From Bradymonas sediminis (GTDB lineage Bacteria; Myxococcota_A; Bradymonadia; Bradymonadales; Bradymonadaceae): 64,000 nt of DNA. Positions within the stretch are counted from its first letter, which is position 1. Every line of letters begins with the position of its first letter. Positions 1 to 64,000 of this stretch are shown piece by piece. The translations under genes were made by a program, and so were the position numbers. The notes under the pieces are model-generated. The model worked only from the letters and a program-made list of their open reading frames with translations. It made no database searches and was not told the DNA's origin. The stretch covers positions 2,891,804 to 2,955,803 of the forward strand of contig NZ_CP030032.1 of assembly GCF_003258315.1 (NCBI RefSeq). Reading direction: 5' to 3'.

Positions 1-745
1 TCGCGTCGGGCGTCAGCGCCTGAGTCGCGGGTCCGTCATCGTCTTCCTCGGACCAGGAGTCCGTCGACAAAACGCCCTGCCCGGACAGAATGCCCGAGGG
101 CGACACGCCGGATCTCAGAAGATCGAGGCGCTCCGACTCGACCGGGCGCGTGGTGTCTTCCTGCTCCGGCGGGGCCTCGGTATCGTCATGAAAATCGTTG
201 AAGTTCAGCCCCATCATCGTTTGCTTCGGCGCGCTCTTGGGTCGCTGCGGCGCGGGGCGAGGCTCAACGGCGGGCAGGTCAAATCGGCTATCGCGAATCG
301 CGGCCATCATGGCGGCGCCGGCGACCTGCGTCGAGCCGCGGGTCGCCTCCTCGCTCTCCTCTTCAAGCCCCCAGGCCTGCGAAAACGAGGCCGGCTCCTC
401 GGGCTCCCGGTCGCCAACCGCGGGGAGTCCATAGCTGGTCTCAAAGGACCCCGACAGCGCGGCCTCGACCACGCTGGCCGGCGCGATCTGCGTGGACCCT
501 TCGGGCTCACCCGGCGCGCCCCCAGCGTCGCTGGGGACCGCGGGGGTTCCGTATAATGTGTTTCGGTCGATCGGAGCGGCGGGTTTCGCGCTTTTGCTGC
601 TGGAGTTGGTATTGCCGGTCGGCAAAATGGCGGGCAGGCCCATCATCGTTTTCTTGGGAGATTTCCCAGCTTCACCGCTGTGACCGCAATGCGGACACAC
701 GGTCGTATCCACCCCTTTATAGGCATGACATGCGGCACATTTCAT
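1..745 (-). CDS. Zinc-ribbon protein with repeated TMMG-type motifs (partial, 3' end outside window)
   Basis: The reading frame is open from an ATG at 745 to the window edge (248 codons, no stop). The N-terminus is a rubredoxin-like zinc ribbon with C3-x2-C6 and C17-x2-C20. A Pro/Ala/Glu-rich, probably disordered region follows. It carries repeated short motifs: KKTMMGLPAI near residue 31, RNTLYGTPAV near 61, TSYGLPAV, and KQTMMGLNFN. Proteins of this layout are common in myxobacteria and relatives. The motif threonines could be kinase targets or FHA ligands, which is inference. The gene lies 90 bp downstream of the acidic TPR gene on the same strand and has its own promoter candidate. It was missed as a complete ORF because its stop codon lies outside the window. 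Function unknown. Confidence 0.8.
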   Translation of the reverse strand, partial: MKCAACHAYKGVDTTVCPHCGHSGEAGKSPKKTMMGLPAILPTGNTNSSSKSAKPAAPIDRNTLYGTPAVPSDAGGAPGEPEGSTQIAPASVVEAALSGSFETSYGLPAVGDREPEEPASFSQAWGLEEESEEATRGSTQVAGAAMMAAIRDSRFDLPAVEPRPAPQRPKSAPKQTMMGLNFNDFHDDTEAPPEQEDTTRPVESERLDLLRSGVSPSGILSGQGVLSTDSWSEEDDDGPATQALTPDA

Positions 746-787
746 AATTTTAGCTCCGAATTCAGGACGACGGCCCTTAACTATACG

Positions 788-816
788 AAAGTATGCAGCC
801 CGTTCTTCCATGTCAA
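788..816 (-). promoter_or_regulatory. Candidate sigma70 promoter for the zinc-ribbon gene
   Basis: On the minus strand there is a perfect TTGACA (811-816), a 17-bp spacer and TACTTT (788-793), about 40 bp before the ATG at 745. The -10 box matches only 3 of 6 positions. A small palindrome (ATAC-GAAA-GTAT) overlaps the expected start region. Confidence 0.4.
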
Positions 817-834
817 CTGGCCGAGATTGCTGAG

Positions 835-3096
835 TTAATCAGATATCGCCCCGGAGGCCATCAACGCTTCGATCCTCTCCAACTCCGAGCGCAAAGCCCC
901 CGAGGTCTCCGGGGCGCTCAACGCGATGCGCGTCTCGTATAGGGCCCGAAGCGGCACCCAACGCTCGGCGTCTTCATAGAGCTGGCTGAGGCTGTGAAAC
1001 GCGACTTCATGGCGGGGGAATCGCGCCAGGACCCGCTCGTAATACTCCATCGCAAGCCCCACCTCGCCCATATCGGCGTGGTGGCGCGCGGCGCGCAGCG
1101 CCATCGACTCAAAGGTCTCGTCGGGCAAGGCGTGAGCGAGCAAATCGGCGTAGATATCGCCCAACTCTTCTTTGCCCACGTCCTCGGCCAAGCGCTCCAA
1201 CTCGTCGAAGGCGTGCTCGTCGAGTTGGTCCGGGCGCGCATCCGCCAGGAACGCGGTATAGGTATAAAACGCGCGCTGCTGCGAGCCGAGCGAATGCAGC
1301 ACCAGCGCGAGGTGGCGCTGAAGCTCAGCGCGGGCCGCCGCCGGCAACGCTTCGCTGCTGAGCTCCGCCTCCAAGAACTCCGCCCAGCGCGACTGCACCG
1401 CGCTCTGGCGGCCAAGGCGTTGCATACCCTCGAACGCCTTCGCGCGCCCGGCGGGATCGCCGCCCACCACATAAGCCCGCTCGAATTGCTCGAAGGCCGC
1501 CGGCGAGCGCTTCAACTTCACCTCAAATAGGAGCGCCAGGGTCAAAAAGACGCGCTGGCGGTCGACCGGGTCGACGAAGAGGTCAAGGCCGTCCTCATAC
1601 AGCGCCACCAACTCCTCCCAGCGCTGCTCGGCGAGGTAGATTTCGCGCAATTGGTTCAGCCGGTCGGTGCGCGCCTTGAGGTCGTGTAGATCGTCCTCTT
1701 TTGTGTCCTCGGCGACCTCGACCGGCGCATCCTCGGCGCTCTTCTGGACCACCGCGTCCAACTCAAGGATCTCCTCGGACTCTTCAACAAGCTCCGCGCC
1801 CCCGGCCACCTCATCCTCAAAGACCTCACTCGCCTCGAAAACATCCGGGTCTCGCAGCGCCTCGTCGAAGATATCCTCCAACCCGCTGAGGCTCTCATCC
1901 TCCTCCTCATCGCCCTGCGAAGGCTCGTCCTTCAGCGGCTCGACGAACATCTCGCGGGTCAACCGCGGAGCATCGGGGTCTTTCTGCGCCTGGGCTTCGG
2001 GCGTATCGTCGCCCACGCCGTCGGCGCCAACTTCATCTTCCAGGACAAGCGCCTCGACGGCCTCGTCGGCGTCTGTGGCCGCCTCGGCAATTTCGACCTC
2101 CGCCGCGGGGCTTTGCGCCCTGTCGACGGCCGACTCATCTTCACGGCGCAGGCGGGCCAGGCGCGTCTGAAGGTCTTCGGTGCGCGACGTCGGCTCCGAG
2201 TCCTCCGGGCCGAAGCCATGCGGTATTTTATCGCCTATTTTTTCGGCGCGCGTCACCGGCTCCTCGACCGCCATCTCAGCCTTAAGTGCATCCTGAGAGC
2301 GCCCCACATCAAAGGTCGTGACCTCATCTTCGCCCCAGGAAACCTCGGACAACTCCGAGACCGGCGCCAGCTCGATATCCGCGCGCGATACCGCGTCTTG
2401 CTCGGCGGTCTCGCGTACAAAAGCGACGGCGTCATGGTCAATATTTAAAGCGCCTAGCGTCGGCTCCGCAGGCTTCGGGGCCTCGACTTCCGCCTCAACT
2501 TCGACCGCAGGCGCAGGTTCGGGCTCGGCGACGACCGCGGCAGACTCGGCGGGCTGGGGCGCGTCTTCGACCAGCGCCCCAAGCGCCGCGGCGAGCTGCG
2601 AGAAGACCAGGAATTGCAGCCCGTGGCCACGCAGTTGGGCCTGAGCCTGCGGGCTCAAGAGCGCCGCAACCCCGGCCAGCGGACCGAAGGGATTCAGTTC
2701 GGCGGCGCGCTCCGCCAGCGCCTTCGCCCACTTCGCCATCAGCGCCTGCGAATCAGCCTCGACCGCGTCCTCGCCCGCGTCGACCTCAACCAAGAGGCCG
2801 ACCAGGTCCCGACACTCCCGCGCCAGCCCTGCGATCTCCGCCAGCCCGACGCTGGGCGCGAGCGCGCCCCAGGGGTGACGCGTCGTGCGCGCGGCGTCGA
2901 AATATCGCGCCAGCATATACAGATGGAGGCGATGAAAATGCGCCTGCGGGGTGCGCGAGCCCTTCGGCTCCCAGGCGCGCAGCAGATTTCGACGCAATAA
3001 CTCGTCTAACTGCTCCTCGCCTATCTCAAAGCCGGCCTGCGCCGCGAGTTCCAGGAATTCAGCGCGCGAAACGAGAGTCTGATTTGATTCTGACAC
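835..3096 (-). CDS. Acidic TPR-repeat protein
   Basis: A large cytoplasmic-looking protein (753 aa from a GTG at 3096; 771 aa from another GTG at 3150) with no signal peptide. The first ~200 residues are helical, with an N-terminal segment that could be a small HTH-like fold. The middle (~200-480) is a low-complexity acidic linker rich in Glu, Asp, Ala and Val. The last ~270 residues are TPR-like helical repeats (pattern YLAEQRWEELVALYEDGLDL). The GTG at 3096 is preferred because the protein then begins MSESNQT; neither start has a strong ribosome-binding site. It begins at or just after the truD stop, so the two are probably co-transcribed. TPR repeats suggest protein-protein scaffolding; no enzyme motif is visible. 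Confidence 0.8.
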   Translation of the reverse strand: MSESNQTLVSRAEFLELAAQAGFEIGEEQLDELLRRNLLRAWEPKGSRTPQAHFHRLHLYMLARYFDAARTTRHPWGALAPSVGLAEIAGLARECRDLVGLLVEVDAGEDAVEADSQALMAKWAKALAERAAELNPFGPLAGVAALLSPQAQAQLRGHGLQFLVFSQLAAALGALVEDAPQPAESAAVVAEPEPAPAVEVEAEVEAPKPAEPTLGALNIDHDAVAFVRETAEQDAVSRADIELAPVSELSEVSWGEDEVTTFDVGRSQDALKAEMAVEEPVTRAEKIGDKIPHGFGPEDSEPTSRTEDLQTRLARLRREDESAVDRAQSPAAEVEIAEAATDADEAVEALVLEDEVGADGVGDDTPEAQAQKDPDAPRLTREMFVEPLKDEPSQGDEEEDESLSGLEDIFDEALRDPDVFEASEVFEDEVAGGAELVEESEEILELDAVVQKSAEDAPVEVAEDTKEDDLHDLKARTDRLNQLREIYLAEQRWEELVALYEDGLDLFVDPVDRQRVFLTLALLFEVKLKRSPAAFEQFERAYVVGGDPAGRAKAFEGMQRLGRQSAVQSRWAEFLEAELSSEALPAAARAELQRHLALVLHSLGSQQRAFYTYTAFLADARPDQLDEHAFDELERLAEDVGKEELGDIYADLLAHALPDETFESMALRAARHHADMGEVGLAMEYYERVLARFPRHEVAFHSLSQLYEDAERWVPLRALYETRIALSAPETSGALRSELERIEALMASGAISD

Positions 3097-3153
3097 GATA
3101 TATCCGTGAAATGGGTCGTTGCGATGATGGAGCCCAGACGCTGAACACACGAA

Positions 3154-4236
3154 TCAGGCGTCGGATTTCATGATTTCTCTTAATAACACCGTCGCATAGC
3201 TTCCCGACGGGAGCGAGAACCCGAGCACCAGGACTTCCTGGTCGTCGCGGGTTTCCAACTCTACCGTGAGGTCACCGGTATCGACCAACAGGGGGCGACG
3301 GGTGCCGCTGGCCAGGCGCGCTTGCTGCTCAAAGAGGCTCAGGTCAAAGCCGCTCGCGGCGAAGACACCCTCTTCGAATTCTTGGGCGGCGCGCTCCGGG
3401 GCGATCATTTTCGGCCCCGGCATCGGGCCGGTGAGCACGATTTCGCCGCGCTCAAGCCGCCCCTGGCACTCCGCCAGCTCGTCTGCCGGAATCGCGAAGA
3501 CCCCGTTGGTGTCGGTCTTTTGGGCCACATCGCCGTCGAGCGCGGTCGACAGAATACCCTTTTCGAGCCGCGCGATCAGCACCCGGTTAAAGAGCTCGCT
3601 CTGCACGGCGCTGACCGCCAGACGCTTCATAAAGCGGTTGCGCCGGACGCGATTTTTCGCCTCCTTTTCGCCCCTCAAAAGCGCCACGCCCAGCGCGAGG
3701 GTTTGCCCCTCGATGCCAAAACGCTGCGCCCCATAATAATTGGGCAGGCCCTGGGCGCCGAGCACCGCCAGGATCGCCTGCGCCCGCGCCAGGGCTTCTT
3801 CGCCAGGCAGCGCCAGGTCGCGCACCACGACCCGAAAACGATTGCCCTGAAGATGGCCGGTGCGCAGTTTATTTCGGTGCAACTTCGCGTCCAGCACCTT
3901 GATGCGCGGGCTGACCTCGCCGATCAGCTCGGCCGGGTCGTCGGTCGGCACCTCGAAGAACGGAATCGAGACCCATTGGCGCGTCAGGGCGTGCTTATCC
4001 TTGATGCCTGCGGCGCCGATATCGCGCTTGGGCACGTCGAAGTGGCGCGCGAGATCCGATATCAGTTGCTGGCCGGTCACGCCGCATTTCTCCACCCAGA
4101 GGTAGGCGTGATGGCCGTCGCCCTCGGGCTCATAGAGCGGAATCTCTTCAACTTCGAAATCTTCGGGGTGATTTTTAATTTCTCCGCCGATGCCCGCAAG
4201 CGCCGCCGTAAGATAGGGTCTTGGTGAGACGTTCAT
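3154..4236 (-). CDS. truD: tRNA pseudouridine(13) synthase TruD
   Basis: TruD isomerises U13 of certain tRNAs to pseudouridine. The 360-aa product (E. coli TruD is 349 aa) has the N-terminal NHPEDFEVEEIP segment, the catalytic motif GIKDKHALTRQ with Asp80 at the same position as in E. coli, and the family motif NYYGAQRFG. The start is set at 4236 because the family's N-terminus begins there. An open frame continues to 4380, but its extra residues look unlike the family. No good ribosome-binding site precedes 4236. The gene is divergent from glnD and is followed at once by the acidic TPR gene. Confidence 0.93.
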   Translation of the reverse strand: MNVSPRPYLTAALAGIGGEIKNHPEDFEVEEIPLYEPEGDGHHAYLWVEKCGVTGQQLISDLARHFDVPKRDIGAAGIKDKHALTRQWVSIPFFEVPTDDPAELIGEVSPRIKVLDAKLHRNKLRTGHLQGNRFRVVVRDLALPGEEALARAQAILAVLGAQGLPNYYGAQRFGIEGQTLALGVALLRGEKEAKNRVRRNRFMKRLAVSAVQSELFNRVLIARLEKGILSTALDGDVAQKTDTNGVFAIPADELAECQGRLERGEIVLTGPMPGPKMIAPERAAQEFEEGVFAASGFDLSLFEQQARLASGTRRPLLVDTGDLTVELETRDDQEVLVLGFSLPSGSYATVLLREIMKSDA

Positions 4237-4456
4237 ATTTGGTATGCTGACCGTAAGGTAATGTCGTTTTATCGAGTAAAATGGGAGCGAACCGGCGCAT
4301 GGTGCGCGCGGCGATGCGAAAGCCCTCGCTGCCGAGTATAACCCGCGCACCCTATCGAATCGACGGGCGAATTCCAACATCCCAAGTTTTCTCCTTGCAG
4401 CGAAGATACCGCATGCATTTACGCACGAAACTCACTGACCCACGAGCCGCGACGCG

Positions 4457-7327
4457 ATGATCTCCGAGACCCCACAAACGATTCAGCGCATCACCGAGAG
4501 TTTTTTACGCATTCGCGAACGCTGGGGCCAGGCGGCGCTGGAAGGCGAGGATAGCCTGGTCATCGCGCAGCAATTGGCGGCGAGCACCGACGCCTTCCTG
4601 CTGGAAGTCTGGCGCGGCGCGGCCACGCCCGCGTTCTTTGACGCGACCGCCCTGCTCGCCGTGGGGAGCTACGGGCGCCGGGAGATGGCGCTGGAGAGCG
4701 ATATCGACCTGGTCATCGAGGTGGGGCGCCCCGAGCTGCTCGAAGACCCCGAGTTCCACCACGCCATCGAGCGCTTTATGACCTGGTGCCGCGACGCGCG
4801 CCTCAAGCTCGGTCACGCGGTGCGCACTCCGGCGCAGACCCGCCAGGAATTCGAGTCCGACCTGCGCACGCCCATCTCGGTGCTCGACGCGCGCCTGCTC
4901 GACGGCCAGCGCGGGCGCGGGGCCGACGAGATCGCCTGGGAGAGCGTGCGCGGGCCGGAGGCCGCCGAGTATCTGCGCGCCCAGGACGAGGGCATCGAAT
5001 TTGTCGAGACCCTGATGCAGGGCTACCGGGCGCGCACCAAACGAAACGGCAAGACGATCTATTTGCTCGAGCCCGATATCAAATCCGGCGAAGGCGGGCT
5101 GCGCGACCTCAATTGCATTCACTGGGCCGGGCGGGTGCGCTGGCAATTTTCGCCGGGCGAGGAGAGTTATCCCGAGGTCGGCTGGACCGAGGAGTTTCGC
5201 CAGGTCTACCGCGAGGGGCTTCGGTGGATCCTCGGGCTGCGCAATATTTTGCACCTCAATCATGGCCGAAAAAACGACCGCCTGACCTTCCCCGACCAGG
5301 AAAAGATCGCCGCGATTCTTCTGGAAGAAGATGACCTGGGCGAGGGGACCCTGGAGGAGTCGAGCACGGCCGATCTGGCCGACCTGTCGCCGAGCGACCG
5401 CGCCACCCGCGCCGAGAGCCTGATGCGGCGCCACTACCGCGAGGCGCGCGCCATCAGCATGGTCGCCCAGCGTTTTTTGCGCCGCTGGCAACTTCTTGAG
5501 GGCGGCGAGGAGGTCGAGATCAACCACCTCTTCGGGCTTATCAACGGGCAGCTCGGGCTCAAATCATATTATATCAACCCCGACCCGCTCGACCCCTCAG
5601 ACGCCCAAACCCGGCTCATCACCCCGGAGCGCGAGCTGTCCCCCGACGCCGTCTTCGACGCGCTGGAGCTTGCCGCAGAGCATGATGCCATGCTCGGGCC
5701 GGTGCTCGAATTGAGCATCGCCCAGAGCGTCGAGACCTGGGGCGAGGCCCAGCGAAATGACCGCGAGATTTGCCGGCGACTTTATCATCTGCTCACCGAC
5801 CCGCACACTTCGCCGCGCACGTCGCGCCGCCTGCTTGAGAACGGTATTCTGACCAAGCTTATCCCGGAGTTCGAGCCCATCGTCTGCCACGTGCAGCACG
5901 ATGTCTATCATATCTACACCACCGATATTCACTCGCTAAAATGCCTGGAGAAAGCGCGCAAGCTTGTCTCGGGCGCGGCCGATACCGAGGCCGAGCATTG
6001 GCAGCTCTTCCGGCGCATCGGCGCGCAGGTCAAGCGCAAGGAGGTCTTCTTGTTGGCGGCGCTCTTCCACGATATTGGCAAGAATCGCGGCGGCGACCAC
6101 AGCCGGCGCGGCGCCGAGATGATGGACGATATCGGCCGGCGCCTGGGGCTCAACTGGGGCGATATCGACCGGTTGGCGTTCCTGGTACGCGAGCATCTTT
6201 CGCTGTCGGACACCGCGCGCCGGCGCGACCTGTCGGACTCGCGCGTGGTGCGCGAATTGGCCGCGCGCCTGCGCACGGTCGAGGCGCTCAATGAGCTCAC
6301 CGCGCTGACCTTTTGCGATATGGCCACCGTCGGCCCCAATATCATGACCGATTGGAACGCCGCGCTCATCAGCGAGCTCTACCACCGGCTGCGCCACGTC
6401 ATCGAGAACGGGCTGGAGAGCCTGTGGCGAGACCACGAGACCCTGGTCGAGCAGCAGCGCGCAGCGCTGGTGGAGCTCTTGCAAAGAACCGACGCCGAGC
6501 GCGCCGAAGATGGCGCCCCGAAGGCCCGGCGCCCCTCGGCCGGCCAACTTCGAAGCGAGCTCGACGCGTTCGTGCGCGACGTCCCCACCGACCACTTCGC
6601 CACCGCCCCGACCGAGGAATTGCTGCGCCAATTCGAGACCTATCGGCGGGCCGCAGCCTCGGACAAACCCGAGGTCATGTGCACCCCGCTGGTGGACCGC
6701 GGCGTCACCGAAATCATTATCTGCGCCCACGATGTACCGGGCACACTCGCAAAGATCGCCGGGGTCATCAGCGCGTCGGGGCTCAATATTATGGCCGCCG
6801 AGATCGTGACGACCGCCAGCGGGCGCACCCTCGACATCTTCCAGGTCAGCCAGGGCGCCCCGCTCGCCCTGCTGCTCTCGCAGCGCGAAGCCCAGGCGCC
6901 CGCCGACCCCGCGCGCCTGGAGCGCGTCGCCCAGACCCTGGTTGAGACTCTCGCATCGGGCAATTCGGTCGAAACGCTGCTTAAAAAACGCATCGCCCAG
7001 ACACGCCTGGAGCCGCGCCCCACCCCGCCGGTGCGCACCCTGGTCGACGCGCGCCAGGATATCAGCGACAGCTTCACCGTCATCGAAATCCGCGCCCCGG
7101 ACCGCGTCGGCCTGCTCTACGAGATCGCGCGCACCCTGTGGGAAAACGGCCTGAGCACCCACGTCTCAAAGATCGACAGCCTCGGCAATCAGATCATCGA
7201 CACCTTCTATGTCGAGGGGGCCTACGGCGGAAAACTCACGGACCGCCAGACCGCCGACATCGTCAACGCGCTCTACGAGACCATCGAGAACTCGCCCTAC
7301 CTGGACGACCCGCCGCAGGAGAACTAA
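4457..7327 (+). CDS. glnD: Bifunctional [protein-PII] uridylyltransferase / uridylyl-removing enzyme GlnD
   Basis: GlnD senses glutamine and adds or removes UMP on PII proteins, controlling nitrogen assimilation. All four expected domains are present in 956 aa. The nucleotidyltransferase domain has GSYGRREM (70-77) and the metal-binding D82-x-D84. The HD phosphohydrolase domain has LFHDIGKNRGGDHS near 536-549. Two C-terminal ACT domains lie at about 750-830 (DVPGTLAKIAGVI) and 873-950 (PDRVGLLYEIARTLW). Catalytic residues are intact, so both activities are expected. GSYGRREM differs slightly from the usual GGYGRGEL. No PII or glutamine synthetase gene lies in the window. Confidence 0.95.
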   Translation: MISETPQTIQRITESFLRIRERWGQAALEGEDSLVIAQQLAASTDAFLLEVWRGAATPAFFDATALLAVGSYGRREMALESDIDLVIEVGRPELLEDPEFHHAIERFMTWCRDARLKLGHAVRTPAQTRQEFESDLRTPISVLDARLLDGQRGRGADEIAWESVRGPEAAEYLRAQDEGIEFVETLMQGYRARTKRNGKTIYLLEPDIKSGEGGLRDLNCIHWAGRVRWQFSPGEESYPEVGWTEEFRQVYREGLRWILGLRNILHLNHGRKNDRLTFPDQEKIAAILLEEDDLGEGTLEESSTADLADLSPSDRATRAESLMRRHYREARAISMVAQRFLRRWQLLEGGEEVEINHLFGLINGQLGLKSYYINPDPLDPSDAQTRLITPERELSPDAVFDALELAAEHDAMLGPVLELSIAQSVETWGEAQRNDREICRRLYHLLTDPHTSPRTSRRLLENGILTKLIPEFEPIVCHVQHDVYHIYTTDIHSLKCLEKARKLVSGAADTEAEHWQLFRRIGAQVKRKEVFLLAALFHDIGKNRGGDHSRRGAEMMDDIGRRLGLNWGDIDRLAFLVREHLSLSDTARRRDLSDSRVVRELAARLRTVEALNELTALTFCDMATVGPNIMTDWNAALISELYHRLRHVIENGLESLWRDHETLVEQQRAALVELLQRTDAERAEDGAPKARRPSAGQLRSELDAFVRDVPTDHFATAPTEELLRQFETYRRAAASDKPEVMCTPLVDRGVTEIIICAHDVPGTLAKIAGVISASGLNIMAAEIVTTASGRTLDIFQVSQGAPLALLLSQREAQAPADPARLERVAQTLVETLASGNSVETLLKKRIAQTRLEPRPTPPVRTLVDARQDISDSFTVIEIRAPDRVGLLYEIARTLWENGLSTHVSKIDSLGNQIIDTFYVEGAYGGKLTDRQTADIVNALYETIENSPYLDDPPQEN

Positions 7328-7343
7328 GCGGGCGCGCACAAAA

Positions 7344-7384
7344 ATGGCCGCCATCTTCTTCACCCTGAAGAAGATGGCGGCCGT
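7344..7384 (-). terminator. Long perfect hairpin terminator
   Basis: A 17-bp perfect stem (GGCCGCCATCTTCTTCA at 7346-7362 with its complement at 7366-7382), extended by two further pairs, closes on a CCC loop. On the minus strand it is followed by a T tract (AAAAA at 7340-7344 on plus), so it should terminate the lipoprotein gene starting at 8336. It also lies just after glnD and may block read-through from both sides. Confidence 0.75.
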
Positions 7385-7424
7385 CCCTATCTAAGCACGA
7401 TTGCTGCAACGTCGTCCCCCGACG

Positions 7425-8336
7425 TCAGTAGGTTTTATTGTCCTCCATCGGCTGCTCGGCCGAATCGTCGAACTCCGGCAGGTCACTGGAATCATCCTGC
7501 CCCTCCTCCGGTCCACCGCCGATCGCGGAGTCGCTAAAGTCGACCCGATCCAGGATGCTCTTCCAATTCTTGTCGATGCTACTCAGGTGCTCCTCGATCT
7601 GCGACTTCATATCGTCGCGCTGCTCGGCTTCGCTCATCGCGAATTGGTCGAGGTCAGTGTCCAGGGTCGTGATGCTGGTCTGCAGCTCCTGATAAGCCTC
7701 TTTCTGGCTGTCATCCAACGATGAGGAGTCCACCTGGTCGAGGTATTTCTCGACCGTGCTGGCGGTGACGCGGGCTTCGCGCTCAAACTCCTCCTCGGCG
7801 CTCATGATCTTCTCGCGGTCCTCGGCGGCGACGATGACCGCAGAGGCCGGGATACCAAGCGAGGAGGACACCGACTCTCGAGTTTGCTTGATCCGACTAT
7901 CCTCCGGCTCGTCGGCGCTCTCGGTATTGCTGGCCATCTCGTCCTGGGCCTCGGCGTTGTCCGCGGCCTCCGGCTGCGGGTCCGGAGAGTCGGCCTCGGC
8001 CATCTCTGTGGGGTCAGCGATGGGCTGCTCGGGCATCGCGCCCGGCTGCTCAGCCTCGGCAGTGGCGGGCTGGCCGGGGTCAGGCGTGACCGGCTGGCCC
8101 GGGTCTACCGGGACCGCTTGCGGTGAATCGACCCCCTGGCCCTCCTGTTGGGCGAGGCCGCCGAATTGATCGTCGACCTCAGCCTGCCCCATATTGTCTT
8201 GTTGCTCGATATTTTCGGAACTCTCAAATCCCGGCTGACCGTCGAGACTCGATCGATTGCTGTCGCAACCGACCGCCGCGCCGGCGAGCGTGAACGTCGC
8301 GATGAGAACGAGTGCGCGCTTCATTAAGTTGCTCAT
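7425..8336 (-). CDS. Lipoprotein with Pro/Glu-rich linker and helical C-terminal domain
   Basis: A 303-aa predicted lipoprotein. The signal peptide is MSNLMKRALVLIATFTLAG followed by the lipobox AAVGC. A long Pro/Gly/Asp/Glu/Gln-rich linker (about 30-150) precedes a helical domain (about 150-270) that looks like a coiled coil, and the tail is acidic. The Shine-Dalgarno GGGAGG lies 7 nt before the ATG. A strong hairpin terminator follows the stop, so the gene is probably monocistronic. Function unknown; it is probably an envelope protein anchored by its N-terminal lipid. Confidence 0.8.
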   Translation of the reverse strand: MSNLMKRALVLIATFTLAGAAVGCDSNRSSLDGQPGFESSENIEQQDNMGQAEVDDQFGGLAQQEGQGVDSPQAVPVDPGQPVTPDPGQPATAEAEQPGAMPEQPIADPTEMAEADSPDPQPEAADNAEAQDEMASNTESADEPEDSRIKQTRESVSSSLGIPASAVIVAAEDREKIMSAEEEFEREARVTASTVEKYLDQVDSSSLDDSQKEAYQELQTSITTLDTDLDQFAMSEAEQRDDMKSQIEEHLSSIDKNWKSILDRVDFSDSAIGGGPEEGQDDSSDLPEFDDSAEQPMEDNKTY

Positions 8337-8813
8337 GCTGAACCTCCCTGGGTTTTACAACGCGAGACAAAGACACCGAGTTCGGTTGCGCCGTTTTACA
8401 ACTCCCTCCCACCCTACCCACCATTTGGCAGGCACGGTGACCAAACTCATACACCGTAAAGAAAGGCGCGCACAGATAAAGTCAACAAAATCATACACTT
8501 AAACACAAAAATAACGCCCAACCCCCTCCCCAATACCGCGCAATCACCCTGGGGCCGCGGGTTTGTTTGCGCCCAACTAGAAATAAACGCGCGCCACGAT
8601 TGTTCACTGGTGGCACGGCGCCCGCGCGGAGCCACGCCCGCCCGGAGGAGGAATCTCGTGTCTAAAATGGGGAATTTCGGGTAAGTGATGGACGGCTGCG
8701 CCCGAAGCGTTTGCGCAATCGCATCCGCAGCACCTAAAATCTATGGGCAATAAATCGCTTATTATATCCATCGATCTATCGACAGTACGCGACTGATTTT
8801 CGCGAGGAGAGAC
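8337..8813. other. Divergent intergenic region
   Basis: A 477-bp region between two divergent genes with no convincing protein gene. It holds a TTGACT (minus strand, 8480-8485) that could be a -35 element for the lipoprotein, although its -10 is poor. It also holds a tiny ORF with a strong Shine-Dalgarno at 8658-8684. The rest shows no clear structure. Confidence 0.5.
8658..8684 (+). CDS. Possible 8-codon leader peptide
   Basis: GTG TCT AAA ATG GGG AAT TTC GGG TAA is preceded by the near-perfect Shine-Dalgarno AGGAGG (8646-8651) at 6-nt spacing, about 130 nt upstream of the ABHD18-like gene. It could be a leader peptide, a remnant of a gene start, or chance. No attenuator hairpin was identified next to it. 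Confidence 0.2.
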   Translation: MSKMGNFG

Positions 8814-9842
8814 ATGGAATTCATCGACCGATTCGCGGATCGAGTCGTCGCTGCGGCGACGGGCATCCCAAAATTATTTTATCAGGGTTTTGGGGACCCC
8901 GAGTTGATCAATCAACTGGTCGAGCAGAGCCGCCACTTCGAGGCGCCCGCCGAGATTGAGATGCATTGGACCGGCTCCAAGCGCCACCTGGACGGGTCGC
9001 ATACGCTGACGGGCTGGTTCCGCAGCCCGAGCCGAGAGTTGCCGCTGCCGCCGGAAGTGCGCACCGCGAATTTCCAGATGCTATTGCCCGCCGACGCCTT
9101 TGACGCGCCGCGCCCGGGGATGTGTGTGCACCTGGCAGGGACCGGCGACTCGACCTATGCCGCGCGGCGATTTCTGGCAAAACCGCTGCTTAAGCATGAG
9201 GACCCGGCAAAGCGCATCGGCGCGATCATTTTAGAGAACCCCTATTACGGGCATCGCCGCCCGCGCGGACAGCAGCAGACGCGCCTGCGCCGGCTGGTCG
9301 ACCAATTCTTGATGAACCTGGCGACGATCCACGAGACCCGCGCGCTGCTGCATTGGCTGCGCCAGGAGGGGTTCGAGCGCGTCGGCGTGACCGGCTATAG
9401 CATGGGTGGATTTATGGCGGGGTTTGCGGCGCAGACCATGCCCTTCGCCCTGGCCGCGATCCCCTGCGCGTCCGGCGACACCGCGGCCGCGACCCTGATC
9501 GACAGCCCGCTTCGGAAAATGGTGGATTGGAAGACGCTCGCCGACGAAGCCGGCGGCATCGAAGCCGCCGAGATGATGCTCCAGCGGATCTTCGCGGCCC
9601 TCGCGCTCAGCGAGCATAACGCGCCGGTCGCCCCCGAGGCTGCGGTGATTCTGGGCGTGACGAATGACGAGTTCATCCCGATCGAGCAGCCCCGCGCCCT
9701 CTATAATCATTGGAAGGGCTCGGAGCTGCGCTGGATGGGCGGCGGGCACACAACCGGCTGGTTGCTCCACGGCGAGGAGATCCGCCTGGCCATCGCCGAC
9801 GCCTTCGAACGCTTAGACAGCTTTTTAGCCAAGACTCAATAA
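8814..9842 (+). CDS. Alpha/beta hydrolase, ABHD18-like family
   Basis: A 342-aa alpha/beta-hydrolase without a signal peptide. The nucleophile elbow is GYSMGG with Ser196, and the flanking sequence (GFERVGVTGYSMGGFMAGF) resembles the ABHD18 (DUF2048) family. A likely acid is in NDEFIP and a likely catalytic His in GGGHTTG near the C-terminus. The natural substrate of this family is not established here. The ribosome-binding site is GAGGAGA, 5 nt before the ATG. Its last 18 bp overlap the 3' end of the convergent kce gene. Confidence 0.8.
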   Translation: MEFIDRFADRVVAAATGIPKLFYQGFGDPELINQLVEQSRHFEAPAEIEMHWTGSKRHLDGSHTLTGWFRSPSRELPLPPEVRTANFQMLLPADAFDAPRPGMCVHLAGTGDSTYAARRFLAKPLLKHEDPAKRIGAIILENPYYGHRRPRGQQQTRLRRLVDQFLMNLATIHETRALLHWLRQEGFERVGVTGYSMGGFMAGFAAQTMPFALAAIPCASGDTAAATLIDSPLRKMVDWKTLADEAGGIEAAEMMLQRIFAALALSEHNAPVAPEAAVILGVTNDEFIPIEQPRALYNHWKGSELRWMGGGHTTGWLLHGEEIRLAIADAFERLDSFLAKTQ

Positions 9843-10640
9843 CTCGCGAGCGATGGCGGGGGTCGCGATTTCGCGGCCCCGCGCGCGGGCATATTCGGCC
9901 ACCTGGGCGACCAATTCATGGCTGCCCTTGGCTAAGACGCCCTTGCTGACGAAGACGTTATCCTCGAGCCCCACGCGCACATGCCCGCCCATATCGATGG
10001 CCTTTTTGGCCAGCGCTAATTCATAGCGACCGATGCCCGCCACCGTCCAGGTGCTGCCCTCGGGGATCATACCGACCAAAAAGTCGAGATTCTCCGGGCG
10101 ACCGCCCATCCCACCCGGCACGCCGAGCACAAAGTCGAAATGCAGCGGCCCGGCGAGCAGGCCCTCTTTAACAAGGCGCAGCGCGGTGTCGACCATGCCG
10201 GTGTCGAAGATCTCGATCTCGGGGCGCACCGAATATTGATTGAGGCGCTCGGCGATCGTACGAATCAGGGGCAGAGAATTCTGAAAGACATCCTCGCCAA
10301 AGTTGACCGTCCCGGTGGTCAGCGTCGCCATATCGGGGCGCAGATCAAGCGCCTCGATGCGCTCCTCTACCGACATCCAGACCGCCCCGCCGGTCGAAAA
10401 CTGCACCAGGATATCGCTGCGCTCGCGGATCTCGGTGAGAATCTCGGCGAATGCGCCGCGCGCCTGGGTGGGCGTGCCGTCGTCCTCGCGCCCGTGCACG
10501 TGCACCATGCTCGCGCCGGCCTCGCGGCAGCGCACCGCCTCCAGCGCGATCTCCTCGGGGGTATAAGGCACGTTCGGGTTATGCTCGCGCATAGTCTCGG
10601 CGCCGTTGACCGCGGCGGTGATAATCAGTGGCTGCGTCAT
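9825..10640 (-). CDS. kce: 3-keto-5-aminohexanoate cleavage enzyme (BKACE family)
   Basis: BKACE enzymes condense a beta-keto acid with acetyl-CoA. Kce turns 3-keto-5-aminohexanoate into acetoacetate and 3-aminobutyryl-CoA in lysine fermentation. The 271-aa product has the metal-binding HVHGRE motif (His47, His49) and a late Glu (E226 in VGLEDNVF) matching the zinc ligands of the family. FSTGG and GVPGGMGG are also family-like. The start at 10640 is set by AAAGGAG upstream and by the typical MTQPLIITAAVNGA beginning. BKACE members differ in substrate, but the neighbouring kal gene supports the Kce assignment. Kal is 53 bp upstream on the same strand. Confidence 0.85.
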   Translation of the reverse strand: MTQPLIITAAVNGAETMREHNPNVPYTPEEIALEAVRCREAGASMVHVHGREDDGTPTQARGAFAEILTEIRERSDILVQFSTGGAVWMSVEERIEALDLRPDMATLTTGTVNFGEDVFQNSLPLIRTIAERLNQYSVRPEIEIFDTGMVDTALRLVKEGLLAGPLHFDFVLGVPGGMGGRPENLDFLVGMIPEGSTWTVAGIGRYELALAKKAIDMGGHVRVGLEDNVFVSKGVLAKGSHELVAQVAEYARARGREIATPAIARELLSLG

Positions 10641-10693
10641 CGCAGGTCTCCTTTGAGTCAGGAATGGAAGTTGGGGCAGATGCCGCCGTGGTC

Positions 10694-11086
10694 TCAGCCC
10701 TTGGACTGAAGCTCTTTGGGCACAATGCAGGTTCCGCTGGCGCGACACACCACCACGGGCTCGTCGAGCACGCGCGCCTGCGAGGGCTGGTCGGCGTTGC
10801 CGCTCAGCTCGATCACCCGGCGCGCCTCGAACTCCATCTTGCGGCTGGTGTTGCCGACGTGGGTGATGCGACCGACCGCCTCGATAAAGTCCCCGGCGCG
10901 AATCGGCGCCAAAAAGTCGACCGAATCATAGGCGCGAAACAGCCCCTCGTCGCCGTCCTGGCGGATCAAAAGCTCGGTGGCGACGTCGCCAAATAGCTTG
11001 AGCGCGAACGCGCCGTCCACAAGGTCACCGGCGTAATGCGCGAGCTCCATTCCCACCCGAAGGCGAATCATCACTTCTTCACTCAT
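10694..11086 (-). CDS. kal: 3-aminobutyryl-CoA ammonia-lyase
   Basis: Kal removes ammonia from 3-aminobutyryl-CoA to give crotonyl-CoA, the step after Kce. The 130-aa hot-dog-fold protein has the family features [29 protein letters not shown] and [16 protein letters not shown]. The start at 11086 follows GAGGAGATAGAG; an earlier in-frame ATG at 11113 is less likely. It forms a probable two-gene operon with kce. The other lysine-fermentation genes (kamA, kamDE, kdd) are not in the window. Confidence 0.85.
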
Positions 11087-11211
11087 CTCTATCTCCTCTA
11101 TTATAATAGCCAAAAGCTCCCGCGCCTCGGGGAGCGCGCGCTGCGAACCCGCGCTTGCCCCGGCATCTTATAAAACCTGCCCTTTTAAGCAATGCGCCTT
11201 TCGCCAACAAC

Positions 11212-11245
11212 GACAAAAGGACACCCGAGGGGGTGTCCTTTTGTC
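11212..11245 (-). terminator. Intrinsic terminator of the 570-aa ASH lipoprotein gene
   Basis: A 15-bp perfect stem around the core AAAAGGACACCC with a GAGG loop, just past the stop of the minus-strand gene. The same GGACACCC core recurs after each of the three neighbouring paralogues. Confidence 0.8.
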
Positions 11246-11263
11246 CGATAGGCGCGCTATTTA

Positions 11264-12976
11264 TTAGGGAAAACCCGGGGTGATTTGGTCTACCGGAACC
11301 ACCGTATGGTCCGCGCCATTGAGAAGCCCGACCAGCCAGAATTGTCGATTCGTCAGGCGCTGATCCTGTGCGGCGTAAATCAGCCTCTCCCCGGAGAAGA
11401 CCTCAACCGTCGCGTCGGCATGACTTGCTCCATGGTCGCTATAATAGTGCACGCCAATCTTATAAAAGACTTCCTCCAGGTTGGAGTGCCTGATCGCCTC
11501 GGGTCCCGGGCTCTCATTGCTCTCGGCGACAAGGGCCGGTGACCCACTGGGGACGTTCCAATTGGGGGTTGAATTTCTGTAATAACAATCCCACCCCTCA
11601 GCGGCCGAATCCCAGCGATAGCCGTTGGGGTGAAGATAATGAAGGTCCATATCGCCGCCGACGCCTGGGCTGAGGCCGCGCCAGGTCAGTTGGATATGGA
11701 CATCAGAGGCAGGGTGCACGTTGAGCGTGATCACCGCGGGCTCGCCGCAATTGACGGCGCCCTGCGCGTTATAGACCCGCAGCGCGATCTTGTACTCACC
11801 GATGAGATCCGTGACCAGGGTCGCGCGCGCCTCCCCGGCGCCCTCGATGCGCATGGAAGAGGAGCCCGGGCTCGACAGGAGCGTCCACTCGTAGTCCAGC
11901 GCTCCATCCCCGGGCGCGCTGCTCGCGGATGCGTCTAATTGCACCGTCGCCATCACCGGCACATCAAGCACGTCGCCGGGGACGCTCGTGTCGTCGTCCA
12001 GGATGGTCGCGGTGGCGACGGCGCTCGGGCAGGCGTCGGTGATGCCGCGACCGCTGAGCTGAAGCTCCACGTCCTCTAGGGAGTCCTCGCCGGTCTCGAT
12101 CTTCAGCGCTCCCTCATACTCCCGCTCTTCGCCCGGGCGAAACGTCACCTCAAATTGCGCGACCTCGCCACCGTCGAGCGTCATTTCTTCACCGGGCGAA
12201 TCATTGAAGCGACCGCGGTCAGTGATCTCAAAAGCAGCATCGCCGTCGTCGGTGAGCGCGACGCTCGTCAACGTGAGGGTTGTTAGCGCGTTACAATTCT
12301 CAATATTGACGATCTGCCGCGCCTGTTGAGCGACCGAGGTCTGCGGAAACTCCAGCGCGTCGACCGGGCTCACCACGATGCATGGCGCGCCGAAATTCCC
12401 CTGCAAAGCAACCAAATACTCCGGCTGATGCGGGTCATTCGACACGATAATCAACTCGCCAGATTCGGGTTCACGCGTCTGCGGAGCAAACCATACGCGC
12501 AGCTCAACCTCCTGATTCGGGGCGAGCAGCTCGGGCCATTCCGTGGTGTCATTTGAAGGGTCTGGCTCGATGCCCTGAGCGATCTCCGCGTCGGTCGGCT
12601 GCGGAATCGAAATATCAAATTTGGAACCCTCCTGCTCCCGTATCCTAATATCCTCGATCCGTAGCGGCGCCTCACCAACGTTTCGCACCCGCGTCATCTT
12701 CCAGGCCCGCGCCCATCGGTCAAAATCCGGCCGGTAGTTGGGCTCGACGGCGGGGAAGGCGACCGTGTCGGCGGATTCGATCTGGGGAGAAAGAGTGATC
12801 GTGCTGACATCCTCCAGACGCTCCTCGTCCAACCAGGCGTCGGCGTTTTCCTCTGACAGGCCCTCCACCGATGCATCATCACTGCAGGCGAAAATGCCAA
12901 GAACCAGAGCGCAAAGGACGCCCCGCAAGATTAGATTTAAAGGCTGCGAATTCACTATTTTATAGGGTCGATTCAT
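11264..12976 (-). CDS. ASH/PKD-type lipoprotein, shorter paralogue
   Basis: A 570-aa predicted lipoprotein, the most diverged member of the four-gene tandem family. The signal is followed by the lipobox-like GIFAC and an acidic linker. Two ASH-like (choice-of-anchor D) beta domains lie at about 60-190 and 190-310. A PKD-like domain lies at about 315-425 (LDASASSAPGDGALDYEWTLL). The C-terminal domain has the YfaP/DUF2135-like pattern DMDLHYLHPNGYRW plus SPGPE. Compared with its three neighbours it lacks the first ASH domain (about 100 residues). Likely exposed on the envelope; function unknown. Confidence 0.82.
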   Translation of the reverse strand: MNRPYKIVNSQPLNLILRGVLCALVLGIFACSDDASVEGLSEENADAWLDEERLEDVSTITLSPQIESADTVAFPAVEPNYRPDFDRWARAWKMTRVRNVGEAPLRIEDIRIREQEGSKFDISIPQPTDAEIAQGIEPDPSNDTTEWPELLAPNQEVELRVWFAPQTREPESGELIIVSNDPHQPEYLVALQGNFGAPCIVVSPVDALEFPQTSVAQQARQIVNIENCNALTTLTLTSVALTDDGDAAFEITDRGRFNDSPGEEMTLDGGEVAQFEVTFRPGEEREYEGALKIETGEDSLEDVELQLSGRGITDACPSAVATATILDDDTSVPGDVLDVPVMATVQLDASASSAPGDGALDYEWTLLSSPGSSSMRIEGAGEARATLVTDLIGEYKIALRVYNAQGAVNCGEPAVITLNVHPASDVHIQLTWRGLSPGVGGDMDLHYLHPNGYRWDSAAEGWDCYYRNSTPNWNVPSGSPALVAESNESPGPEAIRHSNLEEVFYKIGVHYYSDHGASHADATVEVFSGERLIYAAQDQRLTNRQFWLVGLLNGADHTVVPVDQITPGFP

Positions 12977-13140
12977 ATCGCCAGTCGATAAAATTGAACG
13001 TTATTTGTCAGCGTTCGCCTTCGTCTTCGAAGACCGGCGCAGCAAACGTGCGCCCCCAAGTTATTCGCTGAAATATTTAGTCACGATGAATTCGGGAACT
13101 CCCCATGGATACTAGTTTTCCCCACAAGGCTCAAACTCAT

Positions 13141-13168
13141 AAAAAAGGACACCCTCTCGGGTGTCCTT
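13141..13168 (-). terminator. Intrinsic terminator of the first long paralogue
   Basis: The stem AAGGACACCC (13145-13154) with GGGTGTCCTT (13159-13168) has a TCTC loop. Six A's at 13141-13146 give the T tract on the minus strand. Confidence 0.85.
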
Positions 13169-13232
13169 CCTGATTCGCATACGAGCCAGCCGCCGCTATA
13201 AACAGCGACGCTCCGTGCATCGTCGCCTTAGC

Positions 13233-15236
13233 TTAGGGATAGCCAGCGGTGACGGTGTCGGCCGGCACCACCGTGTGGTTGGTCCCGCCCAGAAAACCGA
13301 CAAGCCAGAATTGGTCATTGGTCAGCAACTTATCGCGCGCCTCATAGGTCAACACACCGTTATTACGAACCTCGACGCTCGCGTAGGCGGGGCCATTTCC
13401 ATAGTCGCTATAGTGATGGACGCCGATTTTATAGGTCACGTCCTCCAGGTTATTATGGGTGATATTCTCCGGCCCGGGGCCGTAAAGGTCATCGATATCC
13501 AGGGTCGGGTTGCCGCCGGGGACGTTCCAGTCGGGCGTCTTATTATTATAATAGCAATCCCAGCCATTCGAGTTCATCGCCCAGCGGCTTCCGTTGGGGT
13601 GCATATAATGCAGGTCGAGGTCATTGTCCGCGCCACCGTTTGAGGTCCAGGTCAACTGGATATGAATATCGGAGTCGGAGTTCACCATGATGGTGACGAT
13701 CGCCGGCTCCCCGCAGCTCACGGTGTTCTGGTCGTCGTAGACCTTAAGCTCCACTTTATACTCACCGTTGATATCCATGAACATCGTCGGGCGCGGGTCG
13801 CCCGTGGGCAAGATGCGCGACGAGGATGCGGCCGGGGCCGACAGGATGGTCCACTCATAGCGCTGGACGCTCCCGTCCGGGTCGCTGCTGGCGCTGCCGT
13901 CGAATTGAATGGTCTCAAGCGGCAGCGATTGGATATCGGTGCCCGCGCGCCCACCCGGGCTGACCTTGGCGGTCGCCACGGCGGTCGGACAAGCATTATT
14001 GGTGCCCCGGCCGTTCAGCGGCAGGTTCAGCACGCCCTGGGACGCGTCGTTGCTCTTAATGCGCACCGCGCCCCGATATAATACCTCCTGAGTCGGGCTG
14101 AAGTTCACCACGAAGTTCGCGCGCGCACCCTCGTCGAGGACGAACTCGTCGTCGGGCAGACCGGCGGGTAGGCTTCCATCTTTAATCGCGTAGACCCCGC
14201 CGCCATCGTCGGTGATCTCGATATCCTGCACTTTGAGCTTCGAGCTCGGGCTGCAGTTGGTGATGGTCACGGTTTTTTGGGTGACGTTTCCGATCGAGCT
14301 CAGCGCGAAGTCAACCTCGCCAACCGGCGAGACCTCGATGCAGGGCGTGCCGCTATTTCCGAGCAAGCTGACCGAATATTCGGGACGACTCGGGTCGTCA
14401 CTCTTGAAGACAAGCTGGTCGTCTTCGGGGTTATTCGTATCCGGCGCGAACCACACACGCAGGTCGAAGCTCTCGGTCGGCGCAAGCGTCGCGGGCCACT
14501 GCTTGGTGTCGTTATCGGGGTCGGGCGCCAGGCCGTCGGCGATCTCCTGCGGGGTGGGCTGCGGGATCGAGAAGTCAAAACGCGAGTTATTGCCCTTCAC
14601 CTTGATCTCGCTGATGCTCAGCGGAGCTTCACCGGTATTCTGCACCTGGGTCATCTTCCAGGCGCCGCGCCACGGGCCGTCCCCTGAGGAGCCCGGCCCC
14701 GGCGGCGTCACGCGCGGGAAGGAGACCGTCGCCGGCGAGAAGATCTGCGGCGCCAGCCCCAACGTGGAGACAGGGATGACAAATTGCGGGTTGCTCGGGT
14801 CATTGCTCTCGATGACGATCGAGCCCGAGTCGGGGTTCTGATTGACCGGCTTATAGCGCACGCGAACGATATGCGTGACGCCGGGTTCCAGGTTAAGCTT
14901 TTGCTCGCCCCAGCCCTCGCCGTCCTTAAAAAACTCCTGGTCCCGATCGAGCGGCGGATCGCCTTCGTCTTCTTTCAACGCGATATTGGTGATGCGCAGC
15001 GTCGACTCACCGGTGTTCGAGATCATGACGTTGACGCTGGTCTCCTGGCCCAGGGCGACGGTCTCGAAGGTAATGGGGTTGGGCGTCGCCGCGACTTGGC
15101 CGATCTCTTTGCCGCCAATGCCTCCGCCACCGCCGTCGGTCCCATCGTCGTCGTCGCTGCAACCCGTGCTGAGACCCAGGCTCAGGGCGAGCAACAAGCC
15201 TATCAAGATGGTACTTCGCCGCTCTAAAAGAGCCAT
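13233..15236 (-). CDS. ASH/PKD/DUF2135-like lipoprotein, long paralogue 1
   Basis: A 667-aa lipoprotein starting MALLERRSTILIGLLLALS, with lipobox LSTGC and an acidic Asp/Gly linker. Domain order: ASH-1 (about 45-155), ASH-2 (about 160-290, with KMTQVQNTGEAPLSISEI), ASH-3 (about 290-415), PKD-like (about 420-525, QFDGSASSDPDGSVQRYEWT) and a C-terminal DUF2135/YfaP-like domain (DNDLDLHYMHPNGSRW, then YGPGPENI). ASH and PKD modules are usual in extracellular binding proteins. The start at 15236 is set by GGAGAA and by alignment with the two long paralogues; an in-frame extension to 15332 is not conserved. It has its own promoter and terminator. Confidence 0.88.
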   Translation of the reverse strand: MALLERRSTILIGLLLALSLGLSTGCSDDDDGTDGGGGGIGGKEIGQVAATPNPITFETVALGQETSVNVMISNTGESTLRITNIALKEDEGDPPLDRDQEFFKDGEGWGEQKLNLEPGVTHIVRVRYKPVNQNPDSGSIVIESNDPSNPQFVIPVSTLGLAPQIFSPATVSFPRVTPPGPGSSGDGPWRGAWKMTQVQNTGEAPLSISEIKVKGNNSRFDFSIPQPTPQEIADGLAPDPDNDTKQWPATLAPTESFDLRVWFAPDTNNPEDDQLVFKSDDPSRPEYSVSLLGNSGTPCIEVSPVGEVDFALSSIGNVTQKTVTITNCSPSSKLKVQDIEITDDGGGVYAIKDGSLPAGLPDDEFVLDEGARANFVVNFSPTQEVLYRGAVRIKSNDASQGVLNLPLNGRGTNNACPTAVATAKVSPGGRAGTDIQSLPLETIQFDGSASSDPDGSVQRYEWTILSAPAASSSRILPTGDPRPTMFMDINGEYKVELKVYDDQNTVSCGEPAIVTIMVNSDSDIHIQLTWTSNGGADNDLDLHYMHPNGSRWAMNSNGWDCYYNNKTPDWNVPGGNPTLDIDDLYGPGPENITHNNLEDVTYKIGVHHYSDYGNGPAYASVEVRNNGVLTYEARDKLLTNDQFWLVGFLGGTNHTVVPADTVTAGYP

Positions 15237-15364
15237 ACTTATTCTCCGATTCTGCAGGATGCCCTTGTCGAGCCCGTTATTTGCAATATGTTTTTGCCAA
15301 ATATCTGATTTCGCAACCAAGAAACGACCCACGCGTCGAAAAAGCAGGCGCCCTCGCGGGGCGA

Positions 15365-15393
15365 ACTATATCGAGGCGCTACTTTTGAGTCAA
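15365..15393 (-). promoter_or_regulatory. Sigma70-type promoter of long paralogue 1
   Basis: TTGACT (15388-15393), a 17-bp spacer and TATAGT (15365-15370) on the minus strand. The spacing is exactly repeated before the other two long paralogues. Confidence 0.85.
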
Positions 15394-15444
15394 CTTTGGG
15401 GCCTCGCCCTAGCAAACTGGCGCTGATCGCAGGCTTCGATAACC

Positions 15445-15476
15445 AAAAAAAGGACACCCAATGGGTGTCCTTTTTT
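15445..15476 (-). terminator. Intrinsic terminator of long paralogue 2
   Basis: An A-tract plus GGACACCC stem (from 15445) pairs with GGGTGTCC plus a T tract (to 15476) around an AAT loop, giving U-rich ends on both strands. It lies about 65 bp past the stop at 15541. Confidence 0.85.
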
Positions 15477-15540
15477 CTTTTGGAGGTGTCTAAATGTTGC
15501 TCACCCGCAGGGCGACGCAACACTCAGATCAAATGAGCCA

Positions 15541-17547
15541 TTACGGGTAGCCCGCCGTAACCTGGTCGACGGCGGCGACCGTGCGGCTTCGACCGTTCAA
15601 CAGGCCCACGAGCCAGAACTGGTCATTATGCAGCATCTTATCGCGCGCTGCGAAGGTCAGGATACCGCGGTTTCGCACCTCAATCGACGCATACGCCGGG
15701 CCGTTGCCATGGTCACTATAGTAGTGAACACCGATCTTATAGGTCACGTTCTCCAGGTTGGAGTGACTGATATTCTCCGGGCCGGGACCATTGAGGTCAT
15801 CGATATCCAGGGTCGGGTTGCCCCCGGGGACGTTCCAATTCGGCGTCTTATTGTTCCAATGACAATCCCAACCATTGGCGTTAATCGCCCAGCGGTTCCC
15901 GTTCGGGTGCAGGTAGTGCAGGTCGACGTCATTGTCGGCCACGCCGTTGGAGGTCCAGGTCAACTGGATATGAATATCGGTCTCGGAGTTCACCAGGATC
16001 GTGACGATCGCCGGCTCCCCACAGCTAACGGTGTTCTGGTCATCGTAGACCTTAAGCTCCACTTTATACTCACCGTTGATATCCATGAACATCGTCGGGC
16101 TAGAGTCGCCTGTGGGCAAGATGCGCGACGAAGATGCAGCCGGCGCCGACAGGATCGTCCACTCGTAGCGCTGAATGGCTCCGTCCGGATCGCTACTTCC
16201 AGTGCCGTCGAATTGGATGGTCTCAAGCGGCAGCGCCTGGATATTGGTGCCCGCGCGTCCACCCGGGGTGACCTTGGCGGTCGCCACGGCGGTCGGACAG
16301 GCGTTATTGGTACCACGGCCGTTAAGCGGCAGGTTCAGCGTGGACTGCGACGGGTCATTGCTCTTGATGCGGACCATGCCGGTATAAGCGGCTTCCTGGG
16401 TCGGGCTGAAGGTCACGACGAAGTTCGCGCGCCCGCCCTCATCAAGGACAAATTCCTCGGCGGGCAAACCGGCGGGCAAGCTGCCATCTTTAATCGCGAA
16501 GACGCCGCCGCCATCGTCGGTGATCTCGATATCCTGCAATTTGAGCTTCGAGCTCGGGCTGCAGTTGGTGATGGTGACCGTCTTCTGGCTGACGTTGCCG
16601 ATCGAGCTCAGCGCGAAGTCGACCTCGCCAACCGGCGACACCTCGATGCACGGCGAGCCGCTATTGCCGATCAGGTTGACCGAATATTCCGGGCTGGTGG
16701 GGTCGTCACTCTTGAAGACGAGCTCGTCGTTCTCCGGGTTATTGGTGTCCGGCGCGAACCAGACGCGAACGTCGAAGCTCTCGGTCGGCGCGAGCGAGGC
16801 GGGCCACTGCTTGGTGTCGTTGTCGGGGTCAGGCGCCAGGCCTTCGGCGATCTCCTCAGCCGTGGGCTGCGGGATCGAGAAGTCAAAGCGCGAGTTATTG
16901 CCCTTCACCTTGATCTCGCTGATGCTCAGCGGGGCTTCACCGGTATTCTGCACCTGGGTCATCTTCCAGGCACCGCGCCACGGGCCGTCCCCCGAGGAGC
17001 CCGGCCCCGGAGGCGTCACGCGCGGGAAGGAGACGGTCGCCGGCGAGAAGATTTTCGGCGCCAATCCCTGCGTCGAGACCGGGATGACATATTGCGGGTT
17101 GCTCGGGTCGTTACTCTCGATAAGGACCGCGCCGGTGTCAGGGTTCTGATTGACCGGTTTATAGCGCACGCGAACGATATGCGTGACGCCGGGTTCCAGG
17201 TTGAGGGTTTGCTCTCCCCAGCCCTCGCCGTCTTTGAAAAACTCCTGCTCCATATCGCGCGGGGGCGCGCCGACGTCCTCTTTCAACGCGATATTGCTAA
17301 TGCGCAGTGTGGACTCACCGGTATTCGAGATCATCACGTTAACGCTGGTTTCTTCGCCCAGCGCGACGGTCTCGAAGGTGATGGGGTTGGGCGTGGCCGA
17401 AACCTGGCCGAGCTTTTTGCTGCCGATGCTACCACCGCCACCGCCGTCCGAACTGGTGTCGTCGTCGCTGCAGCCCGCGGTGAAACCCAGGCTCAGGGCG
17501 AGCAATAAGCCTATCAAGATGGTACTTCGCCGCTCTAAAAGAGCCAT
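15541..17547 (-). CDS. ASH/PKD/DUF2135-like lipoprotein, long paralogue 2
   Basis: A 668-aa lipoprotein nearly collinear with its two neighbours: the MALLERRSTILIGLLLALS signal, lipobox FTAGC, three ASH-like domains, one PKD-like domain (QFDGTGSSDPDGAIQRYEWT) and a C-terminal YfaP-like domain (DNDVDLHYLHPNGNRW, GPGPENISHSNLE). Long stretches, such as ASH-2, are almost identical to paralogue 1, which indicates recent duplication or gene conversion. The start at 17547 follows CGGAGAAATAGT. Likely lipid-anchored and surface exposed; ligand unknown. Confidence 0.88.
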   Translation of the reverse strand: MALLERRSTILIGLLLALSLGFTAGCSDDDTSSDGGGGGSIGSKKLGQVSATPNPITFETVALGEETSVNVMISNTGESTLRISNIALKEDVGAPPRDMEQEFFKDGEGWGEQTLNLEPGVTHIVRVRYKPVNQNPDTGAVLIESNDPSNPQYVIPVSTQGLAPKIFSPATVSFPRVTPPGPGSSGDGPWRGAWKMTQVQNTGEAPLSISEIKVKGNNSRFDFSIPQPTAEEIAEGLAPDPDNDTKQWPASLAPTESFDVRVWFAPDTNNPENDELVFKSDDPTSPEYSVNLIGNSGSPCIEVSPVGEVDFALSSIGNVSQKTVTITNCSPSSKLKLQDIEITDDGGGVFAIKDGSLPAGLPAEEFVLDEGGRANFVVTFSPTQEAAYTGMVRIKSNDPSQSTLNLPLNGRGTNNACPTAVATAKVTPGGRAGTNIQALPLETIQFDGTGSSDPDGAIQRYEWTILSAPAASSSRILPTGDSSPTMFMDINGEYKVELKVYDDQNTVSCGEPAIVTILVNSETDIHIQLTWTSNGVADNDVDLHYLHPNGNRWAINANGWDCHWNNKTPNWNVPGGNPTLDIDDLNGPGPENISHSNLENVTYKIGVHYYSDHGNGPAYASIEVRNRGILTFAARDKMLHNDQFWLVGLLNGRSRTVAAVDQVTAGYP

Positions 17548-17675
17548 ACTATTTCTCCGTTTTTGCATGATGCCCTTGTCGAGCCTGTTATTTGCAATAT
17601 TTATTCGTCAATTATCTAATTTCGCGCTCAAGAAACGGCCCGCGCATCGAAAAGGCAGGCGCTCCCGAATTGCGA

Positions 17676-17704
17676 ACTATATCGAGAGGGCTGTTTTGAG
17701 TCAA
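17676..17704 (-). promoter_or_regulatory. Sigma70-type promoter of long paralogue 2
   Basis: TTGACT (17699-17704), a 17-bp spacer and TATAGT (17676-17681) on the minus strand, embedded in sequence conserved with the promoter of paralogue 1. Confidence 0.85.
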
Positions 17705-17760
17705 CTTTAGGGCTTTTGTCCTTATAATGTGGCCTGAGTAGAACGCTCGGGCCACACGAA

Positions 17761-17787
17761 AAAAGGACACCCAATGGGTGCCCTTTT
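17761..17787 (-). terminator. Intrinsic terminator of long paralogue 3
   Basis: AAAAGGACACCC pairs with GGGTGCCCTTTT around an AAT loop, with one A-C mismatch. It is the same terminator type as its neighbours, about 65 bp past the stop at 17853. Confidence 0.78.
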
Positions 17788-17852
17788 CTCCTTTTACGCA
17801 CTTCAACCTTCTTAAACTACCAGGGCATCGGAACACGCCGGCGCCCTGTCAC

Positions 17853-19859
17853 TTAGGGATAATCAGGCGTGACGATGTCCGCCGCGGCGACCGTGCGGCT
17901 TCGACCGTTCAAATACCCGACCAGCCAGAATTGCTTATGCGTGAGCATCTTATCGCGCGCTGCGAAGGTCAGGATACCGCGGTTACGCACCTCAACTGTC
18001 GCGTATGCCGGGCCGTTTCCATGGTCACTAAAATAGTGAACGCCGATCTTATAGGTCACGTTCTCCAGGTTCGAATGGCTAATATTCTCGGGCCCGGGCC
18101 CCTGGAGGTCATCGATATCCAGGGTCGGATTACCACCCGGTACGTTCCAGTTGGGGGTCTTATTGCCATAATAACAATCCCAACCACCTGCATTCGACGC
18201 CCAGCGACTTGCACTGGGGTGCAGATAATGCAGGTCGACGTCGTTGTTTTGGACACCGTTGGAGGTCCAGGTGAGCTGGATATGAATATCGGTGTCGGAG
18301 TTCACCAGAATCGTGATGATCGCCGGCTCCCCGCAACTAACGGTGTTCTGGTCATCGAAGACCTTCAGCTCTACTTTATACTCACCGTTGATATCCATGA
18401 ACATCTCCGGGGTCGCGCTGCCGTTGGGCAGGATGCGCGAGGAGGATGCAGCCGGCGCCGACAGAATCGTCCACTCATAGCGCTGGATGGTGCCGTCCGG
18501 ATCGCTACTTCCCGTGCCGTCGAATTGGATTGTCTCAAGCGGCAGCGCCTGGATGCTGGTGCCAGCGCGTCCACCGGGGACGACCTTGGCGGTCGCGACG
18601 GCGGTCGGGCAGGCGTTGTTGGTGCCGCGGCCGTTGAGCGGCAGATCCAGCGTGGACTGCGACGGGTCATCGCTCTTGATGCGGACCATGCCGGTATAAG
18701 CGGCTTCGTCGGTCGGGCTGAAGGTCACCACGAAGTTCGCGCGCCCACCCTCGTCGAGGATAAACGGCTCTTCGGGAAGGCCCACCGGCAGGCTACCCTC
18801 TTTAATCTCAAAGACGCCGCCGCCATCGTCGGTCATCTCAATATCCTGCAATTTGAGCTTCGAGCTCGGGCTGCAGTTGGTGATGGTGACCGTCTTCTGG
18901 CTGACGTTGCCGATCGAGCTGAGCGCGAAGTCGACCTCACCCACCGGCGACACCTCGATGCACGGCGAGCCGCTATTTCCGACCAGGTTGACCGAATATT
19001 CAGGGGTCGTCGGGTCGTCGCTCTTGAAGATAAGTTCGTCGTTCTCGGGGTTATTGGTGTCCGGCGCGAACCAGACGCGCACGTCGAAGCGCTCGTTGGG
19101 CGCGAGCGCCGCTGGCCACTGCTTGGTGTCGTTGTCGGGGTCAGGCGCCAGGCCATCGGCGATCTCTTCAGCGGTCGGCTGCGGGATCGAGAAGTCAAAG
19201 CGCGAGTTATTACCTTTTACCGCGATCTCGCTGATGGTCAGCGGAGCTTCACCGGTATTCTGCACCTGGGTCATCTTCCAGGCACCGCGCCACGGACCAT
19301 CTTCGGTCGAGGAGTCCGGCCCCGGCGGCGTCACGCGCGGAAAGGAGACCGTCGCCGGCGAGAAGATCTTGGGCGCCAATCCCTGCGTGGTGATCGGAAT
19401 CACGTATTGCGGATTGCTCGGGTCGTTACTCTCGATAAGCACCGAACCCGTGTCCGGGTTCTGGTTCACCGGCTTATAACGCACGCTCACGATATGGGTC
19501 GCGCCGGGCTCAAGGCTAAGGTTTTGCTTGCCCCATCCGTCGCCCTCTCTGAAGAACTCCTCCTCCATATCCTGCGGCGGCGCGCCGACGTTCTCTCGCA
19601 GCGCAATATTAGTAATGCGCAGCGCAGACTCGCCGGAGTTCGAAATCAACACGTTGACGTTGGTTTCCTCACCCAGCGCGACCGTCTCAAAGGTGATCGG
19701 GTTCGGCGTGGCCGTAACCTGTCCGAGCTTTTTGCTGCTGATATTTTCGTTCTTGTTATCGGTACCGCCATCATCGTCGCTGCACGCCGTGGCGACCCCA
19801 AGACTCAGGGCCAGCACGATGCCAATCAAGATGCTGCTTCGTCGCTCAAAAAGAGCCAT
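17853..19859 (-). CDS. ASH/PKD/DUF2135-like lipoprotein, long paralogue 3
   Basis: A 668-aa lipoprotein with the same plan as the two before it: the MALFERRSSILIGIVLALS signal, a lipobox-like ATAC, an Asn/Asp-rich linker, three ASH-like domains, one PKD-like domain and a C-terminal YfaP-like domain (NNDVDLHYLHPSASRW, QGPGPENI). It is somewhat more diverged, with substitutions clustered in the linker and the C-terminal domain. The start at 19859 follows CGGAGAAATAGT. A very long plus-strand frame opposite this gene is a codon-bias shadow, not a gene. Confidence 0.88.
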   Translation of the reverse strand: MALFERRSSILIGIVLALSLGVATACSDDDGGTDNKNENISSKKLGQVTATPNPITFETVALGEETNVNVLISNSGESALRITNIALRENVGAPPQDMEEEFFREGDGWGKQNLSLEPGATHIVSVRYKPVNQNPDTGSVLIESNDPSNPQYVIPITTQGLAPKIFSPATVSFPRVTPPGPDSSTEDGPWRGAWKMTQVQNTGEAPLTISEIAVKGNNSRFDFSIPQPTAEEIADGLAPDPDNDTKQWPAALAPNERFDVRVWFAPDTNNPENDELIFKSDDPTTPEYSVNLVGNSGSPCIEVSPVGEVDFALSSIGNVSQKTVTITNCSPSSKLKLQDIEMTDDGGGVFEIKEGSLPVGLPEEPFILDEGGRANFVVTFSPTDEAAYTGMVRIKSDDPSQSTLDLPLNGRGTNNACPTAVATAKVVPGGRAGTSIQALPLETIQFDGTGSSDPDGTIQRYEWTILSAPAASSSRILPNGSATPEMFMDINGEYKVELKVFDDQNTVSCGEPAIITILVNSDTDIHIQLTWTSNGVQNNDVDLHYLHPSASRWASNAGGWDCYYGNKTPNWNVPGGNPTLDIDDLQGPGPENISHSNLENVTYKIGVHYFSDHGNGPAYATVEVRNRGILTFAARDKMLTHKQFWLVGYLNGRSRTVAAADIVTPDYP

Positions 19860-19975
19860 ACTATTTCTCCGTTGTTGCATGATGCCCCTATCGAGCGCGC
19901 TCATCAGAATATTTTTTCGCTAAGATTCTCGGCCGAAAAACCTTTTGGGCACTTTAAAGACCCAAGAATGCGTGG

Positions 19976-20004
19976 ATTCTATCGAGATGCGATTTATGAG
20001 TCAA
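19976..20004 (-). promoter_or_regulatory. Sigma70-type promoter of long paralogue 3
   Basis: TTGACT (19999-20004), a 17-bp spacer (sharing ...CTCGA with the others) and TAGAAT (19976-19981) on the minus strand. Confidence 0.8.
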
Positions 20005-20136
20005 CTTTGGCAGATACGCGGCAAATAGGCTGGATATATATAATATTTAGACATCCATTGACCCATCCTCTCTCGTGCGTAATGCCCTCAGCAGTGGTAT
20101 CCTTCTGTCCACCATCTCCACTTAAGAAAACAGCAG

Positions 20137-22878
20137 ATGAAGATGTGCTCACACCTCGAAAGCCCTCAACGATTCGCCGGAGCCTGCGCTATGCTCTTGG
20201 CGCTGACGGCGCTATTCGCCAGCGGGTGCTCGAGGCCGAGCGCGGCGCGCACTCACGCCCAAAGCGCCCCACCCACCGCTTATCATCTGCAAATCGACGG
20301 CGATGCGTCGGCCCGGCTTAGCGCCCTGCGCGCACGCATCGACGCCGCCGGAGCGGACCCGGATTGCGCGCAGCTCGAACCCCCAATTGGGGACTCCGCG
20401 TGGCTGGCTGCCTGGTGCGGACTTCGCGCCGGTGATTGGGCGCTGAGCGCCCAGCAGGCACACGCGGCGCAGACAAACCTGGCCCCCCACAACTCACTTC
20501 GCCGCCAGATCGAGCTGCTCCTTATCGAAGCCATCGCCCGCCAAGAAACCGCAGCGGCGAGACAAAACATCCAAACCTCGCCCAGCGCGCCCCCCGACGC
20601 CCACGCGGTGTCGCTGGCCACACGGGCCCACCACTTATGGTTAAACGCGCGCATCCCGATGCACGGCAACCTGCGCGACCCAAACGCCGGCGACCTCGCC
20701 AATTTATACGCGATGGCGCTGGAGCGCGGACTCCTCCACGACGCAAAAGACCCCGATGGTCGGCCACTTCGGCGCGGCGCGCTGCTCGATATTGCGCGCA
20801 GTGAATACCGCGACTTCGGGCGCCTCGGAGCGCTCTCGCAGACCCTGCGCGCATCCTTTGATTTCGCGGTGGAACGCGGCCAACTCGACCAGGCCATTGA
20901 GATGCTCGAGCGCGCGTTCGCGCTCGATATCGCGTCCGAGAATCCCCGCGCCCTGGCCCGGGACCTGGCAAGATTTGAGCGATTAAATCGCCTCCTCGGG
21001 CAGGTCGATGCGCCCCCGAAGCAAGCCGGCACACAAGGCCCGGCGCGGACCATCGCCGGTCAGGTCACGAACTCTCATATTGAGCACCTGCTCGCCACAC
21101 CCGCCGGGCGCCGCCGCCTCGCCGACGCCATCGCCTGGACTCGCGCCTCCCCCACCCGCACCATCGCTGCGTCCCCGTTACTCATCGATGCGCTTCGCGC
21201 CCACGGCGACTTCGACGATTGGCACGGTGAGGACTGGCGACTGGGTTTTGAGGGCGGGCAATTATTGGCCGAACATGGGCAGTTGACGCCGGCAAAGCGC
21301 TATTTCCAGGCCGCCATCGGGGCCATCGAAGAGATGCGCGGGCGACTCCCCACCCCGGCCCTTCGCCAGGAGTTCTTCGCCGATAAACGCAAGGTCTATA
21401 TGGCGCTGGTTGACGCGTATATCGGACTCGACACAACCCAGCGCACGCAGGCGAATTATCAACGTAGCCTCGTGCTGGCCAACGCGCTCAAGGCGCGGGG
21501 ATTGCTCGACCTTCTGGACGGCGACGTCGACCCGGCCCTGGCCACCGAGCCGCGCCCAAACACGCGCCACTCAACCCATCTTCGCCCCGGCCGCGCCGGG
21601 TCGAAACACGCTCGCGCGGCGAGCGCCCTGGCCCAATTAGAGGATTGGTCGAGGGCGCAGCGCTCCAACCTTTCGCATCGCGCGGCCCAAACCGCGCAGA
21701 GCAAGCGCTCCCCCAACACACTCGCCCGCCAGGTCGGGGCTCAACTTGCGCCCAATACCGTCCTCCTCGAATACCTCATCATGCCGCGGCGCAGCTACCT
21801 CTGGGTCATCAGCGACCAGGGCATCAAGATGCGACAATTGGCCGGGCGCGAAGACATCGCCCCGCTGGTCGACGCGTTTATTCGCACGCTCGGCGAGCGG
21901 CCCGACCCGGCGCGCCAACGCGCGCTGGCCGAGCGCCTGTACGTCGAGCTGATCGGCCCGGCCCAGGACCTGCTTAAATCGGCCGACCAACTGATCATCG
22001 CGCCCGACGGCAAGCTGTACGACCTGCCCTTCGAGATGCTCGCCCGGCCCACCCGCAGCGCCGAGCCCGATTATCTGATGCGCGACCAGGTCGTGACCTA
22101 TACACCTTCAAGCGCCGTGTTCGAGCGCCTGATGGCGCGCAAAGCCGCCGCGCAACCAGACTCAAGCACCACGCGCACCCTGCTTATCGGCGACGCGAAC
22201 CTGGACCGCGCCGCCATCGATCTTCTCAAGCTCGCCACCAATCTGCCCGACTCCGGGATGTTCTCGCTGGGCGATGTCTTCCCGAAATTGCCCGGCGCGC
22301 GCGCCGAACTCGATGCCATCAACACCCGCCTTGGAGCCCGCGATTTCGAGGTCGAGATGCGCGTCGGAGAGATGGCGGCCGAGAGCTGGATGCGCAACGC
22401 CGACCTGACCCAATACGGCATCATCCACGTGGCCGCCCACGGCATCAGCGACGCCCGCTCCCTGCAGGTCGCCAGCGTGCAATCCGGCCTCGAGTTCAAC
22501 CAACCCGCCCTGCTGCTGAGCCGAGACCCGGAGCAACCCGACGACGGCATCGTCACCCTGGGCGAGTTATTAAGCCGGCGCACCGCCGCCGAGATGGTGG
22601 TGCTCAGCGGGTGCACCACCGGGCGCGGTTGGCAGACGCTGGGCGCCGGGGCGTTTGGGCTGGCCGGGGCGATTCTCTACACCGGCAGCAGCAGCGTCGT
22701 GGCGAGTATGTGGAGCGTGGAGGACGCCGACACATCGAAGTTGATGGCGGCCTTTTATCGGGGCATCGCAGACGGCAAAACGCCCGCTCAGGCATTGCAG
22801 AGCGGGCAGGTTGCGATGTCAAAGGCCGGGATGAGCCCGGCGAGTTGGGCGGCGTTTCGGGTGATCGGCGGGGGCTAA
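20137..22878 (+). CDS. CHAT-domain (caspase-like) lipoprotein
   Basis: A 913-aa predicted lipoprotein with a signal peptide ending in lipobox FASGC. A long helical, TPR-like middle (about 80-480) is followed by a C-terminal CHAT domain (about 560-913). CHAT domains are caspase-fold cysteine proteases. The catalytic His is in HVAAHGISDARS (His768) and the Cys in VVLSGCTTGRG (Cys826), followed by GAGAFGLAGAILYTG and SMWSVEDADT as in the family. Both catalytic residues are intact. No clear ribosome-binding site precedes 20137. Being lipid-anchored it would act outside the cytoplasm, which is unusual for a predicted caspase-like protease; substrates are unknown. Confidence 0.87.
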   Translation: MKMCSHLESPQRFAGACAMLLALTALFASGCSRPSAARTHAQSAPPTAYHLQIDGDASARLSALRARIDAAGADPDCAQLEPPIGDSAWLAAWCGLRAGDWALSAQQAHAAQTNLAPHNSLRRQIELLLIEAIARQETAAARQNIQTSPSAPPDAHAVSLATRAHHLWLNARIPMHGNLRDPNAGDLANLYAMALERGLLHDAKDPDGRPLRRGALLDIARSEYRDFGRLGALSQTLRASFDFAVERGQLDQAIEMLERAFALDIASENPRALARDLARFERLNRLLGQVDAPPKQAGTQGPARTIAGQVTNSHIEHLLATPAGRRRLADAIAWTRASPTRTIAASPLLIDALRAHGDFDDWHGEDWRLGFEGGQLLAEHGQLTPAKRYFQAAIGAIEEMRGRLPTPALRQEFFADKRKVYMALVDAYIGLDTTQRTQANYQRSLVLANALKARGLLDLLDGDVDPALATEPRPNTRHSTHLRPGRAGSKHARAASALAQLEDWSRAQRSNLSHRAAQTAQSKRSPNTLARQVGAQLAPNTVLLEYLIMPRRSYLWVISDQGIKMRQLAGREDIAPLVDAFIRTLGERPDPARQRALAERLYVELIGPAQDLLKSADQLIIAPDGKLYDLPFEMLARPTRSAEPDYLMRDQVVTYTPSSAVFERLMARKAAAQPDSSTTRTLLIGDANLDRAAIDLLKLATNLPDSGMFSLGDVFPKLPGARAELDAINTRLGARDFEVEMRVGEMAAESWMRNADLTQYGIIHVAAHGISDARSLQVASVQSGLEFNQPALLLSRDPEQPDDGIVTLGELLSRRTAAEMVVLSGCTTGRGWQTLGAGAFGLAGAILYTGSSSVVASMWSVEDADTSKLMAAFYRGIADGKTPAQALQSGQVAMSKAGMSPASWAAFRVIGGG

Positions 22879-22905
22879 GGGCTGCGCGCTGCCAGCCCCC
22901 GCCGA
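22865..22905. terminator. Hairpin between convergent genes
   Basis: A 12-bp perfect stem (GGCGGGGGCT core at 22867-22876 with AGCCCCCGCC at 22894-22903) spans the CHAT gene's stop codon. There is no U tract, so its role as a terminator for the two convergent genes is probable but not certain. Confidence 0.45.
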
Positions 22906-22916
22906 GGCGAAGTTGA

Positions 22917-24188
22917 TCAGCCGGCGACACATTCATTGGCGACACATTGCTCGCCGCTCACGCAGTCGCACACGCTATCACAGCTCTCGGGGCCGCCATC
23001 GGCCGGCACCTCACAGGTGCCGCTGTCGAGGTTGCAGACCTCGCCGCCGGCGCAATCCGTGTTGCAGGTGCAGGGCGACTCGCACTGACCTTCGATGCAG
23101 ATCTCGGCGCGCAGGCACTCCGCGCTGGTGCGGCACTCGACGTTCGGGTCGCGGTCGCAGAAACCACCGTCGGCGCAGATATAACCCTCGCCGCAGGAGT
23201 CACTGCTGGTATTCGGGTCACAGGCGGGCTGGCAAATCGCGTCGACGCACACTTCGTCACCGGCGCAATCCTGGGTGCCGCTGCACTCCGACGGCTGGCA
23301 AAGGCCCTGGCGGCAATATTCGTAGCGGCCGCACTCCTCGTCGACGGAGCAATCCGAGAAGCATTTTCCGTTGACGCACATCGCGCCCTCGGCACACTCG
23401 CTATTGAAGACGCAGGTCTCGTCGCCACCCACACACTCGCCGGACTCACAGGTCTGCCCGGTCGCGCAATCATTGCGGTCCGCGCACTCCGGCGCGTTAT
23501 CCTCGACACACTCCCCAAGGCGGCAGGTCTCACCGGTCGCGCAGGGATTGCTCGCGCTGCACTCAGCGGTCTCCGGCGCCTCACACTCGTTATTGACGCA
23601 GCTTTCGCCGGCCGCGCAATCGCGCGCCGTCACACACTCCAACTCGGGGACATTCGCGCAGCTTCGCACGCCGTTGGCGTCGGCCTTCGGCAGGCATTGC
23701 GACGAGCCAGCGATGGTCTTGCACTCAAAGCCTTCGCCACAACCCGACCCGCAGGGCGTGGTGCAAACCGTCTCACCGCCGGCATCTTCATCGCCAAGGA
23801 GCACGCAAAGCGCGTCCGGGTCGGCGCAATCGGAGTTGGTTTGGCACGCCTGGCAAAGCCCGGCCTCGCCGCGCTCGGTGGTCGTCGGGACGCGGCACAG
23901 GTTATTGACGCAAATCTCGGCGCCGGCGCAATCGCCGTCGTGATAGCAAAAGTCCAGGGAATCCTCGCCGCCGGGCTCCCCAGCCTCGCCGCCGCAGGTG
24001 TCGGAGCACAGCTCCTCAAACCAGCAGGACTGCCGACAGTTGCCAGTGAAGTCGCACACGGTCTCGCACTTCTCGTAATTCACGCAGCAATCTCCGCCGG
24101 CGCTATTTCCGTCGGTGATCAAACACCCCGAGCCGAACCCAAACGCGAACATCGCGACCAAAAATATCATCCAATATACGCGCTTCAT
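22917..24188 (-). CDS. Cys-rich repeat lipoprotein
   Basis: A 423-aa secreted protein. The signal MKRVYWMIFLVAMFAFGFG ends in lipobox GSGC. The mature part is packed with Cys-rich repeats of the form C-x-GxxCVNNxC (AGESCVNNEC, TGETCRLGECV, TGQTCESGECV, EGAMCVNGKC), about ten in all. They resemble the EGF/Dickkopf-like Cys repeats common in secreted proteins of myxobacteria. Many disulfides are expected, so the site of action is outside the cytoplasm. The start at 24188 follows AGGAGAAGGTC; a longer frame to 24272 lacks a signal at its end. It is convergent with the CHAT gene. Confidence 0.85.
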   Translation of the reverse strand: MKRVYWMIFLVAMFAFGFGSGCLITDGNSAGGDCCVNYEKCETVCDFTGNCRQSCWFEELCSDTCGGEAGEPGGEDSLDFCYHDGDCAGAEICVNNLCRVPTTTERGEAGLCQACQTNSDCADPDALCVLLGDEDAGGETVCTTPCGSGCGEGFECKTIAGSSQCLPKADANGVRSCANVPELECVTARDCAAGESCVNNECEAPETAECSASNPCATGETCRLGECVEDNAPECADRNDCATGQTCESGECVGGDETCVFNSECAEGAMCVNGKCFSDCSVDEECGRYEYCRQGLCQPSECSGTQDCAGDEVCVDAICQPACDPNTSSDSCGEGYICADGGFCDRDPNVECRTSAECLRAEICIEGQCESPCTCNTDCAGGEVCNLDSGTCEVPADGGPESCDSVCDCVSGEQCVANECVAG

Positions 24189-24525
24189 GACCTTCTCCTG
24201 GCAGTCTATTTGCAATGAAAATGCAGACCTTCGAAAATTTTGCTTGGACGGGCGACGCCCGAGTTCGCTCACAATAACATCTTCCTAAAGCTTCTGACGC
24301 ATCTCAAATCGAGCTTATTCAAAAGAATTCCGAAAAAGTCGATGATTCTCGAACTTCGCCTGCGCCGCTAAAAATCGTGCCGCGCCCGCGCCAAATTGAA
24401 CCCCGCGAAGCCATGTGCTATCTCGATACGCCGATTCGCAGCTCGCCCTATTGGGGCCCGTTGGGCCTGCGATAAATACGCAATAATGCCCGTCGCAATT
24501 CTATCTTTGTACACAGCGGTATCAC
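24189..24525. other. Divergent intergenic region
   Basis: A 337-bp spacer between the Cys-rich lipoprotein and the glycosyltransferase. It must hold both promoters, but I see no strong -35/-10 pair and no stable hairpin. Confidence 0.4.
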
Positions 24526-27387
24526 GTGAAAGAGTCAACACATTCCCCAGAGACAGCCGAACGACCGGGATTCCAAGCCTGGTGGTCCACCCGCACCGGT
24601 CATTGGGTCGCGCTTGCGATTTTAGCGCTGGCCTGCGCGGGGCTTATCTTCGGGCAATTATCGAGCCTGGGCGTGTGGAAACCCTGGGAAGCCGATGAGA
24701 TTCGCATCGCACGCGAATACGCTCAACAAGACGCTCCGGCGAGCGTGGAGAGCGGCGCGGAGGCCGACGAATCCCCAGAAAATGCCCAGGCCGATGCTCC
24801 GGCAGAGGACCATAAAAGCAGCGCGGATGCAACGCCTGAGCCCAATTGGGTCACGCCGACCCTCGACGGAAAACCGGTCGCGCGCCCCTTGCTCAAAACA
24901 TGGGTCCTCGCGGCCACCGTGGGCGAACCCGCCGAGCTCGGCGACTATAAGATCGGCGAGCTTGAGCTGTCGGCGCGCCTTCCATTTGCGGTCGCTGTCT
25001 TCTTGCTGATCTTGGCGACCTTCGCCTGGATACGCCGCTATTTCGACACCTGGACCGCGCTGATTTGCGCCGTGGCCTTCACCACCACCCCCGCGATCTT
25101 CTTGGGCGTGCACACCCTGAGCAGTGAGATGCTCTTCGTGGTGCTCAGCTCCGCCTCGATTATGGCGTTCTTCGAGCTCTCGCGCAGCGAAACCGCGCGC
25201 GCACGATGGCTGTGGGGCGCCACGCTCGGCGTCATGCTCTCGCTCTCCTTTTTGGAGCAGCGCTATTTCGGCCTGCTCAGCCCCCTGGCGGTCATCATCG
25301 CCTATTGCGTCACCGAGCTGCCCTTTGAGCAGGTTGCGCGCGCGCGCGAGAACCCATCCGGGGTCTCGTCGCTGCTGTCGCGCCTCGACATCGGACTGGC
25401 CGTGGCGTCGCTGGCGGGCGCGGGCGCGGTGGTCTTGTGGGGGCTGAACCGCAGCGCCGCGGCCACCGGCGAAACCCTCTTTTTGCCCCACGTCTTGCAG
25501 TGGATGGCGCTGCTTATCCCCGGATTCATCTTGCTCGCCGGCGCATTTATCGGGCGCAAATCCAGCGCCGGTCGCGCTCTCTTTAGCGCCCCGATGCTGC
25601 TGGCGCTCGCGATGTGCGCGCTCGTCGTCGGCGTCATCACCCAGAGCTACGGCGCGGCCAACCCCATGCGCATGCTCGACGGCGAAATCGCCGGCAATAT
25701 CCCGCTCTTCTCGTTTCTTCTTGAGAACCACCTCAGCGGAAGCAGCCCGGCCGAAAAACATATGTATTTCGCCATGTGGATCCGCGAGATCGGCTTCTCG
25801 CTTATCCCCTGGGTGGCGCTCGCCCCGCTGGGCATCGGCTACCTGGCGCGCGCCGCGCGTCTGCACGACGAAGACGACGCGCCCCTGCAAAACATCATGG
25901 CCGCCTCGACCTCGCTGCAGCGCCTTCTCTTGGTGTGGAGCTTCATCACCGTCGCCGTGGTCGCGCTGGCGTCGGCCTTTGGTCACTTCTACTTCCCGGC
26001 ATATCTTCCGATCATCCTGGGCGCCGGCCTGATGCTCGGCGACGCCAAATTCTTTACCCGCGCGCGCCTCGAATCCCTCACGATCGTCGCCATGGGATTT
26101 GTGGCCATCACCATCATCATGATGCTCGGGAAAGACCTTGAGCGCTTCCCCGACCGCTTCATGGAGCCCTACCTGGCGATGCAAGAAGAGCTCGGTCTGC
26201 CCGAGGACTACGCCTTCGGCTCGACGCTCAAGGCCATCAAATACGGCTGGATGATCCTGCTGGCCACCTTCTATTTCGGGCTTGTCTCCTGGGCCGGCCT
26301 CACGCTGCGCAGCCTGCGTAGCGCGCCCAAACGCTTCGCCGACTGGCGCGCCGCGCGCAAAGACGGCGCCGCGAACACACCCGACGCCGCGCCCGAGGCC
26401 CCCTTCTACCGGCAGGCCAAGGCCAAGGCCGCCTACCGCCAAGAGAGCGGCCCGCTCGCCCGCCTGGCCGCGCTCTTCGAGTTGCCGACCACCTGGTCCG
26501 CCTGGGTCTTGCTCGCCGCGCTGCTCACCGCCGGCGTCTTCCTCTATAAATTCGCCCCGGACCAGTCGCACCACCTCTCGGAGCGCGGCATCTTCGAGGC
26601 CTATACCGAGATCGCCAAACCCGGCGAAAAGCTCTATCGCTACGGCATCTCCGGCAGCAAAGGCTCGGTGTATCTGAGCGATGTTGAGTCCATCTCGAAG
26701 AACGACGCCTTCGTCAAAGAATTCGACAGCGACTCCCGCTACTTCGTCATTATCCCCCGCGATAAATTGGCCGCCGTCAATTACGATATCCGCGGCCGAT
26801 TCAAGCGCAACCTGCCCGTGCTCGACGCCAAATCGAGCAAACTCCTGCTTGTGAGCAACCAACTTGAGGACGGCGAAGAGCAGCAAAATTATATCGCCGA
26901 CGCCATCATTGAAGACCCCAAAACCTTCACCCCGCCCATCCCCCTGCAATTCGCAGACAAGGGCAAAATCAGACACCCCACCTTCGATAACTCCCTGGAG
27001 ATGATCGGCTGGGATATTGACGGCAAACCAAGCGATGGCTCCTTCCCGGTCTTCGCCCGCGGCGACAGCGCGAAGTTGACGTTCTACTTCCGCGCCAAAC
27101 GCCGGGTCCCGAGCTCCCAGAAGATCTTCATGCACGTCGACCGCTCCGGCAGCCGTCTGCACGGCGACCACGACCCGGTCAACGGCGAGTTCCCGACGAA
27201 TTTCTGGCTCCCCGGCGACATCATCAAGGACGAATACTCACTGAGCATCGACTCCTACGCCTCCCCCGGGGTCTACACCATCTGGCTTGGCTTCTATAAC
27301 GGCAGCAAGCGCATGAAGGTGACCCCGGCGCAGGCATCGGACAAAGACAACCGAGTGCGCGTGGGTCAATTCATCGTGGGCGGATGA
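24526..27387 (+). CDS. Glycosyltransferase family 39 (ArnT/PMT-type) membrane protein
   Basis: A 953-aa polytopic membrane protein. After a short N-terminus comes TM1 (about 27-45), then WKPWEADEIRIAREY (51-65), the acidic first-loop motif of PMT/ArnT-type GT-C transferases, with D57 and E58. An acidic low-complexity insert (about 68-105) interrupts the usual loop. Roughly ten further hydrophobic segments run to ~680, and a soluble C-terminal domain (about 690-953) follows. GT39 enzymes move a sugar from a polyprenyl-phosphate carrier to lipid or protein outside the inner membrane. Donor and acceptor cannot be told. The start is a GTG; no strong ribosome-binding site is present. Confidence 0.8.
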   Translation: MKESTHSPETAERPGFQAWWSTRTGHWVALAILALACAGLIFGQLSSLGVWKPWEADEIRIAREYAQQDAPASVESGAEADESPENAQADAPAEDHKSSADATPEPNWVTPTLDGKPVARPLLKTWVLAATVGEPAELGDYKIGELELSARLPFAVAVFLLILATFAWIRRYFDTWTALICAVAFTTTPAIFLGVHTLSSEMLFVVLSSASIMAFFELSRSETARARWLWGATLGVMLSLSFLEQRYFGLLSPLAVIIAYCVTELPFEQVARARENPSGVSSLLSRLDIGLAVASLAGAGAVVLWGLNRSAAATGETLFLPHVLQWMALLIPGFILLAGAFIGRKSSAGRALFSAPMLLALAMCALVVGVITQSYGAANPMRMLDGEIAGNIPLFSFLLENHLSGSSPAEKHMYFAMWIREIGFSLIPWVALAPLGIGYLARAARLHDEDDAPLQNIMAASTSLQRLLLVWSFITVAVVALASAFGHFYFPAYLPIILGAGLMLGDAKFFTRARLESLTIVAMGFVAITIIMMLGKDLERFPDRFMEPYLAMQEELGLPEDYAFGSTLKAIKYGWMILLATFYFGLVSWAGLTLRSLRSAPKRFADWRAARKDGAANTPDAAPEAPFYRQAKAKAAYRQESGPLARLAALFELPTTWSAWVLLAALLTAGVFLYKFAPDQSHHLSERGIFEAYTEIAKPGEKLYRYGISGSKGSVYLSDVESISKNDAFVKEFDSDSRYFVIIPRDKLAAVNYDIRGRFKRNLPVLDAKSSKLLLVSNQLEDGEEQQNYIADAIIEDPKTFTPPIPLQFADKGKIRHPTFDNSLEMIGWDIDGKPSDGSFPVFARGDSAKLTFYFRAKRRVPSSQKIFMHVDRSGSRLHGDHDPVNGEFPTNFWLPGDIIKDEYSLSIDSYASPGVYTIWLGFYNGSKRMKVTPAQASDKDNRVRVGQFIVGG

Positions 27388-27721
27388 CGCCGGGCCCGGG
27401 GCCCCAATGGGCGCGGCGTTGTGGTGAGTCTCGGGGCATCTTCACCCCACCTCCCCCGCCGCCGCGCCAGCCCCGACCGGGCGTAAAACCCCTTATAGAA
27501 CGGGAATTTAATCGACCGCCGACAGTTTTTACAGGCGCGTGGCCGGCTTGGGATTCTGGAATCGCCCACCCGCCAGGCCGGCGTTGGGCCGGCGGCCTCT
27601 AAAAGATCGACGGGTAGCTTGACCGCGGCGCTTAATTATACGAAAAATAGTGCCATCATCGCAGCGCGCCGCTCATTTTTTTCGCGGGCCAGATCGCGGG
27701 ACCGCCCCGTATGGAGGATGC
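27388..27721. other. Intergenic region before the roadblock gene
   Basis: A 334-bp GC-rich spacer with several short inverted repeats, such as GCCGGC pairs around 27575-27595. No gene or clear promoter. It contains CTTAATTATACGAAA (27631-27645), which resembles CTTAACTATACGAAA at 776-790. Confidence 0.4.
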
Positions 27722-28078
27722 ATGTTCAAACAAAAGTTGACTCGAGTCGTCAAAAACGTCGATGGAACCCTGGGCTGCATGCTCATTGGCTTTGACGGGA
27801 TTCCGATCGAGAGCGTCTTTGGGGGCGAGGCGATGCCGCATATGAACGCCGTCGCGGTCGAGTTGAGCAATTTGTTGGACAAATTCCGCCGCCTTCAGAT
27901 CTACGAGGTCGGCGAAGTCAACGAAGTCAGCATCACGCTGGGCCAGGTAACCGCCCTCGCGCGCGTCGTCGCCGAGGAATACCTGCTCATCCTCGCCCTG
28001 GACGCCAACGCCGACGTCAACCGCGGCCAGACCATGCTGCGGCTCATCGCGCCCTATGTTGAGCGCGAGATGATGTAA
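27722..28078 (+). CDS. Roadblock/LC7 domain protein (MglB-like)
   Basis: A 118-aa cytoplasmic protein, essentially a single roadblock/LC7 fold (NVDGTLGCMLIGFDGIPIES, then a long central helix and two strands). In MglB this fold binds and activates a Ras-like GTPase (MglA) to set cell polarity. No MglA is in the window, so the partner is unknown and an orphan regulator is equally possible. The start at 27722 is set by GGAGG 5-9 nt upstream; a longer frame beginning at 27650 lacks such a site. It sits 100 bp upstream of efp. Confidence 0.8.
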   Translation: MFKQKLTRVVKNVDGTLGCMLIGFDGIPIESVFGGEAMPHMNAVAVELSNLLDKFRRLQIYEVGEVNEVSITLGQVTALARVVAEEYLLILALDANADVNRGQTMLRLIAPYVEREMM

Positions 28079-28178
28079 ACGGCTCGCCGCTACAGCCTCT
28101 TCGATTTTTAGCACTGCGCGCGCCGCGCGCACCAGATAGTATATACCCTCACATCAAATGATTTGGAGATGAACCTCG

Positions 28179-28748
28179 ATGACCATCGATACCACCCAGT
28201 TTCGCAAAGGCCTCAAAATTGAAATCAACGGCGAACCCTTTGTCATCGTCGAAGCAAACCACGTCAAACCCGGCAAGGGCGTGGCGTTCGTAAAGACCAA
28301 ATACAAGAGCCTGGAGACCGGCCGCCAGCAGCAGGAGAACTTCCGCTCCGGCGACACCGTCGACACGCCCAACCTCGAATCTCGCGAGATGCAATATCTC
28401 TACAAAGATGAGAGCAACCACTATATCTTTATGGACAACGAGACCTACGAGCAGCTGCGCGTCAGCGAGACGGCCGTTGAGCCGGTGCTCGATTATCTCA
28501 AAGATAATATGACCATCGACATCCTCTTCCACAACGGCCGCGCCATCAGCGTGGACGCCCCGAACTTCGTGGAATTGATCGTCGCGCAGACCGACCCCGG
28601 CGTCAAAGGAAACACCGCCCAGGGCGGCACCAAGCCGGCGACCCTGGAAACCGGCGCCACCATCATGGTGCCGCTGTACCTTGAGCAAGGTGAGCTGGTG
28701 CGCATCGACACCCGCACCGGCGAGTTCGTGGAGCGCGTCAACAAATAA
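28179..28748 (+). CDS. efp: Translation elongation factor P
   Basis: EF-P binds between the P and E sites of stalled ribosomes and speeds peptide-bond formation at polyproline. The 189-aa protein has the full three-domain length. The modification loop HVKPGKGVAF carries Lys33, equivalent to E. coli Lys34 that receives beta-lysine. The KPGKG form suggests EpmA/EpmB-type modification, but those genes are not in the window. The GGAG ribosome-binding site lies about 10 nt upstream. A short perfect hairpin follows the gene. Confidence 0.96.
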   Translation: MTIDTTQFRKGLKIEINGEPFVIVEANHVKPGKGVAFVKTKYKSLETGRQQQENFRSGDTVDTPNLESREMQYLYKDESNHYIFMDNETYEQLRVSETAVEPVLDYLKDNMTIDILFHNGRAISVDAPNFVELIVAQTDPGVKGNTAQGGTKPATLETGATIMVPLYLEQGELVRIDTRTGEFVERVNK

Positions 28749-28790
28749 GCTGCACTGTCTTGAGCGCTGTATTGCCCCCGTAGTTAGAAT

Positions 28791-28809
28791 CGCCCGGGGT
28801 TCCCGGGCG
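28791..28809 (+). terminator. Probable efp terminator
   Basis: An 8-bp perfect GC stem (CGCCCGGG with CCCGGGCG, GTT loop) followed by AGGATTTTG. A second 8-bp hairpin (CGCCGAGG with CCTCGGCG, around 28842-28864) follows before the TPR gene. Confidence 0.5.
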
Positions 28810-28941
28810 AGGATTTTGACGCTTGATGAAACACTTAATCTCGCCGAGGCCTCGCGCCTCGGCGCCTTAAGCGCACGCTCCCGACGTCTGCGGAGTTGAA
28901 TCGTCGCTTGAGGTCCCCCAAGCAATATTCAGGTCTTCTTC

Positions 28942-31647
28942 GTGGGAATTAACCGCAATAAAGTGTTGTCGAGTGCACTTAAACACGTGCACAAGGGAAA
29001 CTGGGATAAGGCAATCGCCCAATACCAGTTACTGGTCAACGACGACTCGCGCGACGTGCGCAGCATGCTCAAGATTGCCGACCTTTATTCAAAGCTCGGC
29101 AAAAATGACCAGGCGTTGAACGGCTATCAACAGGTCGCTCAACACTACGCCTCGGACGAGATTTTCGAGAAGGCCGCGGCGGTCTATAAACAAGCGCTTC
29201 GCCTGGCCCCCGAATCCCCCGACTTACACCGCGACCTGGGCGACGCCTACCACAGCCTGGGCCGGCTTAAAGACGCCGTTCGCGCCTACCACCAGGCGCA
29301 GAAGATTTATAAATCCCGGGGAGACGCGGCGCGCCAGACCGAAGTGCTGGAGCGCATGATTGCGCTCGACCCCGACGATATCGGCATGCGCATCCAGCTC
29401 GCCGAGCGCTACGCCAAAGATAACGAAGTGACCCGCGCGCTCGAGTTCTTCGAGTTCGCGGCCGAACGCCTCGACCAGGAAGGCCGCACCGATGAGTTCG
29501 TCCAGGTCGCCGAGCGCATCATCTTTTTGCGCGACGACGCCCCGGACCTGCGCCGACGCGTCATCGATATCTATCTGAGCAATGGGCAATATCGCCACGC
29601 GCTCAGCCACCTGCAGGTCTGCTTTAAGCGTGAGCCCCAGAACCCGCAGATCCTCGACCGCTTATCCCAGGCTTTTGAGCGCCTGGACCGCGGCGACAAG
29701 GCGGTGCTGGTGCTCCATGAGTTGGCCAATCTCCCGGCGACCCAGGCCAACGAAAGGGAATGCGAGCATATCTATGAGCGCATCCTCGCGATCCAACCCG
29801 ACGACGCCCGCGCGCTCAAGCGCCTGCGAAGATTAAGGAAGTTAAGCGACGCCGGCACGCCGACCGGCGTGACCCATACCAACCCGAGCGCCTCGCCAAA
29901 GCCGGCGCGTCCGGGCGCCCAGAGCGACGCGGACGCCCTCGCCGGCGTCGAGTTTCTCGACGAGACGTCGGGCATCGTATTTTTGGACGGCCCCGAAGAT
30001 GCCAACCCGGGCGCGCCCGAGCCGGTCGATATCTCCAATGACCTCGAAGAGCTCGAGGTCGTCGCGCCCACCATCGAGCGGACAGGCGAAGACGACAGCA
30101 CCGCCGCGGTCGCCCGGGTGCTTAAAGAGACCGAGGTCTTCATCAAATACGGCCTCTTCGACAAGGCCTACGAAACCATCGTGTCGGTCATCGCGCGCTA
30201 CCCCAATAACCTGCACGCGCGCGCGCAGATGGCGCAGCTGCAGGAAGCGCGCAACAACCCCGAGGGCGCGGTCGACGAGTTCCTCGAGATGGCCCGCATC
30301 ACGCGCGCCACGCCCCGGCATTGCCAGAAATTCGTGCGCGAAGCGTTCGCGCTGACCAACGACTCGGAGCGCGTGCGCCGGCTGGCCGACCAGCTCGGCG
30401 TGCCGTTGGAGGCCGAGCAATCGACAGCGACCGGCCACGAATTTGGCGGCCTCGACGCCCACTCACTGGCCGAGAGCACCGCGAATGACCCCGACTCGCG
30501 CAGCCAGGACGCGTCGCGAGACCAGCATCTCCCCCTCGATGATTACGACTACGACGAGGATGAGTATAGCGAGGAAGAGGCCAGCCATACCGACCGCATG
30601 GTGGTCACCGACGATATGCTGGCAATGAACCTCGAGGACCTCGAACTCATCGACGAGGGCGCGAAATCGTTCGACGAGCCGGGCACCCAGGAGCTCGACC
30701 TCGACGACGACGCCCTGCTCTTCGCGGACCAACCGGTCGCTGCGACCGAAGACCACGCCTTCGAGGTCCTCGATGACGACGCGTTCGACTTCGACGAGGC
30801 CGAGTTGATGGACGCCGACCTGATCGAGCTCGATATCGACGACGCCGAGTTTATCGACGCGGACATGCTCGATGACGAGCTCGATATCGAAGAGATCGAG
30901 GACATGGAGTTTGACGGGCTCGACTTCGACGAGTCTGCCTTTGAGGGCGCCGAACTCCTGGAGATGGACGTCGATATTGAGGGGCTCAGTGAGTTGAGTG
31001 ACTCTCAAATGGGCGCCCTCCAAGACGACAATCGCGCGGGCGCTGCGGGGAACCCCGAATTCGACCTGAGCGTCACGGATGCCGAAGCCGACCAGATGTT
31101 CGACCAGCTCTTTGGAGACTCCGGCGCCGGATTCGGCGGCCTCGGCGAAGAGACCTCGGTTGGCGAAAGCAGCGGGCTCGACTTCTTCGGAAATCAGCAC
31201 GGCTTCGACGAGGTTTCCGACGTTCCGCCAAGCGGCCCGACGCTGCGGCGCAGCTCGGACTCCGGCGGCCCCGCCCACCAGGACTTCCAAATCGGCAATA
31301 GTGAGTTCGGCGCGCGCAGCCTGTCGGGTAAATTTGTTCCCGCCGCCGAGTTTGAGCAGAGCGAAGGCGTGGTCCTGGGCGAGGATGAGGCCCATAATAC
31401 CAGCCTCGAGCTGGGCCTGGCTTACCGCGACATGGGCTTATTCGACGAGGCTATCCTCGAGTTCACCCACGCCCTCGATGACCCCGACGCCCGGGACGCC
31501 GCGACCTATCATATCGCGCTATGCGAAATAGAACTCGGCAAGCAAACCGACGCGGTTGAGCGCCTGCAGGCCCTGTTGCTCCAGAGCGACCTGGCGGGCC
31601 CCATCCGCCAGGCGGCCCTGGAGCAATTGCAGGGCTCCGAGGCCTAA
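28942..31647 (+). CDS. Large TPR protein with acidic repeats
   Basis: A 901-aa cytoplasmic-looking protein. Residues 5-300 are TPR units (HKGNWDKAIAQYQLLVNDD, GKNDQALNGYQQVAQHY and so on). A second helical block lies at about 380-500. An extremely acidic low-complexity region (about 530-720) contains near-repeats of the DxxELIELDIDDAEFIDAD type. A final TPR pair lies near 815-890 (LELGLAYRDMGLFDEAILEF). The start is a GTG. The N-terminal TPR plus acidic middle plus TPR end resembles scaffold proteins of myxobacteria. A strong terminator follows. No enzyme motif; function unknown. Confidence 0.83.
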   Translation: MGINRNKVLSSALKHVHKGNWDKAIAQYQLLVNDDSRDVRSMLKIADLYSKLGKNDQALNGYQQVAQHYASDEIFEKAAAVYKQALRLAPESPDLHRDLGDAYHSLGRLKDAVRAYHQAQKIYKSRGDAARQTEVLERMIALDPDDIGMRIQLAERYAKDNEVTRALEFFEFAAERLDQEGRTDEFVQVAERIIFLRDDAPDLRRRVIDIYLSNGQYRHALSHLQVCFKREPQNPQILDRLSQAFERLDRGDKAVLVLHELANLPATQANERECEHIYERILAIQPDDARALKRLRRLRKLSDAGTPTGVTHTNPSASPKPARPGAQSDADALAGVEFLDETSGIVFLDGPEDANPGAPEPVDISNDLEELEVVAPTIERTGEDDSTAAVARVLKETEVFIKYGLFDKAYETIVSVIARYPNNLHARAQMAQLQEARNNPEGAVDEFLEMARITRATPRHCQKFVREAFALTNDSERVRRLADQLGVPLEAEQSTATGHEFGGLDAHSLAESTANDPDSRSQDASRDQHLPLDDYDYDEDEYSEEEASHTDRMVVTDDMLAMNLEDLELIDEGAKSFDEPGTQELDLDDDALLFADQPVAATEDHAFEVLDDDAFDFDEAELMDADLIELDIDDAEFIDADMLDDELDIEEIEDMEFDGLDFDESAFEGAELLEMDVDIEGLSELSDSQMGALQDDNRAGAAGNPEFDLSVTDAEADQMFDQLFGDSGAGFGGLGEETSVGESSGLDFFGNQHGFDEVSDVPPSGPTLRRSSDSGGPAHQDFQIGNSEFGARSLSGKFVPAAEFEQSEGVVLGEDEAHNTSLELGLAYRDMGLFDEAILEFTHALDDPDARDAATYHIALCEIELGKQTDAVERLQALLLQSDLAGPIRQAALEQLQGSEA

Positions 31648-31675
31648 GCCCTGCCCCCAATCGCCACAAGAAGAC

Positions 31676-31712
31676 AGAGGCCCCGCCCGATATATCATCG
31701 GGCGGGGCCTCT
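31676..31712. terminator. Bidirectional intrinsic terminator
   Basis: A 16-bp perfect stem (AGAGGCCCCGCCCGAT with its complement) around an ATATC loop, followed by CATTTTCT on the plus strand. It sits between the convergent TPR gene and the 162-aa gene. Confidence 0.88.
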
Positions 31713-31747
31713 CATTTTCTATCTGCTCAAATCGCGCGCTTCCCCGA

Positions 31748-32236
31748 TTATTCGATCGGTTCGGACTCCGCATAGAGGTTGAGCAATTCGCCCTCGCTAA
31801 GCATACGCGATTCGGTCACGCCCCAGACGTCGTTGACCGCGACCAGCTCACCTTCGCCGAGCTTCGACGTCAGGTAGACGGCGTAAAAATGTCCGTCCTC
31901 GTCGTTGCCCATGCCATCAATGCGGTCAAGCGGATCACCGCTCTCGGGGCAGGTCAACACGCAGCGCTTTCCGACTTCGAATTCCACGCTGCTATACTTG
32001 GCCGGGTCCCCAAAGAAGGGGCTCAAGATGACGTCGGCCGTCTTGTCTCCCTGGGTGACGCGCAATTTTACGCCCGGCTCACCGCTAAACTTCGGGCCCT
32101 CACGGTCCATTAAATCCTCACCGTTAGGACCGTACGCCTGGGTCACCACGACGATATACCCCTTCTCCGAGATCGCGCGCAGGCGACTGGCGGTTTCGGG
32201 GCGGTTATCAAACTCATTTTTTTTATCTGTAGACAT
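31748..32236 (-). CDS. Conserved-looking hypothetical protein, 162 aa
   Basis: A small soluble protein without signal or TM segment. It begins MSTDKKNEFDNRPETASRLR and is predominantly beta after residue 25, with motifs such as KGYIVVVTQAYGPNGEDL and KRCVLTCPESGDPL. I do not recognise the family. The ribosome-binding site GGAG precedes the ATG by 7-8 nt, and a promoter candidate lies 38 bp upstream. It is convergent with the TPR gene across a shared terminator. Confidence 0.75.
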   Translation of the reverse strand: MSTDKKNEFDNRPETASRLRAISEKGYIVVVTQAYGPNGEDLMDREGPKFSGEPGVKLRVTQGDKTADVILSPFFGDPAKYSSVEFEVGKRCVLTCPESGDPLDRIDGMGNDEDGHFYAVYLTSKLGEGELVAVNDVWGVTESRMLSEGELLNLYAESEPIE

Positions 32237-32273
32237 ATTCTAGCTCCGTGTGAAACGCCCGGTTCTTTTCTTT

Positions 32274-32302
32274 GATCTACCGTAATTCAAAAGAGGTGAC
32301 AA
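32274..32302 (-). promoter_or_regulatory. Candidate promoter of the 162-aa gene
   Basis: TTGTCA (32297-32302), a 17-bp spacer and TAGATC (32274-32279) on the minus strand. The -35 matches 5 of 6 positions, the -10 only 3 of 6. Confidence 0.4.
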
Positions 32303-32431
32303 GCTCATAACATTCAAGCACGGACCAAAAAAATAGGCGACTGACCCACAAGCCAATGCCCGTTTAACCTGACCACAACCGGGGCGATGACAACGTCTTG
32401 AGCGATTCTTTTTTCTAATGCCCCAGATGAA

Positions 32432-32459
32432 TTGACTTTCGCCATTCACGTGGTATGTT
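32432..32459 (+). promoter_or_regulatory. Promoter of the candidate small RNA
   Basis: TTGACT (32432-32437), a 16-bp spacer and TATGTT (32454-32459) with an extended -10 (TGG before the box). The predicted start, 7 nt downstream, is G32466, the first base of the closing stem of the RNA. Confidence 0.6.
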
Positions 32460-32465
32460 TTATAC

Positions 32466-32560
32466 GCCTTCGGAGGACGGTCGACCGCAATCCCCCCAGA
32501 CCGTTAGCCAAGTACGTGTCCTATGGCTACATTTCGTCCTCTGAAGGCACTTTTCTTTTC
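32466..32560 (+). ncRNA. Candidate structured small RNA
   Basis: A ~95-nt unit. The ends GCCTTCGGAGGACG (32466-32479) and CGTCCTCTGAAGGC (32535-32548) form a 14-bp stem with one G-U pair. Inside is a hairpin TAGCCA/TGGCTA (32505-32510 with 32524-32529) and a weaker stem presenting a six-C run (32492-32497). The closing stem is followed by ACTTTTCTTTTC, as expected for an intrinsic terminator. The start, structure and end coincide with the promoter call. It matches no RNA family I recognise; it does not look like 6S RNA or a c-di-GMP riboswitch. The C-rich loop could pair with G-rich ribosome-binding sites (inference). It might instead be a leader element of the dehydrogenase 248 nt downstream. 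Confidence 0.5.
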
Positions 32561-32807
32561 TTGCCGGCCCCCTCCCCATACATCTTGCGCCACAACACAC
32601 CGCCCAACCCGGGTGAGTATGCCGCGCTATAATTGTCTTTGTCGAAGCCTCTATGTTATCTAGACGGCATCAATTCGACCTTACGCGATCGCGCGATTTC
32701 GCCTGTGGCGCGACCTGCCGATTCGACGCATAGGTCGGACGCGAGTTGGACCATCGCCGATTGAACCGCCGCTCAATATTATCTCACATCATCTGCAGGG
32801 AGCTTCC

Positions 32808-33575
32808 ATGAATATTGCAATTGTTACGGGTGCATCGTCCGGGCTTGGCTGGGAATACGCAAAACAACTCGCGCCGCGCGCCGAGGTCGACGAGGTCTGG
32901 CTGCTCGCCCGACGGGAGGAGCGGCTGCTGGAATTGGCAGGCGACCTGATCGGCGCCGAAGGACGCGTCTTCGCCGTCGACCTGTGTGACCCGACGCAGC
33001 TCGCCGAATTCTTCGAGAAACTCGAGGGCGAGCAGCCCACGATCTCTTGGCTGGTCAACTGCGCCGGCTACGGCAAGATGGGGCGCTTCGTCGATATCGA
33101 CGTCGAAGCACACCTGGGCATGGTCGACCTCAATATCCGCGCGCTCACCGAGATCACCCAGCGCGCCCTGCCCTATTGCACCCGCGGCTCCAAGATCGTC
33201 CAGGTTGCAAGCAGCGCCGGCTTCAGCCCGATGGGCAACTTCGCGGTCTACGCGGCGAGCAAAGCCTACGTGCTCCACTTCGCCAACGCCCTCTCCGCCG
33301 AGCTCGCCGCCGACGGCATCACCGTCACCGCGGTATGCCCCGGACCGGTCGCCACCGAATTTATCGAGATCGCCAATATGGAAGCCCTCAAGGCCGGCGC
33401 GCCCGACTTCACGATCGCCCAGGCCCCCGACGTGGTGCGCAAATCCATCGCCGACGCCCGAAAGGGGCGCATGACCTCGGTCTACGGCGCGACCATGAAG
33501 GCCTGGGGCGCGCTCAGCGGCGTCGTGCCGCGCCGGCTCACGAGCTGGGCGACCGCCCGCTTTCGCGCCCACTAA
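32808..33575 (+). CDS. Short-chain dehydrogenase/reductase
   Basis: A 255-aa classical SDR. The Rossmann fold has the NAD(P)-binding TGASSGLG (7-14), NCAG near 85, catalytic Ser in VASSAGF and Tyr148-x3-Lys152 in YAASK, and the usual PGPVATEF segment. The arrangement resembles DltE/YqjQ-like cytosolic SDRs, but the substrate cannot be assigned. The ribosome-binding site AGGGAG lies 6 nt before the ATG. Its stop is 19 bp from that of the convergent HEPN-like gene. Confidence 0.9.
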   Translation: MNIAIVTGASSGLGWEYAKQLAPRAEVDEVWLLARREERLLELAGDLIGAEGRVFAVDLCDPTQLAEFFEKLEGEQPTISWLVNCAGYGKMGRFVDIDVEAHLGMVDLNIRALTEITQRALPYCTRGSKIVQVASSAGFSPMGNFAVYAASKAYVLHFANALSAELAADGITVTAVCPGPVATEFIEIANMEALKAGAPDFTIAQAPDVVRKSIADARKGRMTSVYGATMKAWGALSGVVPRRLTSWATARFRAH

Positions 33576-33594
33576 ACCCCGCAGGCTAGCCGCC

Positions 33595-35028
33595 TCACCG
33601 AGCCTGCACCCCCGCGGCGTGCAGGCTCGCCAGGGTCTGCAGCAGCACCCGCACGCCCGACCAGCGCACCGCGTGGGCGTGGGCCACCAGGTTGCGGGTC
33701 CTGCGAATCTCTTCGATGCGCGAGCGCGACACCGGAAAATCCTTCTGCAGCGGCGAATGAAAGATCACATATTGCAATTGACCGAAGGACGCGTGGTCAA
33801 TCGGCTCGGTGGGTTCGGCATGACTCTGATAGCGCCGAGCGCGGTTACGCAGCTCCTCCAACTCGGCGTCTCGCCCGAGGTTGTTGAGGATCTCGGCGAG
33901 ATTCCCGGCCTGTTTGCAGCAAAATAGCATCTCCATCTCGACCATCCGGGTCAGACTCGACACCCAGCTGGCTAATAGCGGGTTCTTTCGCGCGGCGAGC
34001 CTGAAGTTGCGCGCCTTCTCGTCGGTGATCTCCCACTTCTCTCGAAGCTTCTTATCCGCCAGGATCTGGCGCGCCGCGACCGAGGTCACCCGCAGGTGAA
34101 GCCCGTTTGGCGGGATCCACGCGACCCCGGCGCCGAGCAGCTCCTGTAGCAGCGCATCCGGGCACGCCCGAATAATCCCCGTCGACAGCAACACACGCGT
34201 GCCGCAGGTCTGCGCGCACGCGTCAAAGAGCGCGCTGACATGCGCGGGCTTGCCGCCGGCGTCGGCCAGGAGGTCGTCGAATTTTCGCTCAATCTTATCG
34301 TCGGCGTCATCGTCCGCGATCCAAAACGAGCGCAGCTCGTCGATATCCGAGAGCCGCTCCATATACTCCGGCGCGCCGGATGCCTCCCAATAGAGCCGAA
34401 GCCCCAGGTAGCGCTCAAAACCCGAGTTCTCCAGGCGAGACTCGGTCATACCGATGGTGGTAAAGGCGCTCTCGAAGCGCAGCGGCTTCACCTGCGGTGT
34501 CCACGGCTGCCAGACCACCTCGCCGGGCTCAAACGACCGCGGGCTCACCTCTCCCGGCCTGGCGGCCGGCGAAGCCCAATAACTCTGCAGCAAGACGAAG
34601 TTGAACTTCCCCTCGAGATCGCGGGTAAACTCGGCGATCTCCTCGCAGGTCTGGAAGACCTCGGCGCGCTGGGCGTCGCTGATATCATCGCTGATAATCA
34701 GCCCCACCGTGCGCGAGCGGCGAAAGCGATCGGTGTGGTGGACGACCAGCTCCTCCGCGCTCTCGGGGGCCGAATCCGGCAGGCGCAAAAGGCGCGCGAT
34801 CTCGCTGAGCACCGCCGCGCTGCTGTCGATTCGAAAGTCGCGGCTGCTCGGGAAATAGAGCAGATTCTCAGCCTCATCGGCCGCAGCGGCGTCCAAGAGC
34901 TCAAGGCACTCGTAGGCGTCGAACCCGGGCGGCAGAACCACTCGCCAGACCAACTCGTCCGAGAGGCGTCGCGCCAACTGCTGCACGAACGCGTCGAAGA
35001 CCGAAAGACAGGATATTCGTCGTCTCAT
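33595..35028 (-). CDS. Protein with C-terminal HEPN-like domain (third gene of the STAND operon)
   Basis: A 477-aa protein I do not recognise over most of its length. The N-terminal two thirds (1-340) is mixed alpha/beta with no clear motif. The last ~125 residues are helical and contain RIEEIRRTRNLVAHAHAVRW, where RNLVAH (445-450) fits the R-x4-H signature of HEPN nucleases and lies between two predicted helices as in that fold. HEPN domains are commonly RNase effectors of toxin-antitoxin and defence systems. The start overlaps the upstream NTPase stop by ATGA, so translation is coupled. A binding-only HEPN or chance motif remains possible. Confidence 0.75.
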   Translation of the reverse strand: MRRRISCLSVFDAFVQQLARRLSDELVWRVVLPPGFDAYECLELLDAAAADEAENLLYFPSSRDFRIDSSAAVLSEIARLLRLPDSAPESAEELVVHHTDRFRRSRTVGLIISDDISDAQRAEVFQTCEEIAEFTRDLEGKFNFVLLQSYWASPAARPGEVSPRSFEPGEVVWQPWTPQVKPLRFESAFTTIGMTESRLENSGFERYLGLRLYWEASGAPEYMERLSDIDELRSFWIADDDADDKIERKFDDLLADAGGKPAHVSALFDACAQTCGTRVLLSTGIIRACPDALLQELLGAGVAWIPPNGLHLRVTSVAARQILADKKLREKWEITDEKARNFRLAARKNPLLASWVSSLTRMVEMEMLFCCKQAGNLAEILNNLGRDAELEELRNRARRYQSHAEPTEPIDHASFGQLQYVIFHSPLQKDFPVSRSRIEEIRRTRNLVAHAHAVRWSGVRVLLQTLASLHAAGVQAR

Positions 35029-38000
35029 AGCGCCTCACCTGCTCCATAGAGCCTGGCCAGCGGGCCCTCCATATCGAGCTGCACCAACCGCGCGCCCTCC
35101 TCGGTCACCCGCCCGATCAGGTCGAGCAATTGCAAGACCTCGAGCGCGTCACGCATCGCCCCGGCGTCCAGCCCGAGCGCCTCTCTGAGGTGCGGCAGGA
35201 CGAGGTTCTCCACGAGTTCGCGCTCAAACGCCCACAGGTCTTCAGCCGCCGCGAAGCGGTAGAATCCGCCGATAAACTCGGCCTCAACCGGGCTCAACTC
35301 CGACAAGAGCGCCTGGCGGATGGTCTCGTTTTGGCGAACCTTCTCGAATTTTTTCACATCCTCGGGCGACGGCAAATACTCGCGCGCGGTCTGATGGTTG
35401 CGGCGCACGAACTCCGCGAACTCGCGCACCAACGGCAAATACCCGCCGGTGGCCCGGCGCACATCGCGCGAGCAATGGTCGTCGAAGATGATCGCGTGGT
35501 CCTCTTCCTGGGGCAAGAAGCGATGCCCCCAGCGCACGATATCGGCCGCGCGCAGCCGCTCCAGCCGGATCGTGTCGAAATTTTCGGCGAAGAGCCGGCC
35601 CACATAGGCCCGGGCAAGCGGCGCCCCGCCAAACGCAAAGACATAGCGGTCACGCTCGTTGAGGCTGCGCGAAATGTCGAGCAACGCCCCCGACTCCGCC
35701 AGCTTATCCGCCTGGGTGATGACCAGGGTTTCCAGGTTGTTTTTGACCATAAAATCGGCCAATGACAACGTCTTTCGGGTCTCTTTCAGCTCACGCTTCA
35801 ACACCGCCCGCACATCTTCGACCGACTCGCACTGCGCCCCCGACAGCAGGAATACCCGGGTGTCCACGGAGTAATTCAGCGCCTCCGCCTCCCGATAGTC
35901 CTCGCCGCCCGAGTCGGCCTGCCCGAATAACTTTTTAGCGATATAATCCCCGCGCGTCTCGGGCAGCCCGATGAAGAGCAAATTCTGCTTCTCCTCGGAC
36001 TCTCGATTATGCGTCACCCGCTCCAGATGCTCGTTGGGCAGGGTCACGAAGCGCCGGTGCTGCCCCTGGACCGGGTCGGTCACATAGGACAGCAGCTCCT
36101 CAAGCGTCTGTTCGAAGGTCGGCGACTCCAGCAGCATGCGCGCAAAAGTCTGGTTCACAAACTCATAGCGCGCGCCGTGGCTTCGAATCAGCCCGAGGGC
36201 CTTGAGCCGGGCGATCAGCGCGCCGATATTTTTCTCGTCAAAATAGTCGTTAAATTGCTCGCCATACCACTTCAGCAGCTCCGCCTTGAGGCTGGCCAGG
36301 CTGAAGTCCTCCAGGCGCAGCGTCGACTCGCTGCCGGTCCCGCAACTGTAGAGGATCAGGTAGACCATCAGCTTCAGGCGCGGGTTCTCGTTGAGGTTCA
36401 GGCTCAGCACCTGGTGGAGGCGGTCGCGGAGTTGGTCGTCGCGGCACACCACCTCCACATCCCCCGCCTCGATGGTGATGACCTCGTCCTCCAGGCTGCC
36501 GGTGCGCCGCGCCTGAGTGCGCTCCATCAGCCGAGCGCAGACCTCTTGAATAAGCAGCGGATGCCCGCCGGTGAACTCCAGGATGCGGTCGACGCCGGCC
36601 TCGGAGGCGAACGAGAACGCGAAGTCCGCGAAGGGCTCCACGATCAGCGCGCGCGCGTCCGAATCCTCCAGCGTGCTCAGCTGCTTGATGCCAAACCAGT
36701 TCGCGAACGCGCCGTTCTCGGAGATGACCTGATTATGAATGGTCTGAAACCCCGCAAACACCACCCGCAGGCGCCCCGGATGGTTGAACTCACGGTCACG
36801 CAGCAGCCAGGCGATGCTGTGGTCGCGCGGCTTTCGCGCGTCGTCGGCGGCGAAGCGGTCGGCCTCGTCGATGAGAATCCACAGCCGAGCGCCGTCTTGC
36901 TCAAAGAAGGTGTCCAGGACCTTGCCGATGAGGTTGAGCCGCTGGGCCTCCAGCTCCCCCTTCTGCGCGGGCGACTGGGCCGAGGTGTCCTCAATCCGGT
37001 CGACCTTCGCCTTGACGCGCTTGGCCTCCGCGGGCGGCAAGAGGTCCGCCAGCTCATTGGTCAGCGCCCGAAAGAGCTGCGCGCGTGAGTTCGAGATTTT
37101 AATCGCCCGGTGCAGCGGGTGCGTCGTGTCCGACTCGATATCGCGATAGATGCGGTCCAAGATGGAGGATTTGCCCATCATTCGACCGCTGAAAAGCACC
37201 GTACTGCCCTTCTCATCCTTGAGGCTCTCGATGACCGCCCGGCGCCCCTTAAACATCTCGGCCGACACCGGTCCGCCCAGCTGCCACGGCTTGACCGCGT
37301 GGAACGGCGAGCGCGGCAAAATCACCTGCTGAAAGCCCAACTCCCGCTGCTCTAGCGGGGCTTCGCAGAGGCGCAGAAGATCGTAATTGTCAAAATGCGC
37401 GACATCGTCGGCCAGGCGCAATTGCTCCATCAGGCTGCGGTTGAGCCGGCCCGGGTAGTAGACAATCGGGAAGCAATCATCCGGCGCCTGATTGAGGAGC
37501 TCGGCGATCGTCGAAGGGCTCGCCTTCGACGGGATGATGAGCTGAATCCCGCTGCCAAAGCGCGAGCTGCGAAACGACGCCACCCGCGGGGTGCCAAATT
37601 CGATGGTATAGAGCGCGCCGCGCCGCGAGCGCACCGGTCTGGACAGGTCGCCGTTGAGCCCCAAAAACTTAAATAATTGCTCCGCCGACGCCTCCACGTC
37701 GAGGCGGCTTCGCCGCACCGACAGCGCCTCGAATAGCGCAATCGCCTCGTCGCGCACGGCCGGTGAGTCAATCTCCGGGAAGGACTTCGGCTGGCGAAAT
37801 TGCCGCGCGATTCCCGCGGCGTCCGGCACGCCATTGAGGTCAAAATCCACCCACGGCCGAACCACCCGCTGGCGGAAATGCCCGGCATGGTGCAGGCTCT
37901 TGAGGTCGTCGCGGCTCAGCGTGCCGTCTTTGGCGCGCCGCGCAAGGTGCAGCATCTTGCGCGCGGTCGGCAGGTTTTCTCGGGACCGGAGCAATTGCCC

Positions 38001-38579
38001 CAGACGCTGCAGGGCCTGGGCGAGGTCGCGGTTTTGGGTATTTTGGGAGGACTCGATAAGCCCCTGGTATTCCTGTTGAATGACATGAATCTCGTTGGCG
38101 ATCACCTCTTCGAGATAGGTCTCCTCCTCGCGCAACCGCCGGATCACCCACCCCGGGCGCAACTCCCGAGCCTGCTCGTCTTCCTCGAGTTTTCGAATCC
38201 GCTCACCCCGCTCAATCAACGAGCCCTCTTCGGTCCCCTTGAGCAAAAGCTGCAGCCCCATCACGCGTCGGCGCACCTGCTGCAGCTGCTGCTGGCACGC
38301 GCTCCTGCGCGTGGTGATGCGCATGCGCTCGCGTTTTCCGAATCCGGCGAGGTCGTGAAATTTATTGGCCGCCGCGATCTCCCCATCCTCCAGAAGTCGG
38401 GCAAAAGTCGAGCTATCTCCATCGGCCGGGAGCGCCTCCTCGAGCACATCGCCCAGCAGCTCGCGGGCCGCCCATTGCTGGCTCCCGGACTCCACCCCGA
38501 CCTGTGAGAGTCGGGCCAATAGCGCCGGGTAGCGCCGGATCTCGGCCAATGCTTCCAATGATATCGCGTCAAGCTTCAT
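35025..38579 (-). CDS. STAND-type P-loop NTPase, 1184 aa (second gene of the operon)
   Basis: A large multidomain protein. Residues 1-90 are helical, 90-190 a probable coiled coil, and 250-430 mixed. The NTPase core lies at about 440-690: the entry motif MFKGRRAVIESL, Walker A SGRMMGKSS (464-472, Lys470), Walker B LWILIDEAD (566-574, Asp571-Glu572), the sensor-like VFAGFQ, and GGHPLLIQEV (671-680), the G-x-P motif typical of STAND NTPases. A winged-helix-like segment follows (about 740-815). A second half (860-1060) mimics the fold but has lost Walker A (LLFIGLPETRGDYIAK), keeping a Walker B-like LVITQADK and GGYLPLVREF. No nuclease motif was seen. It overlaps both neighbours. Confidence 0.85.
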   Translation of the reverse strand: MKLDAISLEALAEIRRYPALLARLSQVGVESGSQQWAARELLGDVLEEALPADGDSSTFARLLEDGEIAAANKFHDLAGFGKRERMRITTRRSACQQQLQQVRRRVMGLQLLLKGTEEGSLIERGERIRKLEEDEQARELRPGWVIRRLREEETYLEEVIANEIHVIQQEYQGLIESSQNTQNRDLAQALQRLGQLLRSRENLPTARKMLHLARRAKDGTLSRDDLKSLHHAGHFRQRVVRPWVDFDLNGVPDAAGIARQFRQPKSFPEIDSPAVRDEAIALFEALSVRRSRLDVEASAEQLFKFLGLNGDLSRPVRSRRGALYTIEFGTPRVASFRSSRFGSGIQLIIPSKASPSTIAELLNQAPDDCFPIVYYPGRLNRSLMEQLRLADDVAHFDNYDLLRLCEAPLEQRELGFQQVILPRSPFHAVKPWQLGGPVSAEMFKGRRAVIESLKDEKGSTVLFSGRMMGKSSILDRIYRDIESDTTHPLHRAIKISNSRAQLFRALTNELADLLPPAEAKRVKAKVDRIEDTSAQSPAQKGELEAQRLNLIGKVLDTFFEQDGARLWILIDEADRFAADDARKPRDHSIAWLLRDREFNHPGRLRVVFAGFQTIHNQVISENGAFANWFGIKQLSTLEDSDARALIVEPFADFAFSFASEAGVDRILEFTGGHPLLIQEVCARLMERTQARRTGSLEDEVITIEAGDVEVVCRDDQLRDRLHQVLSLNLNENPRLKLMVYLILYSCGTGSESTLRLEDFSLASLKAELLKWYGEQFNDYFDEKNIGALIARLKALGLIRSHGARYEFVNQTFARMLLESPTFEQTLEELLSYVTDPVQGQHRRFVTLPNEHLERVTHNRESEEKQNLLFIGLPETRGDYIAKKLFGQADSGGEDYREAEALNYSVDTRVFLLSGAQCESVEDVRAVLKRELKETRKTLSLADFMVKNNLETLVITQADKLAESGALLDISRSLNERDRYVFAFGGAPLARAYVGRLFAENFDTIRLERLRAADIVRWGHRFLPQEEDHAIIFDDHCSRDVRRATGGYLPLVREFAEFVRRNHQTAREYLPSPEDVKKFEKVRQNETIRQALLSELSPVEAEFIGGFYRFAAAEDLWAFERELVENLVLPHLREALGLDAGAMRDALEVLQLLDLIGRVTEEGARLVQLDMEGPLARLYGAGEAL

Positions 38580-41262
38580 GGCTATCCTCCAGGTCCTTCA
38601 ATCGCTTGAGCAGCACGCGGGTCGCAAAGGTGCTCGGGGAGCGTCGGGCGCTGAGCTCATCGAGCGTGCGCTGCCCGTCTTTGATCGCGTCGCTGACCGC
38701 GGCGGCGTCCAAAATATTCTTCTTTCGCGCGTCCCTATTCTTGAGCGACTCCACCGCGCGCGCGGCGTGGCGCAGCTCCTCAAGGAAGGTGCTCAGCCGG
38801 CTCAAAATATTATTGCGATAATGGGAGTGGATCTCGTCCCACCCCTGCGCGCTCCCGGCCAACTCACCGGAGCTTGGCCAGCGCTGCGGGAGTTGATGGC
38901 CCTCGACGGTCTTCCATAACTTCAGCGGCGCGGAGTCTCCGGTGACCAGATCGCGCCAGAAGCGACTCACCTGGGTATTATTGAAGTTCGCCCGACCCGG
39001 GTCGATGGCCGTCTCGGCGCGCTTCAGGTGCGAATCGTATGCCAAAATGATGGATTCGCGCGGGCGCTCGCTCGAGATCTGCGGCTGCTGGCCCCGGTTG
39101 GCCGGTTGAAAGAGGCGGTTCAAACAGAAGCGGTAGAACGGCGACTCATTGATCCACCCCTCCTCAAAAACGCGCGGCGGGATAATCTTGATGACCTCGA
39201 CGCAGAACTGCGCAGCTTCCCCCAGCAACCCCACACAGAGCCAACTCAGCGCGAATCGATGCGCGGGCGTCGACATATAGGCGAGTTGGTAAATATCGCT
39301 GGAGAGCGTGTCGGCGCCGGCGTCGACCAGGTGAGCGTTGGGCTCCGAGACACGCGCGGCGACCCAGCAAAGCCAGGAGGGAATCAACGCGAATTCCTGG
39401 GCCAGTTGCGGGTCGCCCAACTGCATATCTTCGGCGTACCGCGCCGACAGCAGGGCGCGAAGATGCTCGCCGCGCAGCAACCAGCGGCGCTGCTGCTCGA
39501 CGAGCAAGATGGCGGGGGGGAAGTCGGTCGCGGCCCCAGGATTTTCGAGCAGCAGCTTAATCTGAGCGGCCAACGCTTCCTGCTCGAGCGCTTCGATCTG
39601 CCCGCAGACTTCGGACGCCTCGGACATCGGCGAGGTTTCGTCATAGGTGTCGCTTAGACCTGCGAGCTCCGCGACGTCCTCGACAACTTCAGACTCCTCG
39701 ACGACTTCGGACTCTTCGACGATCTCCGATCCCTCGACGACTTCGGACTCTTCGACGACCACCGATTCCTCGACGACCTCCGACTCCTCGACGACCTCCG
39801 ACTCCTCGACGACCTCCGACTCCTCGACGACCTCCGACTCCTCGACGACCTCCGACTCTTCGACCATCGTCTCGGCGTCCAACGCCAGGCCCTGCTCTTC
39901 CGGCGGCGAGATCTCAGCCCAATCGACCCATTGATAGGCCTGCTTCTGCAACCCATCGACGAAGTTATAGCTAAAGCGCTGCTTTAAGACCTCCATGGGC
40001 TCGGGATGCGCGTATTGGCCGAGGTCGACGAATAAAGTCGCCAGGGCATGCAGCAGCGGGAACTCGGCGCAGCCAGCCTCCGAGCTCTGCCAATCATAGG
40101 ATTCCAGCGCTTCGACCCGGGCCTCAATCACCGCCAAATCGTGGACCGGCGGCCGCGGCTCAAGGCTTCGCCCAACCGCCAGAAGCTGCGCCCGAAGATC
40201 ATCCTGCACCCCCGCGCGAAGATGCTGCGCGCAGGCCTCTTCGACGCACTCACGGACGCTGTCTAAGCCATCGAGAAAACACGCGAGTTCATACTCCGTC
40301 CACTTCTCGACGTCCTTTTTTCGCAGCTCCGACAACGGCTTTTTCAACCGCAGGTCGACCTGATCGAGCATCCCAACGAGCTCGCCAATTCGCTCTCGGA
40401 ACCCATTCTGCGCGCTCTGAATAAAGTGGTCTAAGCTATGAACGGTCCCTCGCATCGTCGCCCACTTCAGCGACGACGGTGGGTCGGGCGCTTTGCCTGC
40501 GGTAGGCGCGCGCCTGCGTTTTCGCTGCTTCGATTTCGGCTGGGGTTTGGGCGCCGGATTGAGCAGATGATACAGCCGCCCAAAGACGGTCGAGCGCATT
40601 TGATCGACCCCGGCGTCGTACTCATCAATCCGCGCATCCAGCATTTGATAGCGACACCATTTCACCCAGAAATCGGCGTATTTCTCGCCCAGCGCCACCT
40701 GCGCAATATGCGTGCGTGGGGCGCGCAAAACCTCGAAGAACGGGTCACGCAATAGCTCCGGGAACTCCGCGTCCCCAGGGCAGCTCAAATACGCCCACAG
40801 CACATCCTCCCAATAGAATTGATAGGTCCCCTCCCCCATCTTATTGATCGCCTGCTGAAACCGTAACGCCCCCGCCCGCGCGGGCGCCCGGGACTTCTCC
40901 ATCAAGCGCTGAATATACCAATCCTCTAAAAGATCGTCGAAAACCGCCTTCTTTCCGACGTATTTCTCCAGCCGCCCCCAATGCTCCCGTATATAGTCGG
41001 CGAGCTCGGGCTCCGATGCGTCTTCGGAAAACTCCAGCCCAGCCTTCTGTAGAAATGGCCGCACCCTCGCAGGCACACCCGCGGCGATCTCTACCAGAAG
41101 CTCCCCCTGACGGAGACTCTCTAGGAGAACCTCGCTGACACCCTGGAACTGGACCGAGATGACCTCTTTTTCGACCTTTAATTCACCCGCGGCGAGCTCC
41201 ATTGCTGTGGATGAAAGCGACGACGATTGCGCAGAATCTACAAATGAGCTCGATAACGACAT
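38569..41262 (-). CDS. Helical protein with VVEESE repeats (first gene of the STAND operon)
   Basis: An 897-aa protein of unknown family with no signal peptide or TM segment. The N-terminus is Ser-rich, 30-235 is helical, and 236-256 is a Lys/Arg-rich patch (PKSKQRKRRRAP). Residues 467-528 are a repeat of the hexapeptide VVEESE encoded by an 18-bp minisatellite, probably an extended acidic linker. The C-terminal part (about 550-897) is helical. The stop overlaps the start of the NTPase gene by 11 bp. No catalytic motif is visible. Its position suggests an adaptor, sensor or regulator for the NTPase (inference). Confidence 0.78.
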   Translation of the reverse strand: MSLSSSFVDSAQSSSLSSTAMELAAGELKVEKEVISVQFQGVSEVLLESLRQGELLVEIAAGVPARVRPFLQKAGLEFSEDASEPELADYIREHWGRLEKYVGKKAVFDDLLEDWYIQRLMEKSRAPARAGALRFQQAINKMGEGTYQFYWEDVLWAYLSCPGDAEFPELLRDPFFEVLRAPRTHIAQVALGEKYADFWVKWCRYQMLDARIDEYDAGVDQMRSTVFGRLYHLLNPAPKPQPKSKQRKRRRAPTAGKAPDPPSSLKWATMRGTVHSLDHFIQSAQNGFRERIGELVGMLDQVDLRLKKPLSELRKKDVEKWTEYELACFLDGLDSVRECVEEACAQHLRAGVQDDLRAQLLAVGRSLEPRPPVHDLAVIEARVEALESYDWQSSEAGCAEFPLLHALATLFVDLGQYAHPEPMEVLKQRFSYNFVDGLQKQAYQWVDWAEISPPEEQGLALDAETMVEESEVVEESEVVEESEVVEESEVVEESEVVEESVVVEESEVVEGSEIVEESEVVEESEVVEDVAELAGLSDTYDETSPMSEASEVCGQIEALEQEALAAQIKLLLENPGAATDFPPAILLVEQQRRWLLRGEHLRALLSARYAEDMQLGDPQLAQEFALIPSWLCWVAARVSEPNAHLVDAGADTLSSDIYQLAYMSTPAHRFALSWLCVGLLGEAAQFCVEVIKIIPPRVFEEGWINESPFYRFCLNRLFQPANRGQQPQISSERPRESIILAYDSHLKRAETAIDPGRANFNNTQVSRFWRDLVTGDSAPLKLWKTVEGHQLPQRWPSSGELAGSAQGWDEIHSHYRNNILSRLSTFLEELRHAARAVESLKNRDARKKNILDAAAVSDAIKDGQRTLDELSARRSPSTFATRVLLKRLKDLEDSHEA
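39681..39860. repeat. 18-bp coding minisatellite, 10 units
   Basis: Ten tandem 18-bp units of the type CGACGACCTCCGACTCCT on the plus strand. Units 6-9 are identical; the rest differ by one to four bases. The frame is preserved (18 is a multiple of 3), so copy-number change only lengthens or shortens the linker of the 897-aa protein. Confidence 0.95.
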
Positions 41263-41482
41263 CGGATCCCCGGAAGCGACGAAAAGACGGGCGGGCGAAT
41301 AGTTTTAGGGGTTCAAACGCCCCTATGAAACCACAAAACGCGAAGTCGAGCAATTTCAAACGCCGAGATTTTCGGAATTCACCCGCTGAGAAACGACGTG
41401 TGACGATCGAAAGCGGCCGGTCCCCCACTGTATTTTGACGTGAAAAACCCGACGCCGAAGAGCGCCGGCAGCGGTGGAAGAA

Positions 41483-42571
41483 CTAGTTCAGCGTAACCAA
41501 TTCGGAGCCATCGTGGCTGCAATAATTGGCGGATGGACCGTGGGCCGCGCCACATTCCGTGCAGATTTTGCGGCGAGGACCGAAGCCATGCAGGGGCAAC
41601 TCGGGGCTGCGGGCGTCGAGGAGAGGGCTCAAGACCTGCTCATCCACCGGGCAATGCGTCTGGCCGGGCGCGCCGAATTTACCGCAGGTTGGACAGACCA
41701 TCATCGGAATCATCGGAAGAACCGACGTAGTGTCCCGGGCGTCAATCTCGGCAAACGAAGTTTCCGCTTCGGGGCAGCCTTCTGGGTGCTCCGTACCAAG
41801 GTCAGACTCCCAGCCGCAGGCCTTGCACACCTCGAAGCTCGACGAAACCTGCGCGAGCTGCGTGGTGTCCTGCATCAACGGCAAGCCGTCGTGATAGCAA
41901 AATTGCGCCGCCATACTATAGCGCCGGTCACAGCCGGAGCACACGAGCCGCTCCAAGCCGTAACGCTCGGCAAAGATCGCCTGCTCCCGCAACGCTCGCC
42001 GGTGCTTTCGACCAAGGGCGAACGTCTTCTGTGTTGAGTCTTCCATATTTTGGGCCTGAGCGGTATGAAAATGCGCGCGGGCGCGCGCCAATCCCTCGAG
42101 ATTGGCCCGGGCTACAGCAGGGTCTGGGTTATTCAAAAAATCATCAAAAACGCCACCGAGCCCCGAGGCGGCGGGGTCTGCGTGGCGAATATTCGGGCGA
42201 GGCAGACCATAAACACTCTCTTCGCCAAGACGCGCCCTAAGAAACTCGTCGGAGTGATAGTCGTAATCATCGTAGAGATAATCATGGGCGAGATAGAATT
42301 TTCGCACCCGATAAAGGGCGAACGCGCCCAACCCTACCGCCAGCGAAAGCCCCAAAAAGAGGTAAAAACGACTGGAGTCCGTCTCATCCGCGATGACCTC
42401 TTGGGCCGGGCCTGCCGACTCGATGAGCCCGCCGGCAGGCTCCGCCGACACCGCGCTAGTCGACATCATCAACCCGACGAGTATCGCGAAATATCCTACA
42501 CCAAATTTGGCCGAGCGCGCGCCAATGGCGCACCTCGATACACCGGTGAGGCGCTCTTTTCGGTTACTCAT
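41483..42571 (-). CDS. Membrane-anchored zinc-ribbon protein
   Basis: A 362-aa protein with a signal peptide (KFGVGYFAILVGLMMSTSAV, probable cleavage after AVSA), a short loop, and one TM helix (YLFLGLSLAVGLGAFALYRV). A long soluble tail follows. It has four Cys clusters: CSGCDRRYS...FCYHDG, CKACGWE, CPTCGKFG...CPVDE and CTECGAAHG...YCSHDG. These read as a chain of zinc ribbons, a pattern common in this lineage. The start at 42571 gives a clean signal peptide; the frame runs open to 42640. It lies 78 bp downstream of mtnA in the same direction. Function unknown. Confidence 0.78.
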   Translation of the reverse strand: MSNRKERLTGVSRCAIGARSAKFGVGYFAILVGLMMSTSAVSAEPAGGLIESAGPAQEVIADETDSSRFYLFLGLSLAVGLGAFALYRVRKFYLAHDYLYDDYDYHSDEFLRARLGEESVYGLPRPNIRHADPAASGLGGVFDDFLNNPDPAVARANLEGLARARAHFHTAQAQNMEDSTQKTFALGRKHRRALREQAIFAERYGLERLVCSGCDRRYSMAAQFCYHDGLPLMQDTTQLAQVSSSFEVCKACGWESDLGTEHPEGCPEAETSFAEIDARDTTSVLPMIPMMVCPTCGKFGAPGQTHCPVDEQVLSPLLDARSPELPLHGFGPRRKICTECGAAHGPSANYCSHDGSELVTLN

Positions 42572-42649
42572 AATCGGGTCCCACATCACCAGAATTACTA
42601 TCCAAATACTGCGCCCCTTGCAGCAACGTAAGGGGCGCAATAATTCCCA

Positions 42650-43714
42650 TCACCCCAGGAGCCCTGCCAACGCGACATCATATGGAGCCTCAAGTATACC
42701 ATCTTCGGTAATAATCGCACGAATCAGCGAACTGGGCGTCATATCGAAGGCCGGGGACGCGGCGTCCATCCCTTCCGGCGCGATGGCCATCCCGTTCAAA
42801 TGGGTGACCTCGCGCGGGCTGCGCTGCTCGATCTCAATGGCCTCGCCCGAGGGCGTCTCCATATCGATGGTCGAAATCGGCGCGGCCACATAAAACGGAA
42901 TCTTGTGATAACCACATAACACCGCCAGGCCGTAGGTGCCAATTTTATTGGCGACATCGCCGTTGGCGGCGACGCGGTCGGCGCCGACGATCACCGCGTC
43001 GACCTTGCCCTGCTGCATAAAATGGGCGGCCATGCTGTCGGTGATCAACGTGCTGGGAATCTGATCCTGCTGGCACTCCCAGGTCGTCAGACGCGCGCCC
43101 TGCAAATACGGGCGAGTCTCGCCGATCCACACATGCTCGAGCTTGCCGGCGTGGTGGAGCGCGCGGATGATCCCGATGGCGGTGCCGAGCCCACCGGTGG
43201 CCAGGCCGCCGGTATTGCAATGGGTCATGATGCGGGTGCCGGGGCCAAACAAATCGGCGCCCAGGCGTCCCATCCGCTCATTATTATCGCGGTCCTCTTT
43301 CGAGATGGCGGCGGCCTCCTCGAAGAGTCGCTCGACCCGCGCCGCGCCCGAAAGCACGGCCGACTCCACGACGCATTTCTTCATGCGCTCAAGCGCCCAA
43401 AACAGGTTGACCGCGGTGGGCCGCGTCTCGGCCAGATGCGCATAGATCGGGGCGAGCTTCACCTCGAGCCCATCCGCCGAAGACGTCTGCTCGAAGATGG
43501 CGCGCGCGGCGAGCGCGACGCCGTAAGCCGCGGCGATGCCGATGGCCGGCGCCCCGCGAATCGCCATCTCCCGAATGCCGTCGGCCACCGCCTCATAGGT
43601 CGGCATCGGCAACCACACCTCTTCGGCCGGCAATCGGCGTTGGTCGAGCATCTCTAGGCGCCCGTCGGGCATCATCTCACCGATCCATCGGAGCGGGGCA
43701 ACAACTGTCTTCAT
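42650..43714 (-). CDS. mtnA: S-methyl-5-thioribose-1-phosphate isomerase
   Basis: MtnA converts methylthioribose-1-phosphate to methylthioribulose-1-phosphate in methionine salvage. The 354-aa protein has [15 protein letters not shown], the catalytic Cys in [12 protein letters not shown] and the catalytic Asp in [20 protein letters not shown], all as in the family. It overlaps the gatB stop by ATGA, so it is translationally coupled to gatB, an unusual partner. No other salvage gene is in the window. Confidence 0.95.
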
Positions 43715-45234
43715 GCATCACCTCGTAGCTTCTCAACGAGCAATTTATTGACCACCTTCGGGTTCGCCTGGCCGCGCGTGGCCTTCATAACCTGACCGAC
43801 AAACCATCCGACGATATTGTTATTCCCGGCGCGATAGTCCGCGACGGGTTCGGGATTCTCAGCGATTAATTGGTCGATAATCTCACCAAGCGCGCCGCTA
43901 TCTGAAATCTGCTTCAGGCCCTTCGCTTCGATGATCGCGTCGGGCTCTGCTCCGCTCGCGAGCATCTCGTCGAAGACCTTTTTGCCGATCTTTCCGCTGA
44001 TCGCGTCCTCGTCGATCAATTGCACAAGTCGCGCAAGCTGGGGCGGGCGAACCTTCACATCAGCAAGCCCCGTCTCGCCGTCCAAGCGGGCGAGCAATTC
44101 GTTGATGATCCAATTGGCGACGGACTTATAGAGGCTGGGTTTGGCGTCTTTGGGACACGCGGCGACAGCCTCATTAAAATACTCCGAGAGCAGAAAATCG
44201 TCGGTCAGCACACCGGCGTCATATTCGCTCAAGCCAAGCTCGCCGAGGTAGCGCGCGCGCCGCGCTTCGGGCAGCTCGGGCAAGGTCGTCTTGACCCGCT
44301 CCATCCACGCCGAATCAATGACCAAGGGCGGCAGATCCGGCTCGGGGAAATAGCGATAATCGTGGGACTCTTCCTTGCTGCGCATCGAAAACGTCTCGCC
44401 CTTATCCGGGTTATAAAGACGTGTTTCTTGGACGACCTTTTCGCCCGATTCGAGCATGGCGATCTGGCGGTTCACCTCGAAGTCGATGGCGTCGTGAACG
44501 AATTTAAAGGAGTTGATATTCTTGAGCTCACTGCGGGTGCCCAACGCCTCCTGGCCCCAGGGGCGCACCGAGACGTTGGCGTCGCAGCGAAACGATCCCT
44601 CCTGCATATTGCCGTCCGAAATCCCCAGGTAGACCACGATATTTCGCAGCTTTTTGAGGTAATCGACCGCCTCGCTAGCCGAGCGAATATCGGGCTCACT
44701 GACAATCTCGATGAGCGGGACGCCCGCGCGGTTAAGGTCGACCAGGCTATAGGGCTGGCCCTCGACGTGGGTCGATTTACCGGCGTCCTCCTCCATATGA
44801 ATGCGCAGGATGCGCACCTTTTTGGTGGCCTCGGCGCCCTGGGGCGCGTCGGCGCCGGGGGCAAGCCCGGCCGGGTCGACCGCGACCTCGAGGTGCCCGA
44901 ACTCGCAGATCGGGTGCTCGAATTGCGTGATCTGATAGCCCTTGGGCATATCGGGATAGAAATAATTTTTGCGCGCGAAGCGGCTCCACTCGCGCACCTC
45001 GCAATTGAGCGCGAAACCGGCCTTCATCGCGAACTCAACCGCCCGCATATTCAGGACCGGCAAGACGCCCGGCAGCCCGAGGTCCAGCGGCGAGACCTGG
45101 GTATTCGGCGCGGCGCCATAGGCGGCCGACGCCCCGCTGAAAATCTTGGTCTCGGTGCGCAATTGAACATGCACCTCAAGGCCAATGACGACCTCGTAGC
45201 GCTGACGAATTTCTTCAGATATTTTCTGACTCAT
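43711..45234 (-). CDS. gatB: Asp-tRNA(Asn)/Glu-tRNA(Gln) amidotransferase subunit B
   Basis: GatB binds the misacylated tRNA, activates its side-chain carboxylate with ATP, and passes it to ammonia delivered by GatA. The 507-aa protein starts with [20 protein letters not shown] and contains [19 protein letters not shown] and [12 protein letters not shown], with the C-terminal YqeY-like tail domain complete. The start overlaps the gatA stop by 4 bp. Full-length and intact. Confidence 0.97.
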
Positions 45235-46670
45235 TGCTCCACCTCAGCCGCGACTCTCAACATCATCTCTTCATCGAAGGCCGGCGCCAGGATCTGCAAC
45301 CCGACCGGCAGGCCTTCGTCTGTTTTCCCGCATGGAACGCTCATCGCGGGGATGCCCGCGAGGTTGGCTGAAATCGTAAAGATATCAGCCAGATACATCG
45401 TCAGCGGGTCATCACTCTTCTCGCCGATTCGAAACGCCGCGGTCGGCGCGACCGGCGCGACCAACACGTCGACCTCCTCAAAGGCGGCGTCAAAATCGCG
45501 CTGAATCCGCGTGCGCACCTGCTGGGCTTTGCCATAATATTGGCCATAAAAACCCGAGGAGAGCACGTAGGTCCCCAGGATAATGCGACGCGTGACTTCG
45601 TCGCCAAAACCCTCGGCCCGCGACTTATTATACATATCGCTGAGGTTATCGGCCTCAACGCGCAGCCCGTAGCGCGCGCCGTCGAGGCGAGCGAGGTTGC
45701 TCGAAGCCTCGGCCGCCGCGACCAGATAATAGGTCGCGATGGCGTATTCGGTGTGCGGCAAGGTCACCGGCACGACCTCGGCGCCAGCGGCGACGAGGCG
45801 GTCAATGCCCTCCCTGACGCGGCTTAAAACCTGCGGGTCCACGCCCTCTTCGCCGCTCTGATATTCCTTCGGGATACCGATCTTCAGCCCCTTGACGCCC
45901 TTGCCGAGCGCGTCGCGAAAACGCGGCACTTCGCGCGCCGAGCTCGTGGCGTCGAGTGGGTCTTCGCCGCATAAAACCTCGAGCATCAGGGCGGCATCTG
46001 CGACCGATCGGGTCATCGGACCGACCTGGTCGAGGCTCGACGCGTAAGCCACCACGCCGTATCGGCTCACCCGTCCATAAGTCGGCTTCACGCCCACCAC
46101 GCCGCAGTGACTCGCCGGTTGGCGGATGCTCCCGCCGGTGTCGGTGCCCAGCGAGGCCAGGCAAAGATTCGCGGCAACCGCGGCCGCTGACCCACCTGAC
46201 GAACCACCGGCGACCCGCTCGATATCGTGCGGGTTTCGCACCGCCCCGAAATACGAAGTCTCGCTGGACGAGCCCATCGACAGCTCGTCCATATTGGTCT
46301 TGCCGACGATGATGGCCCCGGCGGCTTCGAGCTTCTGGATCACCGTGGCGTCATAGGGCGATTCGAAATTCGCCAACATCTTGCTGCCCGAGGTCGTCTT
46401 GCCGACGCGGGTGCAAATATTGTCTTTGACCGCGATGGGCACACCGGCCAGCAGACCGAGCTCGGCGGACTTCCCGGCGGCGCGCGCGGCGTCCACCTCG
46501 CGGGCCTTTTGGAGCAGAGCGTCGCGCTCGAAGACGCTGATATACGCGTTATATTCGGCGCCGGCCTCGATGGCGTCGAGCACCTGCGAGGTCGCCCCTT
46601 CGGCCGTGGCTTCGCCGGACTCAAAGGATTGAATTAATTGATGAATCGTGAGTTCATTCAGGTTCTTCAT
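45231..46670 (-). CDS. gatA: Asp-tRNA(Asn)/Glu-tRNA(Gln) amidotransferase subunit A
   Basis: GatA is the glutaminase subunit that releases ammonia from glutamine for GatB. The 479-aa amidase-family protein has the Ser-cisSer-Lys triad: Lys82 in [11 protein letters not shown], the cis-Ser in [14 protein letters not shown] (157/158), and nucleophile Ser181 in [12 protein letters not shown]. It begins immediately after the gatC stop. Confidence 0.97.
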
Positions 46671-46958
46671 TTAATCCTCCAAGACCTTGGGAACCCGAAA
46701 TTGGTCGCCGTCGCGGTCGGGTGCGTTTCGCATCACGTCGGCCGGGACAAGCGGCTGGGCGACTTCATCTTCACGCAGGCATGACTCCACCCCGACCGGG
46801 TGGGTCATGCGGGCGTCCTGGGCGTCGAGATCGCGTAATTTATCGATATGATCGAGCACCGAACACAGGTCCTTGCGGTATTTCTCGACCTTATTCTCGT
46901 CGAGTTCGATATGCGCAAGCCTCGCTATTTTTAGGACTTCTTCGCGTGAGATCGCCAT
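46671..46958 (-). CDS. gatC: Asp-tRNA(Asn)/Glu-tRNA(Gln) amidotransferase subunit C
   Basis: GatC is the small subunit that clamps GatA and GatB together. The 95-aa protein begins AISREEVLKIARLAHIEL and has DHIDKLRDLD, typical of the family. Two adjacent ATG codons (46961, 46958) are possible; the second is preferred because GGAG is then 5 nt away instead of 2. First gene of the gatC-gatA-gatB-mtnA operon. Confidence 0.95.
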   Translation of the reverse strand: MAISREEVLKIARLAHIELDENKVEKYRKDLCSVLDHIDKLRDLDAQDARMTHPVGVESCLREDEVAQPLVPADVMRNAPDRDGDQFRVPKVLED

Positions 46959-47055
46959 CATTTCTCCAAATTTAAGTCAACCATTTAGACCCGCACCGAG
47001 ACGCGAGCCGTGGGCGCGTCCATAACATCCGCGCGCCGCATAACCTATGGACGAA

Positions 47056-47075
47056 GACGCGCAATAACGCGCGTC
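47056..47075 (-). terminator. Small hairpin after the GAF-like gene
   Basis: GACGCGC (47056-47062) pairs with GCGCGTC (47069-47075) around an AATAAC loop, 26 bp past the stop of the gene ending at 47101. There is no clear U tract, so it is only a candidate. Confidence 0.3.
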
Positions 47076-47100
47076 CCCGCAAAAGTATTCATATTAATTT

Positions 47101-48939
47101 TCAGGCATCGACATCTTCTTTGTCGCCGCCCACGCCAAGGGCGTAAAAGGCATAGGCGAGCTCGCTGGCGAAGAGTTCCCAGAAGAGTTGAGCGCCGAAA
47201 CCGGTCCACCATAACCAATTGGTGTGGCGCTCGACCTCGACGGTGAGCACGCCCAAACAGCGGCCGGCGAAGGTGATGGGATAGGCCAGGGTGGCGTAGG
47301 CGGATTTGCGCGCCGGCTTATAATAGTCGCTTAGGCGCACCCACTCGCGGCTCTCCTCGACGCCGCGGGCCTGCGGGCTTCGGGCGTCGATGACCACCCC
47401 GCTCTCTTCGTGCACATAGAGGTAATTCTTAAAGGCAAACGCCTCGCCCATGCCGTATCCGCCGGAGAGCACCAGCGGGCGGTTGAGGCGCGCGGCCAGA
47501 CTCGAAACCCCCGAGTCCAGGCGCTGCGCCGGTTGCACGTCGACCGCAAGATTGAGTTGCTCGAATTTGCTCCAACCGTGGGGATGAGCGTAGCGCAGGT
47601 AGCGCCGCGATTTGCCCGCCGCGTCAGACTCCTCGCGAAGATACGCGATGGCCAAACTCGGCACCTCGATATGGCGAACCAGGCGCGACGTGACCTCGCC
47701 GATGAGCCCCTCAACCTTGGCGGCGTCGTCGGCATTCGTGTCCGCGATGGCCCGCTCAAGGGTCTGCCGAATTTGACCCAAAACTCTTAATTTTCGGGCA
47801 TTTAGCATATAGAGGGGCGAATAGCGCAGCAGGCTGCTGAGCTTGTCGCCCATCTCGGCCAGGAGCGCGGCGCTCGACTGGGCGATGGGGCGCGCGCTGC
47901 GTGAGACGAGCACCAAAAACCCGAGGTGCTCATAGCCGGTATCATCCCAGGCGAGCATCGGCGCAAAGGTGTACATCGCCTCATCGTCGCGCTCTTTGCA
48001 ATGATGAAAACCCAACCATTGGTGCTGGGCCGGCGTATCCTCTTCCTCGTCCCCCGGATGAAGCGTCGAGCCACTCCACGCCTCATTCCATATCTCCGGG
48101 TCTTTTTTCGAGCGCGTAAAAACCTGAGCCACGGTGTCGGGCGCGCGCATCTGGCGCTCGACCGCCGCGCGAATAAACCCGCAGGACGGCTCGCCCAATG
48201 AGATCGACATCCCCACCAGGCGCCGCGGCACTGCCATGCCCTCGGGCTGAAAAATGCGCTCCGCCAAAAAGTCAAAGCGCGCGTCGCCGGAGGCCTCCAG
48301 CGTCATCGCCTCCAGGCTGCTGGTCAGCAGGATCGAGGCCGAATGGTCGCACCCGACCCACTCGGGCAGGCGCGCCATCATGCCGTATAAGAAGGGCTTA
48401 AGCGGCAGGGATTGATTCTCGTCAAAGAAGAGGCGCATCGCGTTTCGCCGCGCGGCCCGGATCGCCTCGGTGGCCTGCTCGACAAGCTGCGTGATGGCTT
48501 CGGAGGGGAGCGCGTCGAGCTCTTCAACCAGCGCGAACCCGAGGATCACCGACGCTTCCGGGGGCTCCTGAGCCTTCGCCTCGGCGGCGCTTAAAAAGGG
48601 CTGATGCGCCACATCAAGCAGCGCCACCAGATCATAAACGACCGGCTCGCCGTCGTCGCCGGGCGGCTCCATATGAAGACGGTCGTCGCCCTGGCGATAG
48701 ATCTCGCAGAGATCCTCGAAGGTCCACACCGTCTTCATGGGCTCGAAGCCGTCACAGGCGACCTCGAAACTCGCCATTCGCGCCTGGCTATGCTCGAAGC
48801 CAACACCGATGAGAATCCTTGCGCGCTGCGCCTGCTCCAGCCAATTCTGCAGATAGCGCTGCAAATGAAAGCCCAGCACGTCGCGCCCCATCACGCTCAT
48901 CGAAGGTGGGCCGCAATATTGAATCGAGTCGGACATCAT
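47101..48939 (-). CDS. GAF-domain-like signalling protein, 612 aa
   Basis: A soluble protein with no signal peptide. Two regions look like GAF-type sensor folds: about 180-370 (ARLPEWVGCDHSASILLTS, then EHLGFLVLVSRSARPIAQ) and about 410-600 (RHIEVPSLAIAYLREESD, then YATLAYPITFAGRCLGVLTVE). The N-terminal ~170 residues are a separate mixed domain. No kinase, cyclase or HTH output domain is visible, so it may bind a ligand or a partner protein. Two ATGs (48939, 48936) are possible, neither with a clear ribosome-binding site. Confidence 0.72.
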   Translation of the reverse strand: MMSDSIQYCGPPSMSVMGRDVLGFHLQRYLQNWLEQAQRARILIGVGFEHSQARMASFEVACDGFEPMKTVWTFEDLCEIYRQGDDRLHMEPPGDDGEPVVYDLVALLDVAHQPFLSAAEAKAQEPPEASVILGFALVEELDALPSEAITQLVEQATEAIRAARRNAMRLFFDENQSLPLKPFLYGMMARLPEWVGCDHSASILLTSSLEAMTLEASGDARFDFLAERIFQPEGMAVPRRLVGMSISLGEPSCGFIRAAVERQMRAPDTVAQVFTRSKKDPEIWNEAWSGSTLHPGDEEEDTPAQHQWLGFHHCKERDDEAMYTFAPMLAWDDTGYEHLGFLVLVSRSARPIAQSSAALLAEMGDKLSSLLRYSPLYMLNARKLRVLGQIRQTLERAIADTNADDAAKVEGLIGEVTSRLVRHIEVPSLAIAYLREESDAAGKSRRYLRYAHPHGWSKFEQLNLAVDVQPAQRLDSGVSSLAARLNRPLVLSGGYGMGEAFAFKNYLYVHEESGVVIDARSPQARGVEESREWVRLSDYYKPARKSAYATLAYPITFAGRCLGVLTVEVERHTNWLWWTGFGAQLFWELFASELAYAFYALGVGGDKEDVDA

Positions 48940-49081
48940 TACTACTCGCGCTAGATTCTGATTAACTCATCGAGTTCCGCGGCTCTAAAATCGCAGCCCG
49001 GCGAGGGTTTCGCAACCAAAAACGCGCCCGACGTTTCATAACACGCCGACTTCTTCTATAGTCCGGGCGAGTATATCCGAG

Positions 49082-50824
49082 ATGGAGAGACCTATCGACG
49101 CTGCATATTTCCAACGATTATTTTTGCCCAAACCGCTCGCGCTCATCACGGCGGTCGTGTTGGCGAGCCCGCTGCTCTTCGCGACCGAGCTTCGGGCCGA
49201 TGACACGGTGCTCGTGGTGCCCACCGGGCCGACGATGAACGCGCAGGTCTTCGGCCTTAATGAGGCTAATGGCGAGCCTGCGTCGGTGGACTTCGGGCAC
49301 TATCCATTGCTCGATTCGACGATGGGCCAGGCGCCGATTCGCGACCTAAAGGTCCTGCCCGACGGGCGAAATCTGCTCAGCGACGTCGCCGGGCGCGGGG
49401 TGGCCATCACCGATGCGCTGGGCGCCTCGGAGTTTAGCCTCGACGCCCCCGGCGCGCGGCTGCGCATCACCAGCGCATCGGTGAGCGCGTACGCGGCCCC
49501 CGGCGAGATCGCGCGCCTGCTGATCACCGACAGCAATCGCTCACAGGCCTTTGTCGTGGACCCGCGAAACCCCAGCGGCCGGCTCAATTGGGCGCGCGGG
49601 TTCGCGCTGCCGGGCTCGCGGGCGAGCTTCGTCGACGCGATCGTCCTGCCCGGTCAAAAAGCAGCGCTCGGCATCACCTGGGCGACGCTCGGCGTGTCTG
49701 CGATCGACGTTTTTTCGACCAGCTCCGGCAGCCCCCAGACGGTCATTCGCCGCCTGGCCAGCACCACCCATCCCAACCAACCCGAAGAGTTCGTGATTAT
49801 CCCGGAGCTCGATCAACTCCGGGCGTTTATGGGGTTGGCGAATGGGAATCTGCTCGTGACCACCCAATATTCGCTCTTTGAGATGGATCTTGAGGGCGAT
49901 ATCAAATGGAAGATCACGCTTGGCCAGGGCGCGGTGGACGCCAACGGCGAGGCGATGACGCTTCGCGGTGAGTTCACCGACGCCACCTTGCTGCCGTCGG
50001 GGCGCATCGCGCTGACGACCGCTCAGCCGGGTGTCTGGACCTCCCCGCACGTCAATCATCGCGTCTATTGGCTGTCGCCGAGCGCCCTGGCGAACTCCGA
50101 AATCGAGGTCATCGCGCGCAGCCCGGCGCTTGAGTTTGCGCCCTATCGCATCGAGCCCCGCGACGGCCACGGCGCGTCGGGGAGCTTCGGATTTATGCCG
50201 GGCCTCGACGCCACCGAAAGCGGCCCGCTCAGCGACCTGACGTTGAGCCGGGAGTTCCGACTCAACCAGAGTGAGTTCGTCTCCGGCGATAATATCTTCG
50301 CCTCCGCAGATATCGGGAACCCCAGCGCAGCCCCGATCGCGCTGAGCAGCCTGATTATTTTGGCAAACGCGGGGGCCTGCGGGGCGCAGACCGAGACATC
50401 GATCGCGCTGGTGGAGGCGGTGGCCGTTGAGATCGCCCCCGGCGAGGTCTTCGCACTGCGCGGCAGCCGCACGGTAGACGCGGCGTTCTCACCGGGACGA
50501 TGGTGCGCGCGCATCTACGCGCAGAACGGCCAGGGCGAGCGGGTTGAGCTGGGGAGCGCCATCGAGTTCGACATCTTGGAACCCAGCGGCAACTCCGGGT
50601 CGACCATCGACGTCGAAGATCTCGACTTCTGGAAGGGCTCAGAAAATGGGGAGAATCCCGACGATGAGACGCCGACCGACTTTCCCAGCGATGATGACGA
50701 TTTAGGCTGCGGATGCGCCTCTGCTAGCGGCGCATCGCCCGAGCGCCTCCCCGCCGCAGCGCTCATGCTGCTGGGGTTCGGCGGGCTTGGGTGGGTGCGT
50801 CGTCGCCGCGCGGCGCGGCGCTGA
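49082..50824 (+). CDS. Surface protein with MYXO-CTERM-like sorting tail
   Basis: A 580-aa exported protein. The signal peptide covers about residues 15-39 (LALITAVVLASPLLFATELRA). The body (40-360) reads as beta strands with NHL/propeller-like periodicity (IRDLKVLPDGRNLLSDVAG). A second beta domain lies at about 390-510. The C-terminus has an acidic Asp/Glu linker, a Cys pair in LGCGCAS (543, 545), a hydrophobic helix (AAALMLLGFGGLGWV) and an Arg-rich end. That is the layout of the MYXO-CTERM surface-sorting tail. Function unknown; likely displayed on the cell surface. No strong ribosome-binding site. Confidence 0.82.
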   Translation: MERPIDAAYFQRLFLPKPLALITAVVLASPLLFATELRADDTVLVVPTGPTMNAQVFGLNEANGEPASVDFGHYPLLDSTMGQAPIRDLKVLPDGRNLLSDVAGRGVAITDALGASEFSLDAPGARLRITSASVSAYAAPGEIARLLITDSNRSQAFVVDPRNPSGRLNWARGFALPGSRASFVDAIVLPGQKAALGITWATLGVSAIDVFSTSSGSPQTVIRRLASTTHPNQPEEFVIIPELDQLRAFMGLANGNLLVTTQYSLFEMDLEGDIKWKITLGQGAVDANGEAMTLRGEFTDATLLPSGRIALTTAQPGVWTSPHVNHRVYWLSPSALANSEIEVIARSPALEFAPYRIEPRDGHGASGSFGFMPGLDATESGPLSDLTLSREFRLNQSEFVSGDNIFASADIGNPSAAPIALSSLIILANAGACGAQTETSIALVEAVAVEIAPGEVFALRGSRTVDAAFSPGRWCARIYAQNGQGERVELGSAIEFDILEPSGNSGSTIDVEDLDFWKGSENGENPDDETPTDFPSDDDDLGCGCASASGASPERLPAAALMLLGFGGLGWVRRRRAARR

Positions 50825-50832
50825 TCGACGGC

Positions 50833-51360
50833 TTATTTCGCGGCCTTTTTCCACGCGTTAAACCGCTGCTCGGTGGCCCGGGCGATCGCCAACTCTTCGA
50901 CGTTCCCGCGCTCTCGCAAGACCGGGGTGTCGACCGTCTGCCAGACGAATTCTGCGCCCTTCTCGACGCGCGTCTCCCACTCGGCGGTGACCGTCAGCCC
51001 CATCGCCCCGGGCGCAGCGCGCACGACCTGAGTCACCATTCGCTTGCGCAAAGTTGGCTCCACGAGCTGAAACTCGGAGGTGATAATCAAGAAGCGCTCG
51101 GAGGCAACCTCGACCGGGATTTCGCGGGTCTCATAGACCGAGAGCGCGGCCTGGTAGAGAAGTTCGGCCGGCGCCATCGTTTCGACGCCCGTCGGGGGCG
51201 CAGTCGCTGGGGCGCTCGCGCACCCCGCGCTGGCCAACGCCATCGCCAAAAGAAAGACCGCCAGCCCCAGCCGAACACACTTTGCCAGCGGCGCCCCTCT
51301 CCCGTACAATGCGCCAAAGTCGACGGAGCCCAAATGGGCCTTCTTTTCATTATTATTCAT
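50833..51360 (-). CDS. Small lipoprotein, 175 aa
   Basis: A predicted lipoprotein with hydrophobic segment VRLGLAVFLLAMAL and lipobox ASAGC. The mature domain is alpha/beta (VETMAPAELLYQAALSVYE, FLIITSEFQLVEPTLRKRMV). Start uncertain: ATGs at 51360 and 51378 both leave a long, charged n-region. It is divergent from the TPR lipoprotein at 51410. Family not recognised. Confidence 0.7.
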   Translation of the reverse strand: MNNNEKKAHLGSVDFGALYGRGAPLAKCVRLGLAVFLLAMALASAGCASAPATAPPTGVETMAPAELLYQAALSVYETREIPVEVASERFLIITSEFQLVEPTLRKRMVTQVVRAAPGAMGLTVTAEWETRVEKGAEFVWQTVDTPVLRERGNVEELAIARATEQRFNAWKKAAK

Positions 51361-51409
51361 TCGTTTTCGATATATCATACGAATATCTGCCTCAGAGAGA
51401 ATCATACCC

Positions 51410-52213
51410 ATGAAACTAACACCCTATTTGCTCGCAGCCTGCCTCCTCGCCTCAACCCTTGGCAGCGCGTGCTCGTCGACGCCCGACACCTCGGAAGACG
51501 CCGAAACCCGGGAGAAGAAGGCTGCGCTGCCGGAGCAATCCGCCCAGGAGCTCTTCTTGCAGGGCAACCAGAAGATGGACGTGCGCGACTTCGAAGGCGC
51601 TGTCGCCCTATATGACCAGGCGCTCAAGGTCGACCCGAAGCGCTGGGATATCTATATGAATAAGGGCATCGCGCACTCCTCGATGCAGCAATTTAGCGAG
51701 GCGGTGAACGCGATGGACGCCGCGCTCACCAACGGCGGCGACGCCCACGCCGAGGTCTATTTTAACCTCGGCAATATCTACCAGAACCGCGGGCTCTATG
51801 CCCAGTCGATCAAGGCCTACCGAAGCAGCCTGACGCTTCGCGAGCGCCCGCACGTCGACACCATCCTCAATATCGCGGCCGGCCTGATGTTCATGCGCGA
51901 GACCGACAAGGCCCAGGAGACCTACGAATACCTGCAGACCCTGGCCCCCGACGACGCCCGCATCTATATGGGCATGGGCCTGTTGGAGCAGATGCGCGAC
52001 AACCTCGAAGGGGCGCACGCCCACTTCGACCGCGCGATTCAAATGGCCCCCGACTATGCGCACCCCTATTTTATGAAGGGCTCGCTCTACGGCAATACCA
52101 GCAAGAACAAAGAAGGCGTGGAGTTTTTGGAGCGCTATCTCGAGCTGGAGCCCAATGGCCCCTACGCGAAGATGGCTAAGACGCGCATCAAGAGCATGAA
52201 GAAGAAGATGTAA
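51410..52213 (+). CDS. TPR lipoprotein
   Basis: A 267-aa predicted lipoprotein with lipobox TLGSAC. The mature part is a chain of about six TPR units (GNQKMDVRDFEGAVALYDQA, YFNLGNIYQNRGLYAQSIKA, and so on) and ends in a Lys-rich tail. Probably a periplasmic or outer-membrane scaffold, similar in layout to PilF/Tgl-type TPR lipoproteins, but without a specific match. A strong terminator follows. Confidence 0.85.
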   Translation: MKLTPYLLAACLLASTLGSACSSTPDTSEDAETREKKAALPEQSAQELFLQGNQKMDVRDFEGAVALYDQALKVDPKRWDIYMNKGIAHSSMQQFSEAVNAMDAALTNGGDAHAEVYFNLGNIYQNRGLYAQSIKAYRSSLTLRERPHVDTILNIAAGLMFMRETDKAQETYEYLQTLAPDDARIYMGMGLLEQMRDNLEGAHAHFDRAIQMAPDYAHPYFMKGSLYGNTSKNKEGVEFLERYLELEPNGPYAKMAKTRIKSMKKKM

Positions 52214-52273
52214 GCCCCATCCCCCCGCTTGACCCCCTGTGATGCGCCCCTAAAACTTTAGAGACGGGATAAG

Positions 52274-52300
52274 AGCGGCCCAAGCCCTGGGCCGCTTTTT
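52274..52300 (+). terminator. Intrinsic terminator of the TPR lipoprotein gene
   Basis: A 9-bp perfect stem (AGCGGCCCA with TGGGCCGCT, AGCCC loop) followed by TTTTT. Confidence 0.88.
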
Positions 52301-52356
52301 CTCGGTGCGCAGCGCCCTCTCCACCATTTACGGTCGCAACTCTCGGGGAAAATAAG

Positions 52357-52611
52357 ATGGCATACGGTCAAGTCACCTGGTCCAATCCCACCAAAGGCTT
52401 CGGCATCATCACCCAGAGTGATGAGGAAGCAATATTCGTCCATTATTCGCAGGTATTTGGGGGCGAAGAGCGGTTTTTAAATGCGGGCGATGCGGTCGAA
52501 TTTGAGCTCGTGCGCGGCCCCAGCGGCCTGCACGCGGTCAACGTTCGGGTCTGCGAAAGACGCCCGGAAGCAGACGCAAAACAGCCCCAATCGCTAGGCG
52601 ATCGGGGCTGA
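52357..52611 (+). CDS. csp: Cold-shock-domain protein
   Basis: An 84-aa cold-shock protein, an RNA/ssDNA-binding OB fold. RNP1 (TKGFGII) and RNP2 (AIFVHYSQV) are present. It is longer than the usual ~67-70 aa because of a polar C-terminal tail. The last codons are part of the gene's own terminator. GGGGA precedes the ATG. The paralogue letter cannot be assigned. Confidence 0.92.
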   Translation: MAYGQVTWSNPTKGFGIITQSDEEAIFVHYSQVFGGEERFLNAGDAVEFELVRGPSGLHAVNVRVCERRPEADAKQPQSLGDRG

Positions 52612-52617
52612 TTTTTT
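52582..52617 (+). terminator. Intrinsic terminator overlapping the csp stop
   Basis: A 13-bp stem with one mismatch (CAGCCCCAATCGC with GCGATCGGGGCTG, loop TAG) followed by TTTTTT (52612-52617). The right arm runs into the TGA stop of csp, so the tail is coding and terminator at once. Confidence 0.88.
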
Positions 52618-52668
52618 AGGCACTTATTTCGACCTGACACCGTTTAGGTGAGGCGGTCGCCTCGCGGG

Positions 52669-53451
52669 TTATTCGTTGATCTCAACCCGGAGCAATTCGC
52701 TGCCGACCTGCACGTAGTCGCCATGCGAAAGGCGCTCTTCGCCGCGGGTGTTCAGGTAGGTGCCGTTCTTGGAGCCCATATCCTCGAGCATCACCGCGCC
52801 GTTATTCCAGAACACGCGCGCGTGCTTCGGAGACACGTGGCGATCCTTCGGGAAGCTCACGTCGCAGCCCTCGCGCCCGACCAACAGGTCGTTATTGACG
52901 GAGCAATACGAGGCGCCGGCTTTCGCGCCGTCAATCAGGTGTACCAGACGGAATTTGAAATCCTGAGGCGGGCTGACATACATCAGCGTGTCCTCTTTCA
53001 TCGGATACTCGCTCTGGATGTCGAGAAATTCGACCTGAAGCACCTGCTCGCCGACGCGGATAATGTCGCCATCCTGGAGCTGCTTGGGCTCGCGAATGCG
53101 CAGATAGGTCCGGTTCTGGCTATTCTCATCGCGAAGATACAAAACGTTGTCGCGATAGAGGAAGGTCGCGTGACGTTTGCTCAAATACCCGTCATCGGGG
53201 AAGAGCACGACACCATTGCCGCTGCCGGCCAGATGCTCGGTCGCGTTAAGGTGGTAGCTCAATCCCTCCAGGCCCTCGCCCTTAATAAGGATAAGCTTCG
53301 CGCGCCCCGGGACCATCATCGCGCCAAAATAGAGCGTTTCATTCTCGGGAACCTGACCATTTTCATGGAATTGCGCCCCACAACGGCCGCAAAAATGATG
53401 GCCATCTGGAACTACCGCCTGACAATTCGTACAAATTCTCGAACTCGACAT
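52669..53451 (-). CDS. Zinc-ribbon protein with two FHA domains
   Basis: A 260-aa protein. An N-terminal zinc ribbon (CTNC...CGRC) is followed by FHA-1 (about 60-135) and FHA-2 (about 165-255). FHA domains bind phosphothreonine. FHA-2 has the conserved GR, S-x2-H and N-G-T-Y positions (VGREGCDV, SPKHARV, GSKNGTYL). FHA-1 is degenerate: AGSGNG replaces the GR, and SQNRTY lacks the Gly. The start at 53451 is set by AGGAG upstream. Only the second FHA is expected to bind phosphopeptide. The partner kinase is not in the window. Confidence 0.87.
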   Translation of the reverse strand: MSSSRICTNCQAVVPDGHHFCGRCGAQFHENGQVPENETLYFGAMMVPGRAKLILIKGEGLEGLSYHLNATEHLAGSGNGVVLFPDDGYLSKRHATFLYRDNVLYLRDENSQNRTYLRIREPKQLQDGDIIRVGEQVLQVEFLDIQSEYPMKEDTLMYVSPPQDFKFRLVHLIDGAKAGASYCSVNNDLLVGREGCDVSFPKDRHVSPKHARVFWNNGAVMLEDMGSKNGTYLNTRGEERLSHGDYVQVGSELLRVEINE

Positions 53452-53603
53452 ATACCGTGCTCCTGCAGGTAAAAGTAACCCGTGCAGCCTATGCCGGAAA
53501 TACCAACAAATCAAGGGAATCTACGGGTAATTTATGGGGCTAATTTGCCCCGCGAAACATCCCCCGACCCGCCGTGTTATTTTGCGGGACGCGGACGTAA
53601 AAC

Positions 53604-53621
53604 GGCCCGATTCAGCGGGCC
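53604..53621 (-). terminator. Probable terminator of the acidic lipoprotein gene
   Basis: GGCCCG (53604-53609) pairs with CGGGCC (53616-53621). On the minus strand it is followed by GTTTTAC. Confidence 0.45.
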
Positions 53622-53675
53622 CCAGGCTGTCGCGTGGCGCCCCGAATCGGACCGTATAAACCCATGGACTCAGAT

Positions 53676-54467
53676 CTATTGAAGCAGGTCCATGCTCACG
53701 CAATGCTTGGCATAGATTTGCCCGGAGGTTTCGCCCTGCCCGTCGAAGACAGCGCTGATATCCAGGGCGAGAAATCCATCCTCATCTTGCTGGCCCTGCA
53801 GCACCAACTCGGTGTCAATCTTTGAGGCAACCGGCGTAATCGCGACGACTCCCGCCGAGGCGAACGGCACCTGGCCGAGGAATTTACCGTCGTAGTCCGA
53901 CAGCGTTAAAAACACGCCGTCATCGGCTTTGGTCAGCGTGCTCGTATCCTCAACAAGCCCGAACCCGCCGATGATGAAGGTCCAATCGGGCGACGGAGAG
54001 CTCTCGGTGGGGCAGCCCTCAAAGCCACCCTCCCACGCCTCCAGATAGACTTCCCACTCGCCGGATTCGGTGGCGTTGGGCGCGGTAAGCCCGAAGGCTG
54101 CACGTGTCAGAACGCCTGTCTCGCCGGCATATTCAAGGGTCAACGCCGTCTCGGCACACGCGCCCTCACAGGTCTGCGGAAGCCCCGGCTCGACGGCATC
54201 TGCGCCGTCCGCCTCCTCGGTGGTGTCCACGTCATCGCCGCCATCGGACGCATCCGCGCCGACATCTTCGGTGACATCTTCGCCGCCAGCCCCATCCGCG
54301 TCATCACTCTGGGTATCTGCGTCGTCTCCGCCGGTCGCGTCGGCATCGGTGCTGCCAGCGTCATCCGATATATCCGCTTTCGAATCGTCATCATCACTGC
54401 ACGCCGTGAGCGGCTGCGCGAAGAGAGCCATCACGGCCAAAAAGAGAAAGGGTCGAAGGCTGCGCAT
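53676..54467 (-). CDS. Acidic lipoprotein, 263 aa
   Basis: A predicted lipoprotein with signal MRSLRPFLFLAVMALFAQ and lipobox PLTAC. A long Asp/Gly/Ala-rich acidic linker (about 24-95) precedes a beta-rich domain (about 96-263) with four cysteines that could form disulfides. This lipid-anchor plus acidic-linker plus beta-domain plan is shared with the 11-20 kb array but without sequence similarity. The ribosome-binding site TGGAG is close upstream. Function unknown. Confidence 0.8.
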   Translation of the reverse strand: MRSLRPFLFLAVMALFAQPLTACSDDDDSKADISDDAGSTDADATGGDDADTQSDDADGAGGEDVTEDVGADASDGGDDVDTTEEADGADAVEPGLPQTCEGACAETALTLEYAGETGVLTRAAFGLTAPNATESGEWEVYLEAWEGGFEGCPTESSPSPDWTFIIGGFGLVEDTSTLTKADDGVFLTLSDYDGKFLGQVPFASAGVVAITPVASKIDTELVLQGQQDEDGFLALDISAVFDGQGETSGQIYAKHCVSMDLLQ

Positions 54468-54689
54468 ATCGGAACTCCAGAGACAGAAAAAAAGAGGGAT
54501 AGACCGGAAAGGTCCAATTCGCTCGAAGCCACCCCGTCATATGAGACGGTGCTAACTAAACAAGTGGGAACGCTGAGGCGAAGGTCAATAAAATGACCGG
54601 GAGGCGGGGCCGCGACCTAATTCTCGGTCGCGACCCTCCACCCACGGTCATAGCAAAAACCACAACACGACGAAAATAATCCCGCGAAA

Positions 54690-57600
54690 TTATTGCTGTG
54701 CGGCTTCGCGCAGGCGGATATCCCGGTGTTGCTGATAGGGAGCGAGGAGTTTTTGGGCGGCAGGCGAACCGTCCCTGGCCAGCGCTCGGAGCGCCGAGAT
54801 CTGAACGGCGGTGGGCAAAGAGTCCATCGTCGAGCCGAGCTGAGAAAGCCCCTCTGGCGAGCCAATAAGGACCAGCGCCTGGGCTGCCGCCTGGCGCACC
54901 AGCAACGAATCATCCCGGAGCATTTTGACCAATAACTCGGCGGCCTGCGCGGCGGGGGCGCTGTCGCCCGGAAGCGACTTCGCTAGGCTGAGCGCGGCCG
55001 CCGCGCGCACCCCAAAAGCGTCGTCATTGAGACCGCGCTTAAGCAGGTCGATGACCTCGTTGGCGGTTGAATTTTTGGCCCCCCAGTCACCCAGGGCCAG
55101 CAGCGCGGCGGCGCGCACGCTCGGGTCCGGATGGGTCGCGTAGTCAACCAGGACCGCGCGGGTCTTTGGCTCCTGGAGGGCGCCGAGCAGCTGCATCGCC
55201 GGGCGCAATAGCTCAGGCGAAAGCTGCGCGTTCGCGCCCTCAACGAGGGCTCGGACACGCGGGGTCAGGTCCGCCATCAAGGTGTCCAGCGCGGCGCGCC
55301 CGGAGGCATCGCGCGGCGCGAGCACCCCGTACGCGTGCTCCCGATTCATCGCCACCAGATCATCGAGCACCCGACGCCGAACCGCGGCGCTGCCCTCTTC
55401 CAACAGATGTGTTGAGACGGCCTGAATCGCGCTGAGGTGCGGACCAAGAAGGTCGCGGGTGGCATCTCCATCCACCGCCACCGTCTGCGCGGCCAGATCA
55501 TCAATCATCCCGTCGGGATAGAACTCATGGCGGGTCGCCTCCAGAAATCGCGTCTCGCGCACGTCCGCCGCGTAGCGCTCGCGCGGCGGCGCGGGTTCGG
55601 TCGCAAGCTCCAACAGGCCGATCGCGCCGTATCGACGCTGAAGCGGCGAATCCGCCCAATAGGCCCCGAGCAACGCCTCAAAGGCCAAGTCGGTCTCCAT
55701 CTGAGCCAGGCTCCAGGCGGCAACACCCGCGATCGCCTCGGTATCATTTTCCATGATCTTGGCCAGCGATGCGGTCGCGGCGGCCGCACCCGAGCGGCCG
55801 ACGGCCCAGGCCAGCGCGATGCGCATCTGGGTCGACGCCGAGGCGAAGGACTCGTCTTTTATCGCCTCACTCAAGGCAGCACGAGCGGTCGCCCCGCTCA
55901 CCCGGCCAAGGCTCAGCGCCGCCAGGGTCTTCTGGGTCGAGTTTTGTCCGTTCTTTAGGACGTTCACCAGCGCCTTCACCGCGTCTTTTCCGCCCGTATA
56001 TCCGAGCGCCCACGTCACGGTATCGCGCATCGCCGGGTCGTCGTGACTCAGCGCGGCGATCAACGTGCTGGAGGCACGCTCGTCGCCGATATTCAAAACC
56101 TGCACCAGGGCGAGGCTTCGCAGGGAATGATGGATATCGGTGGCGATGCGCGCGAGCGGAGCCGCCGCGCCGCCGGCGCGCAGGTCGCCGAGCATGCCAA
56201 TCGCCAGCGTTTGCTGGGCGATATCGTCCGATTGCAGCGCATCCATCAAGACCGGTTGAGCCGCGCGCGACAACGTGTCGAGGCGCTTTGCCGCCTGCTG
56301 AGCCTGGTCTCTTTGCGCCTCATCGACGCCATCAAAGCGCACCTGCATGAGCAGCGGCGCGATCATCCGCCCGTATAGCTCCAGCATCAGGCTGCGGTAG
56401 ACGGGCTTGGCGCGGGTCTGGAAGACCAGCGGCGAGAACTCAAGCTCCAGTTCCCCCAGGCGCCCATCGACCTCAGCGAGCTGCATCGCGATGCGCCCGG
56501 ACTTTAGGATCAGCGACTCATCCTCGGCCTTTTTTACCACATTTCGATAGAGCGCCTCGGCCTTGGCGAACTCGCGCTGCTCCATATAAATATCGGCCAA
56601 CTTCATGGCGTTGCGCAGCGCGCGCGGGTCCAGGTCGATGGCTTTTTCGTAGGCTTCGACCGCCTCGGGGAAGCGGCGCATCTGATAATAGATGTCGGCG
56701 AGTTGGGCCTGGGCCATCGCGTCATCGGGGTTCAGCTCAACCGCGCGCAGCGCGTATTTGATGGCCTTGTCGTCCTGATACAGGTCCAGCGCGAGCGATG
56801 AGATCTGATGATAATAATCGCGCGACAGGGTCGGGCGCAGCACCGCCAACTCTTCGAGGACCTCAATGGAGCGCTCGGTTTCGCCGGTCTGATTATAGAT
56901 ACGAAGCAGGGAGTTGAGGGCCTCGATATCCCTCTCGTCGCGCACGCCGTCAAGCTCGATCAGGCGCTCATAGGCCTGCTTGGCCTCGTCATATTCTTTG
57001 CGATGAATCCGCGCTTCGGCCAGGAAATACCCCGCCTCTGCGTCGCCGTCTTTCCCGGCAAATAACTCGGTCCACTCGTCCATCTTTTGGACCAGATACC
57101 CGCGCTCTTCGTGCACCGAAATGATGCGCGCCCGCGCCTCGGTGCGCGCCTCGGCGCTGGTGGCCTGCGTCATCACCGTGTGCCAGGCCTCAAGCGCCTG
57201 CTCCCAGCGGCGCGCGCGCACATAATTGTTGGCCAGGCCGCGGCGGATCTCGAGATCATCCGGCGCCAGATCCACGGCCTTCAAATAATAGGAAAGCCCC
57301 TGGTCAACCAGTCCGTGCTCCGCGTAGGTTTGGCCCAGCAGCGCATATGCCTCGGACTTGGGCAGGTTCGTCTTGAGCAGCTTCTGCCAGGTTTCTTGCG
57401 CCTTATCGAGCTGCCCCTGACGATAATAAAACTCACCCAGGCTCAGGATATAGGTCTCATCGCGCGGCGACATGCGCACCAGACGCTCATAGGCAGCCTG
57501 CGCCTTGTCGATCATATCGAAGCGCATATAGGTGTCGGCGAGTTCGAGATAAACGTGGGGATTGCGCGAGAAACGACTCGCGATGCGCGCCAGCTCTTGC

Positions 57601-58811
57601 TCGGCCTTTTTATCCTCACCCATGCGAAAATACAGCTGCACCAGGTCGAATTGAAAGCGCTGCTGGTTGCCCGCCACGCGGATCAAACTCTTATAGGCGT
57701 CGACCACTTTTTGATCTTCGCCCCGGCGCTTTAAGATCGCGATAATCTTCAGGCGCGGCTCGACCTCGCGTGACTTTTTGGCGGTCGCGCGCTGGTAGAA
57801 TTTAAAGGCGCTGTCTTCGTCGCCCAGCTCGTCGTAGAGCCCGGCGAGGATCATCGACTGGTCATAATTCGGGGAGCGCCATTTCTTGGCGAAGTCGGCG
57901 ACCAGGACGTCGAGCTTATCCATCGAACGATAGGCGTCGATCACGCGATGTTGCAGCTCGGTATAGAGCCAATAGCTCGGGCGCATCAGCCCCATCGCCT
58001 TGCGATAGACCTCGACCGCCTCCTCGGCTTTGCCCATGCGCTCAAGGACATCGCCCTTATCGCGCAGCGTATTCGCGCGTTTTTTCGAGTCCCGACCCGA
58101 CAGGCGGATCAACTCATCATATTGCACCAGCGCCTTGTCATAGCGACGGTATTTGACCAGGACCTGGGCGTATTCGAGGCGCAGATATTCATCGCGCGGC
58201 GAGAGCTTGATCAGCTCGTCATAATATTTCTCGGCGCGCTCCCAATCATGTTGGGCAAAGGCCGCGTCCGCCAATTTGCGCAGGATGTCCTGCTTTTTGG
58301 CCTTGTTTTTCTCGAGGCTAAGCGCCTCTTCAAAGTCCGCGGTGGCTTCTTTTTGCCGCTGTAATAAGACAAGTACGCTGCCGCGGCTCATCCAGGTATT
58401 GGGGTCTTTGGGGCCGAGCTCAACGGCCTTCTCATAATGAACCAACGCCCCCTCATAGTCGCTCTTCGTCTTGAGAAGGTGGCCGAGGATAAGACGGTAA
58501 TTGAGCCTCTCGGGGCGCGCCTCAACCTTCTTTTCGTAGTCGCGAATCAACGCATCAAGCCCGTTTCCTCGCCCGACATAATCAATGATCTTGTCGAAGA
58601 CGAAGCCCTCAACGGGGCTGGCTTCGAGCAATTTTTTATAGCGATCGATGATCTCCTGGCGGCGCTTTTGCCCGCCCTGAACATCCCAATCCTGCGCGTG
58701 AGCGGGCGGAATTGTCGGCACCTGCGCGAAGGAAAACGCGCCGTATGCGAGCAATGAAACGCCCATGCGGCGATAAATAATCGGATTTAATAGCGAGCGA
58801 AAAGACGGCAT
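54690..58811 (-). CDS. Giant TPR-HEAT repeat exported protein
   Basis: A 1373-aa protein. The N-terminus has a signal-like helix (GVSLLAYGAFSFAQVPTIPPAHAQ), suggesting export. Residues about 45-790 are some 20 TPR units (VRMSPRDETYILSLGEFYYRQ, and so on). About 880-1370 is a series of HEAT/PBS-lyase repeats (ALSHDDPAMRDTVTWALGYTG). ATG 58811 is preferred because GAGG is 5 nt upstream; an in-frame ATG at 58820 and a TTG at 58826 are also possible. A very large binding surface is implied. Its role is unknown. Confidence 0.83.
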   Translation of the reverse strand: MPSFRSLLNPIIYRRMGVSLLAYGAFSFAQVPTIPPAHAQDWDVQGGQKRRQEIIDRYKKLLEASPVEGFVFDKIIDYVGRGNGLDALIRDYEKKVEARPERLNYRLILGHLLKTKSDYEGALVHYEKAVELGPKDPNTWMSRGSVLVLLQRQKEATADFEEALSLEKNKAKKQDILRKLADAAFAQHDWERAEKYYDELIKLSPRDEYLRLEYAQVLVKYRRYDKALVQYDELIRLSGRDSKKRANTLRDKGDVLERMGKAEEAVEVYRKAMGLMRPSYWLYTELQHRVIDAYRSMDKLDVLVADFAKKWRSPNYDQSMILAGLYDELGDEDSAFKFYQRATAKKSREVEPRLKIIAILKRRGEDQKVVDAYKSLIRVAGNQQRFQFDLVQLYFRMGEDKKAEQELARIASRFSRNPHVYLELADTYMRFDMIDKAQAAYERLVRMSPRDETYILSLGEFYYRQGQLDKAQETWQKLLKTNLPKSEAYALLGQTYAEHGLVDQGLSYYLKAVDLAPDDLEIRRGLANNYVRARRWEQALEAWHTVMTQATSAEARTEARARIISVHEERGYLVQKMDEWTELFAGKDGDAEAGYFLAEARIHRKEYDEAKQAYERLIELDGVRDERDIEALNSLLRIYNQTGETERSIEVLEELAVLRPTLSRDYYHQISSLALDLYQDDKAIKYALRAVELNPDDAMAQAQLADIYYQMRRFPEAVEAYEKAIDLDPRALRNAMKLADIYMEQREFAKAEALYRNVVKKAEDESLILKSGRIAMQLAEVDGRLGELELEFSPLVFQTRAKPVYRSLMLELYGRMIAPLLMQVRFDGVDEAQRDQAQQAAKRLDTLSRAAQPVLMDALQSDDIAQQTLAIGMLGDLRAGGAAAPLARIATDIHHSLRSLALVQVLNIGDERASSTLIAALSHDDPAMRDTVTWALGYTGGKDAVKALVNVLKNGQNSTQKTLAALSLGRVSGATARAALSEAIKDESFASASTQMRIALAWAVGRSGAAAATASLAKIMENDTEAIAGVAAWSLAQMETDLAFEALLGAYWADSPLQRRYGAIGLLELATEPAPPRERYAADVRETRFLEATRHEFYPDGMIDDLAAQTVAVDGDATRDLLGPHLSAIQAVSTHLLEEGSAAVRRRVLDDLVAMNREHAYGVLAPRDASGRAALDTLMADLTPRVRALVEGANAQLSPELLRPAMQLLGALQEPKTRAVLVDYATHPDPSVRAAALLALGDWGAKNSTANEVIDLLKRGLNDDAFGVRAAAALSLAKSLPGDSAPAAQAAELLVKMLRDDSLLVRQAAAQALVLIGSPEGLSQLGSTMDSLPTAVQISALRALARDGSPAAQKLLAPYQQHRDIRLREAAQQ

Positions 58812-59062
58812 TTCATTCATCCTCAAAACAGTGCGAAGAACGTCTGGGCGCGACTATAATGGCATCGCGCCGCAGATGCACCCCCGCTCGAGTCGTATTC
58901 CAAGTTTTAGCATAAACACCGCGTGTTTGCGCAAAAGAAACAAAGCGCGTAGCTATCTAATTTTGAATAATCGACGAGACGGTGGCGTCTTGATATAAGA
59001 TCGCGTCAATATTGAAGCGCGCCTCATTTCAGAGCGCATACGCCCCTAGCCGAGTTCAACGC

Positions 59063-60172
59063 ATGAGTAACCCGCCGAATCCTGCGAAAAACGCCCGTTC
59101 ATTTTGGTATATCTACGCCCTCGTCGTCGTGATTCTAAGCATCGGCTGCGTCGCCGGTGACGATGAAGAGATCGGCGAGATTGGGGTCTGCGGCGGCGGC
59201 ATGGAGCAGTGGAGCGAGGGGCGCGGCGAGGGCGGCTATCTTGGGTTTTACCACGCGATCAATGCGGTCGATTCAACTAGCAACCCCTTCTATTATGAGT
59301 TCAACCCGCGCGTGATCGCCGGCGGTTATAACACCTACTATGTCTCGCATTGGGGGACCGGCGAGCCCGCCCGGATCGCCCAGGTGGTCTCGTCGAACCC
59401 GGATGTCATCGCCGTTGGCGCGCTGCATCAATCCAACCAGGACTATTTTGATATCCAGGCGCGCAACCCCGGCGTCGCCGAGGTCACGGTCTACACCGCG
59501 CTCGGCGCGGCCGACCGCATCCGGCTCTACGTCTCCGACATCTCCCGGGTCGACGCCTATCATTGCTGCACTACTTCGAACCGAGCCCGTTATTTGACCA
59601 ATAGCGAAATCGAAATCCCGGTCAACTATAGCTCGGCCAGCGGCGAGCGACCGATTGGCTTCGGCATTCTGCCGCTTGATATCAGCAACAACTCGCGGCT
59701 CGAATGGCTTCACAGCGTCCCGGACCCCAGCGACCTACACTTCTTGACGGGCCCGCGCTCCGGCCAGGTCACCCTTGAGCCCCACATCTCCGGCCAGCCG
59801 CTCACCATCGACCTGGTCGCCCCGGAGGACGTGGACGGCATCAGCCCGCATTGGAAACCCGACAGCGCGTCCGCGCACCAATGGTTCGTCGGCGCGGTCC
59901 TTCACCAGAATCATGAGCCGATCTGCGCGGGGAAATATCCGATGCGCGTGACCACCCAGACGCCTCATGTCTGCGACCTTATCGGTCCCGATAGCCAGGC
60001 CTACGAGGTCTATCATTTCCCGGGCGACGAGACCGTCCTCGTCGACACCTTCCGCAACGGTGAATGTGAGTTGCTCTTCGAGCTGCTCGACGACCGGGGC
60101 AACGTCCTCGTATCGAAGGCGAGCATCAACGATATCGACAATTTTTCCGGCCGCGATTCCCGCCCCTACTGA
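59063..60172 (+). CDS. Ig-like lipoprotein
   Basis: A 369-aa predicted lipoprotein with TM-like signal FWYIYALVVVILSIGC and lipobox LSIGC. The segment VVSSNPDVIAVGALHQSNQD to GVAEVTVYTA resembles a bacterial Ig-like (Big_2) strand pattern. Two further beta regions follow. Start at ATG 59063; the frame also runs from a TTG at 59012. Family not recognised; likely surface-attached. Confidence 0.78.
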   Translation: MSNPPNPAKNARSFWYIYALVVVILSIGCVAGDDEEIGEIGVCGGGMEQWSEGRGEGGYLGFYHAINAVDSTSNPFYYEFNPRVIAGGYNTYYVSHWGTGEPARIAQVVSSNPDVIAVGALHQSNQDYFDIQARNPGVAEVTVYTALGAADRIRLYVSDISRVDAYHCCTTSNRARYLTNSEIEIPVNYSSASGERPIGFGILPLDISNNSRLEWLHSVPDPSDLHFLTGPRSGQVTLEPHISGQPLTIDLVAPEDVDGISPHWKPDSASAHQWFVGAVLHQNHEPICAGKYPMRVTTQTPHVCDLIGPDSQAYEVYHFPGDETVLVDTFRNGECELLFELLDDRGNVLVSKASINDIDNFSGRDSRPY

Positions 60173-60334
60173 TCGCCGCCCGCCCCCACCCTGGCAGCCA
60201 AGTTGATCGTCATGCACCGATTGGCGCGTCGACCTGGCTGCCAAAAAACTACCCTCCCCCCAAGTGATATGCTAAGACGCGAAGTGTTATTTTCTTGAGC
60301 TTCCCTATCTAAATTTTCGCGCAGGTAGCACCGA

Positions 60335-61516
60335 ATGTCTGATAAAATATTTGTAGAGCAATTGGTCGAAGGTGAGACGATTCGCTCGGTTTTTCTGGTC
60401 TCCGACAAAAGCGTGCGCGCGACCAAATCCGGCAAGCCGTTCCTGGCGCTGACGCTCGGCGATAAGTCGGGAAGCATCGACGCCAAGGTCTGGGACAACG
60501 CCGAGGCCATCGCGACGCGCTTTGAGGCCGACGATTTCGTCGCGGTCGAAGCCCAGGTCGACTCCTGGCAATCCAAGCTCCAGCTCAACATCCGCGACGT
60601 CCACAAGGTGGACGACGCCAACGTTGCGTTTGAGGACTTCGTGCCCGTGTCTCGCTGGCCGCGCGAAGCGCTGCTTGAGCAGCTAAAGACGCTGGTGCGC
60701 GAGGAGGTTAGATCCCCGGAGATGCAGCGCTTCTTTAACGCCCTCTTCGCCGACAAGGAGTTGATGCAACGCTATCAGAGCGCGCCGGCGGCCAAGGGCA
60801 ACCACCACGCGTTTCTGGGCGGCCTGGTCGAGCACTCGCTCTCCATGACCCGGCTGGCGGTGCGCATCGGCGGACACTACGCAAATTATTACCCCGGCCT
60901 GCTCAACACCGACCTGCTAATCGCAGGCTGCGTGCTCCACGATATCGGCAAATGCTACGAACTCAGCTACGCCCGCTCCTTCGACTATACCGACGAGGGC
61001 CAGCTCGTCGGCCATATCGTGCAGGGCGTTGAGATGGTCACGGCCATCGCGGCGCCTCTGGAACCCGCCCTGCCGGCCGATATGATCCTGCAGATCAAGC
61101 ATCTTATCTTGGCCCATCACGGCAAAAAAGAATACGGCTCGCCGGTGCTTCCCCGAACCCCCGAGGCCCTGGTGCTCCACGAGATCGACATGATCGACAG
61201 CCGCATGGCGATGCTGGCAAATATCGCCGACCAGCAGGCCAGTGACGCCGAGGACTCCGGGTGGAGCGGCTACGAGCGACTCTTCCAAGGCCGCGTCTAT
61301 ATGGGCAATGCCCAGACGCCGACCGACGCGCCCAACACCCCGGCCATGCCCCACGAGCTGGTCGGACCGGGCGCCCAGCACGCCGATGCCCAACCCCAGC
61401 AACACGCCGGCTCGGCCGCTCGCCCGGCGGCAGCGAAGAGCGCGTCGGCCGCGCCGGCCAACCCTAAGCGCCAACCGGCCGAGCCGGCGCCGAACCTGGA
61501 CCTCTTTTCGAAATAA
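60335..61516 (+). CDS. YhaM-type 3'-5' exoribonuclease (OB + HD)
   Basis: A 393-aa protein. The N-terminal OB-fold nucleic-acid-binding domain (about 1-100, KSGKPFLALTLGDKSGSI) is followed by an HD domain: His in GGLVEHSLSMTR, and HDIGK in AGCVLHDIGKCYELSYAR. GHIVQGVEMV and KHLILAHHGKKEYGSPV are family-typical. The layout matches YhaM-family 3'-5' exoribonucleases. The last ~65 residues are an extra Ala/Pro-rich tail. The HD metal ligands are intact. Confidence 0.87.
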   Translation: MSDKIFVEQLVEGETIRSVFLVSDKSVRATKSGKPFLALTLGDKSGSIDAKVWDNAEAIATRFEADDFVAVEAQVDSWQSKLQLNIRDVHKVDDANVAFEDFVPVSRWPREALLEQLKTLVREEVRSPEMQRFFNALFADKELMQRYQSAPAAKGNHHAFLGGLVEHSLSMTRLAVRIGGHYANYYPGLLNTDLLIAGCVLHDIGKCYELSYARSFDYTDEGQLVGHIVQGVEMVTAIAAPLEPALPADMILQIKHLILAHHGKKEYGSPVLPRTPEALVLHEIDMIDSRMAMLANIADQQASDAEDSGWSGYERLFQGRVYMGNAQTPTDAPNTPAMPHELVGPGAQHADAQPQQHAGSAARPAAAKSASAAPANPKRQPAEPAPNLDLFSK

Positions 61517-61762
61517 GTCTGCGCGTGTCCGGTGAATCGACGTGCGCGTTCATCGGACACCGCATCCCGCGTCTTCGGCTGCGCGGCGCCCCGCCATCCT
61601 CACAGCCACGCCCGCCCCACCCCACCGCAGCGCCTCCGTCACGCCTCAATATTGTGGTTTGTTGGCGATCGGGCCTAGATTATTTTACGGTGTCAGATAG
61701 AATCCCACTCGAAAAACCAATTTTATCGATTGCTGAGCTGCCCTTATACCGAAGGATATCCC

Positions 61763-62533
61763 ATGAGCATCATGAACCGGCTGAACCGAATCATTCGCTC
61801 CAACGTGTCGGATTTGCGGGGCGACACGGGTCCGGATTCGATTGATAAATTGCTCTCTGAGATGGAGTCGAGCCTGCGGGATGCTAAGCGCCAGGCGATG
61901 ATCCTGCGGCGCCAGGAGAAGAAGCTGCTGGCCGAGATCCGCGCGCACCGCGAGTCGGCCGAGCAATGGGAAGACCGCGCGATGATGGCGCTGAAGCGCC
62001 AGCAAGAAGACCTCGCCCGAGACGCGTTGGCGGTTCGAAACGAGGCGCTCGAGCAGGCGGCAGAATTACGCGAGGAGCTTGAGGCGCAGCGTGTCCACGC
62101 CGAGGATATCAATCGTGCGATTCAGGCGCTTGAGATGAAGATGGCGGGGGCGCGCGGCAAGGCGCGAAACGCGGGGAATGCGCGAGCTGGCGGGCGAGTG
62201 ACACAGCGCCCGCGCAGCAGCGAGAGCGCGTGGGATGCGGAGTTTCGCCGGCGCGTCGAGGGCCAGGGCGCCGCGGCGCCCAGCAGCTATTCGGCAGACG
62301 ATGACGCCTCGGATTTCCAGGATGAGCGGCTCTTCCGCGAAGTGGACCGAATGGGCTCAAAGATCGACGCGTTTGAGGCAGGCGTGGAGGCGATGCGCGA
62401 GCTGAGCGACGAGGAGCTATTTGACCCAGGTCGAAGCAAGCTCGACGCGCGCTTTCGTGAGTTGGAGCGCCGCCGCCAGCGCGACACGGATCGCGATGAT
62501 CTGGCGGCGTTGAAGAAGAAATTCGAAGACTAA
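61763..62533 (+). CDS. PspA/IM30-like coiled-coil protein
   Basis: A 256-aa helical protein. The first ~140 residues match the PspA/IM30 pattern (MNRLNRIIRSNVSDLRGD, DRAMMALKRQQEDLARDALA). PspA-family proteins bind membranes and counter envelope stress. The C-terminal half diverges: an Arg/Ala/Ser-rich linker, then a charged segment ending DDLAALKKKFED. Start at 61763 after AAGGAT; an earlier in-frame ATG at 61730 is unlikely. No PspB, C or F genes lie near. Confidence 0.82.
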   Translation: MSIMNRLNRIIRSNVSDLRGDTGPDSIDKLLSEMESSLRDAKRQAMILRRQEKKLLAEIRAHRESAEQWEDRAMMALKRQQEDLARDALAVRNEALEQAAELREELEAQRVHAEDINRAIQALEMKMAGARGKARNAGNARAGGRVTQRPRSSESAWDAEFRRRVEGQGAAAPSSYSADDDASDFQDERLFREVDRMGSKIDAFEAGVEAMRELSDEELFDPGRSKLDARFRELERRRQRDTDRDDLAALKKKFED

Positions 62534-62554
62534 GCGAGAGCTTCGAAAGTCTGT

Positions 62555-64000
62555 TCAGGGCGCCACGTAGATGCCTTCGGCCAGGCCCGCGGCGCCTCGA
62601 CTTGAGGTGCTGGGGGAGGTGCCGCCCTGGCCGCCAGTGCCGACGGTGATGGTGGTGTCGACCGGCTCGTTGGTGAGGGCTTCGGTCGTATAGATGGCAA
62701 AGGACGGTCCGCCTGCGCCGCCGCCGCCCGCGCCGCCGTCACCGCCGCGCCCGCCCGCGCCGCCATTGCCGCCCCGGCCGCTGCCATTTTCGCTGCCGCC
62801 ACCGGTTCCTCCCGGGCCACCGTTGCCGCCCTGGCCGCCCGCCTTGCCCGCACCACCTGCGCCGCCGATGCCGCCGACGATCTCACACTCATAGATGCCG
62901 ATATCCGCGCTATTGCGCAAAAAGAGCGCCACGCTCGCGCCGCCATGCTGGCCGCCCGTGCCCCCTGCTCCGCCGCATCCTCCCGCGCCGCCGCCGCCGC
63001 CCGCGCCGCCCCAGCTGTCACACTTACCCCAGCCAAGCCCGCCGCCGCCGCCGCCACCGCCACCGCCGCCGCCGTGGCCGCTGGCGCCAATGCCGCCGGA
63101 ATCACCGTTCATCCCCACCCAACTCATCCCCTCAAAATGCCCGTCAACGCCGCCGCCATTGCCCGCGCTGCCCGCCTCACCGCGCGCTCCCGCGCCGCCA
63201 TTGCCGCCGTTTGACTCGGAACTATTGCCCGCGCCACCGGCCGTGCCGCCGCCTCCGGTCGAGCCGTTGCTCCCTGCATCTTTTTCATGACCGGAGAGCC
63301 CGCCTTTCCCCCCACTATGCCCGCCACACGTCGACACGCCGGCAGAACCGGCCGTCGGTCGGGGGTTCGACGCGCAGACGCCGCCACTATCCTTGACGCC
63401 GTCGCCGCCGTTGCCCCCGCGAGGGCCCGGGTCGCCATTGCCGCCCGCGCTGCCAGCGACGCCGTCACCGGCGTTCGCGCCGACAATCTTTGTCCCCTGC
63501 AAGTCAACGCCATTGGCGTTCTCCAGATAGACGGTGATCACAGATTCCCCCGCAGCCGGCTCTTTGGTGACTTCGACCTGCAGGTCAACCAGGCGAGTGT
63601 CAGAGGTCAGGTCGACGCCCGTAATGGCGGGACTCTCCGGGCTGCGAAGCAGCGTCGGGCCGCCGGTGCCGCGAATCCAGGAAAACCCATAACCGCCGAC
63701 CAGGTTGACCCCATCGACCAGTTCAAGAGATTCGCGAAAGACCGCGGCCTCGATGAGCACCCAGGACTTCGCCGGGTCGCCCGCAGCCGCGTCGATGCCC
63801 GCCTGGATCGTCTTAAACGGACGCGACATCGTCCCCTCATTGGCGTCGTCGCCGTAACTCGCCACAAAGACGCTCGCGGCTTTGTCCCCGTCGACGCCAT
63901 CGCAATTGGCGTCTTCGTAGGTCGGGTCTGGCTCGTCGGTCTCGGCGCAGTCGTCGGCATCCGGGCTTTGCGCGTCCGGGATAATCACGGGCCCACCACC
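62555..64000 (-). CDS. Gly-rich surface protein with DUF1565-like domain (5' end outside window)
   Basis: The frame is open to the window edge, so the true start lies beyond 64000; the GTG at 63988 is only the first candidate inside the window. The visible part (about 481 aa) begins near an acidic segment, then a DUF1565-like parallel-beta-helix domain (SYGDDANEGTMSRPFKTIQA, VDGVNLVGGYG). A Gly/Ala-rich repeat tract follows (about 230-440, GG-x-GG and GGAGG runs). The Gly repeats resemble PE-PGRS tracts but are common in delta-type surface proteins. An upstream signal peptide or lipobox is expected but not visible. Confidence 0.82.
   Translation of the reverse strand, partial: GGGPVIIPDAQSPDADDCAETDEPDPTYEDANCDGVDGDKAASVFVASYGDDANEGTMSRPFKTIQAGIDAAAGDPAKSWVLIEAAVFRESLELVDGVNLVGGYGFSWIRGTGGPTLLRSPESPAITGVDLTSDTRLVDLQVEVTKEPAAGESVITVYLENANGVDLQGTKIVGANAGDGVAGSAGGNGDPGPRGGNGGDGVKDSGGVCASNPRPTAGSAGVSTCGGHSGGKGGLSGHEKDAGSNGSTGGGGTAGGAGNSSESNGGNGGAGARGEAGSAGNGGGVDGHFEGMSWVGMNGDSGGIGASGHGGGGGGGGGGGGLGWGKCDSWGGAGGGGGAGGCGGAGGTGGQHGGASVALFLRNSADIGIYECEIVGGIGGAGGAGKAGGQGGNGGPGGTGGGSENGSGRGGNGGAGGRGGDGGAGGGGAGGPSFAIYTTEALTNEPVDTTITVGTGGQGGTSPSTSSRGAAGLAEGIYVAP

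Follow-up and report, generated by a model that had tools for sequence, protein, structure and literature searches.

A three-gene operon, referred to here as A, B and C, is probably an NLR-like system directed against invaders, most likely acting by abortive infection. It lies in the window that was analysed, a 64-kb piece of a 5.05-Mb genome assembled as a single contig. We favour a role in defence because the relatives of the operon, pairs of a giant STAND protein and a C-like protein, occur across phyla, because their spread is patchy and in part plasmid-borne, and because defence genes are found next to them. The sequence-only reading had proposed a STAND switch linked to a HEPN effector with the logic of an anti-phage system, and this was supported by profile and structure matches, an invariant motif, gene neighbourhoods set against a control, and carriage on plasmids. 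The switch would be of the type known from the immune receptors of plants and animals, and its partner C is predicted to cut RNA.

All three genes are encoded on the minus strand. Gene A (38569-41262) encodes a protein of 897 residues, gene B (35025-38579) a STAND NTPase of 1184 residues, and gene C (33595-35028) a 477-residue protein with an inactive STAND/ORC-type domain and a HEPN-like domain. The ORF coordinates confirmed the overlaps of 11 bp (A/B, 38569-38579) and 4 bp (B/C, ATGA, 35025-35028) that had been read from the sequence. A sequencing frameshift is an unlikely origin of the A/B split, as B has its own ATG with a Shine-Dalgarno-like GGAGG upstream, and the stop codon of A overlaps with B. 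The GC3 values of the three genes are 0.76-0.82 and their codon usage correlates with that of the neighbouring housekeeping genes (r 0.86-0.92), and they therefore appear to be real genes with a native composition. None of the three proteins scored above the curated cut-off of any Pfam or NCBIfam family, and PADLOC matched none of them; in the NCBIfam and PADLOC searches, the only hits were those of A to YdcK, RNase E and others, which reflect low complexity. Sequence searches against the PDB returned nothing meaningful.

Concerning B, an AlphaFold model and a structure search placed a STAND core with a winged helix at residues 419-831 (36087-37325, minus strand). AlphaFold models were built from alignments of the window and locus proteins, and that of B had a mean pLDDT of 70. 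The structural neighbours of this region (Z 11-14) were the archaeal STAND proteins 2qen and 2fna, ORC/Cdc6, TnsC, CED-4 and plant resistosomes. Walker A (SGRMMGKSS, residues 464-472; 37164-37190), Walker B (LWILIDEAD, residues 566-574; 36858-36884) and the GxP motif (GGHPLL, residues 671-676; 36552-36569) are all present on the minus strand, and G465, R466, G469, K470, D571, E572 and D574 do not vary among 31 homologues. The complete STAND core previously recognized in B was thus verified, and the elements expected of a STAND NTPase, namely Walker A, an hhhhDE Walker B, GxP and a winged helix, are found together in one core. The remaining C-terminal part, residues 836-1184 (35028-36074, minus strand), lacks a P-loop and probably represents a degenerate second STAND domain; its comparison with the first STAND domain by hhalign gave a probability of 72% and an E value of 3e-5.

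The protein encoded by C consists of more than the HEPN-like domain for which it was first named. The structure search, whose library comparison covered residues 1-216 of C and 419-831 of B, revealed an ORC/Cdc6-STAND fold without Walker A in the former (34381-35028, minus strand), with MuB, ORC, TnsC, NRC4 and CED-4 as neighbours (Z 9-11; mean pLDDT of the C model, 68). A GK[ST] motif is absent from this domain despite the predicted fold. The N-terminal half of C is therefore, as modelled, a second, nucleotide-free STAND/ORC-type domain. Its kinship to STAND domains is seen in the predicted structure and not in sequence profiles, whose comparison did not link it to the STAND domains of B. The HEPN part of the earlier assignment held. 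Residues 353-477 (33598-33972, minus strand) form a helical HEPN-like effector domain with the motif RNLVAH (R445, N446 and H450; 33679-33696, minus strand), in which R445 and H450 are conserved without exception in the 38 homologues, and C thus displays the R-x4-6-H signature of the HEPN superfamily within a C-terminal helical domain. HEPN_Swt1 (PF18731) was the top Pfam family for six of the 38 members (best E value, 1.8e-5), and no member reached its gathering score (best, 25.4 bits against 27.5). The match of the window protein itself was weak (E 0.058).

Direct scans of genome and viral contigs with B alone found nothing; B is too divergent for such scans, and a family alignment was needed. 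With B as the query, the family's 20 other genomes yielded no sequence relative, and seven of the other relatives searched yielded weak ones with 25-30% identity in the STAND core. In most of these seven, the core lies within one giant protein of 1758-2154 residues, and a C-like gene (~360-430 residues) follows directly. An alignment of these giants retrieved 544 relatives (one genome per species), from which 80 loci were kept. The giant and C are paired in 40-odd of the 80, typically with a 4-bp ATGA overlap, and C in these pairs ends in RN-x-x-[AS]-H. Two proteins (L025 and L027) matched B in the STAND core only, had a different N-terminus and were set aside as paralogues.

Across relatives from some 16 phyla, a single giant of about 1760-2480 residues corresponds to A and B, with C directly downstream, and the core of the system is therefore a two-gene module that is split into three genes in the window. 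Loci of the HEPN type were found in Myxococcota, Bacillota, Chloroflexota, Acidobacteriota, Actinomycetota, Pseudomonadota, Planctomycetota, Cyanobacteriota, Verrucomicrobiota, Bacteroidota, Armatimonadota, Latescibacterota, Thermodesulfobacteriota, Methylomirabilota and Tectimicrobiota, and on a plasmid in Rhodothermota. Searched against a background of 462 proteins, profiles from which the window had been excluded matched both B (giants, 30 proteins; residues 32-1160, E 6e-62) and C (37 proteins; E 8e-7), indicating that membership of both in the family is beyond chance. The homology of B to the giants extends over almost all of B and corresponds to their C-terminal ~1150 residues. On the tree, the window pairs with a locus from another Myxococcota genome of its class (L022); the pair is very divergent, and long branches leave its exact placement unsure. 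The STAND core of the window shares at most 28% identity with its relatives, and function could have drifted in such a divergent lineage.

Gene A occupies the position at which the giant of the relatives has its N-terminal ~800 residues. Sequence homology between A and this region was not detected, and a search for relatives with A as the query gave low-complexity matches only. On the other hand, at 2081 residues A and B together are as long as one giant, and the alignment places the N-terminal part of B immediately before the giants' STAND core, so A stands where the giants have their N-terminal part. A had been described as a repeat-linker protein, rightly so: an acidic VVEESE repeat linker is present at about residues 467-530 (39673-39864, minus strand). 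A comparable place in several giants, near residues 200-600, is occupied by an acidic stretch of low complexity.

The partner of the giant is not always a plain HEPN protein. In one actinomycete clade of giants, the next gene encodes a protein of 675-695 residues in the place of C, mostly with a 4-bp overlap. Three of these proteins were tested and contained metallo-beta-lactamase, beta-CASP and RMMBL domains; the remaining partner proteins of the clade group with these three by BLAST. In addition, C carries an added AAA_33 kinase-like domain at two alphaproteobacterial plasmid loci. That a HEPN protein gives way to a different nuclease family of the RNA-processing type is the strongest indirect sign that RNA is the target. 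The apparent exchange of HEPN for beta-CASP predicts RNA cleavage as the output.

Concerning the mode of action, we infer the trigger, the hetero-oligomer, the RNase activity and the phage-defence role of the window copy. Most parsimoniously, A and B would jointly do the work of one giant STAND protein, in which the variable N-terminal part (A and the coiled coil of B) may detect the invader or keep the switch off. The STAND core of B (residues 419-831) would then exchange its nucleotide and oligomerize. C could dock on the ring of B via its own nucleotide-free STAND/ORC-type domain, which would bring HEPN domains into proximity and let the R-x4-H motif build an active RNase. Cleavage of cellular and/or viral RNA would stop growth.

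The window operon comes after a gatA-gatB-mtnA-zinc-ribbon block, and a Pfam scan of the flanking genes identified housekeeping neighbours and no known defence gene. These neighbours, along with the native-like codon usage and GC content, would suit a conserved cellular module outside defence, for example one for stress-responsive RNA processing, an option that the sequence-only reading had kept. The distribution contradicts this option, and we regard it as very improbable. The operon is patchy, being present in one of 21 genomes of the family and absent from the other 20. In two of these (G010 and G006) the block is kept, and the place of the operon is taken by a dehydrogenase-like or a threonine-synthase-like gene. 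The C profile matched one of 145 genomes in the cyanobacterial class sample, and 22 of the 379 genomes of the phylum matched the giant profile at E 1e-8, partial STAND-core matches included. Giants were also found on 27 plasmid records, while phage records gave no giant match. The plasmid-borne relatives, which likewise speak against a cellular module, raise the possibility of a toxin-antitoxin or plasmid maintenance function, in which C would be an RNase toxin kept inactive by the ATPase B, and addiction, not invader sensing, would be the main function. HEPN toxins are common in toxin-antitoxin pairs. However, most loci of the relatives are chromosomal, the relatives sit among defence genes, and we know of no antitoxin near the size of a STAND protein of ~2000 residues whose N-terminal part is long and variable. 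We thus consider addiction unlikely, although somewhat less so than a cellular module.

A survey of gene neighbourhoods, which had been suggested as a check on the defence assignment, found Avs2, Dsr2, Druantia, restriction-modification and CRISPR genes adjoining the relatives. Avs2 is encoded beside one relative (L078), and further neighbours of HEPN-type loci include Dsr2, a type IIG restriction-modification system, an HmaB methylase, DrmMI-like and DpdE/DrmD-like genes, a type I-E CRISPR system, and a pair of ThiF and patatin. We also compared 68 neighbours at nine loci with 68 genes from elsewhere in the same genomes. Among the 25 PADLOC families listed for each set, those matched by the neighbours included Avs2, Dsr2, a methylase and a restriction enzyme of type II, type IIG, DarG and OLD/GajA-type proteins, whereas the control set gave chiefly kinase-type models with isolated hits to, for example, PD-T4-6 and MkoA; as these are matches of single proteins, they reveal a contrast and are not counts of complete systems. 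Some of the neighbours would also agree with a role in nucleic-acid remodelling or restriction, in which the AAA+ proteins bind DNA as ORC, TnsC and MuB do and act with neighbouring helicases or nucleases (Druantia-like, PLD-SNF2), HEPN serving as a back-up. ORC, MuB and TnsC are among the best structural neighbours, DruE directly follows the pair in L028 (and is found beside L094), and PLD-SNF2 helicases flank the cyanobacterial giants and follow C in L073 and L084. Nevertheless, most HEPN-type loci have no helicase beside the pair and the window has none, and we judge this role improbable, slightly more so than addiction. An anti-invader system with an RNA-cutting output is the reading that we prefer.

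We compared the operon with known systems. As in Avs/AVAST, a STAND NTPase would act as an anti-phage switch, but A, B and C had no PADLOC Avs match, the effector here is encoded separately and carries a STAND-like domain of its own, and the long N-terminal half contrasts with the C-terminal repeat sensor of Avs. BREX-related DUF499/HEPN systems likewise join an ORC-type AAA+ ATPase with a HEPN RNase, and the iSTAND proteins of BREX (BrxB/BrxF) are also small inactive STAND proteins; in contrast, A, B and C matched neither DUF499 nor BrxC nor BrxB, and the window operon contains no methylase or helicase. It also differs from Druantia in lacking the DruE helicase, which was seen only beside the two loci named above. 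The C-terminal HEPN domain of C with its RN-x3-H motif resembles the Swt1-like HEPN family (PF18731), for which STAND fusions have been noted (Anantharaman et al. 2013, PMC3710099), although C matches below the Pfam cut-off.

The closest description is that of nSTAND2, a predicted mobile two-gene conflict system for which a hetero-toroid was proposed (Kaur et al. 2021, PMC8195603, Fig. 6C). It combines an active STAND protein with an inactive STAND whose fusion partner is mostly GT4 or HEPN, and is reported to lie nearer to CR-ATPase, DAP3 and RNA12 than to the classical STAND proteins (PMC8195603). We see the same arrangement of adjacent genes each with a STAND module (B and C; giant and C in the relatives), the same erosion of NTP-binding motifs in one of the two proteins (C), and an inactive STAND fused to HEPN (C, with HEPN_Swt1 below cut-off). 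A conserved arginine finger is reported for both nSTAND2 proteins, its position not being given in the text (PMC8195603), and conserved Arg columns exist in the B alignment. Differences are that the first protein is split in two in the window, hence the third gene, and that the ~2000-residue size of the giants is not mentioned in the text of PMC8195603. A motif scan of the 80 loci, a weak test, detected no GT4 effector; the variants seen besides plain HEPN were beta-CASP and HEPN with AAA_33. The name nSTAND2 appeared in no other relevant paper of the literature searched. Compared by published description rather than by sequence, nSTAND2 and the giant-C module are probably of the same kind. 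The earlier claim of an unrecognised three-component system thus holds only in part, as the relatives have two components and an nSTAND2 operon with an inactive STAND-HEPN protein was predicted in 2021 (PMC8195603). The two-gene kind itself is only predicted, and the window operon is probably a new, split and divergent form of it.

The giant-C family is widely spread and mostly carries the annotation hypothetical protein, and the 2023 PADLOC library has no model that matches it; surveys of defence genes therefore overlook it. It is conceivable, if rather doubtful, that the family is a major undescribed NLR-like class of ~16 phyla distinct from nSTAND2, in which a dead STAND recruits an interchangeable RNase (HEPN, HEPN with kinase, or beta-CASP) to an active STAND ring, the window being a gene-split deep lineage. 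A STAND ring that recruits an RNase via an inactive sister STAND would represent a modular wiring of effectors, comparable to recruitment by the apoptosome and the resistosome.

In some actinomycetes, the HEPN protein encoded after the giant STAND gene is replaced by a beta-CASP metallo-beta-lactamase nuclease. This arrangement was seen at the actinomycete loci L081, L085, L092, L096, L098, L101, L106, L107, L108 and L122, in most of which the STAND and nuclease genes overlap by 4 bp. In cyanobacteria, a helicase gene of about 1000-1100 aa adjoins the giant gene, lying upstream at L124, L128, L131, L132, L135 and L127 and downstream at L088, L103 and L169. The helicase was of the PLD-SNF2 type in both of the two cyanobacterial loci tested, and the giants with an adjoining helicase apparently lack a HEPN partner.

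The large proteins of L025 (2221-7614) and L027 (4674-10043) form a second class, in which a related STAND core is combined with a beta-propeller-like lipoprotein N-terminus; at L027 an NTPase-kinase fusion protein follows. Within the window itself, a tandem array of three paralogous lipoprotein-like genes is present at 13233-19904, all sharing the N-terminal signal peptide MAL(L/F)ERRS.

In Planktothrix (L078), the giant and C pair lies between Avs2 (1458-6098) and a protein of 1951 aa (14123-19975) that carries a DarT-like domain. On the Microvirga plasmid pMVF16-3 (L140), the giant STAND core is contained in a 3394-aa protein (3973-15773) annotated as RNaseH domain-containing, a name that suggests a pPIWI-RE module; an inactive-STAND-HEPN protein bearing an additional AAA_33 kinase domain follows. 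On pTiCFBP4996 of Agrobacterium leguminum (L165), the giant and a HEPN/AAA_33 protein adjoin a WYL protein as well as a pair made up of ThiF and patatin, which resembles a CBASS locus.
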